Positions 1 through 64,000 of a DNA stretch of 64,000 nucleotides are shown here, piece by piece; position 1 is the first letter of the stretch; each line of letters begins with the position of its first letter. Both the position numbers and the translations under genes were made by a program. Under the pieces are notes generated by a model. It ran no database searches and was not told the origin of the DNA. It worked only from the letters and a program-made list of their open reading frames with translations. Source of the DNA: Thiocapsa marina 5811 (GTDB lineage Bacteria > Pseudomonadota > Gammaproteobacteria > Chromatiales > Chromatiaceae); assembly GCF_000223985.1 (NCBI RefSeq), contig NZ_AFWV01000009.1, positions 62,001 through 126,000 of the forward strand, given 5' to 3'.

Positions 1-51
1 TGGTGCGGGAGACGGGACCAGTGATCCTGAGCCTCACTCGGGTTTCGGCTA

Positions 52-182
52 CGACCTCAGTCGGCCGAAGCGGGCCGGCTGCGGTTTGTCCCGCCTCCCC
101 CGGGGGCCGACCGAAGTCGGCGTACCCGGGGGAGGCGGACTTTAGTCCGCGGTGAGGCCCATACGGGCGACGTGAGTCGCCC
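52..182. repeat. Run of four short hairpins with GAC-N4-GTC core
   Basis: Four successive inverted repeats with four-base loops are visible: CGAC/GTCG around CTCA (52-63), GCCGAC/GTCGGC around CGAA (106-121), GCGGAC/GTCCGC around TTTA (135-150) and GGGCGAC/GTCGCCC around GTGA (165-182). All share a GAC-N4-GTC core while the outer base pairs differ but stay complementary. No gene is recognisable here. The run lies upstream of the RND adaptor gene and could be a repeat cluster or an RNA structure at the end of a gene lying to the left. Function is unknown. Confidence 0.6.
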
Positions 183-501
183 GACCCAACTCGCCGACGA
201 AGGGTGCGCTCGGGCGTGTGTCTTGCGGTTTCTGCCGTGCGACGTTGTTTTCAAACGTTCAACGGGGAGACAGCACGCGGATCTCTATGAAGACGTCGTG
301 TTCGAGACTTGAGCGGGACGACGGCAAACGCATCGCCCCGGGCCTCGGAGTCTCGGATTCTCGGGGCCTCATTCGATGGCCATTGCGCTACCATTGCGCC
401 GCCGACTGCCTCGTTCATGCCTGGATTTTTCTACCTTGGGAGCGCTGTCCTTGAAGCCCTTTGCCCCGATCCCCTGTCGCGACGTTCGCTCTCCCGCAGC
501 A
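183..501. other. Intergenic stretch upstream of the RND operon
   Basis: No convincing gene is seen. The adaptor reading frame extends upstream into this stretch (to an ATG at 376), but that extension is Arg/Pro-rich and precedes the lipoprotein signal, so I treat it as non-coding. Promoter elements were not resolved. Confidence 0.4.
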
Positions 502-1722
502 ATGGCCGGCGCGCCCTTGGCCTGCGTCCTGGCCCTGTTGATCCTGCTCACCGGTTGCCTACCGACCGACGAAGAGGCATCGCAGCCTGTCTCCGAACCC
601 ATCCGCCCGGTGCGGGTCGTCACCGTCGAAGAATTGCCGGGCGGGGAGCGCGTCACGCTGACCGGGACCGTCCAGGCCCAGGACGATGTCGCGCTGGCCT
701 TCCGCGTCGGTGGTCAGTTGATCGAACGTACCGTCAATGTCGGCGATCAAGTCAACGCCGGGCAGGTGGTCGCGCGTCTGGATGCGGTCAACGAACGCAA
801 CGCGGTGGATGCGGCGCGGGCCAACCTGGCCGCCGCAATGGCGCGTCTCGTGGAGGCCCGCAACACGGTGCGACGCTTCGAGCCGATGCTTCCGCAGGGC
901 TTCGTCGCCCGCGCGGACTTCGACCGGGCGGTCGAGGCGCGCGACGCCGCCCAGGCGCAGGTCGAGGCGGCCCAGGCTCAGGTCGCGACCGCCGAGAACC
1001 AGCTCGGCTTCACCACCTTGCTGGCCGATGGACCCGGCACGGTCACCGAACGCGGCGCCGAGCCCGGCGAAGTGGTCGCGGCCGGGCGCATGATCGTCCG
1101 CCTGGCCCGCGAAGCTGGCCGCGACGCGGTGTTCGACGTGCCGGCTCGGGTGATCGAGTCAGGCTCCGCCGACGACGAGGTCACGGTCGCCCTGAGCAGC
1201 GACCCTAAGGTCAGCACCAGCGGACGCGTGCGCGAGGTCTCGCCCCAGGCCGACCCGGTAACACGCACCTTTCAGGTCCGCGTCGGGCTGGCCAATCCAC
1301 CGGCCGCCATGCGCCTCGGTTCCACCGTGACCGGCAGCATCCAGCTCGGCGGCGCGGCCGGAATCGAGATCCCGAACTCGGCCCTGACCTCGACCCGCGG
1401 GGCGCCGGCGGTCTGGGTGCTGGATCCGCAAACCAACACCGTGGCCCTGCGCAACATCGACGTCGCGCGTTTCGAGCTGGACCGGGTGCTGATTGCGCAG
1501 GGTCTCGACGCCGGCGAGTTAGTCGTCACCGCCGGTGTCCAGACCCTGCGCCCCGGCCAGCAGGTGCGCCGACTCGGTGAACCGGTCCCTGACGAGACCA
1601 GTGCCGAGACCAGCGAACCGGCCATTGGTCAGGTGGGTGAACCGACCAGTGACGAGGCCGGCGACGACACTGGTGATACCGCCAGCGAGCCGTCTGTCGA
1701 AAAGGCCGAGGCCCGTCCATGA
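502..1722 (+). CDS. RND efflux periplasmic adaptor (membrane fusion lipoprotein)
   Basis: A 406-residue HlyD/AcrA-type adaptor that would link the inner-membrane RND pump encoded next to an outer-membrane channel. The chosen ATG gives a clean lipoprotein signal ending in the lipobox LTGC, with the acylated Cys at residue 19; the in-frame ATG at 376 would bury this signal behind 42 basic residues. After the signal come a lipoyl/barrel-sandwich half (GQLIERTVNVGDQVNAGQ), an Ala/Gln-rich coiled-coil hairpin, the second lipoyl half and a beta-barrel. The last 35 or so residues are an acidic Thr/Glu/Pro tail that looks disordered. The stop overlaps the permease start (ATGA), so the two are translationally coupled. 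Substrate cannot be told from sequence. Confidence 0.9.
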   Translation: MAGAPLACVLALLILLTGCLPTDEEASQPVSEPIRPVRVVTVEELPGGERVTLTGTVQAQDDVALAFRVGGQLIERTVNVGDQVNAGQVVARLDAVNERNAVDAARANLAAAMARLVEARNTVRRFEPMLPQGFVARADFDRAVEARDAAQAQVEAAQAQVATAENQLGFTTLLADGPGTVTERGAEPGEVVAAGRMIVRLAREAGRDAVFDVPARVIESGSADDEVTVALSSDPKVSTSGRVREVSPQADPVTRTFQVRVGLANPPAAMRLGSTVTGSIQLGGAAGIEIPNSALTSTRGAPAVWVLDPQTNTVALRNIDVARFELDRVLIAQGLDAGELVVTAGVQTLRPGQQVRRLGEPVPDETSAETSEPAIGQVGEPTSDEAGDDTGDTASEPSVEKAEARP

Positions 1723-4700
1723 GCGGCTTCAACCTCTCCGACTGGGCCATCCGCAATCGCTCGGTCACCCTCTTCATCATGCTCGCGGTGCTGGTTGCCG
1801 GCGTCAGCTCCTTCTACAAGCTGGGCCGCGCCGAGGATCCACCGTTCACCTTCCGGACCATGGTGGTCAAGGCCATCTGGCCCGGCGCGACGCTCGACGA
1901 GACCATTCGACAGGTCACCGAGCGCCTGGAGCGCACACTGCAGGAGGTGCCCAATCTCGACAACTTGCGTAGCTTCACGCGCGCCGGGTCCACGACCATC
2001 TTCGTCGACCTGACCGGCAGCACCCAGGGCCAAGCCGTCTCGGATGCCTGGTACCAGGTGCGCAAGAAGGTCGGCGACATGCGCCATACCCTGCCGCAGG
2101 GTATCCGCGGCCCTTTCTTCAACGACGAGTTCGGCGACACCTTCGGCATCATCTACGCCTTCACCGCCGACGGTTTCACCCATCGCGAGCTGCGCGACGC
2201 GGTCGAGGACGCGCGCTCCCAGCTCCTCACCGTGCCCGACGTCTCCAAGATCGACATCCTCGGTGCCCAGGACGAGGTCATCTATATCGACTTCTCCGCC
2301 GAGCGGCTCGCCGGCCTCGGCTTCGACCCGAGCACCCTGATCGCCGCGCTGCGCGCGCAGAACATCGTCAGTCCCGCCGGTGAGCTCAGCACCCGCGATG
2401 AATCCATCGCGCTGCGGGTCTCGGGTGCCTTCGCCAATGAACAAGACATCGCCGACGTCACCTTCGCCGTCGGCGAGCGCATGCTGCGCCTGCGCGACAT
2501 CGCCGATGTCAGGCGCGGCTTCAGCGACCCGCCGCAGCCCATGTTCCGCATCAACGGCGAACCCGCCATCGGGCTCGCCATCGCCATGCGCGACGGCGGC
2601 GATACCCTGGCGCTCGGGCGCAACGTCGCCAGCGCCATCGCCGACATCAAGGCCGAGCTGCCGCACGGCATCGAGCCGCGGCTGGTCGCCGATCAGCCGC
2701 TGACGGTGGATCTGGCCATCAACGAGTTCACCACCTCGCTATGGCAGGCGATCGGCATCGTGCTGGTGATCAGCTTCGTCGCGCTTGGCGTGCGCGCCGG
2801 CACCGTGGTGGCCATCGCCATCCCGCTGACCCTCGCCGTGGTCTTTCCGATGATGGACATGGTCGACATCGACCTACAGCGGGTCTCCCTCGGCGCATTG
2901 ATCATCGCCCTGGCCCTGATGGTCGACGATGCCATGACCAGCATCGACGCCATGAGCCGGCGCCTGGCCGCTGGCGACGACAAGGCCAGCGCCGCCACCT
3001 ATGCCTACAAACACTTGGCCTTCGCCATGCTGATCGGCACCCTGGTCACCATCGCCGGCTTCGTGCCCATCGGCTTTGCCCAGAGCTCCGCCGGCGAATA
3101 CACCTTCTCCATCTTCGCCGTGGTCGGCATCGCGCTGCTCGCGTCCTGGTTCGTCGCCATGGTGTTCGCGCCACTGCTGGGTATGGTGCTATTGCGTCCG
3201 CCCAAGGCCGGAGCGGCAGACAAACCGAATTGGACCGTGACCGCCTACCGCGGCCTACTGACGCTGGCCATGCGCGCGCGCTGGGTCACCATCGCGCTCA
3301 CCATCGCCGTCTTCGTCGCCGCCATCCTAGCGCTGGCACAGGTGCCGCGGCAGTTCTTCCCCTCCTCGGATCGCCCGGAACTGATCGTCGACCTGCGCCT
3401 GCCGCAAAACGCCTCGATCCACGCCACCGAGCGTCTGGTCGACGAATTCGAGCAGATCCTGCGCGAAGATCCCGAGCTCGCCTCCGAGATCGAACGCTGG
3501 AGCACCTACATCGGCCAGGGTGCGATCCGCTTCTACCTGCCGCTGGACGTGCAGCTGGCCAACCCGTTCTTCGCCCAGGCGGTCATCGTCAGCAACGACA
3601 TCGAGGCCAGAGAACGCCTACAGCCGCGGCTCGAAGAACTGCTCGCGGAGCAATTCCCGCAAGTGGTCGGGCGCGTCTCGCCGCTGGAGCTGGGGCCGCC
3701 GGTGGGCTGGCCAGTGCAATATCGCGTGCTCGGGCCGGACCCGACCCAACTGCGCGACATCGCCATGGACCTGGCAGATCTGGTGGCGGCTAGTCCCGGC
3801 ACGCGCCGCGTCAACTTCGACTGGATGGAACCAGAGCGCGAGCTGCACATCCGCATCGACCAAGAACAGGCGCGTCAACTGGGCCTGAGCTCCCAGGCGG
3901 TGGCCACCGCGCTCAATGCCAATATCTCCGGCACCCCCATCACGCAGGTCCGCGACGACATCTATCTGGTCAATGTCGTCGCCCGCGAGCTGGGCGGACA
4001 GCGCCTGTCGGTCGAGACCCTGCGCACGCTGCCGGTGTCCCTGCCGAACGGGCGCACCATCCCGCTGAGCCAGTTCGCGACCTTCGAGTACGGTCAAGAC
4101 TACCCGCTGGTGTGGCGGCGGGACCGGGTACCGACCCTGACGGTGCAGGCCGACGTCGCGCCCGGCACCCTGCCGGAGACGGTAGTGGCCGAGCTGGAAG
4201 CGCCCATCGCCGAGCTGAACGCGAGTCTGCCCGCGGGCTACCGCATCGAGCTCGGCGGCGCGGTCGAGGAAAGCGCCTACTCGCAAGCCTCGGTGTTCGC
4301 CGTGGTGCCCATCATGCTGCTGCTGATGCTCAGCTTGCTGATCTTCCAGCTCAAGAGCTTCGCGCGGCTGTTCATGGTCCTGAGCCTGGTGCCGCTGGGC
4401 CTGATCGGTGTGGTCGGCGCCCTGCTTGCCTCCGGCAAGCCGCTCGGCTTTGTCGCCATCCTCGGCATCCTCGCCCTGGTCGGCATGATTGCGAAGAACG
4501 CCGTGATCCTGATCGATCAAATCGAGGCCGAGCGCAATGCCGGCAAGAGCGTCTGGGACGCGGTGGTCGAGGCCAGCGTCTCGCGTTTTCGCCCGATCAT
4601 GCTCACCGCGCTCTCCACCATCCTCGGCATGATCCCGATCGCCCCAACGGTGTTCTGGGGCTCGATGGCCTACGCCATCATGGGGGGACTGGCGGTCGCC

Positions 4701-4805
4701 TCGCTGCTGACGCTGGTGTTCCTGCCGACGCTCTATGTCACCTGGTTTGGGGGAGAAGCCCCGCGCGCCGAGCCTACTCCGCAGGGGGAAGCCCATGCGA
4801 CCTAA
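1719..4805 (+). CDS. RND family efflux permease (AcrB/HAE-like)
   Basis: A 1028-residue inner-membrane proton-driven exporter of the RND superfamily, normal in length. It shows the two-fold repeat of a transmembrane helix, a large periplasmic porter domain and a block of helices. The proton-relay pair Asp403-Asp404 is present in TM4 (LMVDDAMTSID). The C-terminal half has the matching helix block (LALVGMIAKNAVILIDQ). It starts inside the adaptor stop codon (ATGA overlap), so both form one operon. The closing TAA is also the first three bases of a dispersed B-module repeat. A paralogue with the same N-terminal motif (SVTLF...LGRAEDP) is encoded at the right end of the window. Substrate is unknown; no outer-membrane channel gene is adjacent. 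Confidence 0.93.
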   Translation: MSGFNLSDWAIRNRSVTLFIMLAVLVAGVSSFYKLGRAEDPPFTFRTMVVKAIWPGATLDETIRQVTERLERTLQEVPNLDNLRSFTRAGSTTIFVDLTGSTQGQAVSDAWYQVRKKVGDMRHTLPQGIRGPFFNDEFGDTFGIIYAFTADGFTHRELRDAVEDARSQLLTVPDVSKIDILGAQDEVIYIDFSAERLAGLGFDPSTLIAALRAQNIVSPAGELSTRDESIALRVSGAFANEQDIADVTFAVGERMLRLRDIADVRRGFSDPPQPMFRINGEPAIGLAIAMRDGGDTLALGRNVASAIADIKAELPHGIEPRLVADQPLTVDLAINEFTTSLWQAIGIVLVISFVALGVRAGTVVAIAIPLTLAVVFPMMDMVDIDLQRVSLGALIIALALMVDDAMTSIDAMSRRLAAGDDKASAATYAYKHLAFAMLIGTLVTIAGFVPIGFAQSSAGEYTFSIFAVVGIALLASWFVAMVFAPLLGMVLLRPPKAGAADKPNWTVTAYRGLLTLAMRARWVTIALTIAVFVAAILALAQVPRQFFPSSDRPELIVDLRLPQNASIHATERLVDEFEQILREDPELASEIERWSTYIGQGAIRFYLPLDVQLANPFFAQAVIVSNDIEARERLQPRLEELLAEQFPQVVGRVSPLELGPPVGWPVQYRVLGPDPTQLRDIAMDLADLVAASPGTRRVNFDWMEPERELHIRIDQEQARQLGLSSQAVATALNANISGTPITQVRDDIYLVNVVARELGGQRLSVETLRTLPVSLPNGRTIPLSQFATFEYGQDYPLVWRRDRVPTLTVQADVAPGTLPETVVAELEAPIAELNASLPAGYRIELGGAVEESAYSQASVFAVVPIMLLLMLSLLIFQLKSFARLFMVLSLVPLGLIGVVGALLASGKPLGFVAILGILALVGMIAKNAVILIDQIEAERNAGKSVWDAVVEASVSRFRPIMLTALSTILGMIPIAPTVFWGSMAYAIMGGLAVASLLTLVFLPTLYVTWFGGEAPRAEPTPQGEAHAT

Positions 4806-4888
4806 ACCGCGCCGGCTCCGACAATGATCGAGGCCGGCGCAGCCAAGCCAATCCAACACACGACGCAGACCGCGTTGGGTGCGGTTTA
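4803..4888 (+). repeat. B-module repeat (86 nt) overlapping the RND permease stop codon
   Basis: Begins TAAACCGCGCC and ends GGTGCGGTTTA, so the ends form a terminal inverted repeat (one mismatch in the right arm). The interior matches other B modules (CGGCTCCGAC, AAGCC, ATCCAACACA, CGCA.ACCG). The first TAA is the stop codon of the RND permease. No A module accompanies it. It could act as a 3'-end hairpin for the RND transcript. Confidence 0.85.
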
Positions 4889-4957
4889 ACTGGACTGTCA
4901 CCGGAAGCAGAGCGTGATCGGCTTAGTCTTTAACGCTGAACAGCAAGCCCAAGGCAA

Positions 4958-5512
4958 ATGGGTAGGTACGTGATACGTTCGGCGGTCTTACGCTGGGCCG
5001 GTTTCTTGCTGTTCTGGCTGCTGCTCGCCGCCCCCGACCTTGGCGCCCCCGTCATCGACATCCTCGTCGACCTGCTCGTCGGCTTGATGGCTGCGGCGGT
5101 CGCGGCCTGGACCAGCCTGCGCCTGCTGCCGCCGACGCCGGGGAGCCTGCGCTACGGTGCCCTGCTCCGACTCGCGGCGCGTGTCCTGCGCAATTCGGTC
5201 GTCTCCGGCTTTTCGTTGCTGCCGCGCGTGTTCGGGCCGCGCCTGTCCATCGCACCGGGTTACCTGTCTTATCCGGTGCGCCTCGCACCGGGACCGGCAC
5301 GCGCGGTTTTCGGTGCCCTGACCAGCGTGGTACCGGGTACGCTGTCCGTGGGGACGGATCGGGACGGTGCTCTGATCTATCACTGTTTGGATGTCTCGCA
5401 GCCGGTTGCGGAAGACCTTGCCATTGACGAGACACTCTTGATCGAGACGCTCGGCAACAAACCCGAAGCGCGGGATGCGGTGCCGCGCCGCAAGGGTGAA
5501 GCGCGTGCTTAG
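4958..5512 (+). CDS. mnhE: Mrp/Mnh-type cation/proton antiporter subunit E
   Basis: A 184-residue MnhE/MrpE family membrane protein, first gene of a six-gene Mrp-type operon. The N-terminus holds two hydrophobic helices (residues about 8-50), followed by the conserved family region (LLPPTPGSLRYGALLRLAAR) and a cytoplasmic C-terminal domain containing the typical TSVVPGTLSVGTD stretch. In Mrp complexes the E subunit belongs to the membrane assembly that exchanges Na+ or other monovalent cations for protons. A copy of the dispersed repeat separates it from subunit F by 199 bases, while all later genes in the operon overlap. The ATG at 4958 is the first in-frame start after the preceding repeat. 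Confidence 0.88.
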   Translation: MGRYVIRSAVLRWAGFLLFWLLLAAPDLGAPVIDILVDLLVGLMAAAVAAWTSLRLLPPTPGSLRYGALLRLAARVLRNSVVSGFSLLPRVFGPRLSIAPGYLSYPVRLAPGPARAVFGALTSVVPGTLSVGTDRDGALIYHCLDVSQPVAEDLAIDETLLIETLGNKPEARDAVPRRKGEARA

Positions 5513-5551
5513 CGTCGGCGATCACGGCGGGACGCACCCTCGGCGAACACG

Positions 5552-5707
5552 GCGTTTGGCTTCGGAGATATCCTTGATCTCAGTGAGACGCGGTTTAGAA
5601 TTTATTATTATTTTTAATACGTTAAACCGCGCCGACTTCGACAGTCGTCGGAGCCGGCGCGGCCAAGCCATCCAACACATGACGCATACCGTACCGGGCG
5701 CGGTTTA
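5552..5707 (+). repeat. Composite repeat: partial A module, AT spacer, complete B module
   Basis: The right half of an A module (TTTGGCTTCGGAGAT... to GAGACGCGGTTTA, ending at 5597) is followed by a 25-nt AT-rich spacer (5598-5622) and a complete 85-nt B module (5623-5707, TAAACCGCGCC to GGGCGCGGTTTA). The left half of A is not recognisable. The repeat lies between mnhE and mnhF and ends four bases before the mnhF start codon, so it interrupts an otherwise tightly overlapped operon. Confidence 0.85.
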
Positions 5708-5711
5708 AGCC

Positions 5712-6065
5712 ATGACCACCTTTCTGCTGGCCGCAGCGGCCTTCATTCTGGCAACGGTCGCCTTGGGTCTGTGGCGCATCCTACGTGGGCCAAAGGACGT
5801 CGACCGCATGTTGGCCCCGCAGCTCCTGGGCACCGGCGGCGTTGCGGCCCTCGTGCTGCTGGGCGAGGCATCGCGCGAATCCGCCGTCGCGGACGTGGCC
5901 ATGGTGCTGGCCTTGCTCGCGGCCTTCGCCTCGGTCGCCTTCGTCGTCGGTGCCCTTCGCCCGCAAGTCGACCCAAAGCGCGGCCCGCAGCTCAACCCGG
6001 AGCCCGACAAAGGTCCGGCGCCGGATCGGACGCCCGACGCTCCGACGCAGGACGACAACCCATGA
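5712..6065 (+). CDS. mnhF: Mrp/Mnh-type antiporter subunit F
   Basis: A 117-residue MnhF/MrpF-type protein with three hydrophobic helices in its first 85 residues and the family motif RILRGPKDVDRM after helix 1. It ends in a hydrophilic Pro/Asp-rich tail of about 35 residues that standard MrpF proteins (about 90 residues) lack. Its stop overlaps the subunit G start (ATGA). The start lies four bases behind a B-module repeat, so the usual Shine-Dalgarno position falls within the repeat's terminal GCGGTTTA. Lack of a strong ribosome site could lower expression relative to E. Confidence 0.85.
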   Translation: MTTFLLAAAAFILATVALGLWRILRGPKDVDRMLAPQLLGTGGVAALVLLGEASRESAVADVAMVLALLAAFASVAFVVGALRPQVDPKRGPQLNPEPDKGPAPDRTPDAPTQDDNP

Positions 6066-6388
6066 GGCTCGCGCTCGACATCTTCACCATCGTCATGGTC
6101 TCCCTAGGCGGCCTGTTCTTTCTTGCCGGAACGGTCGGGCTGCTGCGTTTCCCCGACACACTCACTCGGCTCCATGCCCTGACCGAGGCGGATAATCTCG
6201 GTTTGGGCCTGGTGGTGCTGGGCCTGCTGGCTCAAACCAGTTGGCCGTTGGGAGCGCTCAAGCTGATTGCCCTTTGGCTGCTGGCCCTATTGAGCGGGGC
6301 CGTGGTCGCTCAGTTCTTGGGCGCGGCGGTGCGTCCCGCAGACTGGCGAACCGACGACGTCTCGGGGCCGCGAGAGGACGGCCGATGA
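6062..6388 (+). CDS. mnhG: Mrp/Mnh-type antiporter subunit G
   Basis: A 108-residue MnhG/MrpG family membrane protein. It has three hydrophobic segments and the family signature GTVGLLRFPDTLTRLHALTEADNLG. The ATG at 6062 overlaps the mnhF stop, and its own stop overlaps the next start, which supports this start over a longer in-frame extension within mnhF. Length is normal. It is part of the small-subunit cluster of the Mrp complex; no catalytic residue is known for this subunit. Confidence 0.9.
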   Translation: MRLALDIFTIVMVSLGGLFFLAGTVGLLRFPDTLTRLHALTEADNLGLGLVVLGLLAQTSWPLGALKLIALWLLALLSGAVVAQFLGAAVRPADWRTDDVSGPREDGR

Positions 6389-7344
6389 GTGTCGGCTTGA
6401 TCAGCGATGTGGTGTTGATCTTGTTGGTCCTGAGCTTGGCCGTCTGGATCACCATTGCCCGCACGGCCTATCGCGCAGTGGTCGGGTTCGTCGCCTACGG
6501 ACTCTTGATGACCCTCCTCTGGGTGCGGCTTGCCGCCTTGGACGTGGCCATGACCGAGGCGGCCTTGGGTAGCGGACTGACCGGCATCCTGCTGTTTGCT
6601 GCCGCGGCGCGTCTGGCGCCATTCGAGGCCGCCGAACGCGCTCGCGCACCTGCTCCGGCCCTGCGGTTGCTGATCGGGCTGCTCTGCACCCTGGTCGCCG
6701 CCGGGCTCGCGGCCGTGGTGCTGTGGCTGCCCGAGCCCGCACCCACGCTCGCACCCTTGGTGGCCGAGCATCTGCCGCCGACCGGCTTGCGGAATCCTGT
6801 CACCGGCGTGTTGCTGGCGCATCGCGCCATCGATACCCTGCTGGAGTCCATGGTCCTGCTGCCGGCCCTGATCGGCGTCTGGTCGGTGGCGGCAGATGCC
6901 GATTGGAGCGGGCGCCCGGGCTCGCTGCCGCGCCCGCCGGCGAGTGACGCCTTGACCCTCCTGGCCCGGATTCTGCCGCCTTTCGGTGTCCTGGTCGCCA
7001 TCCACCTCGTCTGGATCGGGGCCGATGAGCCGGGCGGCAAGTTCCAGGCGGCGGCCGTGCTTGCGGCGATGTGGGTGCTGGTCATGATGGCCGGCCTACA
7101 GCAACCACCGGCCGTAGTCAGCCGGGGTTGGCGCGGCTTGCTCGTCGTCGGCGCATCGCTCTTCATCGCCATCGGTATTGCGGGCATTTGGCTGGCGGAT
7201 GCCTTTCTCGCCTACCCGAAGGGTCTAGCGAAGCCGCTCATCATCGCCATCGAGGTGGCCTTGACCGGCTCGGTCGCGGTCGCCCTGGCCCTGCTGCTGT
7301 CGGGGCCGCCGACGCGCGCGCACCGCTGCGAGGCCGGCCGATGA
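6385..7344 (+). CDS. Fused MrpA C-terminal (DUF4040/MbhD-like) and MnhB-domain antiporter subunit
   Basis: A 319-residue membrane protein combining two modules that are separate or differently joined in many Mrp systems. Residues 1-80 carry the DUF4040/MbhD-like region (ALDVAMTEAALGSGLTGILLF), which in long MrpA proteins forms the C-terminal part. Residues about 185-310 match the MnhB domain (PPFGVLVAIHLVWIGADEPGGKFQ, then QAAAVLAAMWVL). The ATG at 6385 overlaps the G stop, and its stop overlaps the C start. No large NuoL-like MrpA gene follows, so this protein probably supplies the A' and B functions to a complex with a single NuoL/M/N-like subunit. Confidence 0.85.
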   Translation: MSVGLISDVVLILLVLSLAVWITIARTAYRAVVGFVAYGLLMTLLWVRLAALDVAMTEAALGSGLTGILLFAAAARLAPFEAAERARAPAPALRLLIGLLCTLVAAGLAAVVLWLPEPAPTLAPLVAEHLPPTGLRNPVTGVLLAHRAIDTLLESMVLLPALIGVWSVAADADWSGRPGSLPRPPASDALTLLARILPPFGVLVAIHLVWIGADEPGGKFQAAAVLAAMWVLVMMAGLQQPPAVVSRGWRGLLVVGASLFIAIGIAGIWLADAFLAYPKGLAKPLIIAIEVALTGSVAVALALLLSGPPTRAHRCEAGR

Positions 7345-7721
7345 GCGGCACGACCCTCTTCGGACTCGGCGCGGCCGCGCTGGTGGGGCTGGGTCTGTAT
7401 GGACTGATCTGCCAGCCCGGCGCGTTGCGCAAGATCCTCGCCTTCAATCTCATGGGCAGCGGCATCTTTCTGCTGTTCGGCGTCATCGCCAAGCGCGGCG
7501 GCGGTGCGCTGTTCGCGGCCGGCACCGGCAGCGACGGCGACCCGGTCCCTCAAGCGCTGGTCATTACGGGTCTCGTCGTCGCCTTCGCGGCGACCGCGAT
7601 CGCCGTCGCCCTGCTGGTGCGGCTCGCCGAGACCGGTGGAGGCACCACCTTGGAGACCGATGCACAGGATGCACCTGCGGTCCCGACCGATGCGAACCTT
7701 CGGGGCGAGCGAGAACCATGA
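7341..7721 (+). CDS. mnhC: Mrp/Mnh-type antiporter subunit C (NuoK-like)
   Basis: A 126-residue MnhC/MrpC protein, homologous to NuoK of complex I. Three transmembrane helices are visible. The stretch KILAFNLMGSGIFLLFGVIA is helix 2, and QALVITGLVVAFAATAIAVAL is the conserved third helix with the TGLVVAFAATA motif of the family. It overlaps the preceding and following genes by four bases each. The C-terminal 25 residues are hydrophilic. Confidence 0.9.
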   Translation: MSGTTLFGLGAAALVGLGLYGLICQPGALRKILAFNLMGSGIFLLFGVIAKRGGGALFAAGTGSDGDPVPQALVITGLVVAFAATAIAVALLVRLAETGGGTTLETDAQDAPAVPTDANLRGEREP

Positions 7722-9559
7722 CGCAGGCGCAGGCGTTGGTCGCTGCGGGGATCCGCGATCTAACGGATCTGGGCGGTGTCGTCCTGGTCTTTCCGTTGAT
7801 GCTCCCGATCACGGGTCTGCTGCTCGGATTGGTTCTGGGCGGGCGCTATCTGGGGCGTTTCGTGCTGCTGTTGACCCTGCTGGGGCTCGGCGCCGCGCTG
7901 GCCATCGCCGCGGTCGTGCTGGTCGGCGGCGATGCCTTGCAGTATCTGCTCGGGGGCTGGAGCCCGCCGCTCGGCGTCGGCTTGCGCGCGGATGGGCTCT
8001 CGGCGGTGATGTTGGTCACCAGTGCCCTCGTGATGCTGGCCGTCGCGCTCTACGCTCAACGGGCATTCCCGATCACCGGCGACGGGTCCGAGACCCGCAG
8101 CTCGCTGGTCTTCTGGCTGCTGCTGCTCGGGGTCTGGGGCGGACTCAATACGGTCTTTCTGGGGCAGGACCTGTTCACGCTGTTCGTCGCGCTGGAGCTG
8201 CTGACCTTCTCCGCGGTGCCGCTGGTCGCGCTCGGCGGCAAGCCGGAGACACTGGCGGCGGCCTTGCGTTATCTACTCTTCGCGCTGCTGGGATCTGCCC
8301 TCTATCTGCTGGGCGCGGTGCTCATCTACGGCACCTACGGGACGCTGGACATCGCCTTGTTGGCGGAGCGCATCGCGGGCGCGGACCGATGGCCGCCGTC
8401 GTTGGTCGCCGCCATCGCCTTGATGACGGTCGGTCTGCTGGCCAAGACCGCGCTGTTTCCGCTGCACCTGTGGCTGCCGCCGGCGCATGCAGGTGCGCCG
8501 CCCGCCGCGAGTGCTGTCCTGTCGGCCCTGGTCGTGAAGGCGTCCTTTTTCCTGGTCCTGCGGATCTGGCTCGATATGATGCCGGGGCTGCTGGCGACGG
8601 CGGGGGTGCAGATCCTGGGCGCGATGGGGGCGGGCGCCATCCTGGTGGGCAACCTGGTCGCGCTGCGACAGGTGCGGCTCAAGCTGCTGATCGCCTATTC
8701 GACCCTGGCCCAGATCGGCTACCTGTTCTTGCTGTTCCCGCTGGCGGCGGGCGCCGAGGCGTTGGCCCTGACCGGCGGCACGCTACAGGTGGTCTCGCAC
8801 GCGTGCGCCAAGGCGGCCATGTTCATGGCCGCCGGGCTGATCGCCGCAGCGCTCGGACATGATCGCATCGGCGAGCTCGGCGGTATTGCCCGAGCGTTGC
8901 CGATCACGGTCCTGGCCTTTGGACTCGCCGGCCTGGCGTTGTTGGGGTTGCAGCCCAGCGGCGGCTACCTCGTCAAGACTCTGCTCACGTCGGCCGCCGA
9001 TGCCAGCGGCCAGTGGTGGTGGGGACTGGTCATGCAGGCCGGCGGATTGCTCACCGCGGCCTACCTGTTCCGGGTGCTCGGCTATGCATTGTTCGGTCCG
9101 CGAGCCGACGAGGGCCGACCACCGAACCTGGCGATCAAACGCCCCGGGCGCGTGCAGGAATTGGTGGCGCTGCTGCTGGCGCTGTGCGCGCTGTTGCTCG
9201 GACTGCTGCCGCCCGTCGCCTTCGATCTGACTGGCGTCGGTCGCGCAGGGGTCGATGCCGGCGCTGCCGTCTCGGTCGCCATGGCCGGCGCCTTCGACTG
9301 GGGCAAACTCTGGGGCGATCTGTGGCCGGTCCTGATCGTCGGGCTGCTGGTTCTGTGTGCGGTACCTTGGCCCGGCGGTAGGCCCGCTGCCGACGCTGAT
9401 TCCGTGAGGGTATCATCCAGTGTGACCGGACGTGCCGCCGCTGTCGTCGGCCTGGTGTTCGAGCGGGTTGACGCCGCACTGCGGCAATGGCCCGTGGCGG
9501 GCCTATCGCTGCTGCTTTTGGGCCTTGGGCTGGCGGGCAGCCTAGTCGGAGGGGCTTGA
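7718..9559 (+). CDS. mnhD: Mrp/Mnh-type proton-translocating subunit D (NuoL/M/N family)
   Basis: A 613-residue polytopic membrane protein with the proton_antipo_M domain shared by MrpD and NuoL/M/N. Key features are the helix with a channel Lys (LLAKTALFPLHLWLPPAHAG), the HAGAPPAASAVLSALVVKA segment and a glutamate in the early helix LFVALELLTFSAVPL, all needed for proton transfer in the family. At 613 residues it is longer than usual MrpD proteins (about 500). The extra length is a hydrophobic C-terminal region. It is the only NuoL/M/N-like subunit in the operon and the last gene of it. The ATG overlaps the mnhC stop. Confidence 0.88.
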   Translation: MTQAQALVAAGIRDLTDLGGVVLVFPLMLPITGLLLGLVLGGRYLGRFVLLLTLLGLGAALAIAAVVLVGGDALQYLLGGWSPPLGVGLRADGLSAVMLVTSALVMLAVALYAQRAFPITGDGSETRSSLVFWLLLLGVWGGLNTVFLGQDLFTLFVALELLTFSAVPLVALGGKPETLAAALRYLLFALLGSALYLLGAVLIYGTYGTLDIALLAERIAGADRWPPSLVAAIALMTVGLLAKTALFPLHLWLPPAHAGAPPAASAVLSALVVKASFFLVLRIWLDMMPGLLATAGVQILGAMGAGAILVGNLVALRQVRLKLLIAYSTLAQIGYLFLLFPLAAGAEALALTGGTLQVVSHACAKAAMFMAAGLIAAALGHDRIGELGGIARALPITVLAFGLAGLALLGLQPSGGYLVKTLLTSAADASGQWWWGLVMQAGGLLTAAYLFRVLGYALFGPRADEGRPPNLAIKRPGRVQELVALLLALCALLLGLLPPVAFDLTGVGRAGVDAGAAVSVAMAGAFDWGKLWGDLWPVLIVGLLVLCAVPWPGGRPAADADSVRVSSSVTGRAAAVVGLVFERVDAALRQWPVAGLSLLLLGLGLAGSLVGGA

Positions 9560-9575
9560 GGCGTTTCCGGTGATA

Positions 9576-9649
9576 TGGAGGCTGAGCCCGGAATCGAACC
9601 GGGGTGCACGGCTTTGCAGGCCGCTGCATGACCACTCTGCCACTCAGCC
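9576..9649 (-). tRNA. tRNA-Cys (GCA anticodon)
   Basis: On the minus strand this folds as a 74-nt cloverleaf including an encoded CCA (9576-9578). The acceptor stem pairs GGCTGAG with CTCAGCC, the anticodon stem CGGC/GCCG encloses loop CTGCAAA with anticodon GCA, and the T arm has the GGTTCGATTCC loop and stem. The discriminator base is U, as expected for tRNA-Cys. It lies just behind the mnhD stop, on the opposite strand. Confidence 0.95.
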
Positions 9650-9833
9650 CGAGCCGGAAAGTATAGTCGCGCCGTGGGCGCTTGTCACGGTCTCGCTGCG
9701 ACGAGAAAACGCATGCGCACATCGGTCGATGACGACGACAACCAATTTTGCGTTGCGCCGAATCGCGGAAACATGTTAGCTTTCCGCTTCTTTCTACCCC
9801 GAAGCACGACCTCCGAATTCTAGGGATTCCGCC

Positions 9834-10070
9834 ATGTCCAAGGTATGCCAGGTCACCGGTAAGCGCCCGATTACCGGCAACAACGTCTCGCACGCGAACA
9901 ACAAGACGAAACGCCGTTTTCTGCCGAATCTCCACGACCACCGGTTCTGGGTCGAGAGCGAGAAACGCTGGGTCAAGCTGCGGGTCTCCACGAAGGGTAT
10001 GCGCATCATCGACAAGCGCGGTATCGATACCGTGCTGGGCGAGATCCGCGCACGCGGCGATAAGATCTAA
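9834..10070 (+). CDS. rpmB: 50S ribosomal protein L28
   Basis: A 78-residue L28 protein of normal length, beginning [20 protein letters not shown] and ending in the conserved [15 protein letters not shown] region. It is a structural component of the large ribosomal subunit. An AGGGA ribosome site stands before the ATG. It is followed 14 bases later by rpmG, the usual rpmBG operon. Confidence 0.98.
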
Positions 10071-10084
10071 CCGGAGGGCACACC

Positions 10085-10252
10085 ATGGCCAAGGCAGCAC
10101 GCGATAAGATCCGGCTCAACTCCAGCGCCGGGACCGGTCATTTTTATACGACCACCAAGAACAAACGCAATCAGCCGGGCAAGATGGAGATCAAGAAGTT
10201 CGATCCCGTCATCCGGCAACACGTCATGTATAAGGAAGGCAAGATCAAGTAG
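10085..10252 (+). CDS. rpmG: 50S ribosomal protein L33
   Basis: A short 55-codon gene starting [20 protein letters not shown] and ending VMYKEGKIK, typical of L33. The [17 protein letters not shown] segment is characteristic of the Cys-free (C-minus) form, with no zinc-ribbon cysteines. A GGAGG ribosome site lies about ten bases upstream. It is co-transcribed with rpmB, and a hairpin terminator follows about 70 bases downstream. Confidence 0.97.
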
Positions 10253-10322
10253 CGCCTTCCATCGTCGCGGAGTCTTCTTCTCGCACCGAGTCGAATCACT
10301 CTTGTCGGCACTTGAAAGCAAG

Positions 10323-10343
10323 CCCGCGCAAGCGGGTTTTTTT
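10323..10343 (+). terminator. Rho-independent terminator of rpmB-rpmG
   Basis: A CCCGC/GCGGG stem (10323-10327 with 10332-10336) around a GCAA loop is followed directly by seven T residues. Its position behind rpmG makes it the operon's intrinsic terminator. Confidence 0.9.
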
Positions 10344-10504
10344 CGCCGGTTTCCGAGCGGAGCGCTCGGCCCTCGGCCTCGCATCATGACCGACACGACG
10401 TCGATCGTCCCGCTTGGTCTGAAGAGCAAAGGATGAGAATCCACTCGCCGAATCCGGAGTGACACCGCTCTCGCGGCGTCACGATCGCAACCCGCAGATT
10501 AAGC

Positions 10505-11086
10505 TTATGCCGATGCCGCGCCGACGCGAGTCGCCTCCGCGACTTCGACCAGCCGACCGGTGCGCACATCGTAGATGAAGCCGTAGATGGGGATGTCGCC
10601 CGGCACAAGCGGGTGCCGCCGGATGCGCTTAACATCTTCGATCACGCTTTGCGCGTTGTCGTTGATGGTCAGCCAGTCGACGTAATTCCCCTCGGCCGAG
10701 CCCGGTCCTTCGCCGCTGTCGTGCCAACCGGAGGCATCGACGCTGGCGGTCTTCAGACTGCTGGCGAGCAGGCCACGCATGATCTCGTCGGTAAAGGTCT
10801 CCATGCCGCAATCGGTGTGATGAATGACGAACCACTCTCGGGTTCCGAGCAGCTTGTAGGAGATGACCAGCGAGCGGATCGCGTCGTCGCTCGCGCGCCC
10901 GCCTGCGTTGCGAATGACATGCGCGTCCCCTTCGGCGAGCCCGGCGTACTTGGCGGGATCGAGGCGCGCGTCCATGCAGGTCAAAACGGCGAAGTTCCGT
11001 CCCGGCGGCATCGGCAAATCGCCCTTGTCGAAGTCGGCGGCGTAGGCCGCGTTGGCGTTCAAGACCTCTTCGAGTATCTGGCTCAT
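10505..11086 (-). CDS. Beta-class carbonic anhydrase
   Basis: A 193-residue beta-carbonic anhydrase that interconverts CO2 and bicarbonate. The zinc ligands are Cys37, His90 and Cys93 (TCMDARLDP and HHTDCGM), with the Asp39-Arg41 dyad in the CMDAR motif. The HVIRNAGG block is also present. The short form and the HHTDCGM pattern place it near the mycobacterial Rv1284 subgroup rather than E. coli Can. The start is set by an ATG at 11086 behind GAGGA. It is monocistronic and divergent from tpm. A role in carbon supply is plausible but not shown. Confidence 0.93.
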
Positions 11087-11422
11087 GGCGGTCCTCGTCT
11101 GATGGTGGATGCGCCGGTTGTCGAGGGCGATGCGTCGGCGCTCGATCAAAATGCTCGCCCCCAGCTCGACATGGGGCAATGTCCTTGGTTTTTCGACGGC
11201 CGATCGACGGGACTTGCGTTCCGGCGATTGGACGAGGTGCGGCGCCGATGCGTCCCGGAAACGACCTCGGAACCGCGATCGGCGTACAATTTTCCGCCGG
11301 GATCCGGGACAAACCGTCGGCGAGAGCGCGGTCCGTCGCGCGGACCGGCGGACGTCTGGCCTTGCGCTGACCCGAATCCCCGCGTATGCCCTACCCAACA
11401 CTCACCACTCGACACCTCCCCC

Positions 11423-12082
11423 ATGACACCTGAATTCTGGCTCGACCGTTGGCAGCACGGCGAAACCGGGTGGCATCTCCCCGAGATCAACGTGCATCTG
11501 CAGGAGTTCTGGCCTGGCCTCGGCCTCGTGCCCGAAACCCTGGTCTTCGTTCCGCTCTGCGGCAAGACACTCGACCTCCTGTGGCTCGCCAGCCGCGGCC
11601 ACGGCGTCGTCGGCGTGGAGATCAGCGAGCTGGGCGTGCAGGAGCTCTTTGCCGAGAACGCTCTGGAGCCGCGCGTGACGGAGACACCGCCGTTTCGCAC
11701 CTATGCGGTCGACGAGCTGCGGGTGCTCGTCGGCGACTACTTCGATCTAACCCCCGCCCAACTCGAGGGCGTCGGTGCGGTCTTCGACCGCGCCTCGTTG
11801 ATCGCCCTCCCCCCGCAGATGCGTCCGGCCTACGCCGAGCACTTCAAGGCCATCGTGCCCGCGACCGCAAAGAGCCTCCTGATCACACTCGACTATGATC
11901 AGGCCGAGATGTCCGGACCGCCCTTCTCGGTCGGCCGCGACGAGGTTCAAACGCATTTCGGAGACCGCTACAGCATCGAACGGCTGGCAAGCTTCGACGT
12001 GATCGACGAGTCACCGGGTTTTCGCCGACGCGGCCTAACAGCCCTTGCCGAACACGTGTGGAGGTTGGAACCGCACCGCTGA
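11423..12082 (+). CDS. tpm: Thiopurine S-methyltransferase
   Basis: A 219-residue bacterial TPMT, a cytosolic SAM-dependent methyltransferase. It begins with the family opening FWLDRWQHGETGWHLPEINV and has the SAM-binding segment FVPLCGKTLDLLWLASRGH, followed by the conserved GVEISELGVQELFAE. Length agrees with the roughly 218 residues of the family. Bacterial members methylate thiopurines and also selenium and tellurium compounds; which substrate matters here is unknown. Transcribed alone, divergent from the carbonic anhydrase gene. Confidence 0.95.
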   Translation: MTPEFWLDRWQHGETGWHLPEINVHLQEFWPGLGLVPETLVFVPLCGKTLDLLWLASRGHGVVGVEISELGVQELFAENALEPRVTETPPFRTYAVDELRVLVGDYFDLTPAQLEGVGAVFDRASLIALPPQMRPAYAEHFKAIVPATAKSLLITLDYDQAEMSGPPFSVGRDEVQTHFGDRYSIERLASFDVIDESPGFRRRGLTALAEHVWRLEPHR

Positions 12083-12301
12083 GGCGTCGCACTCGACGCG
12101 ATGACGGCTGCTTTGGCGCGGTTCCCGAGGCCTGACCTGATCCTGGCTCATCGGCGAACGGTAGCGATTTCCGTTATGCGTACCATACTTGGCCTAGGGC
12201 AGCTGTTTCTCGGAGCGACGCAGGCACACAGGAGCTGATGCAAAACGCTTCGATCGCCGATCGAGCCGGCAAACGAAGACCAACGCGCGGGGGATCCGAC
12301 G

Positions 12302-14866
12302 ATGAGCCAGTTCGGCACCTTCGAAGGAGAGGTCGTCGTGCAGTGGTTGACCCACGGCGGCGATGACCGGGACATGAAGCTGTTGGAGGCGTTTGCCTTT
12401 ATCGACCCGAATGGGAAACGCTGGGTCGCCCCCGAGGGAAGCGTCGTCAACGGGGCCTCCATACCCTCGGCCCTTTGGGCCACGGTCGGTCCGCCGTTCG
12501 TCGGGGATTACCGTCGCGCGACCGTGATCCACGATGTCGGCTGTGACGAAAAGACCGCCACTCACGAAGAGGTCCACCGGACCTTCTACTTCGCCATGCG
12601 CGCCGACGGCGTCGGTTGGCTGAAGGCGACCACCATGTATCAGGCGGTGAAGCAGTTCGGGCCCAAGTGGGATCTCAATAGCGGGGCGGTCTCGCAGCGC
12701 CGATCGCCGAGCGTGGCCGAGATGGCGTCCTTCCTCGACGCGGCGCGGCAAGCCGCCGAGGAGATCGGCGAAGAAGGCGGTTTGGAGGCGGTCGAGAGAC
12801 GCACCGGCCAGATTCTCCGCTCCCCGGCGGAACGGAGATCCTCGCCCGAGCCGAGAGTGACCGCCGCGCCATCTGCGCAGCGCCCGCTCAACAAGCTCAC
12901 GCCTCTCGGGAAACCATCCGCCGCCTCGAGAAAGGACGCTGTCACTGACATTCCGCTGTTCGCCGCGGCACCCGAGGCGACGCGGAGACAGCTCGCCGGG
13001 ACGGTCGAGGTCGAGCGCTTCCGGGCCACCACGCATGCCTTGTACAAAGCCGATCGGTTGCGCTTGGTCGAGCAAGCCTTGGTGCTCATCGAGCAGAACT
13101 ACGTGCACTTGCCGTTGAAAGAGGCGATGCATGCGGTGGATCCGATCCAACGCCTACGGCTGCTGCGCCTGCGACTCGAGCAGACGGCGGAAGAGGGGCT
13201 CGAGGACGCGGTGCGCTTCCATCACGAGCTCGCGTCGGTGTTTCTATCCCTGCGCGACCTGCACACCAACTATCTCCTTCCCGATCCGATCGCGAACAAG
13301 GTCGCGTTCGTCCCCTTCATGCTCGAGGACTTTTTCGACGAGGGTGTTGCGGAGGGGGCAACGAGCAGAGGGCGCCGCTTCCTCGTCACGCGAGTCTTCG
13401 ATGGCTTCCGGGAGCCGCCGTTCGGGCCCGGCGTCGAGATCCTGCGCTGGAACGGCATTCCCATCGAACGGGCTGTCGAGATCAACGGCGAGCGTTTTGC
13501 CGGCAGCAACCTGGAGGCACGACGTGCCCGCGGGATCGAGACGCTCACGGTCCGCCCCTTGATCCAATCGCTGCCGCCCGACGAAGACTTCGTGCTCGTC
13601 GAGTATCAGACCCCCGACGGCCGACTCCGGGAGTTGCGGGTGCCCTGGTTCGTGTTCGAGCCGGACACCAGCAGGACGGCCGGCCTCGGAGAGATTGCAC
13701 CGGAGGTGGCCGCGCAGCAGGGCATCGACCTCGAGCAGACGATGGTACGTCTCGCACGCAAGATCCTGTTTGCTCCGCAGGTCGTCGCCGCCGAAGGCAA
13801 GATGGCACGGCGTAAAGCACCGCCGCGGGGCCGGGGATTGGACACCATGATGCCCGGCGTGGTCGAAGCGCGCCCAGTCCCGACCGACGCCGGGGAGATC
13901 GGCTATGTGCGCATCTGGACCTTCAGCGTCGAGAATGCCGACGCCTTCGTGGCCGAATTCATCCGTCTGGTCGAGCAGCTGCCGCAAGACGGACTGGTCA
14001 TCGATGTCCGCGGCAACGGCGGCGGGCTGATCCTTGCCGGCGAGCAGCTGCTTCAGATCCTGACCGCGCAGCGCATCGAGCCGACGCTGTTCCAGCTGCG
14101 AAACACGCCGCTGAACGTCCGCCTCGCGGAACGCCTCGAGTTTCTGAAACCGTGGCGCGAGTCGATGCGCCACGCACTGATGACCGGCGCAACCTATTCC
14201 GCCGGCATTCCGATCACCGATCGCGAAGCCGCCAACAGGATCGGCCAGCGCTACCACGGCCCCGTCGTGCTGATCACGGACGCACTCTGCTACAGCACCA
14301 CCGATATCTTTGCCGCCGGTTTCCGAGACCATGGGATCGGACCCATCTTGGGAGTGGACGGCAACATGGGTGCAGGCGGGGCAAACGTCTGGGGGCACGA
14401 CCTCCTGCGGCAGCTCTTGCCGGGCACGGATTCGCCCTATCGAGCGCTGCCGGGAAATGCCGCCATGCGGGTCTCCATTCGGCGGACGATCCGTGTCGGA
14501 CCGAGTGCCGGAAGAGTGCTGGAAGACCTCGGGGTGGTCCCCGATCAGATCCACCACATGACCCGCGAGGACCTGCTCGAAGGCAACTCGGATCTCATCG
14601 CAGCCGCCGCCGACCTGCTCGCCGGTCTGCCGAAACGCCGACTCGCCATCCGCTTCGGCCCGGAAACGGAACAGGGACGAGAGGTCATCGCAGACTGTCT
14701 CGGGATCGATCGGCTCGATGTCGACATCGACACGCGTCCGAACGGATCGATCGATGTCCGTGACGGGGAGAACGCGTTCGCAATGCCGGCGACGGGGACC
14801 CGGTTCTTGGATTTTCGGGGCTTCTCCGACGGAAACCTCGTCGCATCCCGACGCGTTTTTCTCTAA
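12302..14866 (+). CDS. Fusion of DUF1353 domain with PDZ-like and S41 peptidase domains
   Basis: An 854-residue protein with an unusual architecture. Residues about 5-125 form a DUF1353 domain (VVNGASIPSALWATVGPPF, then the ATVIHDVGCD and HRTFYFAM motifs), a family otherwise seen as small phage-like proteins. A low-complexity linker follows (about 135-220), then a helical region and a PDZ-like stretch (GVEILRWNGIPIERAVEING, about 375-400). The C-terminal half is an S41/tail-specific-protease-type domain: DGLVIDVRGNGGGLI and the nucleophile region ITDALCYSTTDIFAAG with probable Ser665. No signal peptide or membrane segment is seen, so it may be cytosolic. Start is an ATG behind a purine-rich GGGGGAT. 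It stands alone and ends 11 bases before a composite repeat. Substrate is unknown. Confidence 0.8.
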   Translation: MSQFGTFEGEVVVQWLTHGGDDRDMKLLEAFAFIDPNGKRWVAPEGSVVNGASIPSALWATVGPPFVGDYRRATVIHDVGCDEKTATHEEVHRTFYFAMRADGVGWLKATTMYQAVKQFGPKWDLNSGAVSQRRSPSVAEMASFLDAARQAAEEIGEEGGLEAVERRTGQILRSPAERRSSPEPRVTAAPSAQRPLNKLTPLGKPSAASRKDAVTDIPLFAAAPEATRRQLAGTVEVERFRATTHALYKADRLRLVEQALVLIEQNYVHLPLKEAMHAVDPIQRLRLLRLRLEQTAEEGLEDAVRFHHELASVFLSLRDLHTNYLLPDPIANKVAFVPFMLEDFFDEGVAEGATSRGRRFLVTRVFDGFREPPFGPGVEILRWNGIPIERAVEINGERFAGSNLEARRARGIETLTVRPLIQSLPPDEDFVLVEYQTPDGRLRELRVPWFVFEPDTSRTAGLGEIAPEVAAQQGIDLEQTMVRLARKILFAPQVVAAEGKMARRKAPPRGRGLDTMMPGVVEARPVPTDAGEIGYVRIWTFSVENADAFVAEFIRLVEQLPQDGLVIDVRGNGGGLILAGEQLLQILTAQRIEPTLFQLRNTPLNVRLAERLEFLKPWRESMRHALMTGATYSAGIPITDREAANRIGQRYHGPVVLITDALCYSTTDIFAAGFRDHGIGPILGVDGNMGAGGANVWGHDLLRQLLPGTDSPYRALPGNAAMRVSIRRTIRVGPSAGRVLEDLGVVPDQIHHMTREDLLEGNSDLIAAAADLLAGLPKRRLAIRFGPETEQGREVIADCLGIDRLDVDIDTRPNGSIDVRDGENAFAMPATGTRFLDFRGFSDGNLVASRRVFL

Positions 14867-14877
14867 CGGGTTCAAAC

Positions 14878-15070
14878 TAAACCGCGCCCGGCGCGGTATG
14901 CGATGTTTTTGGATGGGATCGGCCCCGGCCGATTTGACGAGTGCCGGAGCCGGCGCGGTTTAAGTTATTAAAAAATATATTGTTTTAAACCGCGTCCCCG
15001 CCAAAGGCTGTGCATGAACCAAACGTCGAACTCCCTCGAAAATTCAGCATCTCGCTCCGGACGCGGTTTA
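14878..15070 (-). repeat. Complete composite repeat, B-spacer-A (193 nt), minus orientation
   Basis: A complete copy read on the minus strand: A module 14986-15070 (85 nt), AT-rich spacer 14963-14985, B module 14878-14962 (85 nt). Both modules have perfect 11-bp termini (TAAACCGCGTC for A, TAAACCGCGCC for B). The total length of 193 nt equals that of the plus-strand copy at 25553-25745. It lies between the DUF1353-S41 gene and the MBL-fold gene. Confidence 0.9.
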
Positions 15071-15286
15071 AGGGACCGTGAGAGACACCATCCGAGCCAA
15101 CCGCGGGATCGACGATGGACGCGGGACAACACGTCGGTCCTTTCTTGAACGATCCCGGCCCTCGAGCCGGAACCCGTTCTCTGACTCGCCGCCTTTGCGA
15201 CGCGTTGAACAGCAGCCGGCGCGGGATGCTCCCGGACCGCCGCTGCGGTATAACGCTGTTTTGGTTCACCCTGAGGATGCTTACTC

Positions 15287-16270
15287 ATGCCGCTCGATCG
15301 AATCCCGCACGGGTCCTCGTGGCCGATCGCCCTGCTCTTCTGCCTGATGCTCGCCCTCGCCTTCCCCGCCCTGGCGGAGCGTGGCCCGGACCTGCCGGAC
15401 TACCCGGCGGAGCAGGTCGCTCCCGGTCTCTACGTGATCCACGGACCGGTAGACTACCCCACCCCCGAGAACCAGGGGTTCATGAACAACCCGGCCTTTT
15501 TGGTCACGCAGACCGGCGTGATCGTCGTGGACCCCGGCTCGAGCGTTCAGACCGGGGAGATGGTCCTGCGTCAGATCCGCAAGGTGACCGACAAGCCGCT
15601 GCTGGCGGTGCTGAACACGCACGTCCACGGGGACCATTGGCTGGGCAATGAGGCGATGCTGGCCGCGGCCCCACAGGTTCCGATCTACGGGCATCCCGAG
15701 ATGCTGAAGCTGATCGCGGAAGGGGCCGGCGAGGAGTGGATCCAACGCATGATGAGCGCGACCGAAGGCGCCACCGCAGGGACCGTTGCCGAGGGTCCGA
15801 CGCATCCGCTCGAGGGTGGCGAAACCCTTTCGATCGGAGGGCTCACCTTCAAGACGCACTATTTCCCGCATGTCCATAGCACCTCGGATCTAATGTTCGA
15901 GATCCCGGAGCTGGACGCGCTGTTCCTGGGCGACAACGCCTGCAACGGGCGCATCGTGCGCATGGACGACGGCTCCTTCATCGGCAGCATCAACGCGCTG
16001 GACGGGATCAAGGCCTCGGTGACGGCAAGCGTGCTGATTCCGGGGCACGGCCTGACCGGTGGCTGGGAGATCGTCGACGACTACCGCGCCTACCTGACCG
16101 GCGTCTATGACGGGGTCGCGGCCTTGTACGAAAGCGGCGGCAGCGACTTCGAGATGCGTCCGATCATCGCCGAGCAGCTTGTCCGATTCAAAGACTGGCA
16201 GGGCTTCGAGGAGGAGTTGGGCAAGCACGTCTCGCTCGCCTATCTAGAGGTCGAAGCAGACGCCTTCTGA
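15287..16270 (+). CDS. Secreted metallo-beta-lactamase-fold hydrolase
   Basis: A 327-residue MBL-fold protein with a signal peptide (hydrophobic residues about 13-28, ending FPALAER). Zinc-binding motifs are complete: NTHVHGDHWLG (HxHxDH), the His in YFPHVHSTSD, the Asp in LFLGDNACNGRI and a final LIPGHG. It resembles the periplasmic MBL-fold hydrolases found near quinoprotein or sulfur-oxidation genes (SoxH-like), but nothing here fixes the substrate. The start has GAGGA nine bases upstream. The ABC permease gene follows 55 bases downstream on the same strand. Confidence 0.85.
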   Translation: MPLDRIPHGSSWPIALLFCLMLALAFPALAERGPDLPDYPAEQVAPGLYVIHGPVDYPTPENQGFMNNPAFLVTQTGVIVVDPGSSVQTGEMVLRQIRKVTDKPLLAVLNTHVHGDHWLGNEAMLAAAPQVPIYGHPEMLKLIAEGAGEEWIQRMMSATEGATAGTVAEGPTHPLEGGETLSIGGLTFKTHYFPHVHSTSDLMFEIPELDALFLGDNACNGRIVRMDDGSFIGSINALDGIKASVTASVLIPGHGLTGGWEIVDDYRAYLTGVYDGVAALYESGGSDFEMRPIIAEQLVRFKDWQGFEEELGKHVSLAYLEVEADAF

Positions 16271-16325
16271 GCGGTTCGGGGACGTTCGGACCGGATTCCC
16301 GATGGTGCGTCGCCGAGGTGGATCG

Positions 16326-18689
16326 ATGCGAGCACTGCACACCAAGCTCCTGCGGGATCTCTTCGACCTCAAAGGACAGGTCGCGGCCATCGCCGTGGTG
16401 ATCGCCGCAGGGGTGATGGTGCTGATCCTCTCCGTGACCACGCTCGATGCGCTGCGCCTGTCGCAGACCCGGTTCTACGACGACCATCATTTCGCCCATG
16501 TCTTTGCCGATCTCAAACGCGCCCCGGAGGGTCTCGCGGCGCGTCTGCGCGAGATCCCGGGCGTCAACCGAGTCGAGACGCGTGTTCAGGCACCGGTACG
16601 CTTGGAGGTCGCGGGTTTCGACGAACCCGTCCGCGGTTTGCTGCTCTCGATCCCGGACGGTCGTCAACCAGGGTTGAATCGGCTGTACCTGCGCGAGGGC
16701 GCACTCCCTGCGCCGGAACGCTCCGACCAGGTGGTGCTGAGCGAGCCCTTCGCCGAGGCGCAGGGCCTGCGGGCGGGCGATCGGTTGGAGGCGATCATCA
16801 ACGGCCGCCTCCAAACCCTGACCGTCAGCGGCGTCGCCCTTTCTCCCGAGTTCGTCTACCAGGTGGGGCCGGCCGACATCTTGCCGGACTACAAGCGGTT
16901 TGCGGTCCTCTGGATGAACCGGCGCGCGCTTGCCCACGCGATGGACATGGACGGAGCCTTCAACAGCGTCCTGCTCTCGCTGCAGGTCGGGGCCGACGAG
17001 GCGGCTGTCATCGAGGCGCTCGACGTGCAGCTGGCCCGCTACGGCGGCATCGGCGCGATCGGCCGCGCAGACCAGATCTCGCACCGCTTCCTTTCCGAAG
17101 AGATCGACCAGCTCCGCGTCATGGCCGTCGTGCTCCCCGCCATCTTCCTCTCGGTCGCGGCCTTCCTGCTCAATCTGTTGATGGGACGCATCATTCAAAC
17201 CCAACGCCAGCAGGTCGCGATTCTCAAGGCATTCGGCTATGCCAACCGGGACATCGCCGCGCATTACGGCCTTCTGACCGCACTCATCGTGGTCGCGGGA
17301 TCACTGCTCGGGATCGGGCTCGGGGCTTGGGCCGCCCACGGGATGGCCGGTGTCTACGCCGAATACTACCGTTTCCCGCAGACGAGCTTCCGCCTCGAGC
17401 CGCGGATCGTCGCCTTGGCCCTGTTCGTCTCCGCATGTGCCGCCGCGCTGGGTACCGGCCGCGCCGTCGGCCGTGCGGTCGCGATGCCGCCGGCGGAGGC
17501 GATGCGACCGCCCGCTCCCCGGCGCTTTCATGCCTCTTGGCTCGAGCGCTCCGCACTCGGTCGGCGACTCGACCAGCCGACCCGGATGATCCTGCGCAAC
17601 CTCCTGCGCCACCGTACCAAGGCCCTGCTCTCGATGATCGGGATCGGGCTGTCCGGCGGACTGCTGCTGCTCGGAAGCTATCAGTTCGGTGCGATCGACC
17701 ACCTGCTCGACATCCAATACCGGCTGGTCATGAATATGGATCTTCACCTCGGGTTCACCGACCCCACACCCGAGCGCGCGCTCGCCGAGCTGCGCACCCT
17801 GCCCGGCGTGGCCTATGTGGAGGGCTATCGCAACGTGCCCGTGCGACTCATCAAGGGCACCCGAGACTACCGCACCGGCATTCAGGGCCTGGAGCCAGAG
17901 CCGCGTCTGCGCGGCTTGCTCGACGCCGCCCATCGCCCGACCCGACTGCCGCCCGAGGGTCTGCTGATGACCCGCTTTCTGGCGGAGGACCTGGGGCTCG
18001 CACCCGGCGAGGAGGTGCAGGTCGAGATCATGGAGGGACACCGTCGAACCCTCAGGATCCCGCTCGCCGGGATCGTCGACGAGCCGATCGGCGTGAGCGC
18101 CTACATGGAGCGGCGCGCCCTGAACCGACTGATGGGGGAAGGCCCCGCGCTCTCCGGCGCCTGGCTGATGACCGACGACACGCAGCACGGCCGGCTCTTC
18201 GAGCGACTTTGGGAGGTGCCGCGCGTGGCCGGAATCGGCGTGATCGCCGATGCGGAGCGACAATTCCGCGACTATATCGACGACACCGTGCTGGTGACGA
18301 TGAGCATCCTGCTGCTGATGGCCGGCTCCATCACCTTCGCCGTGGTCTACAGCAACGCGCGGATCGCCTTCTCTGAGCGCTCGCGCGAGCTGGCTACGCT
18401 CCGCGTCCTCGGCTTCAGCCGGGCGGAGGTGAGCTGGATCCTCATCGGCGAGATCGCAGTCCTGACCCTATTGGCGATCCCCTTGGGCTGGCTGATCGGC
18501 ACCGGGTTCGCCGCGCTGCTGAGCTCGGCCATGGCGATGGACATGTTCCGTGTGCCCTTCATCATCAGCCGCCAGAGCTATGCCTTTTCGGCCGCCGGGG
18601 TGTTGCTGGCCTCGATCTTGTCGGTGTTCGCGGTTGCACGACTGCTCGGGCGGCTGGATATGATTGCGGCGTTGAAGACGATCGAGTAG
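16326..18689 (+). CDS. ABC transporter permease, FtsX/MacB-like (ABC3 family)
   Basis: A 787-residue inner-membrane protein with two FtsX-like modules. A first helix (residues about 20-42) is followed by a large periplasmic domain, then three helices (about 265-375). A second copy begins at about 420 (TKALLSMIGIGLSGGLLLLG) with another periplasmic domain and three C-terminal helices including FSERSRELATLRVLGFSRAE, a coupling motif of the family. The ATG at 16326 with GAGGTGG upstream is preferred to the ATG at 16302. The matching adaptor lies downstream (19207), but no ATP-binding subunit is encoded beside either gene. The permease therefore needs an ATPase encoded elsewhere. Confidence 0.88.
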   Translation: MRALHTKLLRDLFDLKGQVAAIAVVIAAGVMVLILSVTTLDALRLSQTRFYDDHHFAHVFADLKRAPEGLAARLREIPGVNRVETRVQAPVRLEVAGFDEPVRGLLLSIPDGRQPGLNRLYLREGALPAPERSDQVVLSEPFAEAQGLRAGDRLEAIINGRLQTLTVSGVALSPEFVYQVGPADILPDYKRFAVLWMNRRALAHAMDMDGAFNSVLLSLQVGADEAAVIEALDVQLARYGGIGAIGRADQISHRFLSEEIDQLRVMAVVLPAIFLSVAAFLLNLLMGRIIQTQRQQVAILKAFGYANRDIAAHYGLLTALIVVAGSLLGIGLGAWAAHGMAGVYAEYYRFPQTSFRLEPRIVALALFVSACAAALGTGRAVGRAVAMPPAEAMRPPAPRRFHASWLERSALGRRLDQPTRMILRNLLRHRTKALLSMIGIGLSGGLLLLGSYQFGAIDHLLDIQYRLVMNMDLHLGFTDPTPERALAELRTLPGVAYVEGYRNVPVRLIKGTRDYRTGIQGLEPEPRLRGLLDAAHRPTRLPPEGLLMTRFLAEDLGLAPGEEVQVEIMEGHRRTLRIPLAGIVDEPIGVSAYMERRALNRLMGEGPALSGAWLMTDDTQHGRLFERLWEVPRVAGIGVIADAERQFRDYIDDTVLVTMSILLLMAGSITFAVVYSNARIAFSERSRELATLRVLGFSRAEVSWILIGEIAVLTLLAIPLGWLIGTGFAALLSSAMAMDMFRVPFIISRQSYAFSAAGVLLASILSVFAVARLLGRLDMIAALKTIE

Positions 18690-18692
18690 GGC

Positions 18693-18795
18693 TAAACCGC
18701 GTCCGCAGCGACCTCTATCGGTTCGTGATGTCGTCGACCTCGGCGCCGCTCAAAGCGCTGCCGGTGACGCGGTTTAGGATAAAAATTCGGTTTAA
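18693..18795 (+). repeat. A module (84 nt), spacer and vestigial B end
   Basis: A complete A module (18693-18776, TAAACCGCGTCC to GGTGACGCGGTTTA) follows the ABC permease stop by three bases. A short AT-rich stretch (GGATAAAAATT) leads into CGGTTTAA (18788-18795), the last bases of a B module whose body is missing. The minus-strand reading frame that enters from 19206 stops exactly in this terminal TAA. Confidence 0.75.
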
Positions 18796-19206
18796 TGGCT
18801 GAGCCGGATTTGGCTTATTGGTTGTACCGACGATAGGGGACACAACTTGCGCCGACGGTTGGCTGTGCCTCGCACGGCTTGGTCCAACGGCTTGCGGAAT
18901 TCATCTAAGGTAATTTCCGGGTAATGATCTACCTGCGTGTAGGGGCGAGCTAGTTCGCCCCTACAGTCCCTACAAATCTTCCTGGCACGCGCAGTCGGGA
19001 TGCCTATTCTCGGAAATCGCCTAAGCGCGCGTTTCGCCATCGTTCGACCTCCGCAACGCCAAACCACCAACGCGATGGTCCCGCCTTCCGGTGTAACATC
19101 TTTGAAGCGGGTCATCAGCTCGGCATGCAGATCAGTGTGTTGGCTTGCCGGGGTCCAGAGTTTTAGTCCCGTCCGGGCCGATTGAACATCGCGCGACGAG
19201 ATCTCC
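18796..19206. other. Intergenic stretch between ABC permease and adaptor; possible decayed minus-strand ORF
   Basis: The position where the missing ABC ATPase might be expected. No Walker or ABC signature motif is visible in any frame. On the minus strand an open frame runs from inside the adaptor gene down to 18792, where the repeat-derived TAA ends it. The deduced protein (GGTIALVVWRCGG, ICRDCRGELARPY, HYPEITLDEFRKPLD) matches nothing I recognise and contains the 18938-18965 hairpin within its frame. It may be the remains of a small gene. Confidence 0.35.
18938..18965. repeat. Perfect 11-bp inverted repeat
   Basis: TGTAGGGGCGA (18938-18948) pairs perfectly with TCGCCCCTACA (18955-18965) around a six-base loop. 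The GTAGGGGCGA-type palindrome resembles short mobile palindromes known from several bacterial genomes. There is no T run, so it is not a classical terminator. Confidence 0.65.
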
Positions 19207-20415
19207 ATGTCACTGAGTAAAAAGCTGATCACCGGAATTATCGGCCTAACCCTACTCGGCTTGCTCGTGCTCGCCCTGATGCCGTCTCCCGTGCCGGTCA
19301 GCGCGACCTTGGTTCGGCAGGGCGTTTTCATCGAGTCGGTCGAGGACGAGGGCCGGACCCGCCTGCGCGATATCTACACCGTCTCTGCGCCGATCAGCGG
19401 CTATCTGCGCCGCGTGGAGCTCGAGCCGGGGGATGCGGTCGCTGCCGATCAGGTGCTCTTCGAGCTGGAGCCCTTGCCTGCGCCGGCGCTTGACCCGCGC
19501 TCGCGCGGTCAGGCACGCGAGGCCCTTGCCGCCGCGCAAGCGCATTTGGAAGAGGCCGAGGCAAACCTCGCGGCCCGACGGACCCAATACGAGCTGGCCC
19601 GCACCGAATACGACCGCAGCGAGACACTGCACCGGCGCCAGCTCATCTCGTCCGAGGAGCGGGGCCGACGGCTCGCTCAACGCGACGCGGCGGAAGCGGC
19701 CGAGCAGGCGGCACGACATGCGGTCGAGGTCGCACAGTTCGAGCTCAAGTCCGCCCGCGCGCTCGTGGAGATCGCCGACGGCAAGCGCGCTCCCGGCGAT
19801 CACCCGGTCCTGGGTGTCCGCTCGCCCATCGAGGGGGTCGTGACCCAACGTCATCGCTGCTGCGAGGGACCGGTGCAATCCGGCGAGGCAGTCTTGGAGA
19901 TCGGCGACCTGGATGCCCTGGAGGTCCAGGTCGACCTACTGTCGGTGGACGCCGTGCGTGTGCGGCCCGGGATGAGGGTCATCCTGGAACGCTGGGGCGG
20001 GGAGGATACGCTCGAGGGGCGGGTTCGCCTTGTAGAGCCCGCCGGGTTCGAAAAGATCTCGGCCCTGGGAGTGGAAGAGCAACGGGTGCCGGTCTGGGTC
20101 GAGATCGTCACGCCGCGCGATCGATGGCGGCATCTCGGGGACGGCTATCGAGTCGAGGCACGCTTCATCCTCTGGGAGGGCGAGGACGTGGTTCAGGTCC
20201 CGACCAGCGCCCTGTTTCGGCACCGGGACCGCTGGGCGGTCTTCGTCGCCGATCAGGGTCGGGCGCGCCTGCGTTCGGTCGAGGTCGGGCGGCGCAGCGG
20301 TCTCTGGACCCAAATCACCGGGGGGCTCGAGCCCGGCGAGATCGTCGTGACCCATCCGGGCGATCGCGTGCACGATGGCGCACGCATCGCGGCCGAGATC
20401 CGGCCTTACGCATAG
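19207..20415 (+). CDS. HlyD/MacA-type periplasmic adaptor of an ABC exporter
   Basis: A 402-residue membrane fusion protein. It has an N-terminal membrane anchor (residues about 7-26), a first lipoyl half (VSAPISGYLRRVELEPGDAV), an Ala/Glu/Arg-rich coiled-coil hairpin (about 95-190), the second lipoyl half (VRSPIEGVVTQRH) and beta-barrel domains. It probably serves the FtsX-type permease encoded upstream, to form a tripartite exporter once an ATPase is supplied from elsewhere. The C-C pair in VTQRHRCCEGPV is unusual for the family. The 517-base gap to the permease gene, holding a repeat and a hairpin, is long for such an operon. Confidence 0.85.
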   Translation: MSLSKKLITGIIGLTLLGLLVLALMPSPVPVSATLVRQGVFIESVEDEGRTRLRDIYTVSAPISGYLRRVELEPGDAVAADQVLFELEPLPAPALDPRSRGQAREALAAAQAHLEEAEANLAARRTQYELARTEYDRSETLHRRQLISSEERGRRLAQRDAAEAAEQAARHAVEVAQFELKSARALVEIADGKRAPGDHPVLGVRSPIEGVVTQRHRCCEGPVQSGEAVLEIGDLDALEVQVDLLSVDAVRVRPGMRVILERWGGEDTLEGRVRLVEPAGFEKISALGVEEQRVPVWVEIVTPRDRWRHLGDGYRVEARFILWEGEDVVQVPTSALFRHRDRWAVFVADQGRARLRSVEVGRRSGLWTQITGGLEPGEIVVTHPGDRVHDGARIAAEIRPYA

Positions 20416-20557
20416 AGGCCATCCGCGCGAAGGCCTTTTTCGTTGCAACAGCCGGTATGGTGGACGAGCGACAGCGGAAGCCACCGAGCCCCGCGCCGAC
20501 GCCGGTGGACTCCGCTGCGCTTCTGTTTTACCGAACCGCAACCGAAAAGGTCCGGCC

Positions 20558-20881
20558 TCAATCCAAGCCGAGAAGTGGCCTGTCCTCCAAGGCCAGGTCG
20601 TCGAGCGGCGGTCGTCGATGGCCCTCGAAAACCGTAAGCACAACTACCGTGTCGCCTTGCAAGCGATAAACGATTCTGTCATTCCCCTCGACCAGTTCCC
20701 TGAACTCGCTGCCGAGAAGCTCGGGCAGGGTGCGCCCCAAGCCGGGGTGATCCGCGAGTGCCTGCGACCGATCGATCAACCGGTCGATAAATCACTCAGC
20801 AGTGGCTGGATTATCCCTTGCAATGTACTGCTCGATCTCTGCGAGCCGCTCGAATGCCTGATCGGGCCAGAGCTCCTTCAT
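20558..20881 (-). pseudogene. ParE/RelE-family toxin with in-frame UGA stop
   Basis: The gene would encode a 107-residue RelE/ParE-superfamily toxin (MKELWPDQAFERLAEIEQYI at the start; NDRIVYRLQGDTVVVLTVFEGHR at the end). Codon 30 is TGA (20792-20794), inside the normally conserved helix AE-x-FIDRLIDRSQAL. A single C-to-T change of CGA (Arg) would explain it, since Arg is common at this place in the family; that part is inference. The reading frame is otherwise intact. The start overlaps the antitoxin stop (ATGA). Residues after the stop could only be made by readthrough or from a TTG at 20779. Confidence 0.85.
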
Positions 20882-21180
20882 CCAACGGAACGCTCTGCCC
20901 GTCGTTCCGCGAGACGCTCGCGAAGGGTCGCGGTGTCCATGATCCGCCCGGCATCGGCGTCTCCGGCTCCGACCAGCAGAGATTCGAAAAACCGCTCCCG
21001 ATCACACATGCGATCGTATTCGGCCGGCGACAGGACGACGCCCGCGGCTCGTCCGTTCTGCGTAATGACGAGTGGACCAGCTCCGTCGACAAGTCGCTTC
21101 AGATGACGCGAGATCTGAGTCTTGAACTCGCCGACAGGCACGATGCTTTCCGAAACCGAGATGGGTCGCATGGCCTTCAT
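20878..21180 (-). CDS. Phd/YefM-family antitoxin
   Basis: A 100-residue antitoxin of the Phd/YefM type. The N-terminal DNA-binding part includes VPVGEFKTQISRHLKRL and the typical beta segment GPLVITQNGRAAGVVLSPAEYD. The C-terminal part (RLAERRAERSVG) is the expected toxin-binding tail. It overlaps the toxin gene by four bases. It appears intact, while its partner carries a nonsense codon. Confidence 0.88.
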   Translation of the reverse strand: MKAMRPISVSESIVPVGEFKTQISRHLKRLVDGAGPLVITQNGRAAGVVLSPAEYDRMCDRERFFESLLVGAGDADAGRIMDTATLRERLAERRAERSVG

Positions 21181-21241
21181 TCCGTCTTGAATTAAGACCT
21201 GAATTTAGGGCGCCACATCCTTTTTGTCAAAGGGATCCTTC

Positions 21242-21371
21242 TAAATCGCGTCCAGAGCGACATGTGTCGTTTTCACGTTGTATTCAGTCTTGGGAATTTC
21301 GCCGAAACCGGTGGAGAGGCGGTTTAGATTTCATATTTTTTAAGACCTTAAACCGCGCCCGGCGCGGTTTA
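21242..21371 (+). repeat. A module, AT spacer and B module collapsed to its ends
   Basis: An 85-nt A module (21242-21326; left end TAAATCGCGTCCAGAGCGAC, right end GAGAGGCGGTTTA) is followed by a 22-nt AT-rich spacer and a 23-nt B remnant (21349-21371). The remnant consists only of the two fused B ends, TAAACCGCGCC and GGCGCGGTTTA. This is direct evidence of internal deletion between the terminal repeats. Confidence 0.85.
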
Positions 21372-21541
21372 GACCACATCCTCGATCGCTACGGCCTCCT
21401 TGCGCCGATGGGCCACCAACGCGGCGACCGCGCGCGCGGCGTCTCGGGCAGCCAGGGCAGGATCTCGGGCAGAGCCTCCACCACGGCTTGACTCGCCGCG
21501 CTCATGCCCGCGGCCAAATCGCCGATGATCACCACTCTCAT
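21369..21541 (-). pseudogene. Possible small frameshifted gene ending in the repeat
   Basis: Reading from an ATG at 21541 gives MRVVIIGDLAAGMSAASQAV..., which resembles a dinucleotide-binding N-terminus. The frame runs into a stop after 50 residues. Removing one CG from the CGCGCGCG run near 21431-21440 restores a frame ending AALVAHRRKEAVAIEDVV, whose TAA is the terminus of the adjacent B remnant, as at other loci of this repeat. No family is recognised. It may equally be non-coding. Confidence 0.35.
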
Positions 21542-21831
21542 ACTCGCTCGTGGAGCCGGACCGGTTCCGGGTATTTGATGCACCGAGGTTAGCCGCGGGG
21601 TGAACGACCGACAAGGCCGCGGCAGCCCGTTACGCAACCGGACGAGCACCTGGATTGCCGGGCGGCAACAGGGGTCTTCGGTCGCGTGCGCTCGGAGACC
21701 GGACGCCGCTGCGCTGCGCGGGTCATGCGGCGCGGGTTCTGCGTTTCGGATAGAATCCGATCGTCGACGTCGACATCATGTCCCCTTGATTGAATAGGGT
21801 TTTTTGCTCAACAGAGAAGGCAGGAGAAACA

Positions 21832-23577
21832 GTGGTTGCAACCAGGACACAGGCCCCGGACTCACCGAAAATCCTGATCGTCGGCGGTGTGGCGGGCGGC
21901 GCATCCGCAGCCGCGCGAGCCCGCCGCGTCAACGAGCATGCCCGGATCATCATGTTCGAGCGCGATCCCTATGTGTCCTTCGCCAACTGCGGTCTGCCCT
22001 ATTTCATCGGCGGCGAGATCGCCGATCGCGCGCAGCTCCTGATCGCGACGCCGGAGCTGTTTCGCGATCGCTTCTTGATCGATGCGCGCATCCGTCATGA
22101 GGTGATCGCCATCCACCGCGCGACCAAGAGGGTCATGGTCAAGAACCTCGACACCGGCGAGCAGTACGGCGAGGACTACGACAAGCTCATCCTCTCCCCC
22201 GGCGCCGCGCCGATCGTGCCGCCGATACCCGGCGCAACGGCACAGGGCGTCTTCAGCCTACGCAACATCGGCGACATGGATCGGATCATCGCCGGAATGA
22301 CGCACGCGAAGGAGGCCGTCGTGATCGGCGCCGGCTATATCGGTCTCGAGGCGGCTGAACAGTTCGTCCATCGGGGGCTGAAGGTCACGGTCGTCGAGCT
22401 GCAGGACCAGGTCATGCCCTTCTTCGATCGTGAGATCGCCGAGCCGCTCCACCGCGAGAGCGAGCGCAACGGGGTGCGACTCGAGCTCGGCCGCGGTGTC
22501 GCCGCGATCGAGGAGACCAACGGGGCCGTGACCGGCGTGACCCTCGCCGACGGGACCCGCCTGTCGGCGGACCTGGTGCTGATGAGTATCGGCGTGCGCC
22601 CGAACGTGGCGCTCGCGGTGGATGCCGGGCTCACCATCGGGGCCAGCGGCGGCATCGCCACCGACGCCTACATGCGCACCTCGGACCCGGACATCTACGC
22701 CGTCGGGGATGCCGCCGAATACGCCTTCGGTCCGACCGGGGCGCGCCTGCGTGTCCCGCTGGCCGGCATCGCCAATCGCACCGGTCGACTGGCCGGAGAG
22801 CATGCCGCGACGGGTGCTTCGCGGCCGGCTCCCGCGGCCTGGAGCACCTCGGTCGTGCGCGTCTTCGGCTACGCCGCCGGGATCGCGGGTCTGTCGCTTC
22901 GCGCGGCAAGACAGGCCGGGTTCGATGCTCGCGCGGTGCATATCGTCTCCTACCATCACGCGAGCTACTATCCGGGTGCGGCGCCGATCGGCATCAAGCT
23001 GGTCTATGAAACGGGCTCGGGACGGGTGCTCGGCGCGCAGGTCGTCGGTGCCGCGGGCGTGGACAAGCGGCTCGATGTCGTCGCGACCCTGATCCATTTC
23101 AAAGGCACGATCGAGGATCTCGGCGAGCTTGATCTCGCCTACGCACCGCCCTTCGGCTCGGCGAAGGACCCGCTGCACATGGCGGCCTTCGTGGCGCAGA
23201 ACGATCTGGACGGGCTCGCGCCGCTGATCCAGCCGGACGCGGATCTCTCCGCGTTCCAGGTCGTTGATGTTCGCGAGGCCGGGGAGCTTGAGGAGCTTCC
23301 GCTCTGCGACGCACCCCACGCCAAGCACATCCGGCTCGACGACCTGCGCGACCGCCTCGGCGAGCTCGACCCTGCCTTGCCCACGGTGGTCTCCTGCCGT
23401 GGCGGGCAGCGCGCTTATGCGGCGGTGCGCATCCTGGCTCAACACGGTTTCGCGCAGGTCTACAACCTCTCGGGCGCCGCGGCCATGCGAGACTTTGCGC
23501 TGAACCGTCGCTCCGGTGCCGAGCCCGCCACGCATGTCGACCTGCCGCGTCCCGAGCACTTGGTCGACGATGCCTGA
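21832..23577 (+). CDS. CoA-disulfide reductase / pyridine nucleotide-disulfide oxidoreductase with C-terminal rhodanese domain
   Basis: A 581-residue flavoprotein. The N-terminus binds FAD (ILIVGGVAGGASAAARARR) and carries the single redox Cys53 in SFANCGLPYFIGG, which marks the CoA-disulfide reductase/NADH oxidase group. The NAD(P)H motif is VVIGAGYIGLEAAE, and the second FAD motif is IYAVGDAAE. A rhodanese domain (about 465-560) ends the protein with the persulfide Cys522 in VVSCRGGQRAY. Such CoADR-RHD fusions reduce CoA disulfide, CoA persulfide or polysulfide. The GTG at 21832 behind AGGAG is chosen over an upstream TTG. A small gene overlaps its end. Confidence 0.9.
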   Translation: MVATRTQAPDSPKILIVGGVAGGASAAARARRVNEHARIIMFERDPYVSFANCGLPYFIGGEIADRAQLLIATPELFRDRFLIDARIRHEVIAIHRATKRVMVKNLDTGEQYGEDYDKLILSPGAAPIVPPIPGATAQGVFSLRNIGDMDRIIAGMTHAKEAVVIGAGYIGLEAAEQFVHRGLKVTVVELQDQVMPFFDREIAEPLHRESERNGVRLELGRGVAAIEETNGAVTGVTLADGTRLSADLVLMSIGVRPNVALAVDAGLTIGASGGIATDAYMRTSDPDIYAVGDAAEYAFGPTGARLRVPLAGIANRTGRLAGEHAATGASRPAPAAWSTSVVRVFGYAAGIAGLSLRAARQAGFDARAVHIVSYHHASYYPGAAPIGIKLVYETGSGRVLGAQVVGAAGVDKRLDVVATLIHFKGTIEDLGELDLAYAPPFGSAKDPLHMAAFVAQNDLDGLAPLIQPDADLSAFQVVDVREAGELEELPLCDAPHAKHIRLDDLRDRLGELDPALPTVVSCRGGQRAYAAVRILAQHGFAQVYNLSGAAAMRDFALNRRSGAEPATHVDLPRPEHLVDDA

Positions 23578-23830
23578 CCGGGCGGCGCGCGCGGCAACCT
23601 TCGGCGCCGTGCAGAGCTTGCTGGTCGACATGGATCAAGCGGTGAACGGCACGGTCGACGAATCCGACGGTACCGTCACCTTCGCGGATGCCGCGAGTGC
23701 CGAGAGCTACGGGGTCATCGACGAGTTCGCCCATCGGGTGCGCCTATCCGGCGGCGAGGTGCTGAGACTACGCGCACAGGACATCCCCGACGGCAAGGTG
23801 CTGGCGGCGATCCTGCGTGACGCTGTCTGA
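23570..23830 (+). CDS. Small hypothetical protein overlapping the CoA-disulfide reductase gene
   Basis: An 86-residue acidic protein without membrane segments or cysteines (VQSLLVDMDQAVNGTVDESD, then EVLRLRAQDIPDGKVLAAIL). The ATG lies eight bases inside the end of the flavoprotein gene, so the two are probably translationally coupled. I do not recognise a family. Codon use fits its neighbours. It may be an accessory of the CoA-disulfide reductase. Confidence 0.55.
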   Translation: MPDRAARAATFGAVQSLLVDMDQAVNGTVDESDGTVTFADAASAESYGVIDEFAHRVRLSGGEVLRLRAQDIPDGKVLAAILRDAV

Positions 23831-23852
23831 GATCGACGGTCGGCTGCTTCCT

Positions 23853-23916
23853 GCCGCCAGCCGCCAGCTCAGTCTCATTGAAGCTGAGGGCCGGAGGCTG
23901 GGAGCTGGAGGCTGGC
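23853..23916. repeat. Short heptamer-like repeats between convergent genes
   Basis: Two GCCGCCA units (23853-23866) are followed, after CTCAG...CTGAG, by GGAGGCT, GGGAGCT and GGAGGCT units (about 23893-23913). These are variants of the heptamer of the large array at 50402-50591. The block lies between the convergent ends of the CoA-disulfide reductase operon and the universal stress gene. Confidence 0.5.
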
Positions 23917-23919
23917 TGC

Positions 23920-24357
23920 TCAGCTCACCACCGTTACCGGCCGATGCGCCGTGCGGATGACCGCGTCCGAGACGCTGCCGATGATGAGCTTCTGCATCTT
24001 GCCGAGTCCTCGACGGCCCATCACGATCAGGGCATCGGTCGCCTCCGCCGCAGCGACGATCTCCTCGCGCGGCTCGCCCCAGACGCTCTTTTCTTCGATC
24101 CTCAGATCGTCCGCGTTGCCGATCGCCTCCCGCGCCTTGGCAAAGGCGATGTTGGCCGCTTCGTGACTGATCGTGTCGATCTCCGTGCGCGGGAGATGCG
24201 CCATGCCCATCAGCTCGTTGCTGGTCGGGGAGAACACGTGCAGAAGCTGAATCGGGGAGTCCGTGGCGCGCGCCAGATCAGCGGCGAACACGGCAGCGCG
24301 CGCGGCACCCTCCGAACCATCCACCGGGACGATGATGATGTTGTAATGTGAAACCAT
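23920..24357 (-). CDS. Universal stress protein (UspA family)
   Basis: A 145-residue single-domain UspA protein starting with the usual IIVPVDGSEGAARA strand-loop. The ATP-binding signature GRRGLGKMQKLIIGSVSDAV (G-2x-G-9x-G-S) is present near the C-terminus, which suggests the nucleotide-binding subtype. It is cytosolic. The gene is divergent from the hdeD-like gene and convergent with the CoA-disulfide reductase operon. Confidence 0.93.
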   Translation of the reverse strand: MVSHYNIIIVPVDGSEGAARAAVFAADLARATDSPIQLLHVFSPTSNELMGMAHLPRTEIDTISHEAANIAFAKAREAIGNADDLRIEEKSVWGEPREEIVAAAEATDALIVMGRRGLGKMQKLIIGSVSDAVIRTAHRPVTVVS

Positions 24358-24558
24358 GCAGCTTGATCTCCGTTGAGCATCCTGACCGAGGGGTCCGAGC
24401 GAGCCGCACTGGGACTTACCCTCATCACGTCTTTATAGGCTAGCCGCGCAGAGCGGCGTATCCTTCTGCGGCGGCTCCGAGCCCGCAGTCGTGGACCGGA
24501 GACCGTTCGCAAATCCGACACCGCCTACCGAGGCAAGTGCCATTATAGGAGATCAAGC

Positions 24559-25140
24559 ATGGCGAACGACCAGAATACGCCCGTCTCGCAGCACCCCCTG
24601 TTCGGCGATCTGAGCCGGAATTGGGGATGGCTTCTCGCATTCGGCATCCTCTCCATCATCCTCGGGACCGTGGGACTGGGGATGACCTTCGGACTCACCC
24701 TGATCAGCGTCGTCTTCTTCGGCGCACTCCTGATCGTCGGCGGCACCTTTCAGCTCATCGACGCCTTCAAGTGCCAGGGTTGGAAGGGTGCACTCTGGCA
24801 CATCTTGATCGCCCTTCTCTACATCGCAGGCGGATTGCTGATCGTCGTCGACCCCCTTCTGGCCTCCGAAACCCTCACCCTCGCGCTCGCCGCGGTGCTG
24901 ATCGCCGTCGGCGTGTCGCGCGTCATCATGGCCCTTCAGCATCGGGGACAGAGTGGCTGGGGTTGGCTGGTGCTGGCGGGCCTGATCTCGATTGCGCTCG
25001 GCGCCATGATTATCGCCAAGTGGCCGATGTCGGGCATGTGGGTCATCGGCCTCTTCGTCGCCATCGAGCTGATCTTCAACGGTTGGGCCTATCTCTTCGT
25101 CGCGCTCGCCGCGCGTCGCGCAGGCAAGCTCGCGGCCTAG
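24559..25140 (+). CDS. HdeD-family membrane protein
   Basis: A 193-residue membrane protein with about six hydrophobic helices arranged as pairs with repeated GxxxxxxG patterns (FGILSIILGTVGLGMTFGL, FFGALLIVGGTFQLIDAF), typical of the HdeD/DUF308 family linked to acid stress in enterobacteria. Its role here is not known. The ATG follows a purine-rich GGAGAT. A long hairpin stands four bases after the stop. Confidence 0.88.
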   Translation: MANDQNTPVSQHPLFGDLSRNWGWLLAFGILSIILGTVGLGMTFGLTLISVVFFGALLIVGGTFQLIDAFKCQGWKGALWHILIALLYIAGGLLIVVDPLLASETLTLALAAVLIAVGVSRVIMALQHRGQSGWGWLVLAGLISIALGAMIIAKWPMSGMWVIGLFVAIELIFNGWAYLFVALAARRAGKLAA

Positions 25141-25143
25141 TGC

Positions 25144-25206
25144 CCTAGTACCCCGTTCCACCCTATTTTGCATGCTCGCAAAATAGGGTGGAACGGGGGT
25201 ACTAGG
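25144..25206. repeat. Long near-perfect hairpin after the hdeD-like gene
   Basis: The left arm (25144-25171) starts CCTAGTACCCC and ends CTATTTTGC; the right arm (25178-25206) mirrors it with one extra G. The loop is six bases. A stem of about 28 bp is much longer than needed for termination and no T run follows. It lies between convergent genes and could act as a bidirectional 3' end or be an unrelated mobile palindrome. Confidence 0.8.
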
Positions 25207-25451
25207 TTAATGGGCCGAGCGACAGCGAGGCCCAACCTGCGCCAATCACAACCATCCGCAGAACAAGGGACCGAAGCGATTCGAGTCGTCCTCTTCCACG
25301 AGTGTTGCTCGCACGACCATCGGGTTAGGCAACGCCTGGAAGGAGCGGACGATCGCGAACGGATCGGCACAGCGGAAACCACTGCCAAAGCGCGTTCGGC
25401 TCGATTCCCGAGTGCGTCGCGTTGACCGCGACCTCGCGTGCCGTCTGGCCG
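25207..25451. other. Intergenic stretch with a short GGGCC/GGCCC palindrome
   Basis: A GGGCC...GGCCC inverted repeat lies near 25212-25232 (GGGCCGAGCGACAGCGAGGC). Beyond that I see no convincing gene; short open frames lack family matches and ribosome sites. Confidence 0.4.
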
Positions 25452-25530
25452 GCTGAAGAGGACGACTGCAAGTCGTCTATCCCGGGGGATGTCGCCGCTT
25501 CGCGACGACCGTCGGCATCACGTCCGGCGA
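25452..25530 (+). repeat. Palindrome repeat family 2, copy 1
   Basis: Core palindrome GACGACTGCAAGTCGTC (25461-25477) preceded by GAAGAG and followed by CCCGGGGGATGTCGCCGCTT, where GTCGC/GCGAC forms a second small hairpin. Homologous copies lie at 34268-34345 and, inverted, at 45030-45092. Confidence 0.8.
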
Positions 25531-25552
25531 ATCCGATGTGCAGTTGGGATGT

Positions 25553-25745
25553 TAAACCGCGTCCAGAGCGAGATCCTTTCTTTCGAGTGATCTCGGCGTT
25601 TGGTGCATCCACGACCCTCAACGTGAACGCGATTTAAAATGATTTATTTTTTAATCTCCTAAACCGCGCCATCTCCAGCGGTCGTCAAAAACCGCCGGGG
25701 CCGATCCCATCCAAAAACATTGCATACCGCACTGGGCGCGGTTTA
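25553..25745 (+). repeat. Complete composite repeat, A-spacer-B (193 nt), plus orientation
   Basis: A module 25553-25636 (84 nt, TAAACCGCGTCCAGAGCGAG at left; right end GAACGCGATTTA with one change), AT-rich spacer 25637-25659, B module 25660-25745 (86 nt). The B interior shows GGCCGATCCCATCCAAAAAC and GCATACCGCACTGGGCGCGG. It ends 15 bases after the 3' end of the minus-strand FUSC gene. Confidence 0.9.
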
Positions 25746-25760
25746 GTTCCCGGAAATCGC

Positions 25761-27986
25761 CTAAAAGCGGGGCACCCGCCAGGCTTCCCAGTCGATCGCG
25801 TCCAGCGCCCCGGCCAACGTCCGCAATCCGCGCGCGACCCCGATATAGTGACCCGCGATCCCCAGGATATAGACGGCGCCCGGCGGCGGATCGCTGCCCC
25901 GGCGCAGGGCGTCGACCCGTGCGACCTCCGACAAGGCGGCGTCGCGATTGGCATCGAGCGCGTCGAGACTGACGGGGTGACGCGGTTGATCGAGTTTGCG
26001 CAGGAGCTCGCGCAGGGTGACCTGGAATGCCTCCCGCCAGTGCCGGCCGAAGTCCGTTCGGGGGCAGTTGTTTTCTCGGTCGGCACCGCATTCCTCGCGC
26101 CAACGGGCACGCGCCCGCTGGAGCGCACCCACGCGGATCAGCAGCGTCTCCACAGCCTCCAAGAGCGCATCGATCCGCTCCCGGTCGTTGGCCGGCGTAT
26201 GGGCCGCGTCGGCCATCGGAACGATCTCGGCCAGCGACTGAAGCTCGGCGCGCAGACGCTGCTCGTAGCGCGCGAGAGTCTCGGCGAAGTCGGAGCGATT
26301 GCGATCGGCCAGCTCCCCGAGCGCGCGGTCGAGCGTCCCGATCAGATCCTTCAGCGTTCGGCGCAGATGCTCTCGAGGCGCCCTGCCCCCGAAGATGCCG
26401 AGCAGGACGATGCCGACGACGAAGCCGGTCAGGATACTGAGCGCCAGTCCAAGATAGCCGGCGGCGCTGTAGGTTTGAGCCGGCTCGAGCTGGACCATCA
26501 GGATCGCCATCAGACCGGCACCCAGGAAGAAGAGATTGCGTGGCTGCGGCAGGGCGTGGAAGAAGTAGAGGATCGGGTAGTAGAAGACGAAGAGCACGAG
26601 CGAAAGGGCGAAGAAACCGTCCAACTGCGGCATGACCGCGAAATAGACGGGCGCCGTCAGGAGGGCTCCCGCCACCCCGCCGATCGCGAGCCGGCGCGCC
26701 CGCCGGTGAACGGGGACATTCGCCAAGGTCTCGACGCCGATGACGACGACGACCATGGTCGCCCCGATGACGCCGAACGGCGGCCATTGCAGCTCGATCC
26801 AGAGCAAGGCCATCAACCAGAAGCCGGCGGCAGCGATCAAGGCGTTGGGCAGGGCGCGGGCCATCCGCTCGCGGAGCAGCGGGCGGACCTCCGCGGCCAA
26901 CACCGAGGCCGGCAGCGAGCGCCCGGCGGCCAGGGCGGCGGCCGCATCCGCCAGACCCTCCACACGCATGATCAACCCCTTCAAGGCAAAGGCGGTCGCG
27001 TGCAGCACGGCACTCTCGGCGACGGCCTGCGCCTCGTGCCCGGGGTCCGCGGCCAGACGACCGAGACACTGCCGAGCAGCGCCGATGGCGTGTGCCGGAG
27101 ACGGTCCGGTGAAGGTGCCGGGATCCTTCTCGATCCCCTCGACGGCGGCCGCGAGATCGAGAAGCGCGCGACCCAAGACCCGCCGATGCGGGGCACTCAA
27201 AAAGGCCCGCTCGCCCTCGGCGGCCAAGCGCAGGTTCTCGCCGAAGGCCATGAGCGAGCCGAGCACGGCGGCGAGCCCGTCGATCTGCGCCTCGTAGGTG
27301 CGTCGCAGGCGCCGGAAACCGCCGCTATCGAGCGCCGCCGCGGCGAGGATCTCGCGCAGTTGCACGGGTGCACCGCGCAGCGCCTTCGGCGGCTGCGGTA
27401 GGCGCCCGTCCGCGCCGGGGGACACGGCCTCGCCGAGTCGGCGCATCTGCTCGGCGAGCCCTGCGAGCGCATCGCGATAGGCACGGTTATAGATGGCACC
27501 GCCGGTACGCGGCCAGAGCAGTCCGTTGATCACCAGCACGACCAGGATGCCGACCAGCGCCTCGGTGCTGCGCGAGACCGCCTTGGCAAACGCCATGCTC
27601 GGCTCCAGGGACGCATCCCCGGCGATGATCACCGCGGTGACCGCAAGCATGAACCAGGCATACCCGTAGCGGCTGTTGCGGATCATGTAGATCGACACCG
27701 CGACCACCAGGGATAGCGCGCCGATCAAAGCCCAGCGGTCCTGGATCAGGAACGCCAGGAGCACGAGCACCAGCAGCGCCCCGGCCAAGGTACCGAGCAC
27801 GCGCATCAACCCTTTTTGCAGGGATGCGCCGAGATAAGGTGTTTGCAGGAACAAGACGGCGATCGGCGCGAGGAAGGGATCCGGCAGTTGCTGCCAGAGC
27901 ACGATACCCCAGGCGAGGGTGACGCCGAGCGTGGTCTTCAGCGCATTGAGCGCGGCGGCGGGGTTCCAGGTGCGCGCGATCGGCAT
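25761..27986 (-). CDS. FUSC-family (AaeB-like) efflux transporter
   Basis: A 741-residue inner-membrane protein of the fusaric-acid-resistance/AaeB type. Two blocks of about five to six helices are seen, at residues about 20-170 (LFLQTPYLGASLQKGLMRVL, GTLAGALLVLVLLAFLIQD) and about 355-525 (IGATMVVVVIGVETLANVPV, ILYFFHALPQPRNLFFLGAG), each followed by a soluble helical region. The ATG at 27986 is chosen because upstream residues are Arg-rich and overlap the adaptor gene. It forms an operon with the adaptor (44-base gap) and the DUF1656 gene. AaeB homologues export aromatic carboxylic acids; the substrate here is inferred only. Confidence 0.88.
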   Translation of the reverse strand: MPIARTWNPAAALNALKTTLGVTLAWGIVLWQQLPDPFLAPIAVLFLQTPYLGASLQKGLMRVLGTLAGALLVLVLLAFLIQDRWALIGALSLVVAVSIYMIRNSRYGYAWFMLAVTAVIIAGDASLEPSMAFAKAVSRSTEALVGILVVLVINGLLWPRTGGAIYNRAYRDALAGLAEQMRRLGEAVSPGADGRLPQPPKALRGAPVQLREILAAAALDSGGFRRLRRTYEAQIDGLAAVLGSLMAFGENLRLAAEGERAFLSAPHRRVLGRALLDLAAAVEGIEKDPGTFTGPSPAHAIGAARQCLGRLAADPGHEAQAVAESAVLHATAFALKGLIMRVEGLADAAAALAAGRSLPASVLAAEVRPLLRERMARALPNALIAAAGFWLMALLWIELQWPPFGVIGATMVVVVIGVETLANVPVHRRARRLAIGGVAGALLTAPVYFAVMPQLDGFFALSLVLFVFYYPILYFFHALPQPRNLFFLGAGLMAILMVQLEPAQTYSAAGYLGLALSILTGFVVGIVLLGIFGGRAPREHLRRTLKDLIGTLDRALGELADRNRSDFAETLARYEQRLRAELQSLAEIVPMADAAHTPANDRERIDALLEAVETLLIRVGALQRARARWREECGADRENNCPRTDFGRHWREAFQVTLRELLRKLDQPRHPVSLDALDANRDAALSEVARVDALRRGSDPPPGAVYILGIAGHYIGVARGLRTLAGALDAIDWEAWRVPRF

Positions 27987-28030
27987 GGTGGGCGACGTCC
28001 TCCGTGGACAGGCGTGCGCCGCTCGCCCCG

Positions 28031-28951
28031 TCAGTCGGAGTCGAGGACGGCGCCGGTCGCGTCCACGATCACGGCGCTCGGATTGACGGCGACGCTCGCG
28101 GTCAAACCCGCGCGCAGCACGATGCCGTCCGGAGGCGCGTCGAGACGAATCCGGACTGGAATCCGCTGCGCAAGACGGATCCATTCGAACATGGGCTCGA
28201 CCTGCGCCAGATCGCCTGGGCCGGGCGCCGAGTGACGGCGCCCGATCCCGAACGCGATGCCCTCGACACGACCGGCCAGCGGCCGGTCCGGATAGCCCAT
28301 CAGGGTCACCGCGGCCGGGTCGCCGATATGGATATCGGGCAGATCGGTCTCCTTGAAATAGGCTTCGATGCGGAAGGAGTCCGCGGCGACCAGCGCCACT
28401 TGCGGCACGCCGGCGTCCGCGTAGGTGCCTTCCCCGAGCTGCAGATTCGTGACATAGCCGTCGACAGGCGCCGTCACGCGCGTGTCGTCGAGGTGCGTCC
28501 GCGCAGTCGTCAAGGCGATCTCGGCCGCGAGAACCGCGGCATCCTTTGCTGCCGAAGGCGCCTGCTCGATCCCCTCGTCCTGGGCGCAGGCGGCGCCGCC
28601 CGACGGCAACTCCGCGCCCTGCCCGGCCTCGGCCGCCTCGGCGCGCCGCAAGGCGAGGTCGGCCTCGGCCTGCGCCAACGCCTGTCGATAGGGCAGCGGA
28701 TCAAGCTCGAACAGCAGGTCACCCGTCGCGACCCGCTGATTGTCGACGACATGAATGGCGGTCACCTGACCGCCCACCCGGGGCGCCACATGCACCACGT
28801 TCGCCAAAACCTGCCCGTCGCGGGTCCAGGGATGCGCCTTGCCCTGCTGCCAGGCCCAATAGACGGCACCGCCGGCGATGCCGACCATCGATAGGGTCAC
28901 CAGCACGCGCACGCTGTCCAGGATCCATTGCTTGGCGTTCGCGTTGCTCAT
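28031..28951 (-). CDS. HlyD/AaeA-type periplasmic adaptor
   Basis: A 306-residue membrane fusion protein with an N-terminal anchor (about 15-34), biotinyl-lipoyl halves (VAPRVGGQVTAIHVVDNQRV and VTAPVDGYVTNLQLGEGTYA) and a short coiled-coil. It is the adaptor partner of the FUSC transporter downstream. A segment between the halves (EAGQGAELPSGGAACAQDEG) is unusual: it holds a Cys and may replace part of the helical hairpin. Order DUF1656-adaptor-FUSC matches aaeXAB. Confidence 0.88.
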   Translation of the reverse strand: MSNANAKQWILDSVRVLVTLSMVGIAGGAVYWAWQQGKAHPWTRDGQVLANVVHVAPRVGGQVTAIHVVDNQRVATGDLLFELDPLPYRQALAQAEADLALRRAEAAEAGQGAELPSGGAACAQDEGIEQAPSAAKDAAVLAAEIALTTARTHLDDTRVTAPVDGYVTNLQLGEGTYADAGVPQVALVAADSFRIEAYFKETDLPDIHIGDPAAVTLMGYPDRPLAGRVEGIAFGIGRRHSAPGPGDLAQVEPMFEWIRLAQRIPVRIRLDAPPDGIVLRAGLTASVAVNPSAVIVDATGAVLDSD

Positions 28952-28976
28952 CTGCCTTTGCCCGGATGGATGTCGG

Positions 28977-29198
28977 TCAGCCGAAAAACGACGGCACCAC
29001 GGCCGTGCCGACCAAAACCGTGCAGGCGACGACCAGTGCGGTGAAGAAGAGCGGCGGATGCCACACGAAGCGACTCAGCCCGGTGCGGTTGGCGAACTCG
29101 GCGAGACCGATCGCCAAAACCAGGCCGAGCAGTCCCGCCAGCAGCCAAGGCGGATAGTAGACGCCGTTCAGACTCAACTCGACGGGAACAGCGCTCAT
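28977..29198 (-). CDS. DUF1656 (AaeX-like) small membrane protein
   Basis: A 73-residue protein with two hydrophobic helices (WLLAGLLGLVLAIGLAEFA; FFTALVVACTVLVGTAVV) and the DUF1656 opening pattern ELSLNGVYYPPWLL. It leads the FUSC efflux operon, 25 bases before the adaptor gene. AaeX in E. coli has the same place and no defined function. Confidence 0.85.
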   Translation of the reverse strand: MSAVPVELSLNGVYYPPWLLAGLLGLVLAIGLAEFANRTGLSRFVWHPPLFFTALVVACTVLVGTAVVPSFFG

Positions 29199-29307
29199 GA
29201 GACCCTCGATCGGTCATCCTGCCGTGCTCGACGGCCGGTCTCGGGGGAAACCATCGGCGGCGACGGATCCGCGCCCCGTGACCATCCCGAACCCGGCACG
29301 CGACACC

Positions 29308-30096
29308 TCAGCGCGCCCAGCCCTGCGGCGGCGGATAGCCGTTCGGCGGCGCCACGGAGCGTTCGTAGAGGGTCGGCGGATAGCCCCGATAGGGAGCCGG
29401 ACCGTACCCCGAAGGCACACCGGGAGCCTGCCGAGCCGCCGCGGGAGGCGCCTGATACGGCGGATAGCCCCGTGCATATCCCGGAGCCGGCATGGGCATG
29501 TAGCCCGGCGGAACCGGGGGATAAGCCTGCACCGGGCCCGGCAGCTCCGCGACTGCGGCGGCGCCGGTCATCGGCCGATCCGCGGACGGAACCGGAGGCT
29601 CCGGCGCAACCGGGGCCGCGCCGTCCGCCTCGGTCGATGCATGCGGCGACTCCTCCGGGTTCGCCGAGACGGCGTCCCCTGCGGCGATCGGATCCATCGC
29701 CGGCTCCGTCGGCGATTCCACGGTCGCCGCGGCTCGGGTCGATCCCGCATCGGATGCGGACGTGTCGGTGACGACACCCTCGGCAGGCGCCTCGGTCGGT
29801 ACGCTCGCTGCCGGACCCGTTGCTGCATTGGCCACGGCTTCGTCGGGCTCGACGGCCGGCGCGGCAACGACGGGCTCGGCGAGGGTCAAACGCCCGATCG
29901 GCGCGAGCCGGTCCGCGACCAGAGGATCGACGGCCTGCGCCTCGTCCGGCGCAGGCGCGAAGTGAACGTCCACGAGATAGATATAGAGTGATCCCGCCAG
30001 TGTCGCCACCACGACCGAGACGACGAAAAGCCGCTCGTAGTTCAGAGATCTCAGCGTTTCGAGCAGCCCTTTGAGCCCTTCAACGATCGCTTGCAT
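29308..30096 (-). CDS. Membrane-anchored protein with long Ala/Pro/Tyr-rich tail, unknown function
   Basis: A 262-residue protein with one N-terminal transmembrane helix (FVVSVVVATLAGSLYIYLV, about residues 24-42). A long acidic Ala/Pro/Glu/Thr region follows, then a C-terminal Pro/Tyr/Gly-rich segment (YPPVPPGYMPMPAPGYARGY). The extracytoplasmic part looks disordered. The ATG at 30096 follows GAGGA; an ATG at 30111 is possible. It lies 109 bases upstream of the DUF1656 gene on the same strand and may share its transcript. I do not recognise a family. Confidence 0.6.
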   Translation of the reverse strand: MQAIVEGLKGLLETLRSLNYERLFVVSVVVATLAGSLYIYLVDVHFAPAPDEAQAVDPLVADRLAPIGRLTLAEPVVAAPAVEPDEAVANAATGPAASVPTEAPAEGVVTDTSASDAGSTRAAATVESPTEPAMDPIAAGDAVSANPEESPHASTEADGAAPVAPEPPVPSADRPMTGAAAVAELPGPVQAYPPVPPGYMPMPAPGYARGYPPYQAPPAAARQAPGVPSGYGPAPYRGYPPTLYERSVAPPNGYPPPQGWAR

Positions 30097-30270
30097 GTAC
30101 AGCATCCTCATGGCGATTCTTCATGTCCCGGCAACCTGACCCGCAGGGTGACCGACCAGGCGCGGAGGATACCCGAAAGCCCCGCCCGGTTGGCGATCCA
30201 TCCTGCCCTTTGGGCCGTGTGAGGGTATGATTAACGGCTTCTTAGACCCTGATCCCTGGTCGTTCGCCCT

Positions 30271-32016
30271 ATGAGCCATGCCCCCCGAACCGGAGCCGCC
30301 ATCTTCTTCGATGTCCTGACCGACCTCGGGGTCGAGTATCTGTTCGGCCACACGGGCGGCGCTGTCATCCCCCTGCACGTCGAGTTGAACCGACGGATGC
30401 GTCGGCGCGACCCGGCACCAAAGTTCATCCTCTGCCGTCAGGAAGGCGGCGCCGGACATGCCGCGGAAGGCTATGCACGGACGAGCGGACGCGTCGGCGT
30501 GGCGATCGCCACCTCCGGACCGGGCGCGACCAATCTGGCCACGCCCATCGCGGACGCCTACAAGGACTCGATCCCGACGCTCTTCATCACCGGCCAGGTG
30601 CCGAGTGCGGCGATCGGCACCGATGCCTTCCAGGAGGTCGATACCGTCGGCTTTACGCGGCCGATCTCCAAGCACAACTACTTGATCAAGGATATCCGCG
30701 ACCTGGAGTGGGTGCTGCGCGAGGCCTATGCCCTGGCAACCCGCGGTCGGCCCGGCCCGGTCGTGGTCGACATCTGCAAGGACGTGCAGCTCGCTCAAAC
30801 GAGCCGAGATCCGAGCGGACAAAACCCGCCCCGCATCCGTCATCGCGAGCCGCTCGCCTTCGACCCGCTGAAGGCCGACGCCATCCTCGCCGCACTGGCC
30901 GCCGCCGAGCGCCCGGTGGTGAAGGCCGGCGGCGGGATCATCCATGCCAACGCGGCGCCGGCTCTGCTGGCCTTCGCCGAGCGCTTCGCCGTCCCGGTCA
31001 CCACCACCTTCAACGCGCTCGGCGCCCTGCCCTTCGAGCTGCCGCACAACCTCGGCATGCCGGGCATGCACGGCACCATCCCGGCCAACTACGCACTGCG
31101 CGACGCGGACCTGATCCTCTCGCTCGGCGGACGTTTCGACGACCGGGTCGCGGTGAAGGGTTTTGCCACGGGCAAGCGCATCGCGCACGTCGACATCGAC
31201 CCCTCGGAGATCGACAAGACCATTGCGACCGATCTGCATCTGGTCGCGGAGCTCGGTGACTTCTTCGAACATGCCTTGACCGCCGGTCAGGCCGCCGACC
31301 ATGCCGACTGGCTCGCCCGAATCGCGCAGTGGCGCGAGCAGATGCCCAAGCCCTACGGCCGGTCCGAGTACATCAAACCGCAGTCCGTCGTCGAGATCAT
31401 CTCCGAGCTGACGGCGGGCGACGCGACCCTGGTCACGGGTGTCGGCCAGCATCAGATGTGGTCGGCGCAGTATTATCGCTTCCGCCGGCCGCGCCAGTGG
31501 GTCAGCTCGGGCGGGCTCGGGACGATGGGCTTCGGCCTGCCGGCAGCGATCGGCGCCTGGTTCGCCGACCCGGCCCATCCGCTCGTCCTGATCGACGGCG
31601 ACGGCAGCTTTCAGATGAACATCCAGGAGCTCGGCACCCTGGTCGCCAACCGAATCCCGCTGAAGATCTTCGTCCTGAACAACAGCTTTCTCGGGATGGT
31701 CCGCCAGTGGGAAGACATGATGGACGAGGGTCATCACTACGAGACCTGTCTCGCCCGCGACGCGAGCTGCGACCCGGACTGTATGGACCTGGACCAGACC
31801 TGTCGGCGTCAGATCCCGAACCTCACCGGCCTCAAATATGTCTACCCACGCCTCAAGACCCAGCGCATCAAGCATCCGAAGGATCTGCGCGAGGGCGTCG
31901 CCCAAGCGCTGGCCGAGCCCGGCCCGGTCCTGGTCGATGTCTGGGTCGACAAGGCCGAGAACGTCATCCCCATGGTGCGCCCCGGTCATCGCCTCGATCA
32001 GATGATCGAGTCCTGA
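30271..32016 (+). CDS. Acetolactate synthase large-subunit-like ThDP enzyme with Cys-rich segment
   Basis: A 581-residue thiamin-diphosphate enzyme most like the acetolactate synthase catalytic subunit. The catalytic Glu58 lies in CRQEGGAGHAAEGYAR, the FAD/central domain contains GGRFDDRV, and the ThDP motif starts GDGSFQMNIQELG and ends in NN. A stretch after the NNSFLGMVRQWEDM motif carries four cysteines (Cys493, 500, 504, 511; C-x6-C-x3-C-x6-C) where standard enzymes have DFVKLAEAYG-like sequence. No regulatory-subunit gene is adjacent. It could be a dedicated ilvB paralogue or a related carboligase. The stop codon TGA coincides with the start of a truncated repeat. Confidence 0.82.
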   Translation: MSHAPRTGAAIFFDVLTDLGVEYLFGHTGGAVIPLHVELNRRMRRRDPAPKFILCRQEGGAGHAAEGYARTSGRVGVAIATSGPGATNLATPIADAYKDSIPTLFITGQVPSAAIGTDAFQEVDTVGFTRPISKHNYLIKDIRDLEWVLREAYALATRGRPGPVVVDICKDVQLAQTSRDPSGQNPPRIRHREPLAFDPLKADAILAALAAAERPVVKAGGGIIHANAAPALLAFAERFAVPVTTTFNALGALPFELPHNLGMPGMHGTIPANYALRDADLILSLGGRFDDRVAVKGFATGKRIAHVDIDPSEIDKTIATDLHLVAELGDFFEHALTAGQAADHADWLARIAQWREQMPKPYGRSEYIKPQSVVEIISELTAGDATLVTGVGQHQMWSAQYYRFRRPRQWVSSGGLGTMGFGLPAAIGAWFADPAHPLVLIDGDGSFQMNIQELGTLVANRIPLKIFVLNNSFLGMVRQWEDMMDEGHHYETCLARDASCDPDCMDLDQTCRRQIPNLTGLKYVYPRLKTQRIKHPKDLREGVAQALAEPGPVLVDVWVDKAENVIPMVRPGHRLDQMIES

Positions 32017-32072
32017 GCCGGCGCGGCCGAGCCCATCCACCAAACACCGCATACCGCATCGGGCGCGGTTTA
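32014..32072 (+). repeat. Truncated B module (right 59 nt) at the ALS-like stop codon
   Basis: Sequence from GAGCCGGCGCGGCC to CATCGGGCGCGGTTTA matches the right two thirds of a B module. The left end is absent and the element begins at the TGA stop of the preceding gene, so the gene end and the repeat are fused. Confidence 0.75.
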
Positions 32073-32105
32073 AAATCCATTCGCATCAGTCAAAAGGAGA
32101 CCGCG

Positions 32106-33158
32106 ATGCCTACCCCACACTGGCGCTCCGTGCCCCGCACGGCCGCAACGGACACCATCTACGGACTTGCCCTCAGCCCCGACGGCCAGCGCCTGGCGAC
32201 CGCAAGCTGGGACAGCCTTGTCAAGATCTGGGACGTCGCCGCGGGACGCGTCGAGCATGAGATGCAGGGTCACGACGGGCGCGTCTACACCGTGCGCTTC
32301 CACCCGGACGGCCACTGGGTCGCCTCGGGCGGGACCGACACCACCGTGCGACTCTGGGACGTCGCCACCGGCGCCGAGCTCTGGAACAAGAGCGGCCACA
32401 GCAGCCTCGTCTACAGCGTGGACTTCCAGCCCGGCGGCGCGCTGCTGGCCTCAGGGAGCGAAGACGGCACCATCTGCATCTGGAGATCCGCCGACGGCAC
32501 CCTGGTGCGCACCATCGAGGGACATCCCCAGTACGTCCAGGGCGTGGTCTTCTCCATCGACGGCACGCGCCTGGTCTCGGGCAGCCGCGACTGCACCATG
32601 GCGGTCTGGAATGTCGACTCGGGCGAGGAGCTGCTGCGCCTCGACGTCGTCAACAACGGCATCAACAGCACCCAGTTCAGCCCGGACGGCACCCGGCTCC
32701 TGCTCAGCAACGTCGACGGCTCGATCGGTCTATGGGACCTCGAGAAAGGCGGGCTCATCATGGAGATGGAGGAGCACACCTATCCGGTCTGGAGCGCGGT
32801 CTTCAGCCCGGACGGAAAGATGATCGCCTCGGGCAGCGCGGACAAGACGATCGTTCTGTGGGACGCGGTCACCGGCGCGGAGATGACGCGCCTGACCGGA
32901 CACGAGAAGGACGTCTACTGCGTCGCCTTTAGCCCCGACGGCAAGTGGCTCTACTCCGGCAGCGTCGACAAGCACATCCGGGCCTGGAGCCTGGACAGCG
33001 CCGATCCCCGCTGGGAGACCCTGAGCACCGCCTGGCAAGCCGCCGAGTCCGAGGATGCGAAGGCCGCCGCCGAGGCAGCGAGCGCTCTGGCCGCGCAAGC
33101 GCCCGCTAAAGCACCCGCATCGGGGCTCTTCGGGCGGTTGTTCGGCGGCAAGCGCTGA
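32106..33158 (+). CDS. WD40-repeat protein, single seven-bladed propeller
   Basis: A 350-residue protein almost wholly made of seven WD40 repeats, one propeller. Each repeat ends in a W-D or W-N type strand (VKIWDV, VRLWDV, ICIWRS, MAVWNV, IGLWDL, IVLWDA, IRAWSL) and starts with an F/L-SPDG turn. No signal peptide, kinase or protease domain is attached, which is unusual for bacterial WD40 proteins. The C-terminus is an Ala-rich linker ending GLFGRLFGGKR, which may bind a membrane or partner. Start follows AAAGGAG. Flanked by repeats on both sides. Probably a scaffold; partners are unknown. Confidence 0.9.
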   Translation: MPTPHWRSVPRTAATDTIYGLALSPDGQRLATASWDSLVKIWDVAAGRVEHEMQGHDGRVYTVRFHPDGHWVASGGTDTTVRLWDVATGAELWNKSGHSSLVYSVDFQPGGALLASGSEDGTICIWRSADGTLVRTIEGHPQYVQGVVFSIDGTRLVSGSRDCTMAVWNVDSGEELLRLDVVNNGINSTQFSPDGTRLLLSNVDGSIGLWDLEKGGLIMEMEEHTYPVWSAVFSPDGKMIASGSADKTIVLWDAVTGAEMTRLTGHEKDVYCVAFSPDGKWLYSGSVDKHIRAWSLDSADPRWETLSTAWQAAESEDAKAAAEAASALAAQAPAKAPASGLFGRLFGGKR

Positions 33159-33172
33159 CGGGCAAAGCCGGC

Positions 33173-33324
33173 TAAACCGCGTCCAGAGCAACATGCGTAG
33201 TTTTCATTTTGCTTTTGGCTTCGGAGATGTCCTCGATACCGGCGAGACGCGGTTTAGAATTTAATATTTTTGAGTACTTTAAACCGCGCCCACAAATGAC
33301 GCATACCGCACCGGGCGCGGTTTA
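33173..33324 (+). repeat. A module, AT spacer and shortened B module
   Basis: A module 33173-33256 (84 nt, TAAACCGCGTCCAGAGCAAC to GCGAGACGCGGTTTA), spacer 33257-33279, then a 45-nt B copy (33280-33324) which keeps both ends and the GACGCATACCGCACCGGGCG right half but lacks about 40 internal bases. It follows the WD40 stop by 14 bases. Confidence 0.88.
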
Positions 33325-33470
33325 ATACCATGGCCAACCAAACCTTAACGGACTCGTGACACCCGCTCCGCGGTGTCACGCATCCCCCGTGGCCGAAATT
33401 TCGAGCGAGTCACGGCGCGCCTAACCTCCGTCATGATATAGTCCGATGACCAACTCGCGTGGAGGTGCTC

Positions 33471-33719
33471 ATGCAGATACTTAGCGTAGCGGAAGCGAAG
33501 GCCCGATTGTCTGCCGTGCTGGCCCAAGTCGAAGCGGGCGAAGAAGTCGTCATCACGCGGCGCGGTGTTGCGATCGCGCGCATTGTGGCCGAACCCGCTG
33601 CCAGGTCCTCGCAGTTCGATATGGCCGAGCTATTCGCATTCGTCGATGGGCAACCCATGCATGTCGGCATGGATGCCGGTCAATTTGTCGGTGAAATGCG
33701 GACCGACGCGCGTTTCTGA
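33471..33719 (+). CDS. Phd/YefM-type antitoxin of a VapC pair
   Basis: An 82-residue prevent-host-death antitoxin: MQILSVAEAKARLSAVLAQV opens the DNA-binding part, followed by EEVVITRRGVAIARIV. The C-terminal half (FDMAELFAFVDGQPMH) is the toxin-binding tail. The ATG at 33471 sits six bases behind GGAGG; a GTG at 33459 is less likely. Its TGA overlaps the toxin ATG by one base. Confidence 0.9.
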   Translation: MQILSVAEAKARLSAVLAQVEAGEEVVITRRGVAIARIVAEPAARSSQFDMAELFAFVDGQPMHVGMDAGQFVGEMRTDARF

Positions 33720-34153
33720 TGCGGCGCTATTTCGACACTTCTTTGCTGGTAGCCGCCCTGATTCGTGAGGCCGGGACCGCGGCCGCAAAGACCTATTTGA
33801 CCGGCTGCGGCGATGAGCCTTGGCTCATTTCGCGTTGGGTCACCACGGAATTCTCTTCCGCACTGGCGATCAAGGTGCGTACCGGCATGATTACGACGAG
33901 CGAGCAGAACGCCGCACTGACCATGTTTCGCCGTTTCAGCGCACTGCGCCTGGACGTGGTGAATATCGAATCAGCGGATTTCGATGTCGCTGCGGAAATG
34001 TCAGGTCACAGCGGGGTTGCGCTGCGAGCTGGCGATGCATTGCATCTCGCCGTATGCAGACGCTTGGGGACCCGGCTGGCCACCTTCGACGCCGGACTGG
34101 CCGCAGCGGCAAACCACCACGGCGTGACAACCGACTTTCTTACGGCCCCGTAA
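33719..34153 (+). CDS. PIN-domain ribonuclease toxin (VapC-like)
   Basis: A 144-residue PIN-domain protein. Acidic residues expected in the metal site are present: Asp6 in YFDTSLLVAAL, Glu in WVTTEFSSALA, Asp in RAGDALHLAV and Asp in LATFDAGLA. VapC toxins are Mg-dependent RNases restrained by the antitoxin encoded just upstream (TGATG overlap). All catalytic positions appear intact, unlike the ParE-type toxin elsewhere in the window. Confidence 0.92.
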   Translation: MRRYFDTSLLVAALIREAGTAAAKTYLTGCGDEPWLISRWVTTEFSSALAIKVRTGMITTSEQNAALTMFRRFSALRLDVVNIESADFDVAAEMSGHSGVALRAGDALHLAVCRRLGTRLATFDAGLAAAANHHGVTTDFLTAP

Positions 34154-34267
34154 CAGCGTTGATTTCCGCCATCACCCGCCCGGCGAAATGGCGGAACCGC
34201 TATCGCGTTCCGCCCTACGACCCGGTGACCCCTTGAGTTGGGCCCAAATCCGCTGGCCGTCATGACA

Positions 34268-34345
34268 GCGGAAGAGGACGACTGCAAGTCGTCGATCCCG
34301 GGATGTTGGCGCTTCGCGACGATCGCCGGCGTCGCGTCCGGACGG
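34268..34345 (+). repeat. Palindrome repeat family 2, copy 2
   Basis: Core GACGACTGCAAGTCGTC (34277-34293) with GGAAGAG before it and GATCCCGGGATGTTGGCGCT after it. Similarity to the copy at 25452-25530 extends about 75 bases, including CGCTTCGCGACGA. It lies between the VapC gene and the 3' end of vsr. Confidence 0.8.
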
Positions 34346-34362
34346 TCGCATGGCTCATGTAC

Positions 34363-34911
34363 TCACCCGTCTTGATCCGGATCCTCGTCGAGTGGCTTGG
34401 GGCCGATCCGATAGCGTCGCTTCTCTTCGGCGACCCGCAGTAACCGACGGGGATCGAGTGCCCCGATATCGCAGCCGCCACCCTCGGGCACGACAGCTCC
34501 CTCGGTCAATGCCTCGACAACGCGAGACGCAGCGGCGACCGGATCACGATACAGCTCGCATTCCCAGACGACGATGACCTTCCAGTCCGCGGCCTCGAGC
34601 GCGGCGACGGCCTCCGCGTCGCGCGCGACGTTGCGCTCGAGCTTCTCTTTCCAGAAGGCCGCGTTGGTGCGCGGAACGGTCGCGCGTTTGCAGTCGGCAT
34701 GGTGATGCCAGAAGCAGCCGTGAACGAAGACGACGGCGCGGTATTTGGGCAGGATGAGGTCCGGACGGCCCGGCAGTCCGCCGCCGCTCAGTCGATACCG
34801 AAAGCCGAGCCGATGCAGCGCGGAGCGCAGGATCCACTCGGGCTTGGTGTCCTTACCGACGACTCGGGCCATGAGGCGCGAGCGCTGGGCCGGGGTGAGC
34901 TTGTCCGTCAC
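34363..34911 (-). CDS. vsr: Very short patch repair endonuclease (Vsr-like)
   Basis: A 182-residue Vsr-family DNA endonuclease. Motifs include RLMARVVGKDTKPEWILR at the N-terminus, the catalytic GRPDLILPKYRAVVFVHGCF with FWHHHADC, and WKVIVVWECEL. Vsr nicks T:G mismatches that arise by deamination of 5-methylcytosine in Dcm sites. The start is a GTG that overlaps the stop of the upstream GGDEF-EAL gene (GTGA). No cytosine methyltransferase gene is adjacent, which is unusual. A C-terminal extension of about 45 residues beyond WECEL is present. Confidence 0.9.
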   Translation of the reverse strand: MTDKLTPAQRSRLMARVVGKDTKPEWILRSALHRLGFRYRLSGGGLPGRPDLILPKYRAVVFVHGCFWHHHADCKRATVPRTNAAFWKEKLERNVARDAEAVAALEAADWKVIVVWECELYRDPVAAASRVVEALTEGAVVPEGGGCDIGALDPRRLLRVAEEKRRYRIGPKPLDEDPDQDG

Positions 34912-37900
34912 CGGGCAAGCCGTTGCCTGCTCGCAGCCTGCAGAGGCAAGGGGCGATCCGAATCGGTGCGCAGCAGCGCGGTGATGGCGTCGGGATCCAA
35001 GGGCCGGCTCTTCAGATACCCCTGGAAGAGATCGCAGCCTTGGTCGCGCAGGATATCGAGCTGGGATCGGGTCTCGACACCCTCGGCCAAGACCTGCAAT
35101 CCGAGGGCATGGCCCATCGCGATGATCGCGTCGACGATGGTGCGGGCATCGGGCTGCTGGTCGATCTCGTCGATGAATCGCTTGTCGATCTTCAACAGGT
35201 CCAGGCGGAACCGGCGCAGATAGGCGAAGGAGGAATAGCCGGTTCCGAAGTCGTCCACCGCCATCCTGATTCCTTGCGCTCGCAGGCGTTCCAGAACACC
35301 CAGGGTGTCGCCCTCGCGCTCCATCAGGGCGCTCTCGGTGAGCTCGAGCTCGAGACGATCCGCCGGGAAGCCGGTTTGCCGAAGCACGCGCGCGACGGAC
35401 TCGACGATATCGGTTTGACGCAGCTGATACGCGGAGAGATTGACCGCGATAACCAAGGGGGCGATGCCGGCCTCCATCCAGAGCGCCCCTTGCCGACAGG
35501 CCTCGTGCAGGACCCACTCCCCGAGCGGGCCGATCAAGCCGGTCTCTTCGGCCAGCGGAATAAACTCCCCGGGCGGGATCAAGCCGCGCTCCGGGTCGTT
35601 CCAGCGCACCAACGCCTCCACACCGATGATACGGCCGGTGGCGATCTCGACCTGGGGTTGATAGTGGGCAACCAATTGCCCTTCGGCCAAGGCGTCGCGC
35701 AGTCGCCGCTCGGTCTCCACGCGCTGTCGCGCGCTGTGGGTCAGATCCTCGGTATAGAAATCGAATCGACTGCGCCCCCCCGCCTTCGCCCGATAGAGGG
35801 CGGCGTCGGCTTGGCGGAGCATCTCGCCGGCATTCAATCCCGGCCCCTCGCAGAGACTGATCCCGATGCTCGCCCCGATGCGTACCTCGACCCCGCCTGG
35901 AAGCACCGCGGATTCGCCCACGGCGGCGATCAAACGCTCCGCTGCGCGGGCCGCGGCCTGCGGGTCGGGGAGATCTTCGAGCAGGATCGCGAACTCGTCG
36001 CCGCCGAGACGTGCGAGCGTGTCGGCGGGATCCAGGCAGCCGGCAAGGCGCAGCGCGGTCTGTTTCAGCAGCACGTCGCCCGCCGGATGGCCGAAGCTGT
36101 CGTTCACGTCCTTGAAGCGATCCAGGTCCAGCAAGAGCAGCGCCAGATGCTGATCTTCGCGGATCGCGACCGCGATCGCGTGATCCAGCCGCGAGACCAG
36201 CAGGAGGCGATTGGGCAAACGGGTGAGTGGGTCATGGTGGACCAGGAAGTCCAATCGGGACTCGGACTCCTTGATCTGCGACAGATCCGAGAAGGCGCCG
36301 ACGAACTGGATCACCTTTCCCGAGACGTCCTTGACCGCGCTGATGTTGAGCAGCACCGGATAGAGCTCGCCGTTCTTACGTTGGTTCCAGAGCTCGCCCT
36401 GCCAGTGCCCGGTTTCGCCGATGGTCGACCAGAGTGACTCGAAGAAGGCGGCGTCATGTACCTCGGGGCTCAGGAGCTCCGATGTCCGTCCCACCGCCTC
36501 GCCCTCGGAATACCCCGTCAAGGCCACGAACGCCCCGTTGACCTGCACGATACGGCGATCGCAATCCATCACCATGACGCCTTCGCGCGTATTCTCGAAC
36601 AAGGCCGCGGACAACCGCAGGCGCTCCTCCTGGCGCTTGCGCTCCCCGATATCGTCGACGGTCGCGACGAAATAGTTGACCGTGCCGTCGGCGTGTCGGA
36701 CCGCGCGCACATCGATCGCCGCCTGGACGACCTGCCCGTCCTTGCGCACGAAGCGCTTTTCCATCGCGTACCCGTCCGAATCCCCTGCCATCACCCGCCC
36801 GAACTCGTCTAGATCCGCGTCGAGATCCCCGGGATGGGTCAATTCGCTCCAGGTCTTCTCGGCCAACTCGGCGCGCCCATAGCCGAGGATCTCGCAAAGC
36901 CGATCGTTGAAGTGAACCCACTGCTTGGTGAGCGGCGAGGTAATGGCCATCCCGACAAAGGGAAGCTCGTAGAACTTGGTCAACAGGCGATCATTTTCCG
37001 CGGCCTGCGCCTTCATCTCCAGGCGGTGGGCGCGCTGCTGCAAACGCCAAAACGAGAAGGACAGGATGCCGGCCACGACAATCGCAAAAAAGGCGATGAG
37101 GCTGACCCAGAAGACCAGGACCTTCAGCGGGGACATGACCTCCGCACGATCGATCTTCGCGATCAAGCGCCAGTCGGTCCCTTCGATCCGATGGTAGACG
37201 GCTAAGACGCGAACGCCTCGATAATCCATCCCCGGGACCCGCCCGGTTGTCGCGGCCTGCTGGAGGGCTGCCGTCGCCGGGAGCGGTTGGGAGAGCGGCA
37301 CCTGCCGGCTCAAGGGCAACCACCGCTCGTGCCGAGGCGCCGTCATGAAGACCGCAAGGTCGCCGACCCGATCGACCACCAGCGTCTCGGCACTCGGACT
37401 GGAGGTCGGCCAGGTCTGGAAGAGCGGAAAAAAGAAGGTTTGCGGCTTCGCGTGCAGAACAACGGCCGCAACCACGCGCTGCGTATCGCCATCCATGACC
37501 GAAATCGGCACGATCCAGTCCAGATGGACGACGCCCTCGTCGTCCTGATAGAGATCGCTCCGCAGGATCCGCCCCTCGGCCCGGGCCCGCACGGCCAATG
37601 CCTTGAGCGCCTCGGAAGGCAGGTGGCTTTCCAAGAGCGCGAGGACCACGTCACCCCGGGAATCGAGGAGCATGACCCCGTCGTAGCCGCGGGCGTTCGC
37701 CAACGCGGCGAGTCGCTCCGAGACCTCCGCGGCGAGCGATGGATCCGCATCCGGCTCGCGCAGCAGGCCGGCGACGCGCCGAGAGAACGCCGCGTCGGAT
37801 GCCAGAAGTGCCCCGTCGGCATCGCGAACCGCCATCCACTGCTCCAATTGATTTGCCTTCAGCGCGGCGATCGCCTCGAGGTTCTCGTACGCATCGCGCT

Positions 37901-38234
37901 CGAGCTGGGGGCCGTGAATCAAAACCAAGCCGAAGGCCAACAAGGGGATCAGCAACAAGGAGCCGACGATCGCGAGCAGCAGACGACGGCGTTTGAGCGG
38001 CTCGCCGGGCCTGTCCGAGGACACCTCGGGAAAACGACGCAGCAGGAGGTAGAGCAAGCCCGCCGTCACCACGACGAACAACCATCCTTTGAACATGCTC
38101 AGCCAGAGCAGAATCCCCGAATCGCCCGCACCGGCGCTCAGCAGCCAGTCCGAGACGACGATCCACAAAAGTGCGAAGAGGGTGTAGGCGACGGTGGTTC
38201 GCAGTGCCGGCGACCCCCGCAAGAGTTGCTTCAT
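34908..38234 (-). CDS. Membrane PAS-GGDEF-EAL c-di-GMP signalling protein
   Basis: An 1108-residue protein. Two N-terminal helices with the spacer SDWLLSAGAG and FKGWLFVVVT form a membrane module, followed by a third helix, a periplasmic Cache-like sensor region (about 100-365) and another helix (about 375-395). Two PAS domains (ITSPLTKQWVHFNDRLCEIL; VMVMDCDRRIVQVNGAFVAL) lead to a GGDEF domain with intact RLGGDEF and an EAL domain with intact GVEALVRW. Both cyclase and phosphodiesterase sites look usable. The start at 38234 follows GAGG; an in-frame start 41 codons earlier is possible. The stop overlaps vsr. Confidence 0.9.
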   Translation of the reverse strand: MKQLLRGSPALRTTVAYTLFALLWIVVSDWLLSAGAGDSGILLWLSMFKGWLFVVVTAGLLYLLLRRFPEVSSDRPGEPLKRRRLLLAIVGSLLLIPLLAFGLVLIHGPQLERDAYENLEAIAALKANQLEQWMAVRDADGALLASDAAFSRRVAGLLREPDADPSLAAEVSERLAALANARGYDGVMLLDSRGDVVLALLESHLPSEALKALAVRARAEGRILRSDLYQDDEGVVHLDWIVPISVMDGDTQRVVAAVVLHAKPQTFFFPLFQTWPTSSPSAETLVVDRVGDLAVFMTAPRHERWLPLSRQVPLSQPLPATAALQQAATTGRVPGMDYRGVRVLAVYHRIEGTDWRLIAKIDRAEVMSPLKVLVFWVSLIAFFAIVVAGILSFSFWRLQQRAHRLEMKAQAAENDRLLTKFYELPFVGMAITSPLTKQWVHFNDRLCEILGYGRAELAEKTWSELTHPGDLDADLDEFGRVMAGDSDGYAMEKRFVRKDGQVVQAAIDVRAVRHADGTVNYFVATVDDIGERKRQEERLRLSAALFENTREGVMVMDCDRRIVQVNGAFVALTGYSEGEAVGRTSELLSPEVHDAAFFESLWSTIGETGHWQGELWNQRKNGELYPVLLNISAVKDVSGKVIQFVGAFSDLSQIKESESRLDFLVHHDPLTRLPNRLLLVSRLDHAIAVAIREDQHLALLLLDLDRFKDVNDSFGHPAGDVLLKQTALRLAGCLDPADTLARLGGDEFAILLEDLPDPQAAARAAERLIAAVGESAVLPGGVEVRIGASIGISLCEGPGLNAGEMLRQADAALYRAKAGGRSRFDFYTEDLTHSARQRVETERRLRDALAEGQLVAHYQPQVEIATGRIIGVEALVRWNDPERGLIPPGEFIPLAEETGLIGPLGEWVLHEACRQGALWMEAGIAPLVIAVNLSAYQLRQTDIVESVARVLRQTGFPADRLELELTESALMEREGDTLGVLERLRAQGIRMAVDDFGTGYSSFAYLRRFRLDLLKIDKRFIDEIDQQPDARTIVDAIIAMGHALGLQVLAEGVETRSQLDILRDQGCDLFQGYLKSRPLDPDAITALLRTDSDRPLPLQAASRQRLAR

Positions 38235-38587
38235 CGGTTGCCTCGGTTCACCCGTGCCGCGTCGACTGAATGAAGGTGCGTCGGCTCCGGTGAGCCGGCG
38301 ATCCTCCGCCGAGGCGCTAAAACGAGCATTGCCCTGACGAATCCTCTCACTTGACAAAATTCATCGGAATAAACTTGTCGCATCGGAACAAGGGCTTCAT
38401 CTTACAGAGTCTGGACGCACGATTTCACGCACAATCAAGAGCCGACCAAAGCCCTGACCGCATTCCTGCGGTACCTTCAAATTTTCGACCGCATGCGGAC
38501 AAGTCGGCACGACGCCGGCAGAATGGCGGGAAAGCCCTACACCCACTGAGACGGTCCTCGCGAAACGCGGGATGGAGACCAACGACG
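38235..38587. other. Divergent intergenic region with a perfect -35 hexamer
   Basis: Lies between the divergent GGDEF-EAL and glcB genes. TTGACA at 38351-38356 is a perfect -35 box facing glcB, but no good -10 stands 16-18 bases downstream (CTTGTC), so a promoter is only tentative. No small gene is seen. Confidence 0.3.
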
Positions 38588-40771
38588 ATGCCGAAGAACA
38601 TGATGGAACGCGTAGACGTGGGCGGCCTGAAGGTCGCTAAGCCCCTATACGATCTGCTCGAGAGCGAGGTGCTGCCGGGCACGGGTCTCGATGCGTCTGA
38701 CCTGTGGCGTGCCTTTGCCGACATGGTCGGCGAACTTGCCCCGCGGCACCGCGCGCTTCTGGCCAAGCGCGATGCACTGCAGGCGCGCATCGATGCCTGG
38801 CATCTGGAGCATCGCGGACAACCCGTCGACTCGGGCGCCTACCGCGCGTTCCTCTCGGATATCGGCTATCTGGTGCCCGAAGGTCCCGGGTTCGGCGTCA
38901 CGACGGCCGGGGTCGACCCCGAGATCGCCGAGATCGCCGGACCCCAGCTGGTCGTGCCGGTCAGCAACGCCCGTTATGCGCTCAACGCGGCCAACGCCCG
39001 CTGGGGCAGCCTCTACGACGCGCTCTACGGGACCGACGTGATCCCGGACACGGATGGGCTGGAGCGCGGCAAGACCTACAACCCCGAGCGCGGCGCCGAG
39101 GTCATCGCCCGCGCCGCAGCCTTCCTCGACGAGGCGGCGCCGCTGACCCGCGGCTCGCACGGCGAGTCTTGCGGCTATCGGATCGAGGACGGCAAGCTGG
39201 TCGTCTGCCTGCCGGACAATAGCCAGACCATGCCGAGCGAGCCGGGTCAGTTCGTCGGCTACCTCGGCACACCGGAATGCCCCTCGAGTATTCTCCTGAT
39301 CAACCACGGGCTGCACATCGAGATTCGAATCGATCGCGAGCACCTCGTCGGCCAAGCCAGCCCGGCCGGCGTCGCCGACGTCCTGCTCGAGTCGGCCGTC
39401 ACCAGTATCCAGGATTGCGAGGACTCGGTCGCCGCGGTCGATACCGAGGACAAGGTCGGGGTCTACCGCAACTGGTTGGGCCTCATGAAGGGCGACCTCA
39501 CCGCCCGTTTCCAGAAGGGCGGCAAGCCCGTCGATCGCGCCCTGGACGAAGACCGGACCTACCGCACCCCGCTCGGCGGGACATTGACCCTGCCGGGGCG
39601 TTCTTTGATGCTGGTGCGCAACGTCGGTCATCTCATGACGACGGATGCGGTGCTGGATGCGGACGGCAACGAGATCCCTGAAGGCATGCTCGATGCTCTG
39701 GTCACGGTGGCCTGTGCACTCCACGACATCCATCCGACCTACGGGTCGCATCGCAACTCGCGCGCGGGCAGCATCTATATCGTCAAACCCAAGATGCACG
39801 GACCCGAGGAGGTTCAGCTTGCGGTCGACATCTTTGCCGGCGTCGAGGATGCGCTGGGTCTGGCCCGCAACACCATCAAGATCGGCATCATGGACGAAGA
39901 GCGCCGCACGACCCTGAACCTCAAGGAGTGCATCCGGGTGGCCTCCGAGCGGGTCATCTTCATCAACACCGGCTTCCTGGACCGCACCGGCGACGAGATC
40001 CATACCGACATGGAGGCCGGCGCAGTGCTGCGCAAAGGCGACATGAAGACGGCGCCTTGGCTGCTGGCCTACGAGAACTGGAACGTGGATGTCGGTCTGG
40101 CCTGCGGTCTGCGCGGTCATGCCCAGATCGGCAAGGGGATGTGGACCATGCCCGACGAGATGCGTGCGATGGTCGAAACCAAGGCCGGACATCCCAAGGC
40201 CGGGGCCAACTGCGCCTGGGTACCCTCCCCGACCGCTGCGACCCTGCACGCGATGCACTACCACCAGGTTGATGTGGCCGCCGTGCAGGCCGAGCTGGCC
40301 GCGGGTGGCCCGCGGGCCGGCCTGGACACCATCCTGCAGATCCCGCTCGACCCGGCGTGCGCCTGGAGTGCGGAGGAGATCCAGCAGGAGCTCGACAACA
40401 ACTGTCAGGGCATTCTGGGCTACGTGGTGCGCTGGGTCGATCAGGGTGTCGGCTGCTCGAAGGTGCCCGATATCGCCAACGTCGGCCTGATGGAGGATCG
40501 CGCAACCCTGCGGATCTCGAGCCAGCATGTCGCCAACTGGCTGCATCACGGGATCGTATCGGGCGAGCAGGTCATGGAGACGCTCAAGCGGATGGCCGCC
40601 GTGGTCGACGCACAGAACGCCGATGATCCCGTCTATCGCCCGATGGCACCCGGATTCGACGGCATCGCCTTCGAGGCCGCGGCGGACCTGATCTTCAAGG
40701 GCCGCGAAGCCCCCAACGGCTACACCGAGCCGACCCTGCACGCAATGCGGCGTCGGCTCAAAGGGCATTAG
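38588..40771 (+). CDS. glcB: Malate synthase G
   Basis: A 727-residue malate synthase of the long G isoform (about 723 residues in E. coli). It condenses glyoxylate and acetyl-CoA to malate in the cytosol. Conserved segments are [20 protein letters not shown], the ALHDI...[21 protein letters not shown] region, the metal-site segment [17 protein letters not shown], and the C-terminal [18 protein letters not shown] stands ten bases before the ATG. No isocitrate lyase gene is nearby, so glyoxylate must come from a gene elsewhere or from glycolate. Confidence 0.97.
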
Positions 40772-40960
40772 ACCGCACCCCGGGGTGGCCTAGGATCGGT
40801 CTCCCCGGGTTGGTGGCGCGCGGAGCGGCGAGCTTCGCCGCGGGCTTGAAGTGATGAGGAATGTCGACAGCCTCGTGGTTCAGGTGCGATTCAGCTCGGA
40901 TCCCCTACTCTTGCGTTCATGACGGCTACCCCTTGCCCGTCGTTTCGCTGGAGATCGACC

Positions 40961-41263
40961 ATGAACATCAAACCCCTGGCGCTGTTGATTCTCTCCGCTG
41001 TCGGTTTCGCGATCCTCGCACACACGCCGGCGACCTCGCAGGCGCGGGAGCATTCCCGATGGGAAGGACGCGACGGTCGAGAATGGCGCTGTGATCGCGC
41101 TCGGCCGTGCCAGCGCTATGACCGCCGTGATCGGCACGAACGCCGCACCACCATCACGGCCCCCGAATACGGAGGCCATGCCATTCGCGGTTACGTCCCG
41201 CCCCGCTCGGTCATCCTGAACCCGCCCGAGCCCCGATACAGGCGTTACGGAGAGTCGAGATAA
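40961..41263 (+). CDS. Small secreted basic protein, unknown function
   Basis: A 100-residue protein with a signal peptide (MNIKPLALLILSAVGFAILA, cleavage near SQA). The mature part is very rich in Arg, His, Asp and Tyr (YDRRDRHERRTTITAPEYGG). Two Cys residues (WRCDRARPCQRY) may form a disulfide. It precedes the PepSY-two-component genes and might belong to their regulon. No family is recognised with confidence. Confidence 0.6.
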   Translation: MNIKPLALLILSAVGFAILAHTPATSQAREHSRWEGRDGREWRCDRARPCQRYDRRDRHERRTTITAPEYGGHAIRGYVPPRSVILNPPEPRYRRYGESR

Positions 41264-41353
41264 CGCGCTGCGGTGCGTGAACGCCTTCGGCCGGGCGCAC
41301 CGTCTGTGCTAGATTCACGCGCAGCTGGAACGGACCCCGGAGCCGAAGACACC

Positions 41354-41602
41354 ATGCGTCAGACCAGACTCGCCCTCGCCCTACTGCTCCTCGTCGCCGG
41401 CGTCGCGACGACCGGTACTGCGTGGGGCCGTAGCGACAAGTCGGGCCAAGGACAGATGACCCCGTCCCAAGCGGAGCAGGCGGCGCGTCGCCAGACCGGC
41501 GGCGGGCGCGTGCTCTCCGTCAAACCATCCGACGGCGGTTATCAAGTCAAGGTCCTCACCCCGTCCGGCGAGGTCAAGTACATCTTCGTATCGGGCCGCT
41601 GA
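41354..41602 (+). CDS. Secreted PepSY-like protein
   Basis: An 82-residue protein with a signal peptide (LALALLLLVAGVATTGTAWG) and a mature region resembling a short PepSY domain (SQAEQAARRQTGGGRVLSVK, then GGYQVKVLTPSGEVKYIFV). Such proteins often stand upstream of a PhoPQ-like pair. The response regulator gene starts 11 bases after its stop, so it is the first gene of a three-gene operon and may modulate the sensor kinase in the periplasm. Confidence 0.8.
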   Translation: MRQTRLALALLLLVAGVATTGTAWGRSDKSGQGQMTPSQAEQAARRQTGGGRVLSVKPSDGGYQVKVLTPSGEVKYIFVSGR

Positions 41603-41613
41603 CGAGAACTCTC

Positions 41614-42312
41614 ATGCATGTCTTGGTGATCGAGGACGAAGCGCAGCTGCGTCGCCAAATCATCGATCGTCTCGGTCGCGAGGGCGCCATCGCAGAAGGT
41701 ACCGGCGAGGGTCGCGAAGGCTTGTACCTCGCGAGCGAATACCCCTTCGATGCAGCCGTGATCGATCTCGGCCTCCCCGGGATGAACGGGCTGGAGATCA
41801 TCCGCAAGCTGCGCGCCGAAGGCAGTCTGCTGCCGATCCTGATCCTGACCGCACGCGATCGCTGGCAGGACAAGGTGGAAGGTCTCGAGGCCGGGGCCGA
41901 CGACTATCTCGTCAAGCCCTTTCAGGCCGAGGAGCTGTTGGCCCGACTGCGCGCCCTGATCCGCCGAGCCAACGGGGCGGCCTCTCGGGAGCTGCGCATC
42001 GGCCCGTTGCGCATGGATCTCGTCGCCCAGTCGGTCTGGATCCACGAGCGCCCGACCGAGCTGACCGCCTACGAATACCGCCTCTTGGAGCAGCTGGCGA
42101 GCGCCCGCGGCGGTGTGCTCTCCAAGCAAGCCTTGGCGGACCGGCTCTATCCGCACGACGAGGATCGCGACAGCAACGTGATCGAGGTCCTCCTGGGCCG
42201 CCTGCGACGCAAGCTCGACCCCGACGGATCGCTTGCACCGATCGAGACCTTGCGCGGCCGCGGCTACCGCTTGGCACTCGCACGCGAGGACGCGCGCCCG
42301 GGTTCCGTCTGA
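41614..42312 (+). CDS. OmpR/PhoP-type response regulator
   Basis: A 232-residue regulator with an N-terminal receiver domain (acidic pocket Glu7-Asp8, phosphorylated Asp51 in AAVIDLGLPGMNG, Lys in DDYLVKPF) and a C-terminal winged helix (TAYEYRLLEQLASARGGVLS, then VIEVLLGRLRRKL and IETLRGRGYRL). It is a DNA-binding transcription factor controlled by the kinase encoded next. The stop and the kinase start overlap (TGATG). Similar to the PhoP/QseB/BasR group. Confidence 0.94.
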   Translation: MHVLVIEDEAQLRRQIIDRLGREGAIAEGTGEGREGLYLASEYPFDAAVIDLGLPGMNGLEIIRKLRAEGSLLPILILTARDRWQDKVEGLEAGADDYLVKPFQAEELLARLRALIRRANGAASRELRIGPLRMDLVAQSVWIHERPTELTAYEYRLLEQLASARGGVLSKQALADRLYPHDEDRDSNVIEVLLGRLRRKLDPDGSLAPIETLRGRGYRLALAREDARPGSV

Positions 42313-43649
42313 TGTCGCTGCGTGCGCGTGTCGTCGCCTCCGCTGCGGCGGTTCTCGCGGTCTTCATCCTCCTCACCAGTCTCGCCCTGGAACAGGCCTT
42401 CCGCGACACCGCCGAGTCCTCGCGCGAGGAGCGGCTCCTTGCGCAGATCTTCCTGCTCATGGCCGCCGCGGAGGCGGAGAACGACGGCCTGGTCTTTCCC
42501 GACGCGCTCGCCGAAGCGCGCTTCAGCCTGCCTGCATCCGGCCTGTACGCCCGCGTCTTCGACGGGGCCGACCGTCTGATTTGGGAATCGGACTCCGCGA
42601 TCGGCATCCCCGAGCCCGCCCCCATGGCACTCGCGCCGGGCGAACGTCGCCTCGAATTCAGGACCGACGGCCAGGGAGAGGACTATCTGGTCGGGGGCTT
42701 CGGCGTGTCTTGGGCCACGGGGTCGATTCCGCGCAACTATGTCTTCCTGGTCGCTGAAGACACGGCCGCCTTCGACGTGGAAGTCGGACGCTTTCGCGCA
42801 AGCCTCGCGGCCTGGCTGGGGGCGATGGCCTTGCTCATGTTGACGGCATTGGTCTTGATCCTCGCATGGGGACTCGCGCCTCTGCGACGCGTGAGCGCGG
42901 AGGTGGCAGCAGTCGAGGCCGGCAAGCAGGCCAAGATCCTCGGCACCTATCCGAGCGAGATCCGCGCCCTGACCGACAATCTGAACGGCTTGCTGGCCCA
43001 TGAGCAGGCGCGCCAGAGGCGTCTCGACAACGCGCTCGGCGACCTCGCCCACAGCCTCAAAACCCCGCTCGCCGTCATCAGAGGGGCCATCGGCGACATC
43101 GCGACGGGGAAGGAAACTGCCCTGCTCGTGGAGGACCAACTGGCGCGGATGGACACCATCATCGCCCATCAACTGCAACGCGCCCGCACCGGCGGGGGGC
43201 AGAACGCCATCCTGTCGCCGCCGCTGCAGGTCGCGCGCGTCGCGGAGCGTCTGATCGGTTCGCTGAGCAAGGTCTACCGCGACAAAGGCGTCGCGGTCAC
43301 GATGGCCGTCCCGGAGGAGATCCAGATCAACGGTGCCGAGGGGGATCTCATGGAGATGCTCGGCAACCTCCTCGACAACGCCTTCAAATGGTGCCGGAGC
43401 CGAGTGATCGTCCGCGCCGCCACGGAGAAGGGAACGCTGGTCATCGCGATCGAGGACGACGGACCGGGCATTCCGCCGCAGCATGCCGAGCGCCTGCTCG
43501 CACGCGGGACACGTGCGGACGAGGCCGTGCCGGGACACGGCATCGGCCTCGCCATGGCCCGCGAGATCTGCGAGGCGTACGGCGGTCGCCTCGGCGTCGA
43601 GGTCTCGACACTCGGCGGCGCTCGGGTCTGTCTGCTGATTCCGACGTGA
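42312..43649 (+). CDS. Two-component sensor histidine kinase
   Basis: A 445-residue membrane kinase. Helices at about 8-27 and 163-188 frame a periplasmic sensor domain. A HAMP-like linker follows, then the H-box with His247 in LGDLAHSLKTPLAVI. The ATPase domain has the N box (EMLGNLLDNAFKW), G1 (IEDDGPGIP) and G2 (PGHGIGLAMAREICEAYGG). The Asn/Asp/Gly residues needed for kinase activity are all present. Paired with the regulator upstream and a PepSY protein, which suggests PhoQ-like envelope or cation sensing (inference). Confidence 0.93.
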   Translation: MSLRARVVASAAAVLAVFILLTSLALEQAFRDTAESSREERLLAQIFLLMAAAEAENDGLVFPDALAEARFSLPASGLYARVFDGADRLIWESDSAIGIPEPAPMALAPGERRLEFRTDGQGEDYLVGGFGVSWATGSIPRNYVFLVAEDTAAFDVEVGRFRASLAAWLGAMALLMLTALVLILAWGLAPLRRVSAEVAAVEAGKQAKILGTYPSEIRALTDNLNGLLAHEQARQRRLDNALGDLAHSLKTPLAVIRGAIGDIATGKETALLVEDQLARMDTIIAHQLQRARTGGGQNAILSPPLQVARVAERLIGSLSKVYRDKGVAVTMAVPEEIQINGAEGDLMEMLGNLLDNAFKWCRSRVIVRAATEKGTLVIAIEDDGPGIPPQHAERLLARGTRADEAVPGHGIGLAMAREICEAYGGRLGVEVSTLGGARVCLLIPT

Positions 43650-43668
43650 ACGCAGGTCTTGGAATCCT

Positions 43669-43751
43669 GGACCGCGCCAACTCGGGCACGCGTGATTTCA
43701 GCCGCAGCCGATCCGCTCCAAACAAGACACAGACCGCTTCCTACGCGGTTT
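43669..43751 (+). repeat. Degenerate B module between convergent kinase and galE genes
   Basis: GGACCGCGCCAACTC at the left and CTACGCGGTTT at the right, with interior CAGCCGATCC, CTCCAAACAA and GACACAGACCGC, match a B module with many changes. Its right end overlaps the last codons and the TAG stop of galE (43741-43751), so the repeat encodes the final Glu-Thr-Ala of GalE. Confidence 0.55.
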
Positions 43752-44763
43752 CGCCGCCGAAGCCTTCCGGGTTCTCCGACTGCCAGCGCCAGGTATCGCG
43801 CACCATCTCGTCGATTCCGAGCTCGGCCTCCCAACCGAGCTCCGACTTCGCGAGGGCGGGATCGGCATAACAAGCGGCGATGTCTCCCGGCCGGCGCGCG
43901 ACGATCTCGTAGGGCACGGGCCGTCCGCTCGCGCGCTCGAAGGCCGCGACCATATCCAACACGCTGTAACCTTGTCCGGTACCCAGGTTGTAGACCACGA
44001 CGCCGGGCCGCTGTGCGAGTCGATGCAGGGCCGCAAGATGTCCGCGGGCCAAGTCGACGACATGGATGTAATCGCGCACGCCGGTGCCGTCCGGGGTGGG
44101 ATAGTCGTCGCCGAAGACGCGCAGTCGCGGCAGCTTGCCGACCGCGACCTGTGCGACATAGGGCATCAGGTTGTTCGGAATGCCGTTGGGGTCCTCGCCG
44201 ATGCGCCCGCTCGGGTGCGCGCCGACCGGATTGAAATAGCGCAGCAGCGCGATGTTCCAGGCCGCGTCCGAGACGTGAAGATCGCGCAGGATCTCCTCGA
44301 TAAAGAGCTTTGAGCGGCCGTAGGGATTGGTCGCCGACAACGGAAACCCCTCTCGGATCGGCACCGTCGCCGGATCCCCGTAGACCGTGGCCGAGGAGCT
44401 GAAGACGATGTTCTTCACCCCTGCCGCCGCCATCGCCTCACAGAGTGTAATGGTCCCGCCGACGTTGTTGTCGTAGTAGGCGAGCGGGATCTCGACCGAC
44501 TCCCCGACCGCCTTGAGTCCGGCGAAATGAACAACCGCATCGAAGACGTGCTCGCGAAAGATCGCATCGAGTGCGGCACGATCGCGCAGATCCGCCTCGA
44601 TGAATGTCGGCCTTCGGCCCGTTATCTCGCCAACCCGCCGCAGCGACTCCTCTTTACTGTTGCAGAGGTTATCCACCACCACGACGTCCATACCCGCCGC
44701 CAACATCTCCACGCAGGTATGGCTGCCGATATACCCCGCCCCGCCCGTCACCAGAACACGCAT
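43741..44763 (-). CDS. galE: UDP-glucose 4-epimerase
   Basis: A 340-residue extended short-chain dehydrogenase that interconverts UDP-glucose and UDP-galactose with bound NAD. The NAD-binding [10 protein letters not shown] motif is at residues 6-15, with the catalytic Ser/Tyr-x3-Lys (SSATVYGDP... YGRSK) and [15 protein letters not shown], a family signature. Length is normal. The ATG at 44763 has GGAG nearby and gives the canonical MRVLVTGG start. It ends within a degenerate repeat. Likely supplies precursors for surface polysaccharide. Confidence 0.97.
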
Positions 44764-45365
44764 CGCATCACTCCGTTTTCGGCTTTTGAACATTTTTCGT
44801 GGCTTTATCGACCGACGCTCATACCTCCGACAGCCTGCTTTCAGGAGGCATCCCCCATCTTAGCCTCTTCGGCGAGGGTTCGAAGACAGAGGGTGCCTTG
44901 CGGATCGTTGCGCACCAGGACGGTGCGCGAGCGAGCGATCCTCCATCCGGATCGATGCGGCGGGCGCTCGGCCCAAGGGCGCGGCGCCGGCTTTCCTACT
45001 GGGTGCGGATCGTCGCTCCGACCCTAAACCCCGCCGGCGCTCATCGCCGAAAGGCGTCCCCCGGGATCGTCGACTTGCAGTCGACATCTTCCCACGCCCG
45101 ACAGCAAGCGGGTCGAGCCCGACTCGCACCCCCTTGTCTCGCACTCGGCGGCGTTGGGCCGGGGCTAGGCCCGGGCGTCTCGCCATCGACGGGGACGGTG
45201 CCGATATCCAACACATCGCGCATGGAGATGTCATCGACCGACGAGCGCCCCACGTGGCGTCCTTTGTGCTTAACTCTCCCGCAGAACGCGGCCGTGCGCG
45301 CGTCTCCCGATCACGAGCGCCGTGCCCCCGCGGCAGGCCCCGCCCAACACTTGCAGGTCACCGAC
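44764..45365. other. Gene-free stretch of about 600 bases upstream of the PEPCK-like gene
   Basis: An open plus-strand frame crosses this stretch into the next gene, but its composition (Ser/Pro/Arg-rich, no family pattern) and the palindromic repeat embedded in it argue against coding. It contains the inverted family 2 repeat at 45030-45092. No promoter was resolved. Confidence 0.4.
45030..45092 (-). repeat. Palindrome repeat family 2, copy 3 (inverted)
   Basis: On the minus strand the core is GTCGACTGCAAGTCGAC (45069-45085), preceded by GGAAGAT and followed by GATCCCGGGGGACGCC. Compared with the other copies, the second base pair of the stem has changed on both sides (GAC/GTC to GTC/GAC), so pairing is kept. 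Confidence 0.75.
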
Positions 45366-48300
45366 ATGATCGATCCCATTCGCGAGCTTGGTCTCCACAT
45401 CGATGCGTCCGCCGATCGTCCCGACGGCCCCTGCGCACCGCTCTCGGCCGACGACCGCCAGAAGCTACATCTCTACATCAACTTCAAGCTGATCTCCTCC
45501 GGTCAACCCTCATGCGGTACGGCGGCGACGGAGGGCTTCATCGAGATCGCCCACGATCTGCTGTTGAGTTATCGCGAGAAAAACCGGCTCTTATCGTCGT
45601 ATCACTGCCCGGTAGATCGGCGGATCCAGGACTTTCTGGGGCGCTATTTCGAGGATCTGGAGCTGGACCGAATCCCGACCCTGCCCTTCCAATCCTTCAT
45701 CCTGGACCGTCACGGACTGGCCCGCGAGCTTTCCGTCCCGGTCGACAGCGATGTCTTCACCTCGGACATCATTTCGAGCTATCGCGTAGCACAAGGCGTG
45801 CTGCACAACCCGGCGAGCGACCGGCGCACGACCGAGGGGTCTTTCCACGTCGCCGAAGGCGGGCTGCCGATCCCGGGCGACAAGAAAGCGGTCCCCAAGG
45901 CGGTCTTCGCAAAGATGCTCGAGGCTGCGCTCGATCCGCCGGACGACCTGCTGACCATCCCCTTTACGGCGAACCACAGCGAGCCGGCACGGATGTTCGT
46001 CTCTCTCCTGCTGCGGCCCTTGGTGTGCCCGGAGGTGCCCGGTTTTCAGCCCGAGAAGAACATGGAGATCCGCTTCTTCGCGCCGGGTAATCTCGTCTCC
46101 AACCTGGATTTCGTGGAGAGCATCTTCGGCAACGGCGGCAATCCCTATCTTGCGGATTTCGATGCCGCTCTGGACGTCGACCACTGGACCGGCCACACCG
46201 GCTGCGTGCTGCTTGCCCCGCACCTGACGCAACTCACCAAGCAGGCGCTGGGACTGCCGCACCGTGACCACGCAACGGAGCGCCAGCGCGCCGAGGGCAT
46301 GTGCTGGAGCGATCCGGATGAGCGCTACAACGACGGCAGTGCCTTCAAGATCACCGCGCGCGACGACTCCGGGGTCATCGTCACCATCCTGGCGGACAAC
46401 TATTTCGGCTACTGCAAGAAGGAGGTGAAGACACAAATCAGCTTCGCCGCCAACCTCTTCGGCCTGGCCGAGGAGGAGCACTCGGGCGGCGCGCTCGCAT
46501 TCCCGCGATTCAACCACGGCGAGGAGTTCGGCGTGGATCAGACCACGCGCGAGCCCGGCTATTCCTTTACCGATGTCGCCGAGCGCTACGGCGCGATCAT
46601 GGACCTGCAGCCGGAGGGCTACGGGATCGACAAACGCTTCCCGCAAGTCGTCTACGTTCCGCAAAAACTGCGCATGGACCTGCTCGCCCAGCGGATCACG
46701 TGGGATCACGACGGCACGACGCGAACCATCCGCCTGCAGCCGGGCAAGATCTACGTCCAGCCCAACGGCTACAAGATCGAGATGCACAAGCACCCGGGCG
46801 CGCCGTCCTGGCGTCTCATCGGGACCAAGGCGGAAGGGACCTTCTGCCACAAGCCCTGCACCGTCTCGGGCGGCGGCAAGTCCGAGATCTCCAAGTCGTT
46901 GGAGGACGCCGTCCTGTACGGCCCCATCTTCGTCGACGATCTGAATCAGGATCTGGACCGGGTGCAGGAGATCTTCGACCGCGATTACCGAGACCGCTTC
47001 CGTCCCGGCTTCGAGCACGAGGACCACGACGCCGGGCGCAAGCCCTTGTCCCCGGAGCGCAGCCTGGGCTCGGTGATCAAGCTGCTGACCCCCTCGCCCA
47101 GTCATACGCACGAGTACAACACCTGGCTCACGATGATCCCGCCGCGGTTGCTGGCCCTCACCTTCATGATCAAGCGGCTCTACCGTCCGAGCTGGGGCGA
47201 GGCGTGGCGCGACCGCTTCTCGGTCGACGAGGTCGACGGCGCGCCGGGCCACGAGCTGAAGGCCTTCGGGCGGCGCATCGTGGCGACCTACCTGCGCGTC
47301 GGGTTCGATCCGGACAGCAAGTGGCGGACCTTCAAGCTGCGTCAAGACTTCATCGCGGCCGAGAAGATCCAGATGGAAGACGACATCACCGCGTCGGTCG
47401 TGATTCCGCCGGGTGCGGTCAGCGGCTGTCGAGCCGCGGCTCGCGAGGGCGAACACAGCCTCAAGCTCGCCCGTAACTGCGAGTACCGCCTGTTCCAGCG
47501 TCCCGACGATGCCATCATCCCCGGCTTCGACAAACAGACCGAGCTCGAGATGGCGCAGGACGGCAACTTCATGGCCAACTACGAGCCGTTGCATGGACCG
47601 ACACTGGACGCCGTCATCGGCGACATTCTGACCCTCTCGACCTTCACCGCACCCATGCGCGAGCGTCTCGAGCATGCAGCACGCGACGGCCTCGCCGTGG
47701 TCTCCTCGGCACACCCGCGGCTGGTCGACGGTAAGCCGTCGAAAAACCCCCGCTACCTTCAGGTGCGCCCGGATCTGGTCAACCCCGTGCGCAGCTATGT
47801 CGCCGAGATGGGCGCGCGCTTCCATCGCAAGCTGCCCTTGGATATCCCGGTCTGTCACCCGGTCGACGCGGTCCTGACCGGGCGGCGCAACAACCCGCCG
47901 GAGCCCGGCATACGCGCGCTCGCGGTCTACAACCCGATCCATTACCAAGAGCTGCCGGAGCTCTTCATGGACTTCATCTGCTCGCTCACCGGCAAGTCTC
48001 CCTCCACGACCGGTGCCGGCAGCGAAGGGGCGTTGACCAAGGCGCCGTTCAACGCCGTGCGCCCGACCGTGGATCTCAACAACGCCCTGGTGTCCTACAT
48101 CCTCACCGGCTATGCCGGGTTCTCGAGTTCCGCCGGACACATCGGCCCGGACGTAAAGGTCTCGCACGACGTCTCGCTGTTGATACCGGAGATCTGGGCC
48201 CGTCTCACCGAGCAGGAGCGCGATCCGCAATACCTGATCGCAAACGACTATCTCGAGCCCCTCGCAGACTTCGAGCACCAGGGCCGCACCGTACTGGCCA

Positions 48301-48893
48301 GCCGTCTGGGCTACCGCATCACCGAGCGCTTCGTCGCCCACTTTCTAGGCAAGATCTTCGACAACCCGCGCGCCGTCTTCACCTCGGCCATCCTGCGCCC
48401 GGAATCGCAGAGCCTGGAGGTCTTCGTCGACGGCATCGAGAACATCTGCGAGGCACAAGAGCGCGTCGCCCGGCGCTATTTCGAGGACGGCAGCATCGCG
48501 GACGCCTGTCCGCCGCTCGCAGCCCTACTCCACATCATGGCGGAGGGCCACTATCAGGGGCGAACGGTCCACGACCCCCTGATCCGCAACCTCTTCACCC
48601 GCGAGTCCCTATTGAGCTCCGATTGGTATCGCGAACGTCTGCAGATCAAGCAACAGCGCGACATCCAGCTCGCTCGGAGGATGGTGCTGAATCTGCAGCA
48701 GTTCATGGATCTGCGCCACTACGCCGACGAGGCCGACCGTCTCGACGCCGCGGCGCGCCTGGAGCGCGCCAAGGCCGACCTGGCACGGGTCCAGGAGCCC
48801 GCCTACCTGGAAGCCTTGGTCGGCACCATCGGTGCGGATCCACTTGGACCGGCGCGGGAGATCATGTTCGAGGCCGAGCGACAGGCCGCCTAG
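45366..48893 (+). CDS. Probable PPi-type phosphoenolpyruvate carboxykinase
   Basis: A very large 1175-residue cytosolic protein. Its size fits the PPi-dependent PEPCK family described from Entamoeba and Propionibacterium (about 130 kDa), which makes PEP and PPi from oxaloacetate and phosphate, or the reverse. PEPCK-like hallmarks are visible in the right order: a Lys/His metal pair (Lys352 in CKKEVKT, His372 in EEEHSGG, 20 residues apart as in GTP-PEPCK), then a P-loop-like VSGGGKSEIS with Lys505. Other conserved-looking blocks are TGAGSEGALTKAPFNAVRPT and SSAGHIGPDVKVSHDVSLL. The ATG at 45366 follows AGGT. No ATP- or GTP-PEPCK gene is present. Family assignment is from memory of motifs and size. 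Confidence 0.7.
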   Translation: MIDPIRELGLHIDASADRPDGPCAPLSADDRQKLHLYINFKLISSGQPSCGTAATEGFIEIAHDLLLSYREKNRLLSSYHCPVDRRIQDFLGRYFEDLELDRIPTLPFQSFILDRHGLARELSVPVDSDVFTSDIISSYRVAQGVLHNPASDRRTTEGSFHVAEGGLPIPGDKKAVPKAVFAKMLEAALDPPDDLLTIPFTANHSEPARMFVSLLLRPLVCPEVPGFQPEKNMEIRFFAPGNLVSNLDFVESIFGNGGNPYLADFDAALDVDHWTGHTGCVLLAPHLTQLTKQALGLPHRDHATERQRAEGMCWSDPDERYNDGSAFKITARDDSGVIVTILADNYFGYCKKEVKTQISFAANLFGLAEEEHSGGALAFPRFNHGEEFGVDQTTREPGYSFTDVAERYGAIMDLQPEGYGIDKRFPQVVYVPQKLRMDLLAQRITWDHDGTTRTIRLQPGKIYVQPNGYKIEMHKHPGAPSWRLIGTKAEGTFCHKPCTVSGGGKSEISKSLEDAVLYGPIFVDDLNQDLDRVQEIFDRDYRDRFRPGFEHEDHDAGRKPLSPERSLGSVIKLLTPSPSHTHEYNTWLTMIPPRLLALTFMIKRLYRPSWGEAWRDRFSVDEVDGAPGHELKAFGRRIVATYLRVGFDPDSKWRTFKLRQDFIAAEKIQMEDDITASVVIPPGAVSGCRAAAREGEHSLKLARNCEYRLFQRPDDAIIPGFDKQTELEMAQDGNFMANYEPLHGPTLDAVIGDILTLSTFTAPMRERLEHAARDGLAVVSSAHPRLVDGKPSKNPRYLQVRPDLVNPVRSYVAEMGARFHRKLPLDIPVCHPVDAVLTGRRNNPPEPGIRALAVYNPIHYQELPELFMDFICSLTGKSPSTTGAGSEGALTKAPFNAVRPTVDLNNALVSYILTGYAGFSSSAGHIGPDVKVSHDVSLLIPEIWARLTEQERDPQYLIANDYLEPLADFEHQGRTVLASRLGYRITERFVAHFLGKIFDNPRAVFTSAILRPESQSLEVFVDGIENICEAQERVARRYFEDGSIADACPPLAALLHIMAEGHYQGRTVHDPLIRNLFTRESLLSSDWYRERLQIKQQRDIQLARRMVLNLQQFMDLRHYADEADRLDAAARLERAKADLARVQEPAYLEALVGTIGADPLGPAREIMFEAERQAA

Positions 48894-49581
48894 GGCGCAC
48901 CTGCGCTCGGTCGCCGTGACGGGGACGCGCATTCCGGACGGGTATGCGCGTAAGGGGATTACCTGGAGGAGCGCCTGAAGGACAGAAAACGCGTCCACCA
49001 GCGTACGCGGACCGAGCGTCTCGGCGACCCCAAGACCCTAACGGAGGGCTGACCCGCCGTTGGGCCCGCGGCACTCGAGCGTGGCACGTCGATCGACGTA
49101 CTGCTCTCCAGCGCACGCCTGACAACCCGTTCGAAATCGAACGCATAGGTCGTCCCGGGCGCCGCCGGAGAGACCATCTCCGGCCTGTGGATCTCGGAGC
49201 GAGCTAGATCGGGCTTCGGCGCAGTACGGCGGTCTTCAGTCATCACCACGGGCGTCATCTTTAACTGCTCCGTCTCGGAATCGTCTGTGGGGGCATCGTC
49301 CGTGAGATCCGAACCCGACACTCGCCGGACTCAGGGCTTGGACCGCAGGTGCTTCGCGACCGAAGATAAGGGGAATCGGGCGAGACCGTGACGAAAGTCT
49401 ACAGTCGTCAGATGACCGCGATGCGTGATCTTGACAAGGGGATCCGTGAATTATTCACGCCTGTTCCGACACGCCGCTCGACCCCGCGACGTCGATCCGA
49501 CCAAACAGCAGCTCGACCGACACCCCGGACCGCCTTGTGTTAGCGTGCCGGGCATCAGCCAACAATCCCGGAACATCGAAG
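48894..49581. other. Long intergenic stretch, with one doubtful minus-strand ORF
   Basis: Nearly 690 bases without a recognisable gene. On the minus strand a 120-codon frame from a GTG at 49321 to 48959 (MSGSDLTDDAPTDDSETEQL; Arg-rich end) has no ribosome site or family match and is probably spurious. A small palindrome GTGAATTATTCAC lies near 49446. Confidence 0.35.
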
Positions 49582-50400
49582 ATGCAACACCTTACACCCC
49601 AGGGCCAACAGATCGTCGACGATATCGCCCGGCGTCACGGCTTCAGCCAGGACGCAGTCACCCACATGTTGATCGCCGTGCTCAACGGCAACGGCGGCAT
49701 GGCCCAATTCAGCCACCCGGAATTCGGCGGCTCGGGCCAGTGGATGCAGGGCGGCATGCTGATGCTCGGCGACATGTTCAACTCCTCCCTCAAGGGTCGG
49801 GTCGACGCACTCTGCTACGAGCTCTCCAACCTGCTCGCCAACCAGCCGGGACTGCTTCAGAGCGGGAGCTTCCAATCCCAGAGCCAAGGCGGCGGATCCT
49901 TTCAAAACCAAACCAGCGGAGGCGTGCGCGGTCAATCCGATCTCTTCGTGCCGGACCCCGCCGATCACTGGTGGCCGCATGAGCTCGGCGTACCGAGCGC
50001 GACCGGCAGCCAGAACAACGTCAAGTACGCCTATTTCGCCGACGCACGGCGTCTGGCGGTGAACACCGGAGGGGATGTCTGGGTGTACGACACGTTGGAT
50101 CATCAGATCGGGGGCTTCTCCCAGCAGCAGGGTAGCGGCGGCTCGATCAGCTTCGGCAGCCAATACGGCACCATCGATCTCGGACGCCTCCCGGTCGTCT
50201 CGCGCAACGGTCAACCCGCGGCACATGCGCCGGCCTCTGCGTCGGATCAGTCCGGGCAGTATCGGCCCGCCCCGAGCCCCGGAGCGAGCGAGGGCGATAT
50301 CTTCGCCGCCATCGAGCGTCTCGGCGATCTCAGGTCGAAGGGCATCCTCACGGACGATGAGTTCAACGCCAAGAAGGCCGAGCTGCTCGCACGCCTGTAG
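49582..50400 (+). CDS. SHOCT-domain protein, function unknown
   Basis: A 272-residue soluble protein. The N-terminal region (LTPQGQQIVDDIARRHGFSQ, then LNGNGGMAQFSHPEFGGSGQ) is conserved in bacterial SHOCT proteins. A Ser/Gln/Gly-rich linker follows, then a middle beta-rich domain (HWWPHELGVPSATG, VNTGGDVWVYDTLDHQIGG). The last 32 residues form a SHOCT helix pair (RLGDLRSKGILTDDEFNAKK). SHOCT domains often mediate oligomerisation. The ATG at 49582 begins the conserved region. A heptamer array starts right after its stop. Confidence 0.8.
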   Translation: MQHLTPQGQQIVDDIARRHGFSQDAVTHMLIAVLNGNGGMAQFSHPEFGGSGQWMQGGMLMLGDMFNSSLKGRVDALCYELSNLLANQPGLLQSGSFQSQSQGGGSFQNQTSGGVRGQSDLFVPDPADHWWPHELGVPSATGSQNNVKYAYFADARRLAVNTGGDVWVYDTLDHQIGGFSQQQGSGGSISFGSQYGTIDLGRLPVVSRNGQPAAHAPASASDQSGQYRPAPSPGASEGDIFAAIERLGDLRSKGILTDDEFNAKKAELLARL

Positions 50401-50401
50401 C

Positions 50402-50591
50402 TGGAAGCTGGAAGCCGGAAGCCGGAAGCCGGAAGCCGGAAGCCGGAAGCCGGAAGCCGGAAGCCGGAAGCCGGAAGCCGGAAGCCGGAAGCCGGAAGCC
50501 GGAAGCCGGAAGCCGGAAGCCGGAAGCCGGAAGCCGGGAGCCGGAAGCCGGAAGCCGGGAGCCGGGAGCCGGGAGCCGGGAGCCGGAAGCT
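50402..50591. repeat. Heptanucleotide tandem array (GGAAGCC)n, about 27 units
   Basis: Starts one base behind the SHOCT stop codon. The first and last units are GGAAGCT, the central units are uniform GGAAGCC, and near the right end GGGAGCC variants appear singly and then in a run. A seven-base period does not keep frame, so coding function is unlikely. It lies between convergent genes. The uniform core suggests recent slippage expansion. Confidence 0.95.
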
Positions 50592-50619
50592 GTAATCTCC
50601 GCCTTCGCCGACCCGCCGA

Positions 50620-52059
50620 TCAAAGATACGGCGAAAACAACCGCGCGAATCCGTCGCGCAGCTTCACCGGAATCGAGCGGGCGGCAAGCTCGGCGAGCGT
50701 CAAGGCCCGGCTCGCGGCGATCTTGGCGTCCACCAGCGCATGGAGCCGGCGCGACAGCTCGTGATCGTAACATTCGAGGTTGTACTCGAAATTCAGGCGC
50801 AGGCTGCGCGCATCCCAATTGGCCGACCCGAGAAACGACCAAGCGTCGTCGATCAGCATCAATTTGGTGTGATCGAAGGGCGGCGGGGAGAGCCGGATGC
50901 GGCAGTGTCCCTCCAAAAGCGCGTCGACTTGGGCCTGCGCGGCCCACTGCACGAGCTTCAGATTGTTCTGCTCGGGCATCAGGATCTCGACATCGACACC
51001 GCGCAAGGCGGTCACATTGAGCGCGGCGATCAGGGTCTGATCGGGCAGGAAATAGGGCGTGACGATCCGAACCCGCTCGCACGCCGCGCTCAGCGCACCC
51101 AGAATCATCCGTCGGATGACGTCGAAGTCCTCGTCCGGCCCGTCGGGAACGCCCCGTGCGAGGGTCGTTCCGACGTACCCCAGCACCGGATACCAAGTGT
51201 CCCCGCCGAGCCGCTCTCCGGTCGTGAAGGTCCAGTCCAGCGCGAAGGCCTCGACGAGGAAACGCACGACCGGACCTTCCACACGCAGGTGCACGTCTCG
51301 GATCGGATGGCGCGGACGGGACGCCAGCAAGGAGCCGGCGCGAATATTCAGGCCGCCGGTGAAGCCGACGCGCCCGTCGACCACCAGAATCTTGCGGTGG
51401 TTGCGCAGATTCAGGTACTGGCTCTTCACGGGGAGCACGGAGGCGAGAAAGACCGCGCTCGGGATCCCGCGACGGCGCAAGATGCGCGGCATCGCCGGAC
51501 GACTGTAACGTTGACCGACCCCGTCGACCAGGACACGCACGGCAACGCCGCGCCGATGCGCCCGCTCGAGTGCATCGGCGAAGAGCCCGCCGACGCTGTC
51601 GTTGTCGAAGATGTAGGTCGAGAGCCCGATAGTCTCCTCGGCCCGATCGATCGCCTCGAGCATGCGTGGATAGGCTTGATCGCCGTCGATCAGGACATCG
51701 ATCCGGTTACCCGCCTCCAGCGGCAAACCGGTCAAGGCATCGCCGAGATGACCCAGACGTACCAGATGCGGATACCGGGCATCCAAGGCACGGCGGGCGC
51801 AACGCTCCCCGGCCAACTCGGCACGGTCGCTGGCCTCCGATGTCTGCGGACGCAGCCGATGGGCCTTGCGGGTAATACGGTTGATCCCGAAGAGCCAATA
51901 GAGCACGAGACCGACCACCGGAGCCAACATGACGAGCCCCGCCCAGCCGACCGTCGATGGCACATCGCGACGCCCGAGCAGGAGATGGGCCACCGTGGCG
52001 ATCCGCGCGGCGAGCTCCAATCCCAACAGGGCTCCCGTCCAGAGGGTTTGGTCAGGCAT
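50620..52059 (-). CDS. cls: Cardiolipin synthase (phospholipase D family)
   Basis: A 479-residue inner-membrane enzyme that joins two phosphatidylglycerol molecules to cardiolipin. Two N-terminal helices (about 8-30, 38-57) are followed by two PLD half-sites: NHRKILVVDGRVGFTGG and DHTKLMLIDDAWSFLGSANW, both with HxKx4D. Length and domain order match the ClsA type. It is transcribed alone, convergent with the SHOCT gene; the aspartic protease gene lies upstream on the same strand. Confidence 0.94.
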   Translation of the reverse strand: MPDQTLWTGALLGLELAARIATVAHLLLGRRDVPSTVGWAGLVMLAPVVGLVLYWLFGINRITRKAHRLRPQTSEASDRAELAGERCARRALDARYPHLVRLGHLGDALTGLPLEAGNRIDVLIDGDQAYPRMLEAIDRAEETIGLSTYIFDNDSVGGLFADALERAHRRGVAVRVLVDGVGQRYSRPAMPRILRRRGIPSAVFLASVLPVKSQYLNLRNHRKILVVDGRVGFTGGLNIRAGSLLASRPRHPIRDVHLRVEGPVVRFLVEAFALDWTFTTGERLGGDTWYPVLGYVGTTLARGVPDGPDEDFDVIRRMILGALSAACERVRIVTPYFLPDQTLIAALNVTALRGVDVEILMPEQNNLKLVQWAAQAQVDALLEGHCRIRLSPPPFDHTKLMLIDDAWSFLGSANWDARSLRLNFEYNLECYDHELSRRLHALVDAKIAASRALTLAELAARSIPVKLRDGFARLFSPYL

Positions 52060-52127
52060 CCCGAGCGATCAAGCAATGCCGACGCTCCTGCCCGGGCTCC
52101 CGAAAGGGCGTGCGCACCGTTTCTCGC

Positions 52128-52901
52128 CTAACGGGCCGCCAAGGTCAGCTGATTCTGCTCGTCGTCGATCGTGACGCGGAAGCGACCGAGCAGACTCATC
52201 CCCAAGAGGGCATTCCCGCCGAGCCGCGAATCGTCGATGAAGGCTGCGGAGACCCCTTCGACCCGTGTCTCTCCGAGCCACACGCCGCTCAAGGTGCCGA
52301 GCCGCGCATCCACGGTCCCGTTGGCGGTCTGCACGGTCTGCATCCGCAGATCGTTCGGCGAAATCCCCAGCGGGCCGATCAAGGAGGCCGGCAAGACCAC
52401 ATGATCCGAACCCGTGTCGATCAGCAACACCCGCTGGACGCGCTGGCCGTTCGGCCCCTCGAGGGTCAGGTTCACGGCGTGCGAGGTGCCCTGTCGCTGC
52501 GTCGGCAGCACGATCGAGTCCCCGGGTTGACCGTCCTCGCCATCCGGAGCGTCGTCCGACGGAAAACCCGATCCTCCGGTTTCGATGATCAGCGGCGGTG
52601 CGACCACGGCAACCTTCTCGCCGAGGATGATGATCCGATCGACCTCGCCGGTTTCGGTCTGAACGATGACATGGTCGAAACCATCGAGCAGGAGCCGAAG
52701 ACGGGGCACCAGTTCGGCGCCCTCGGCGCGCCCCTCCATCTCGGCCGTCTGCTCGATGCCGCGCACCTCGAATCCGTGCTGGGCGATCAGCCGCTCCAAC
52801 TCCTCCTCGACGTTCACCAGCGGCGCCGCATCGGCGGTGCCGGCGAGAAGGGTGCATGTCCAACAGAGGTTGATCAGGCTCCGACGAACGAGGTGCTTCA
52901 T
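52128..52901 (-). CDS. Secreted retropepsin-like aspartic protease
   Basis: A 257-residue exported protein with a signal peptide (about residues 1-25, ending GTADAA). The C-terminal domain is a clan AA, single-domain aspartic protease of the bacterial TIGR02281-like group: active Asp162 in LLIDTGSDHVVLP, then GISPNDLRMQTVQTANG and GNALLGMSLLGRFRV, the second conserved block with a hydrophobic-Gly. The active form would be a dimer. The N-terminal 110 residues form a separate domain. Likely periplasmic. It shares strand with cls, 68 bases away. Confidence 0.88.
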   Translation of the reverse strand: MKHLVRRSLINLCWTCTLLAGTADAAPLVNVEEELERLIAQHGFEVRGIEQTAEMEGRAEGAELVPRLRLLLDGFDHVIVQTETGEVDRIIILGEKVAVVAPPLIIETGGSGFPSDDAPDGEDGQPGDSIVLPTQRQGTSHAVNLTLEGPNGQRVQRVLLIDTGSDHVVLPASLIGPLGISPNDLRMQTVQTANGTVDARLGTLSGVWLGETRVEGVSAAFIDDSRLGGNALLGMSLLGRFRVTIDDEQNQLTLAAR

Positions 52902-53316
52902 GACTCCGGACTCCGGACGCGATCGGCGCGAAGGATGGGACGGTGAAAAAGTGGCTTGAACAAGAGAGAGACTAGCAGCGCGCCGGAGTCCGGGCTACCG
53001 CCCTGTTTCGTCCAGCCCCGCGCTCGGGGATGCCGAGTCGAGCCTTCCGGGTCGGATACGCGCACAAGACCGTGAAGAAAACCGGGAAAAATGGGATCCG
53101 TTTCTTTATGATCACCGGTCTTTCGGTGGTTCCTTCAAGGCGCAGAGACAGGATGCGTTCACGTTTCGAGCCCGCGCCGCTCCATCTGCAGAACCATCCG
53201 AAGGAGCCGTCGTTTCCCGACGCCGTGCCCCTAAACAACAGGTCCGACCGGCATCGCGCCAAAGGCTCGGCGCCGAATCCGTGACAAGGCCCAGAACACA
53301 AAGAGGACACTCAAGC
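52902..53316. other. Divergent intergenic region between protease and SLC13 genes
   Basis: About 415 bases that must hold the start regions of both genes. A TATGAT box at 53107-53112 resembles a -10 element facing the SLC13 gene, but no matching -35 is seen. AGAGGA precedes the SLC13 ATG. No small gene is recognised. Confidence 0.35.
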
Positions 53317-55278
53317 ATGCTCGCCGCTTTTCGCGCCCTGACCAAGACCGATCTCGCTGCGGTCCTCTTTGCAATCGTCGGGTTCTATCTCGCCGGTCTC
53401 GTCCCCTCCGTGGAGATCGCCTGGGTCGTCGGATTCCTGCTTCTGACCATCTTCCTGTTCGCCTTCGAGGTCGTCACCGTCGATGTCGCCGCGATCAGCA
53501 TCATGGTCCTGCTCGGACTGACAGGACTCTTTGCGCCCTTCATGGGGCTCGAGCAGGGTTTGGTGCCGGTCGAGCATCTGTTCGACGGCTTTGCGAGCAA
53601 CGCCGTGATCTCCATCATCGCGGTCATGATCATCGGTGCCGGGCTCGACAAGACCGGGATCATGTCCAAGGTCGCGGGCTTCATCATGCGCATCGGCGGC
53701 AAGACCGAGTCGCGTATCATCCCGCTGATCTCCGGGACCGTCGGCGTCATCTCGAGCTTCATGCAGAACGTCGGGGCCGCGGCACTCTTTCTGCCCGTCG
53801 TCAGCCGTATCTCCGCGCGCACCGGGTTGCCGATGTCGCGCCTGCTGATGCCGATGGGCTTCTGCGCCATCCTGGGCGGCACCATCACCATGGTCGGCTC
53901 GAGCCCGCTGATCCTGTTGAACGATCTGATCCTCACCTCGAACCAGGCACTCCCGGCCGGCACGGCGCCGATGGAGACCTTTCAGCTCTTCGACGTGACC
54001 CCGATCGGGATCGCGCTGCTCGTCGCCGGTATCCTCTATTTCGTGATCGCGGGGCGCTTCGTCCTGCCCTCGCACGGGAACGAGATGCTGACCGGCAGCG
54101 ACACCAGCACCTACTTCGCCGAGACCTACGGGCTGTCGTCCTTCGAGATCCGGGAGGTCAGACTGCGCCCGGACAGTACCCTGGTGGGCATGAGCGTCGA
54201 CGACTTGGAGCAAACCTGGCGGTTGCGCGTCATCGCCGTCGAGAAGGGCGACGGCCTGCGTCTGGGTGCGGACGGCGTAGACCGCTCGCTCGGTATCGAG
54301 CCCGGCACCACGCTCGGCCTGCTCGGCACCGAGGAGAAGCTCGCGCGCTTTGCCGATGACAACGCCGTGGATGTCAAAACCGACCTCGAGCTCTTCTCCG
54401 AGGCGATGTCGAACACCAAAGCGGGCGTGGCCGAGATCGTGATCCCGCCCGGGTCCAGCCTGATCGGCAAGACCGCACGCGATGTCTGGATGCGCAAGAC
54501 CTACGGCCTGTCGCTGCTCGCCATCAATCGCGGCGGCACCCAGATCACCTTCAACACCGGCGGCGTGCGCAATACGCCGCTCCTCGCCGGCGATGCCTTG
54601 GTGGTTCACACGACCTGGGCAGACCTGACGCGCCTGACCAAAGACCGCAACTTCGTCGTGGTCACGACCGAATATCCGCATGAGGAGCTGCGTCCGCACA
54701 AGGTCCGCGCCGCGCTCGTCTTCTTCGTGATCACGCTGGCATTGGTGCTCCTGACCGACCTGAGGCTCTCGGTGGCGCTGCTTACCGGTGCCATGGGCAT
54801 GATCCTCGCCGGCGTCCTCTCGATCGACGAGGCATACCAGGCCGTGAGTTGGAAAACGGTCTTTCTGTTGGCGTCTCTGATCCCGCTCGGGCTCGCCGTC
54901 GAGTCCAGCGGGACCGCCGCCTGGATCGCCCAGCAGACGCTGACCGCGCTCGGTGACGTACCGATCTGGGTCGTCCAGGCCGCGCTCGCGGTGCTCGCGA
55001 CCTTCTTCACCCTGGTCATGTCCAACGTCGGTGCGACCGTCCTGCTCGTCCCGCTGGCGGTCAACATGGCCTTGGGGATCGGCGCCAACCCGGCCGTGTT
55101 TGCCCTGACGGTCGCGATCGCCACCTCGAACTCCTTCTTGATTCCGACCCATCAGGTGAATGCACTGCTGATGGGACCCGGCAATTATCGGGTTGTCGAC
55201 TTCATGCGTGCCGGCGGGATCATGACGGTCCTCTTTTTGGTGGTGGCGCTGACCATGCTCAACCTGGTCTTTGGCTGA
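53317..55278 (+). CDS. SLC13-family anion permease with two RCK_C domains
   Basis: A 653-residue membrane protein of the divalent anion:sodium symporter type. N-terminal helices include the SNA-like segment FDGFASNAVISIIAVMIIGA, followed by QNVGAAALFLPVV. Two TrkA-C (RCK_C) regulatory domains lie in the middle (about 275-355 and 370-450; REVRLRPDSTLVGMSVDD, IPPGSSLIGKTARDVW). The C-terminal helix block has NVGATVLLVPLAVNM and SNSFLIPTHQVNALLMGPG. Related proteins take up sulfate or dicarboxylates; sulfate would suit a sulfur bacterium but is not proven. The TGA stop is the first three bases of a repeat. Confidence 0.9.
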   Translation: MLAAFRALTKTDLAAVLFAIVGFYLAGLVPSVEIAWVVGFLLLTIFLFAFEVVTVDVAAISIMVLLGLTGLFAPFMGLEQGLVPVEHLFDGFASNAVISIIAVMIIGAGLDKTGIMSKVAGFIMRIGGKTESRIIPLISGTVGVISSFMQNVGAAALFLPVVSRISARTGLPMSRLLMPMGFCAILGGTITMVGSSPLILLNDLILTSNQALPAGTAPMETFQLFDVTPIGIALLVAGILYFVIAGRFVLPSHGNEMLTGSDTSTYFAETYGLSSFEIREVRLRPDSTLVGMSVDDLEQTWRLRVIAVEKGDGLRLGADGVDRSLGIEPGTTLGLLGTEEKLARFADDNAVDVKTDLELFSEAMSNTKAGVAEIVIPPGSSLIGKTARDVWMRKTYGLSLLAINRGGTQITFNTGGVRNTPLLAGDALVVHTTWADLTRLTKDRNFVVVTTEYPHEELRPHKVRAALVFFVITLALVLLTDLRLSVALLTGAMGMILAGVLSIDEAYQAVSWKTVFLLASLIPLGLAVESSGTAAWIAQQTLTALGDVPIWVVQAALAVLATFFTLVMSNVGATVLLVPLAVNMALGIGANPAVFALTVAIATSNSFLIPTHQVNALLMGPGNYRVVDFMRAGGIMTVLFLVVALTMLNLVFG

Positions 55279-55464
55279 ACCGCGTCCTCGGTGACATGAA
55301 TTGTCGAGGTCAAGCGGGACCTCGACCCAAACAACAAGGCCGGCGAGACGCGGTTCAGGATTTTTTTCTTTCTTTCTAGAACCGCGTCCGCTGCGACGGG
55401 CTTGGAATCACGCGAGGGCGAGACCCGAATGAAGACAGTGCATGTCGCGCGAGACGCGGTTTTA
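55276..55464 (+). repeat. Tandem A-A composite repeat with compensated termini
   Basis: The first A module (55276-55357, 82 nt) starts TGAACCGCGTC and ends GACGCGGTTCA: both ends differ from the consensus by one base but still pair with each other. A T-rich 19-nt spacer follows, then a second A-like module (55377-55464) with TAGAACCGCGTC and GACGCGGTTTTA, each end one base longer. The block fills the gap between the SLC13 gene, whose stop it supplies, and the AAA+ gene, whose ATG starts five bases after it. Confidence 0.85.
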
Positions 55465-55469
55465 TAGGG

Positions 55470-56702
55470 ATGTCGCTGCTGCGCAAGACGCCGACCTGCC
55501 CGGTGCATGGCTGCGAGCTGGTGCTCTCGCACCACGGCAAGAAGAGCAATCTCGGGCATTACTTCGTCGAGGTGGTGGGCGCGCCGCTCCTGTATTGCCC
55601 GCAGTGTTTGGAGAAGGGTCAGGACACCTCGGTGGAGGTCGAGCCGGCGGCGTCCAATGCCTTTCTGAAGCGGCTGGTCCAGGTGCTCGAGACCTCGGAA
55701 TTTCCGGGATTGCTCAATAAGCCGAAGATCAGGGTCGACTTCAATCCGTCGAAGACGACCTTGGAACACCCCTACGCCCAAGGCGTTACGATGAACACCG
55801 TCGGGACGGCGCAACCCGGAGCCGCCGCACCGCCGGCGGAAGAACCCGAAGAGACGCGCTTGGACGGCATCGAGCCGGTCGAGCCGCGCCACACGCTCAA
55901 TCAACTCATCCTGGATCAGGACACCTTGGAGCGCATCCGCGAGGCGACCAACGTCCTGGTCTCCCAGGATATGATCTACGTCACCTGGGGCCTGAGCTCG
56001 GTGGCCCGCACCGGGCGCAGGGTCGCGCTCAACTTCTACGGCCCGCCGGGGACCGGCAAGACCCTGGCCGCCGACGCCATCGCCGACCTGCTCGCGAAAA
56101 AGATCCTGCGCATCAGCTATGCCGAGCTCGAATCCAAGTATGTCGGCGAAACACCCAAGAACATCAAGGCCGCCTTCGCCAAGGCCTCCGAGACCGGCGC
56201 CCTGCTCTTCTTCGACGAGGCCGACTCCATCCTCGGCAAGCGTCTGGTCAATGTCTCCCAATCGGCCGACAACAGCATCAACGTTGCGCGCAGCACGACC
56301 CTGATCGAGCTCGACAACTTCGACGGCGCGGTCATCTTCGCCTCGAATCTGGTCGGCAATTACGACACCGCCTTCCTGCGGCGTATGCTCGCCCATGTCG
56401 AGTTCCGACTCCCCGCCACCGAGCAGCGCGAGAAGATCTGGCGCTGCCACATCCCGCCACAATTGCCGCTGTCGGAGGATGTCGATTTCGAGAGCCTGGC
56501 GCTCTATTCCGAGGGTGCGGCGGGCGGCGACATCCAGAACGCCGTGCTCCTCGCGGCCTCTTATGCCTCGATGCGACAGGGGGCCGAGCAAGTCGTCATG
56601 CTCGCCGACCTGAAACGTGCCATCGCCTTCCTCCTCGACGGCAAACGCAAGATCCTCGAGGGCGACGCCGGATCGGACAGCGATCGGTTCGATTGGGGCT
56701 AA
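55470..56702 (+). CDS. AAA+ ATPase with N-terminal zinc-ribbon-like region
   Basis: A 410-residue protein. The N-terminus contains CPVHGC and, 30 residues later, CPQC, a probable four-Cys metal site. After a linker, an AAA+ domain of the FtsH/Cdc48-like class carries Walker A GPPGTGKT (Lys197), Walker B ALLFFDEADS, a sensor-1-like IFASN and an Arg finger candidate in FLRRML. Related ATPases remodel protein complexes. No peptidase domain is attached. The stop TAA lies in TAAACAGCGTCC, a possible remnant of another repeat end. Partner proteins are not encoded nearby. Confidence 0.85.
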   Translation: MSLLRKTPTCPVHGCELVLSHHGKKSNLGHYFVEVVGAPLLYCPQCLEKGQDTSVEVEPAASNAFLKRLVQVLETSEFPGLLNKPKIRVDFNPSKTTLEHPYAQGVTMNTVGTAQPGAAAPPAEEPEETRLDGIEPVEPRHTLNQLILDQDTLERIREATNVLVSQDMIYVTWGLSSVARTGRRVALNFYGPPGTGKTLAADAIADLLAKKILRISYAELESKYVGETPKNIKAAFAKASETGALLFFDEADSILGKRLVNVSQSADNSINVARSTTLIELDNFDGAVIFASNLVGNYDTAFLRRMLAHVEFRLPATEQREKIWRCHIPPQLPLSEDVDFESLALYSEGAAGGDIQNAVLLAASYASMRQGAEQVVMLADLKRAIAFLLDGKRKILEGDAGSDSDRFDWG

Positions 56703-56711
56703 ACAGCGTCC
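56700..56711 (+). repeat. Possible remnant of an A-module left end
   Basis: TAAACAGCGTCC at the stop codon of the AAA+ gene differs by one base from the A-module start TAAACCGCGTCC. No further similarity follows, so this may be chance. Confidence 0.35.
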
Positions 56712-56928
56712 CGCATGCCCCGCCCTCTTGTTGGAAGGCCGCCGCGTACAGATCGACACGCATCACAGCAGGCGCGGCGTCGATCGACGATCATTGCCCC
56801 TGTTGGACCGATCGATCAGAGCGCAAACGATGCTGCGAGGAAGCCGACATGACCGAGTGCGTGCCCTGCCGCGAGCGTCGGCCAGATCGTGGGCCGTCGT
56901 TGGAACAGTCCGCCCTGGCTAAAACCTG

Positions 56929-58197
56929 ATGCGCGCACCGCGTTCGCTGCTGCCGGTCCTCTTGATCTCGGCGACACTCGCCGCGGCGACACTCATCCCG
57001 GGATCGTTTCGCACCTCGGTCAGCGAGCCGATCCGAGTCGGCGTCCTCCATGCCGGGTCCGGTCCGATGGGCGAGAGCGAGAGAGGGCTCGTCGACGGGG
57101 CGCGGCTCGCCGTGGAGGAGATCAATGCCGAGGGTGGGCTGCTCGGGCGTCGGCTGGAGCTCGTCGTCGCCGAGAACCATTCGGATCAGACGCAAGCAGC
57201 CGCCGAGGTCGAGCGCCTGATTCTCGAAGAGCGCGTCAGCGTCGTGCTCGCCTGCTGGACCTCCGCGTGCCGCAAGGCCGTCACGCCGGTGGTCGAGCAA
57301 CATCGTCACCTGATGCTCTACGTGCTGCAGTACGAAGGCCTGGAACAATCGCCTCATCTCGTCTACATGGGCTCGGCACCCAACCAGCAGATCATCCCGG
57401 GGGCGCGTTGGGCGATGGACCGATTCGGGAGTCGGATCTATCTTGTCGGCTCGGACTACATCTTCCCGCGCACCGCCAACCGATTGATTCGGGATCTGGT
57501 CACCGCAGCCGGCGGCGAGATTTCGGCGGAGCGCTACGTACCCATGGATGCGACCGATCTCGACGCGATCGCCGCCGAGATCCGAAGCCTGGCACCGGAC
57601 GCGGTGCTCAACACGCTCAACGGCGATGCCAACCGGCACCTTTTCGCAGCCCTTCGGGCCGCAAATCTCGATGACATGCCGGTGGTCTCCTTCAGCGTCG
57701 CCGAGCCCGAGCTTCGCTCCATGCGCGGAGGGCACTTTCATCGCGAGCATTACGCGGTGTGGGGTTACTTCCAAAGCCTGCCGGACGCCGTCAACCGGCG
57801 TTTCGTCGCCGCTTTCCGGGAGCGCTTCGGCGCCGATCGCGTCGTCGGCGACCCGATCGTCTCGAGCTACAACGGGATCAGGCTGTGGGCCGAGGCGGTT
57901 CGCGAGGCCGGCACCGACAATTCGGCACAGGTGAATCGCTCCATCGGGCGCGCGAGCCTGCAGGGGCCGTCCGGGATCGTTGCACTGGATGCCGCCACTC
58001 GACACCTGTGGCGCAAGGTCTATGTCGGACATGCACGCGCGGACGGGCAATTCGACGCGGTCGAGATCTCCGAAGCACCGGTCCGCCCGGCGCCGTTTCC
58101 CGCTTACCGCAGCCGCGCGCAGTGGCGTGCGTTGATCGATCTGCTGTCGGACGAATCGATTCGGCGCCCGCCGGAGGATCAACCGTGGGCGCCGTGA
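56929..58197 (+). CDS. Periplasmic binding protein, type 1 (amide/urea-like), probable sensor
   Basis: A 422-residue exported type 1 periplasmic binding protein (signal helix about 7-22). It resembles the UrtA/AmiC/FmdD group: GLVDGARLAVEEINAEGGLL, VVLACWTSACRKAV, GSDYIFPRTANRLI and SYNGIRLWAEAV are typical. No ABC permease or ATPase genes adjoin. Instead its end overlaps the start of a GGDEF-EAL gene, so it may sense a ligand for c-di-GMP signalling rather than deliver it to a transporter. The ATG has no strong ribosome site. Confidence 0.85.
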   Translation: MRAPRSLLPVLLISATLAAATLIPGSFRTSVSEPIRVGVLHAGSGPMGESERGLVDGARLAVEEINAEGGLLGRRLELVVAENHSDQTQAAAEVERLILEERVSVVLACWTSACRKAVTPVVEQHRHLMLYVLQYEGLEQSPHLVYMGSAPNQQIIPGARWAMDRFGSRIYLVGSDYIFPRTANRLIRDLVTAAGGEISAERYVPMDATDLDAIAAEIRSLAPDAVLNTLNGDANRHLFAALRAANLDDMPVVSFSVAEPELRSMRGGHFHREHYAVWGYFQSLPDAVNRRFVAAFRERFGADRVVGDPIVSSYNGIRLWAEAVREAGTDNSAQVNRSIGRASLQGPSGIVALDAATRHLWRKVYVGHARADGQFDAVEISEAPVRPAPFPAYRSRAQWRALIDLLSDESIRRPPEDQPWAP

Positions 58198-60932
58198 ATC
58201 CACGCCGTCTCGGCCTGCGTTTGGCGGTCGGATTCCTGATCATCGCCCTGCTGCCCTTGGCGGGTCTGGCCTGGTTCTATCTGCACACCTTCGAGCGTGC
58301 CCTCACCGCAACCGTTCTGCAGAACGTGACCTCGATTGCGGACAAAAAAGCCGACCAGATCGACGACTACATCAACGAAAGGCTGGCCGACGCACGCTCG
58401 TTTGCGAGCCAGGCCCAAGTTCGGGGGACGTTGTCGGCACTCCTCGCCACCGATCGCAGCGCCGCGATTCCGACTCCGAGCACAGCCGATTTCAAAGAAC
58501 TGGCCAAGCTCGGCGAGCGCGCGGACTACCACGACGTCCTCTTGATCGACGAAAGAGGCGATGTCGTCTTCTCGCTTCGCGGCGAGGACGACCTCGGCAC
58601 CAACCTTCTGCACGGCCCTTTTCGCAATACCGAGCTGGCCGCGGGCTTTCGCCAGGCCATGACCTTCATGCACATCGACCTGACCCGTTTCGCGCCTTAT
58701 GGCCCGTCGGGAAACGCGATCGCGGCCTTTGTCGTCGCGCCGATTCTCGAAGGGCAGCACCCGATCGGGGCATTGGCGCTTCAAGTCAACCTCGCCACCC
58801 TGATGCCGGTGGTCAGCGACCGCACCGGGCTCGGGGTCACCGGCGAAACCGTGCTCGCCGTTCGGGACGGACAATCGGCACGCTACACCATCGCGCTCGA
58901 ACGCATGCCGGGAGAGCCCTTCAGCAATCGGGTGCCGCTCGACCGCACGGCGGAGCCGATGCGTCTTGCGCTGGCCGGAAGCCAAGGCCGCGGCCTGATG
59001 CAGGACTACGCAGGCATCGAGGTCGCAGCAGGTTGGCGATATCTGCCGGCGCTGGGCTGGGGCATGGTGGTGAAGATCGACGCTGCCGAGGTCATGGCCC
59101 CTCTGCATGCGATGCAGGAGGCCACGGCATGGGCGTTCGCGCTCTTCCTGCTCGCCTCGGCCAGCGCGGCACTCGTGCTCGGTCGCCGCTTGGTCAGAGA
59201 CGAAACCACCATCGCCGCCCAACAGGCGCGCTACCGCGCCATGCTCGGCAGCATGAACGACGGGGTTGCCCTCTACCGCCCGCGTCCGGACGGGAGCGAG
59301 TTCGTCCTGATCGACATCAATCCGGCCGCCCAGAGGATCGCGGGGGTGGCGAGACGCAAGGATGTGCTCGGACGACCCTCCAGGATCGCCTTCCCGGGTT
59401 TGGAGGCCGCCGGCATCTTCGCCGCATTTCGCCGCGTTCATCGCCATGGCGGGCGCGAAACGATCAGCCTTGCGGTCTACGACAAGGGCCCGATCCGTCT
59501 CTGGCTCGAGAGCGACGTGATCCGCCTCGAGGGCGGCGAGATCCTTTCGGTGTTCAAAGACATCACCGCCCGCAGGGCCGCGGATGAACGCATCGAGCAC
59601 ATCGCCCATCACGACAGCCTGACCGGTCTCGTCAATCGCCACAACCTCGAGATCCTGTTGCGGCAGGCGCTGCACTCGGCACACCGCGACGGGCGATGGC
59701 TCGCGGTCCTCTTTATCGATCTGGACCGCTTCAAGGTCATCAACGATACGCTCGGCCATCACATCGGCGATCTGTTGTTGGTCGAGGTGGCACGCCGGCT
59801 GCGCGCCGACGTGCGCGAGAACGACATCGTCGCGCGTCAGGGCGGGGACGAGTTCGTTGTCGTGCTCACTGCCTTGGAGCGCGCCGAAGACGCCTCGACG
59901 GTCGCCGCGAAGATTCTGGACGCAATCGGCGAGCCGTACGCCATCGACGGCGAACGGCTGCACACCAGCCCCAGCATCGGCATCAGCATTTATCCCGATG
60001 ACGGATGGGACGCCGACACCCTGATGAGGAACGCCGACACGGCGATGTATCACGCCAAGGAGCAGGGTCGAAACAACATCCAGTATTTCACCGAGGCACT
60101 CAACGTGGCCGCCGGCGAGCGCCTGACGGTCGAGCGCGAGCTGCGCGTGGCGATCGAGGAGGGTCAGCTCGCGGTGCACTATCAGCCCCAGCTCGAGCCC
60201 GATGCGGATCCGCTCGCTCGCCCCTACGCCATGGAGGCCCTGGTCCGTTGGCACCATCCGCAGCGCGGCTTGCTCGCCGCGGGATATTTCATCCCGATCG
60301 CGGAGGAATCCGGCCTCATCCACGTGATCGGGGAGTGGGTCTTGAACGAGGCTTGTCGCCGTTTCGGCGAATGGAAGGAGGCCGGCATGGGACCGAGGCG
60401 CATCGCCGTCAACCTCTCCGCCCACCAACTGCGCAATCCCGCCCTGATCGACACCGTCTCCGCCGTGCTGCGACGCTACGGCATGAAAGACAACGAGCTG
60501 GAGCTCGAGGTCACCGAGACGGTTGCGATGCGCGATCCCGGGCGCGCGGTCGAGACGCTGCAGGCACTGCGCGGTCTCGGCGTTGCACTGGCGATCGACG
60601 ATTTCGGTACCGGCCATTCCTCGCTGGCCTACCTCAAACGCCTGCCGATCCAGACGCTGAAGCTCGACCGTGAGTTCGTGCGCGATATCGAAACCGACGA
60701 GAACGACGCCGCGATCAGTGCCGCGACCCTCGCCCTCGCCCACGAGCTCGGCCTACGGGTGGTGGCCGAGGGCATCGAGACGGAGGGTCAGAGCCGTTTC
60801 CTGCAAGCACACGGCTGCGACCTCCTGCAGGGCTATTTCTACGGCAGACCCGAGCCCGCCGAGGTCTGGACGGCACGCTGGTCAGAGGGCGAGTCTGCCG
60901 AGCTCAGGCGCACCCGAAACCATAACGCGTAG
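58185..60932 (+). CDS. Membrane Cache-PAS-GGDEF-EAL c-di-GMP signalling protein
   Basis: A 915-residue protein starting at a GTG with GGAGG seven bases upstream, 13 bases inside the binding-protein gene. It has a first helix (about 13-33), a periplasmic Cache-type sensor (about 34-305; TGLGVTGETVLAVRDG), a second helix (about 310-330), a PAS domain (MNDGVALYRP...), a GGDEF domain with intact QGGDEF, and an EAL domain with intact MEALVRWHHP. Both enzymatic sites look preserved. The last 94 bases overlap the convergent RND gene. It probably works with the binding protein encoded before it. Confidence 0.9.
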   Translation: MGAVNPRRLGLRLAVGFLIIALLPLAGLAWFYLHTFERALTATVLQNVTSIADKKADQIDDYINERLADARSFASQAQVRGTLSALLATDRSAAIPTPSTADFKELAKLGERADYHDVLLIDERGDVVFSLRGEDDLGTNLLHGPFRNTELAAGFRQAMTFMHIDLTRFAPYGPSGNAIAAFVVAPILEGQHPIGALALQVNLATLMPVVSDRTGLGVTGETVLAVRDGQSARYTIALERMPGEPFSNRVPLDRTAEPMRLALAGSQGRGLMQDYAGIEVAAGWRYLPALGWGMVVKIDAAEVMAPLHAMQEATAWAFALFLLASASAALVLGRRLVRDETTIAAQQARYRAMLGSMNDGVALYRPRPDGSEFVLIDINPAAQRIAGVARRKDVLGRPSRIAFPGLEAAGIFAAFRRVHRHGGRETISLAVYDKGPIRLWLESDVIRLEGGEILSVFKDITARRAADERIEHIAHHDSLTGLVNRHNLEILLRQALHSAHRDGRWLAVLFIDLDRFKVINDTLGHHIGDLLLVEVARRLRADVRENDIVARQGGDEFVVVLTALERAEDASTVAAKILDAIGEPYAIDGERLHTSPSIGISIYPDDGWDADTLMRNADTAMYHAKEQGRNNIQYFTEALNVAAGERLTVERELRVAIEEGQLAVHYQPQLEPDADPLARPYAMEALVRWHHPQRGLLAAGYFIPIAEESGLIHVIGEWVLNEACRRFGEWKEAGMGPRRIAVNLSAHQLRNPALIDTVSAVLRRYGMKDNELELEVTETVAMRDPGRAVETLQALRGLGVALAIDDFGTGHSSLAYLKRLPIQTLKLDREFVRDIETDENDAAISAATLALAHELGLRVVAEGIETEGQSRFLQAHGCDLLQGYFYGRPEPAEVWTARWSEGESAELRRTRNHNA

Positions 60933-63900
60933 AGCGCCGGCAGAAACAACAGCGTAATCAGGGTACCGACCAACACCCCGCCGATCAGCACGAAGGCGAG
61001 CGGCCCCCAGAAGGTGTCGGTGGTGAGCGGGATGAAGGCGAAGACGGCCGCCGCCGCCGTCAGCACCACCGGGCGCGCGCGCTGCACCGTGGCCTCCACG
61101 ACGGCGGCGGAGCGCTCCAGACCCTGGTGCAGGTTGTCCTCGATCTGCTTGGCCAGGATCAGGGTGTTGCGCATCAGGATACCGGCCAGCCCGATCAATC
61201 CGAGCAGGGCGACGAAACCGAAGGGACGATCGGCGATCAGCAAGGCCAGGGTGGCCCCGATCACCCCGAGCGGCGCCGTGGCCACGACCATGAGCGTGCC
61301 CGAGAAGCTGCGCATCTGGACCATGATGACGATCAGCATCAGGACGAGCATGATCGGCTGGACGCGTTGGATCGAGGCGTCGGCCTTGCCCGATTGCTCC
61401 ACCGCGCCGCCGATGTCGATCCGATAGCCGGGCGGCAGCTCGGCGATCAGCCCCTGTAGCTCGCTCCAAATGGCCTGCGTCACGTTCGGCGGCTGCGCGC
61501 CTTGAACCTCGGATTGCACCGCGATGAAGGGCTCGCGGTTGTAACGCTTGAGCACCGGATCCTCGAAGGCAATCATCAACTCGCCGGCCTGCTCGAGCGG
61601 GATGGTTTGACCGTCGAGCGTCTTCAGATTGATGCCGGCGAGGCTCGTCGGCGTGATCGCAGCGCCGCTGCCGCCTGCGCCGAATCCGGCTTCGGCATCC
61701 TCCGCGCTCGCCGGGCCATTCTGGCTGACCCCGCGCAGGATCAGCTGCACGTTGCGGATATCCTCGCGGATCTCGGTCGCCGGCAGCCCGGAGAGTTGAT
61801 ACTCCAGCTGACCGGCAAGCTCGCGCGGGGTGAGCCCGATCAGACGCAGCCGCTCGGGATCGAGTGCAAGCCGCACCACGGGGACGCGCTCGCTCCAGTC
61901 CAGGTGCGGGTCCACCGAATTCGGATTGGCGGCGACCACATCCCGGACCTGCTCGGCGATCCCGCGCAGCACCAAAGGATCTGGCCCCACGACACGAAAG
62001 GTCACGGGCCAGATCACCGGCGGTCCGTAGAGCAGCTTGTGCACCCGCACCCGCGCCTCGGGGAACTCGCCGGCCTCGATATGGGATTGGAGCTGGGCGA
62101 TGAGCGCGTCGCGCTCGGCCGCGCCTTCGGCGACCACGATGAGCTTGGCAAAGGCCGGATTCGGAAACTCGGGATTCAGCGCGAGGAAAAAGCGCGGGGC
62201 CCCCGCGCCGAGATAGGCCGCACTCGAACGCACGCCGGGGGCCTCCGCCAGGATCGCCTCGACCCGCTCGACCACGGCCGCCGTTGCACGGATCGCGCTG
62301 CCCTCGGGGAGCCGGATGTCGATCAGGACCTCCGGGCGATCCGAGGACGGAAAGAACTGCTTCTGCACGCTCCCGGCCAACCCGACGATCGAGAGGACCA
62401 ACAGACCGAAGGTCGCGGCGACGACCCAGATCTTGTAGCGGACACAGCCTCGGATCAGCCCGCGCAGCCTTCCGTAGAGCGGCGTCGCGTAGGCGCTCTC
62501 GGAGCCGTGGGTTCCCTCGGTCGGCGGCGCCTTCAGGATCACCGTGCCCAGATAGGGCGTGAAGGTCACCGCCACCACCCAGGACGCGAGCAACGCGAAG
62601 GCCAGCACCCAGAAGATGTTGCCCGCATACTCCCCGACACCCGAGCGCGCGAAACCGATGGGCACGAAGCCGATGACGGTCACCAGTGTGCCGCTCAGCA
62701 TGGGTGCCGCGGTCACCGTCCAAGCATGCGCCGCGGCACGCAGCCGATCCCAACCCGCCTCCATCTTCACCAGCATCATCTCGATGGCGATGATGGCGTC
62801 GTCGACCAACAGGCCCAGAGAGATGATGAGCGCGCCCAAGCTCACCCGATCCAGGTTGATCCCGCGGATCAGCATCAACAGAAAGGTCAGCCCGAGCGTC
62901 AACGGGATAGCGATGCCGACGACCAGCCCGGCACGCCAGCCGATCGCGACGAAGCTGACCAACATGACCACCGCGACCGCAACCAGGAACTTGATCTGGA
63001 AGAGGTCAACCGCGTGCGTGATGGCATCGGCCTGGTTGGTGAGCTGTGTAAAGCCGACACCCAACGGCAGACTGACCTCCAGCTCGTCCTGCAGCGCACT
63101 CAAGCGCTCGCCGAGCGACAACCCGTTCTCGCCGCGCTGCATCACCACCCCGAGCAGCACCGCATCCTCCCCGCCGGCGCGGATCAGAAACTCGGGCGGG
63201 TCCTCGTAGCCTCGACTGACCTCGGCGATCTCGCCCAAGGTAAGAAGGTGCCCGCCGATGCGCAGCGGCACATGCCGGATGTCCTCGAGCTCGCGCAGCT
63301 CGGCGTCCGGACGCAGATAGAGCCGCGGGCCGTCGGTCTCGACCAGGCCCGCCGGTGCAAGCCGATTCTGCGCGTCCAGCGCCTCGCGCACGTCCGCGGG
63401 CGACACCCCGAGCGTCGCCAAACGGGCCTGATCGAGCTCGACGAAGAAGCGCTGCGGGCGTTCCCCGAGGATACGCGCCTTCTGCACACCCTCGACCCGG
63501 GCGAGCCGATCGCGGATCCGCTCGGCCTCGCGCACCAGCAGACGGTTCGGCAGATCCGGCGCCGTGAGTGCATAGAGCGCGAAATAGACGTCCGAGAAGT
63601 CGTCGTTCACGAAGGGTCCGAGCACCCCGGCCGGGAGACTCCCGGCCGCGTCCGACATGCGCTTGCGCACCTGATAGAAGAGATCCGGGATCTGCTCCGA
63701 GGGCGCGTAGTCCTGAAACTCGACCAGCATGTCCACCCGTCCGGGACGCGCCGTGGTCTCGAGCCTGTAGAAGAGCTCGACCTCGCCGATACGCTTCTCG
63801 AGCGGGTCGGCAACCAGATCCTGCATCTGCTGCGCGCTCGCCCCCGGCCAGAGCGCCGAGACGACCATCACCCGCACGGTGAAGGCCGGGTCTTCCGCAC

Positions 63901-64000
63901 GCCCGAGCTGCAGGAAGGCGACCAGACCGGCGACCGCGGTGACCAGGATCAGAAAAAGCGTGACCGAGCGCTCGCGCACGGCGAGCGCGGAGAGGTTCAG
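60839..64000 (-). CDS. RND family efflux permease (AcrB-like), 5' end outside the window
   Basis: About 1053 residues are present, only a few short of the start: the frame stays open to the window edge, where LNLSALAVRERSVTLF aligns with FNLSDWAIRNRSVTLF near the N-terminus of the first RND permease. The proton-relay Asp pair is present (GLLVDDAIIAIEM), as are the porter domains and the second helix block (GLAGILMRNTLILAKQIED). A Gly/Ala-rich insert (AEAGFGAGGSGAA) marks it off from the first pump. Its adaptor gene would lie beyond the edge. The 3' end overlaps the GGDEF-EAL gene. Confidence 0.92.
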   Translation of the reverse strand: MNLSALAVRERSVTLFLILVTAVAGLVAFLQLGRAEDPAFTVRVMVVSALWPGASAQQMQDLVADPLEKRIGEVELFYRLETTARPGRVDMLVEFQDYAPSEQIPDLFYQVRKRMSDAAGSLPAGVLGPFVNDDFSDVYFALYALTAPDLPNRLLVREAERIRDRLARVEGVQKARILGERPQRFFVELDQARLATLGVSPADVREALDAQNRLAPAGLVETDGPRLYLRPDAELRELEDIRHVPLRIGGHLLTLGEIAEVSRGYEDPPEFLIRAGGEDAVLLGVVMQRGENGLSLGERLSALQDELEVSLPLGVGFTQLTNQADAITHAVDLFQIKFLVAVAVVMLVSFVAIGWRAGLVVGIAIPLTLGLTFLLMLIRGINLDRVSLGALIISLGLLVDDAIIAIEMMLVKMEAGWDRLRAAAHAWTVTAAPMLSGTLVTVIGFVPIGFARSGVGEYAGNIFWVLAFALLASWVVAVTFTPYLGTVILKAPPTEGTHGSESAYATPLYGRLRGLIRGCVRYKIWVVAATFGLLVLSIVGLAGSVQKQFFPSSDRPEVLIDIRLPEGSAIRATAAVVERVEAILAEAPGVRSSAAYLGAGAPRFFLALNPEFPNPAFAKLIVVAEGAAERDALIAQLQSHIEAGEFPEARVRVHKLLYGPPVIWPVTFRVVGPDPLVLRGIAEQVRDVVAANPNSVDPHLDWSERVPVVRLALDPERLRLIGLTPRELAGQLEYQLSGLPATEIREDIRNVQLILRGVSQNGPASAEDAEAGFGAGGSGAAITPTSLAGINLKTLDGQTIPLEQAGELMIAFEDPVLKRYNREPFIAVQSEVQGAQPPNVTQAIWSELQGLIAELPPGYRIDIGGAVEQSGKADASIQRVQPIMLVLMLIVIMVQMRSFSGTLMVVATAPLGVIGATLALLIADRPFGFVALLGLIGLAGILMRNTLILAKQIEDNLHQGLERSAAVVEATVQRARPVVLTAAAAVFAFIPLTTDTFWGPLAFVLIGGVLVGTLITLLFLPALYALWFRVRLSSADSPSDQRAVQTSAGSGLP

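Follow-up and report, generated by a model that had tools for sequence, protein, structure and literature searches.

Repeat copies in the 64-kb window

The window analysed here is a 64,000-nucleotide stretch of the genome of Thiocapsa marina 5811 (G000 below), and ten loci in it carry modules of a dispersed repeat family, with one complete copy at 25553-25745. Their coordinates are collected in Table 1. All ten had been claimed in a preliminary description, and each was found in its place, at most 1-2 nt off; the degenerate copy, for instance, is present with bounds of 43668-43752 instead of 43669-43751. The two complete copies (25553-25745 and 14878-15070) are both 193 nt long and opposite in orientation, as had been reported. 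Matches to TAAACCGCG with at most one mismatch number 35 in the window, against 10.3 expected from 100 dinucleotide shuffles, of which the largest value was 19.

Table 1. Modules and spacers of the repeat family in the window
Element	Feature	Start	End	Strand	Remark
4803	Solo module B	4803	4888	+	
5552	Truncated module A	5552	5597	+	Between two Mrp-antiporter genes
5552	Module B after truncated A	5623	5707	+	
14878	Module B	14878	14962	-	Second complete copy, 14878-15070, 193 nt
14878	AT-rich spacer, 23 nt	14963	14985	-	Second complete copy
14878	Module A	14986	15070	-	Second complete copy
18693	Old solo module	18693	18776	+	3 nt past stop codon of ORF 16302-18689
21242	Module A	21242	21326	+	
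21242	Collapsed module B	21349	21371	+	23-nt hairpin remaining
25553	Module A, A1-type	25553	25636	+	Complete copy, 25553-25745
25553	AT-rich spacer, 23 nt	25637	25659	+	Complete copy
25553	Module B, B1-type	25660	25745	+	Complete copy
32014	Deletion derivative	32014	32072	+	
33173	Module A, A2-like	33173	33256	+	
33173	Shortened module B	33280	33324	+	
43668	Degenerate module	43668	43752	+	
55276	Old module	55276	55357	+	Orthologs in G001, G002, G004, G008, G010
55276	Second old module	55378	55463	+	

Two of these copies begin on the stop codon of a gene. The TAA at 4803-4805 that ends an AcrB-like ORF (1719-4805) is the start of the solo module B, and the TGA at 55276-55278 that ends ORF 53281-55278 is the start of the old module there. 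The latter copy had been called A-A; its two modules are real, but clustering by interior places them in neither A family.

States with and without the element are found among relatives at 14878, 25553 and 32014. The 14878 element is absent from G004, whose left alignment ends at 14877, while G004, G008 and G002 are without both the 25553-25745 element and the stretch left of it. At 32014, a full 193-nt element is present in G004, none in G008, G002 and G010, and the deletion derivative is common to the host genome and G001. The host genome also shares the 152-nt form at 33173 with G002. The G004 ortholog of the degenerate module has better ends, and the orthologs of the 18693 module in G002 and G010 read TGAACC..GGTTCA, a compensatory change.

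Some neighbouring features were recorded as well. Directly adjoining the complete copy on its left is a different dispersed repeat some 270 nt long (25284-25553), of which similar copies with 83-93% identity exist elsewhere in the host genome and the genus; a related stretch lies at 34251-34341. The 33173 element (region 33173-34153) is flanked by a gene for a WD40-repeat protein and a PIN-domain gene, and G001, G008 and G010 have other DNA there. A 384-aa ORF at 34363-35517 has a Vsr-type DNA mismatch endonuclease domain. At 50346-50630 there is a tandem array of a 14-nt unit, with 14 registered copies of the 103-nt reference, which overlaps predicted ORFs.

Architecture of the element

The family is built from units of about 85 nt with 11-nt pairing ends, which occur singly or as a 193-nt double element in which a 23-nt AT-rich spacer joins two modules. 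Modules start with TAAACCGCG and finish with CGCGGTTTA. When lengths of 60-110 were considered, a sharp peak appeared at 84-86, which held 121 of the 163 candidates in 864 kb; the reversed control gave 8 candidates altogether. The ends of A and B differ at position 10 in the way that had been claimed (GTC/GAC in A, GCC/GGC in B). Modules A and B exist, but each comprises two interior families, A1 and A2 in the one case and B1 and B2 in the other. Clustering of the interiors of 138 modules yielded 54 B, 21 A1, 18 A2 and 45 others, and these 45 have the same ends and length without a sizeable family of their own, four of them forming two pairs. The lowest best-neighbour interior identities were 0.53-0.59 (minimum to lower quartile), and single shuffled pairs had a mean of 0.44 and a 99th percentile of 0.52.

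In a 1.024-Mb sample of G000, we counted 50 double groups, 64 single ones and one triple. This sample includes contigs picked for listed hits (C45, C47, C48), and per-genome copy numbers are given as whole-genome end counts. The spacer measures 21-24 nt in 42 of the 50 double elements, with a mean AT content of 80%. Since an AT-rich spacer-like stretch persists on one side of 26 of the 64 single modules, compared with 0 of the 50 outer flanks of doubles, many singles are taken to be the remains of doubles.

Little conserved interior RNA structure besides the terminal stem was found with RNAalifold in A1, A2 and B; for B, with its two subfamilies mixed, even the terminal stem was not recovered. 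Immediately interior to the right arm of B (25725-25745 in the window, and other B modules) there is further complementarity, TACCGC...GCGGT, which lets B modules also form a short right-end hairpin; the collapsed copy at 21349-21371 is such a hairpin. The left end, often the stop codon, is recurrently duplicated over 7-11 nt in tandem (L241, L278, L246, L154, L158, L226, L267, L038:2610 and L049:8155), and the duplicates sometimes carry identical variant letters, as if a copying error had been linked to the hairpin.

Distribution across genomes

The preliminary description had named confinement to the window as its refutation, and the ends are in fact spread genome-wide: the host genome (5.59 Mb) holds 791 exact TAAACCGCGNC ends compared with 18 for the reversed control pattern. 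In a search of 56 genomes for exact TAAACCGCGYC ends, eight of the 11 Thiocapsa genomes (host included) had 322 to 1446, the remaining three had 2 to 9, and one genome of another Chromatiaceae genus had 167. The family is abundant in most of these Thiocapsa genomes and patchy in other Chromatiaceae. Of 210 genomes of the order, 24 contain the two-module junction (CGCGGTTYA, 18-26 nt, TRAACCGCG), and they represent 10 of 61 genera; the reversed control of this junction was found in three of the 210 genomes, once each. Among the loci obtained with a protein query, 2 of 18 carry element ends, with little synteny.

Collections of plasmids, phages and viral contigs gave no match to the element, and carriage by phage or plasmid was rejected on this ground. 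An Rfam scan of the window at the gathering score returned a tRNA alone, so the element matches no catalogued RNA family there. No description of the family was found among the papers listed in searches of the open-licence literature of PubMed Central, by host family or genus name included. Within these sources the family is, as had been supposed, apparently undescribed.

Target site and mobility

A 192-nt copy of the host genome (C54:168661-168852) is missing in G004, where both flanks are intact. The empty site in G004 is ..cctgttgaATAgtcgcttg.. (..ttgaATAgtc..) and the full site is ..cctgttgatTAAACC..GGTTTAgtcgcttg.. (..ttgatTAAACC..GGTTTAgtc..), which reads as insertion at TA with a duplicated TA on both sides; the duplication is taken from this site, the one empty site of which both sides are clean. 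Across the 115 groups, C or T precedes the element in 111 and A or G follows it in 111; both hold in 107, which thus have Y-TA-R flanks. We consider the mobility of the element to be well supported.

The features that mark a MITE were found together, namely short length, 11-nt terminal inverted repeats, empty sites in relatives and a TA target site duplication (at one clean site). With 193 nt or about 85 nt, the element is too short to contain a transposase gene. No IS630-type parent with shared ends was found among 32 of the 48 DDE_3 matches (host genome and genus), and on this result the assignment as an IS630 MITE was rejected; the parent transposon may be lost or may be among the other 16 matches. 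By eye, no transposase was seen among 40 listed of the 54 intervals bracketed by element ends. We class the family as MITE-like with a TA target, and neither as an IS630 MITE nor as a REP.

Two kinds of locus came up during this search. Multi-copy DDE_3 transposase units with TA-flanked TACCTCATATAGGC ends exist in G001 and G010 (L307, L314, L320, L322, L323, L327); their ends are about 1.17 kb apart in five of the six and are unrelated to those of the element. A 598-aa ORF in L045:10328-13339 lies between sequences like element ends, which may be there by chance, and by eye, from a motif, it looks like a putative reverse transcriptase.

Elements at stop codons

Gene ends were taken from our own codon-usage ORF caller, not from published annotation, which gave 835 genes in 1.024 Mb. 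Three of the 118 groups overlap genes and were omitted from the stop-codon statistics, leaving 115, of which 72 lie in tandem, 31 in convergent and 12 in divergent context; the background of 467 intergenic regions of at least 100 nt has 76 convergent and 98 divergent ones. In 54 of the 115 groups, the element and the stop codon of the gene before it start at the same base; this stop is TAA in 44 cases and TGA in 10, while all stops of the sample amount to 533 TGA, 155 TAA and 147 TAG. Element ends thus make up 44 of the 155 TAA stops in the sample, because an element entering the TA within TAA or TAG restores a TAA. Stop-sited elements are followed by A in 23 cases, G in 29, C in 1 and T in 1, in agreement with the TAA:TAG ratio of stops that are not element ends (111:147), not with TGA.

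Occupied Y-TA-R sites are much more frequent at stop codons (54 of 169) than in noncoding DNA (61 of 666; odds ratio 4.7, Fisher p 2e-12). The corresponding counts point the same way, with 10/37 versus 8/185 in Thiobaca, 12/31 versus 16/152 in G010 and 7/54 versus 7/298 in G004. Occupation is also common at noncoding Y-TA-R sites that follow a stop within 60 nt (30/120, compared with 54/169 at stops). As the stops are just slightly richer than these near-stop sites, gene 3' ends in general may be what is preferred.

Orthologous gene ends in relatives

For 25 stop-sited elements, drawn from 19 recent and 18 old candidates, the gene ends were located in six relatives; alignments had to reach position 70 of 110, and G007 entered the set via earlier loci. 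The element end is at the same base in 61 of the 109 ortholog rows. In the 48 rows without it, a stop codon is exactly at that base in 43 and not in the other 5. The stops in the 43 rows are 28 TGA, 9 TAA and 6 TAG; a TA target cannot use TGA, and therefore later turnover of the stop codon must be assumed for the 28, which counts against a plain TA-target account. At least 4 of the 43 carry an element or a remnant 6-10 nt onward or at the stop itself.

At loci 0, 7 and 21, the species differ in the module family or in the orientation of the element on a given stop codon, a pattern suggestive of more than one insertion at a single site. Inversion of the whole element was considered for loci 0 and 7 and rejected, since the A modules there belong to different families and separate insertions fit better.

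Conservation of ends and drift of interiors

The divergence of ends and interiors was evaluated by three measures, given here from the least to the most biased. Among 103 copies of four families found by their interior alone, interiors were 12-21% off the family consensus and ends 5-6%. In 11 module pairs of G000 and G004 that were matched through both flanks or through gene order, 21 of 242 end positions and 127 of 679 interior positions had changed, so that the ends of this set are just about twice as conserved as the interiors. Nine of these pairs have 0-3 end changes and the other two (43668 of the window and one G004 copy) have 6 and 7 of 22; some copies are decaying at their ends. In the first modules of stop-sited orthologs (up to nine loci), interiors differ by 22-27% and ends by 1-6%, and fourfold-degenerate sites of the neighbouring genes by 24-33%; these orthologs, like most of the 21 pairs used below for length, were recognised by their ends, and end divergence is understated in them. 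From the three measures together we conclude that interiors drift at about the synonymous rate and that, in the sets not chosen by ends, the ends change two to four times more slowly than the interiors.

Module length is probably held as well. Among 21 pairs of G000 and G004, 18 are equal in length, and there are 14 indels compared with 27.8 expected (p 0.003), an expectation derived from just 25 element-free intergenic regions.

Covariation of the arms

Covariation was evaluated in 213 modules chosen without a pairing filter, a set that includes chance hits (38 in the reversed control and 10 in the shuffled one). Matching changes on both arms were found at 59 end positions, while 2000 shuffles gave a mean of 12.5 and a maximum of 24. 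When position 2, where TAA/TTA becomes TGA/TCA, was left out, 24 compensated positions remained (mean 3.6, maximum 12). Full compensation is seen in 27 of the 33 modules that have a single change per arm and in 7 of the 25 that have two; the same figures are 0/1 and 0/11 in the reversed control and 0/0 and 0/5 in the shuffled one.

Matched switches also occur between orthologs, in six modules at five loci. The 18693 module of the window switched at position 2 (G002 and G010 against G000 and G004), locus 13 at position 6 of module 1 and position 2 of module 2, locus 18 at position 6, and loci 22 and 23 at position 2; for locus 22, G001 has an intermediate that is changed on one arm. Selection on the hairpin is moderately supported.

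For genes in one direction, unpaired transitions on the sense strand were 23 G.U and 4 A.C under a loose pairing filter (p 3e-4). The counts were 34 and 16 when the pairing filter was dropped and three further genomes were added (p 0.015), 24 and 14 without position 4 (p 0.14), and 4 and 4 in divergent contexts. As to whether the hairpin is selected as RNA or as DNA, these values are suggestive of RNA.

Discussion

The results support the claim of a dispersed family of two-module palindromes that is mobile and sits mostly at gene 3' ends. The earlier picture was supported in part; it lacked the ends on stop codons, the Y-TA-R target, the covarying arms with drifting interiors and the many modules that share ends and length only. 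Our reading, to which we assign a probability slightly above one half (about 0.53), is that of a MITE-like TA-target element which rebuilds the stop codons it enters and of which many copies are kept as a hairpin at the gene end. The mobile form would be the 193-nt unit of A, 23-nt AT-rich spacer and B, its modules closed by the 11-nt inverted repeat beginning TAAACCGCG, and it inserts at Y-TA-R with duplication of the TA, as seen at one clean empty site and in agreement with the flank counts, presumably by means of a transposase acting in trans that is lost or encoded outside the searched sequence. Insertions into stop codons are harmless and common because TAA and TAG contain the target and the element continues with A, by which TAA is rebuilt. 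In many retained copies, both arms, the stop codon included, are more conserved than the interior and covary, and the roughly 62 nt between them drift at near-constant length. Selection would then act at the level of mRNA, on a stem with the stop codon and the eight nucleotides after it as its 5' arm. Since a ribosome on the stop codon would cover this arm, the stem would close only after the ribosome leaves. As its most probable function, such a stable stem at the 3' end of the coding region would block 3'-to-5' exonucleases at the stop codon or, by analogy with what is reported of REP hairpins near stop codons, modulate termination. More tentatively, and with odds that we place below even, the mobile palindrome may have become a standard gene-end part of the genus, which replaces TAA or TAG with its own TAA, is then kept by selection as an mRNA hairpin with the stop codon in the stem and a free interior of fixed length, and so couples stem closure to the departure of the terminating ribosome.

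A purely selfish MITE family, whose 3'-end copies survive removal elsewhere and whose arms are homogenised by template switching during replication, is an account that we find less likely than our own reading but the strongest of its rivals. Template switching is reported, in the parts of the sources that deal with hairpin arms, to create and to keep matched arms (PMC8794818, PMC8604942), and the recurrent left-end duplications look like its products. Near-stop noncoding sites are occupied almost as often as stops, and the flank-anchored ends are just about twice as conserved as the interiors, with some decaying. Homogenisation alone, however, would not slow the change of the arms, which is two to four times less than that of the interiors in the unbiased sets, and the sense-strand excess of G.U, weak as it is, would not be expected from a DNA process. 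An intrinsic or bidirectional transcription terminator spread by transposition would account for the convergent and divergent counts relative to the intergenic background, and, read in gene sense, 14 of 25 stop-sited doubles have a T-rich spacer behind the first hairpin (6 have an A-rich one and 5 are tied). We nevertheless judge it improbable, as the stem encloses some 62 nt instead of a short loop and a T-run of at least four within 15 nt downstream follows just 5 of the 54 stop-sited elements. It seems more improbable still that the inverted 11-nt ends, about 84 nt or nearly eight turns apart, bind a nucleoid or looping protein with the interior as a ruler: conserved ends and length, a free interior and the regular spacer of the doubles would suit this, but a fixed protein site does not predict matched changes on both arms.

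The preliminary description had likened the layout to that of REP pairs in BIMEs, and this likeness did not hold up. The hundreds of palindromes in E. coli, some no more than 15 nt from stop codons, are indeed similar, and where REP hairpins lie that close to a stop codon they are reported to stall ribosomes and to reduce translation, in the portion of PMC12306157 on these hairpins (for the palindromes see also the corresponding portion of PMC3733652). In the same accounts, REP sequences are 20-40 nt long with an unpaired GTAG or CGTC tag, and those with GTAG are linked to RAYT (PMC12306157, PMC3733652). The present family differs in that the stop codon itself is inside the stem; its modules of 85 nt exceed the REP length given in that part of PMC3733652, and neither unpaired tag was found in the element sequence. 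Eight Y1_Tnp loci are present in the genome, and none of the eight is bracketed by copies within 1.5 kb on each side; L053 has one module at a distance of about 1.4 kb. A REP/BIME family moved by RAYT would agree with the high copy number, the palindromes and the paired layout, yet in view of the tag, the module length, the TA duplication and the lack of bracketed Y1 genes we rejected it, and it seems to us hardly credible.

Intergenic elements with large palindromes are known from elsewhere; RIME1 of Rhizobium has two of them, and the present family may be likened to it. Small repeats that supply stop codons are already known from the pneumococcal BOX, and the present family is a further such case. 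According to the sections of PMC3049150 on gene overlap, 58 coding sequences of S. pneumoniae overlap BOX and 36 of them end in it with a BOX-encoded stop codon; those sections give no strong evidence that the BOX-ended genes are truncated relative to orthologs. As compared by description, both are modular small repeats supplying stop codons; BOX differs by its boxA-boxB-boxC layout, while matched arm change and drifting interiors are features of the present family (PMC3049150, as far as its description of BOX goes). RUP of S. pneumoniae and Correia/NEMIS of Neisseria are, in the descriptions drawn on here, likewise small non-autonomous elements with terminal inverted repeats, and RUP also inserts at TA and is described as folding with paired ends, but both are single-unit elements (PMC2229807, PMC3049150, PMC4853749). 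The density of RUP, in the same descriptions, is greatest 50-150 bp from genes, while about half of the present family is on the stop codon (PMC2229807, PMC3049150, PMC4853749). For RUP, moreover, the passages on its mobility propose IS630-Spn1 as partner (PMC2229807), and no partner was found for the present family among 32 of the 48 DDE_3 matches.

If our reading is true, the family is a case, open to direct test, of a small transposable element becoming a recurring part of genes. The system offers many natural insertions in stop codons, alleles without the element in sister species, compensatory arms, and near-neutral interiors that can serve as an internal clock. It would also illustrate how a TA-target element is tolerated in dense genomes, by landing in stop codons and repairing them, and the role of stop-codon hairpins in mRNA decay and termination would become testable in cultured Thiocapsa.
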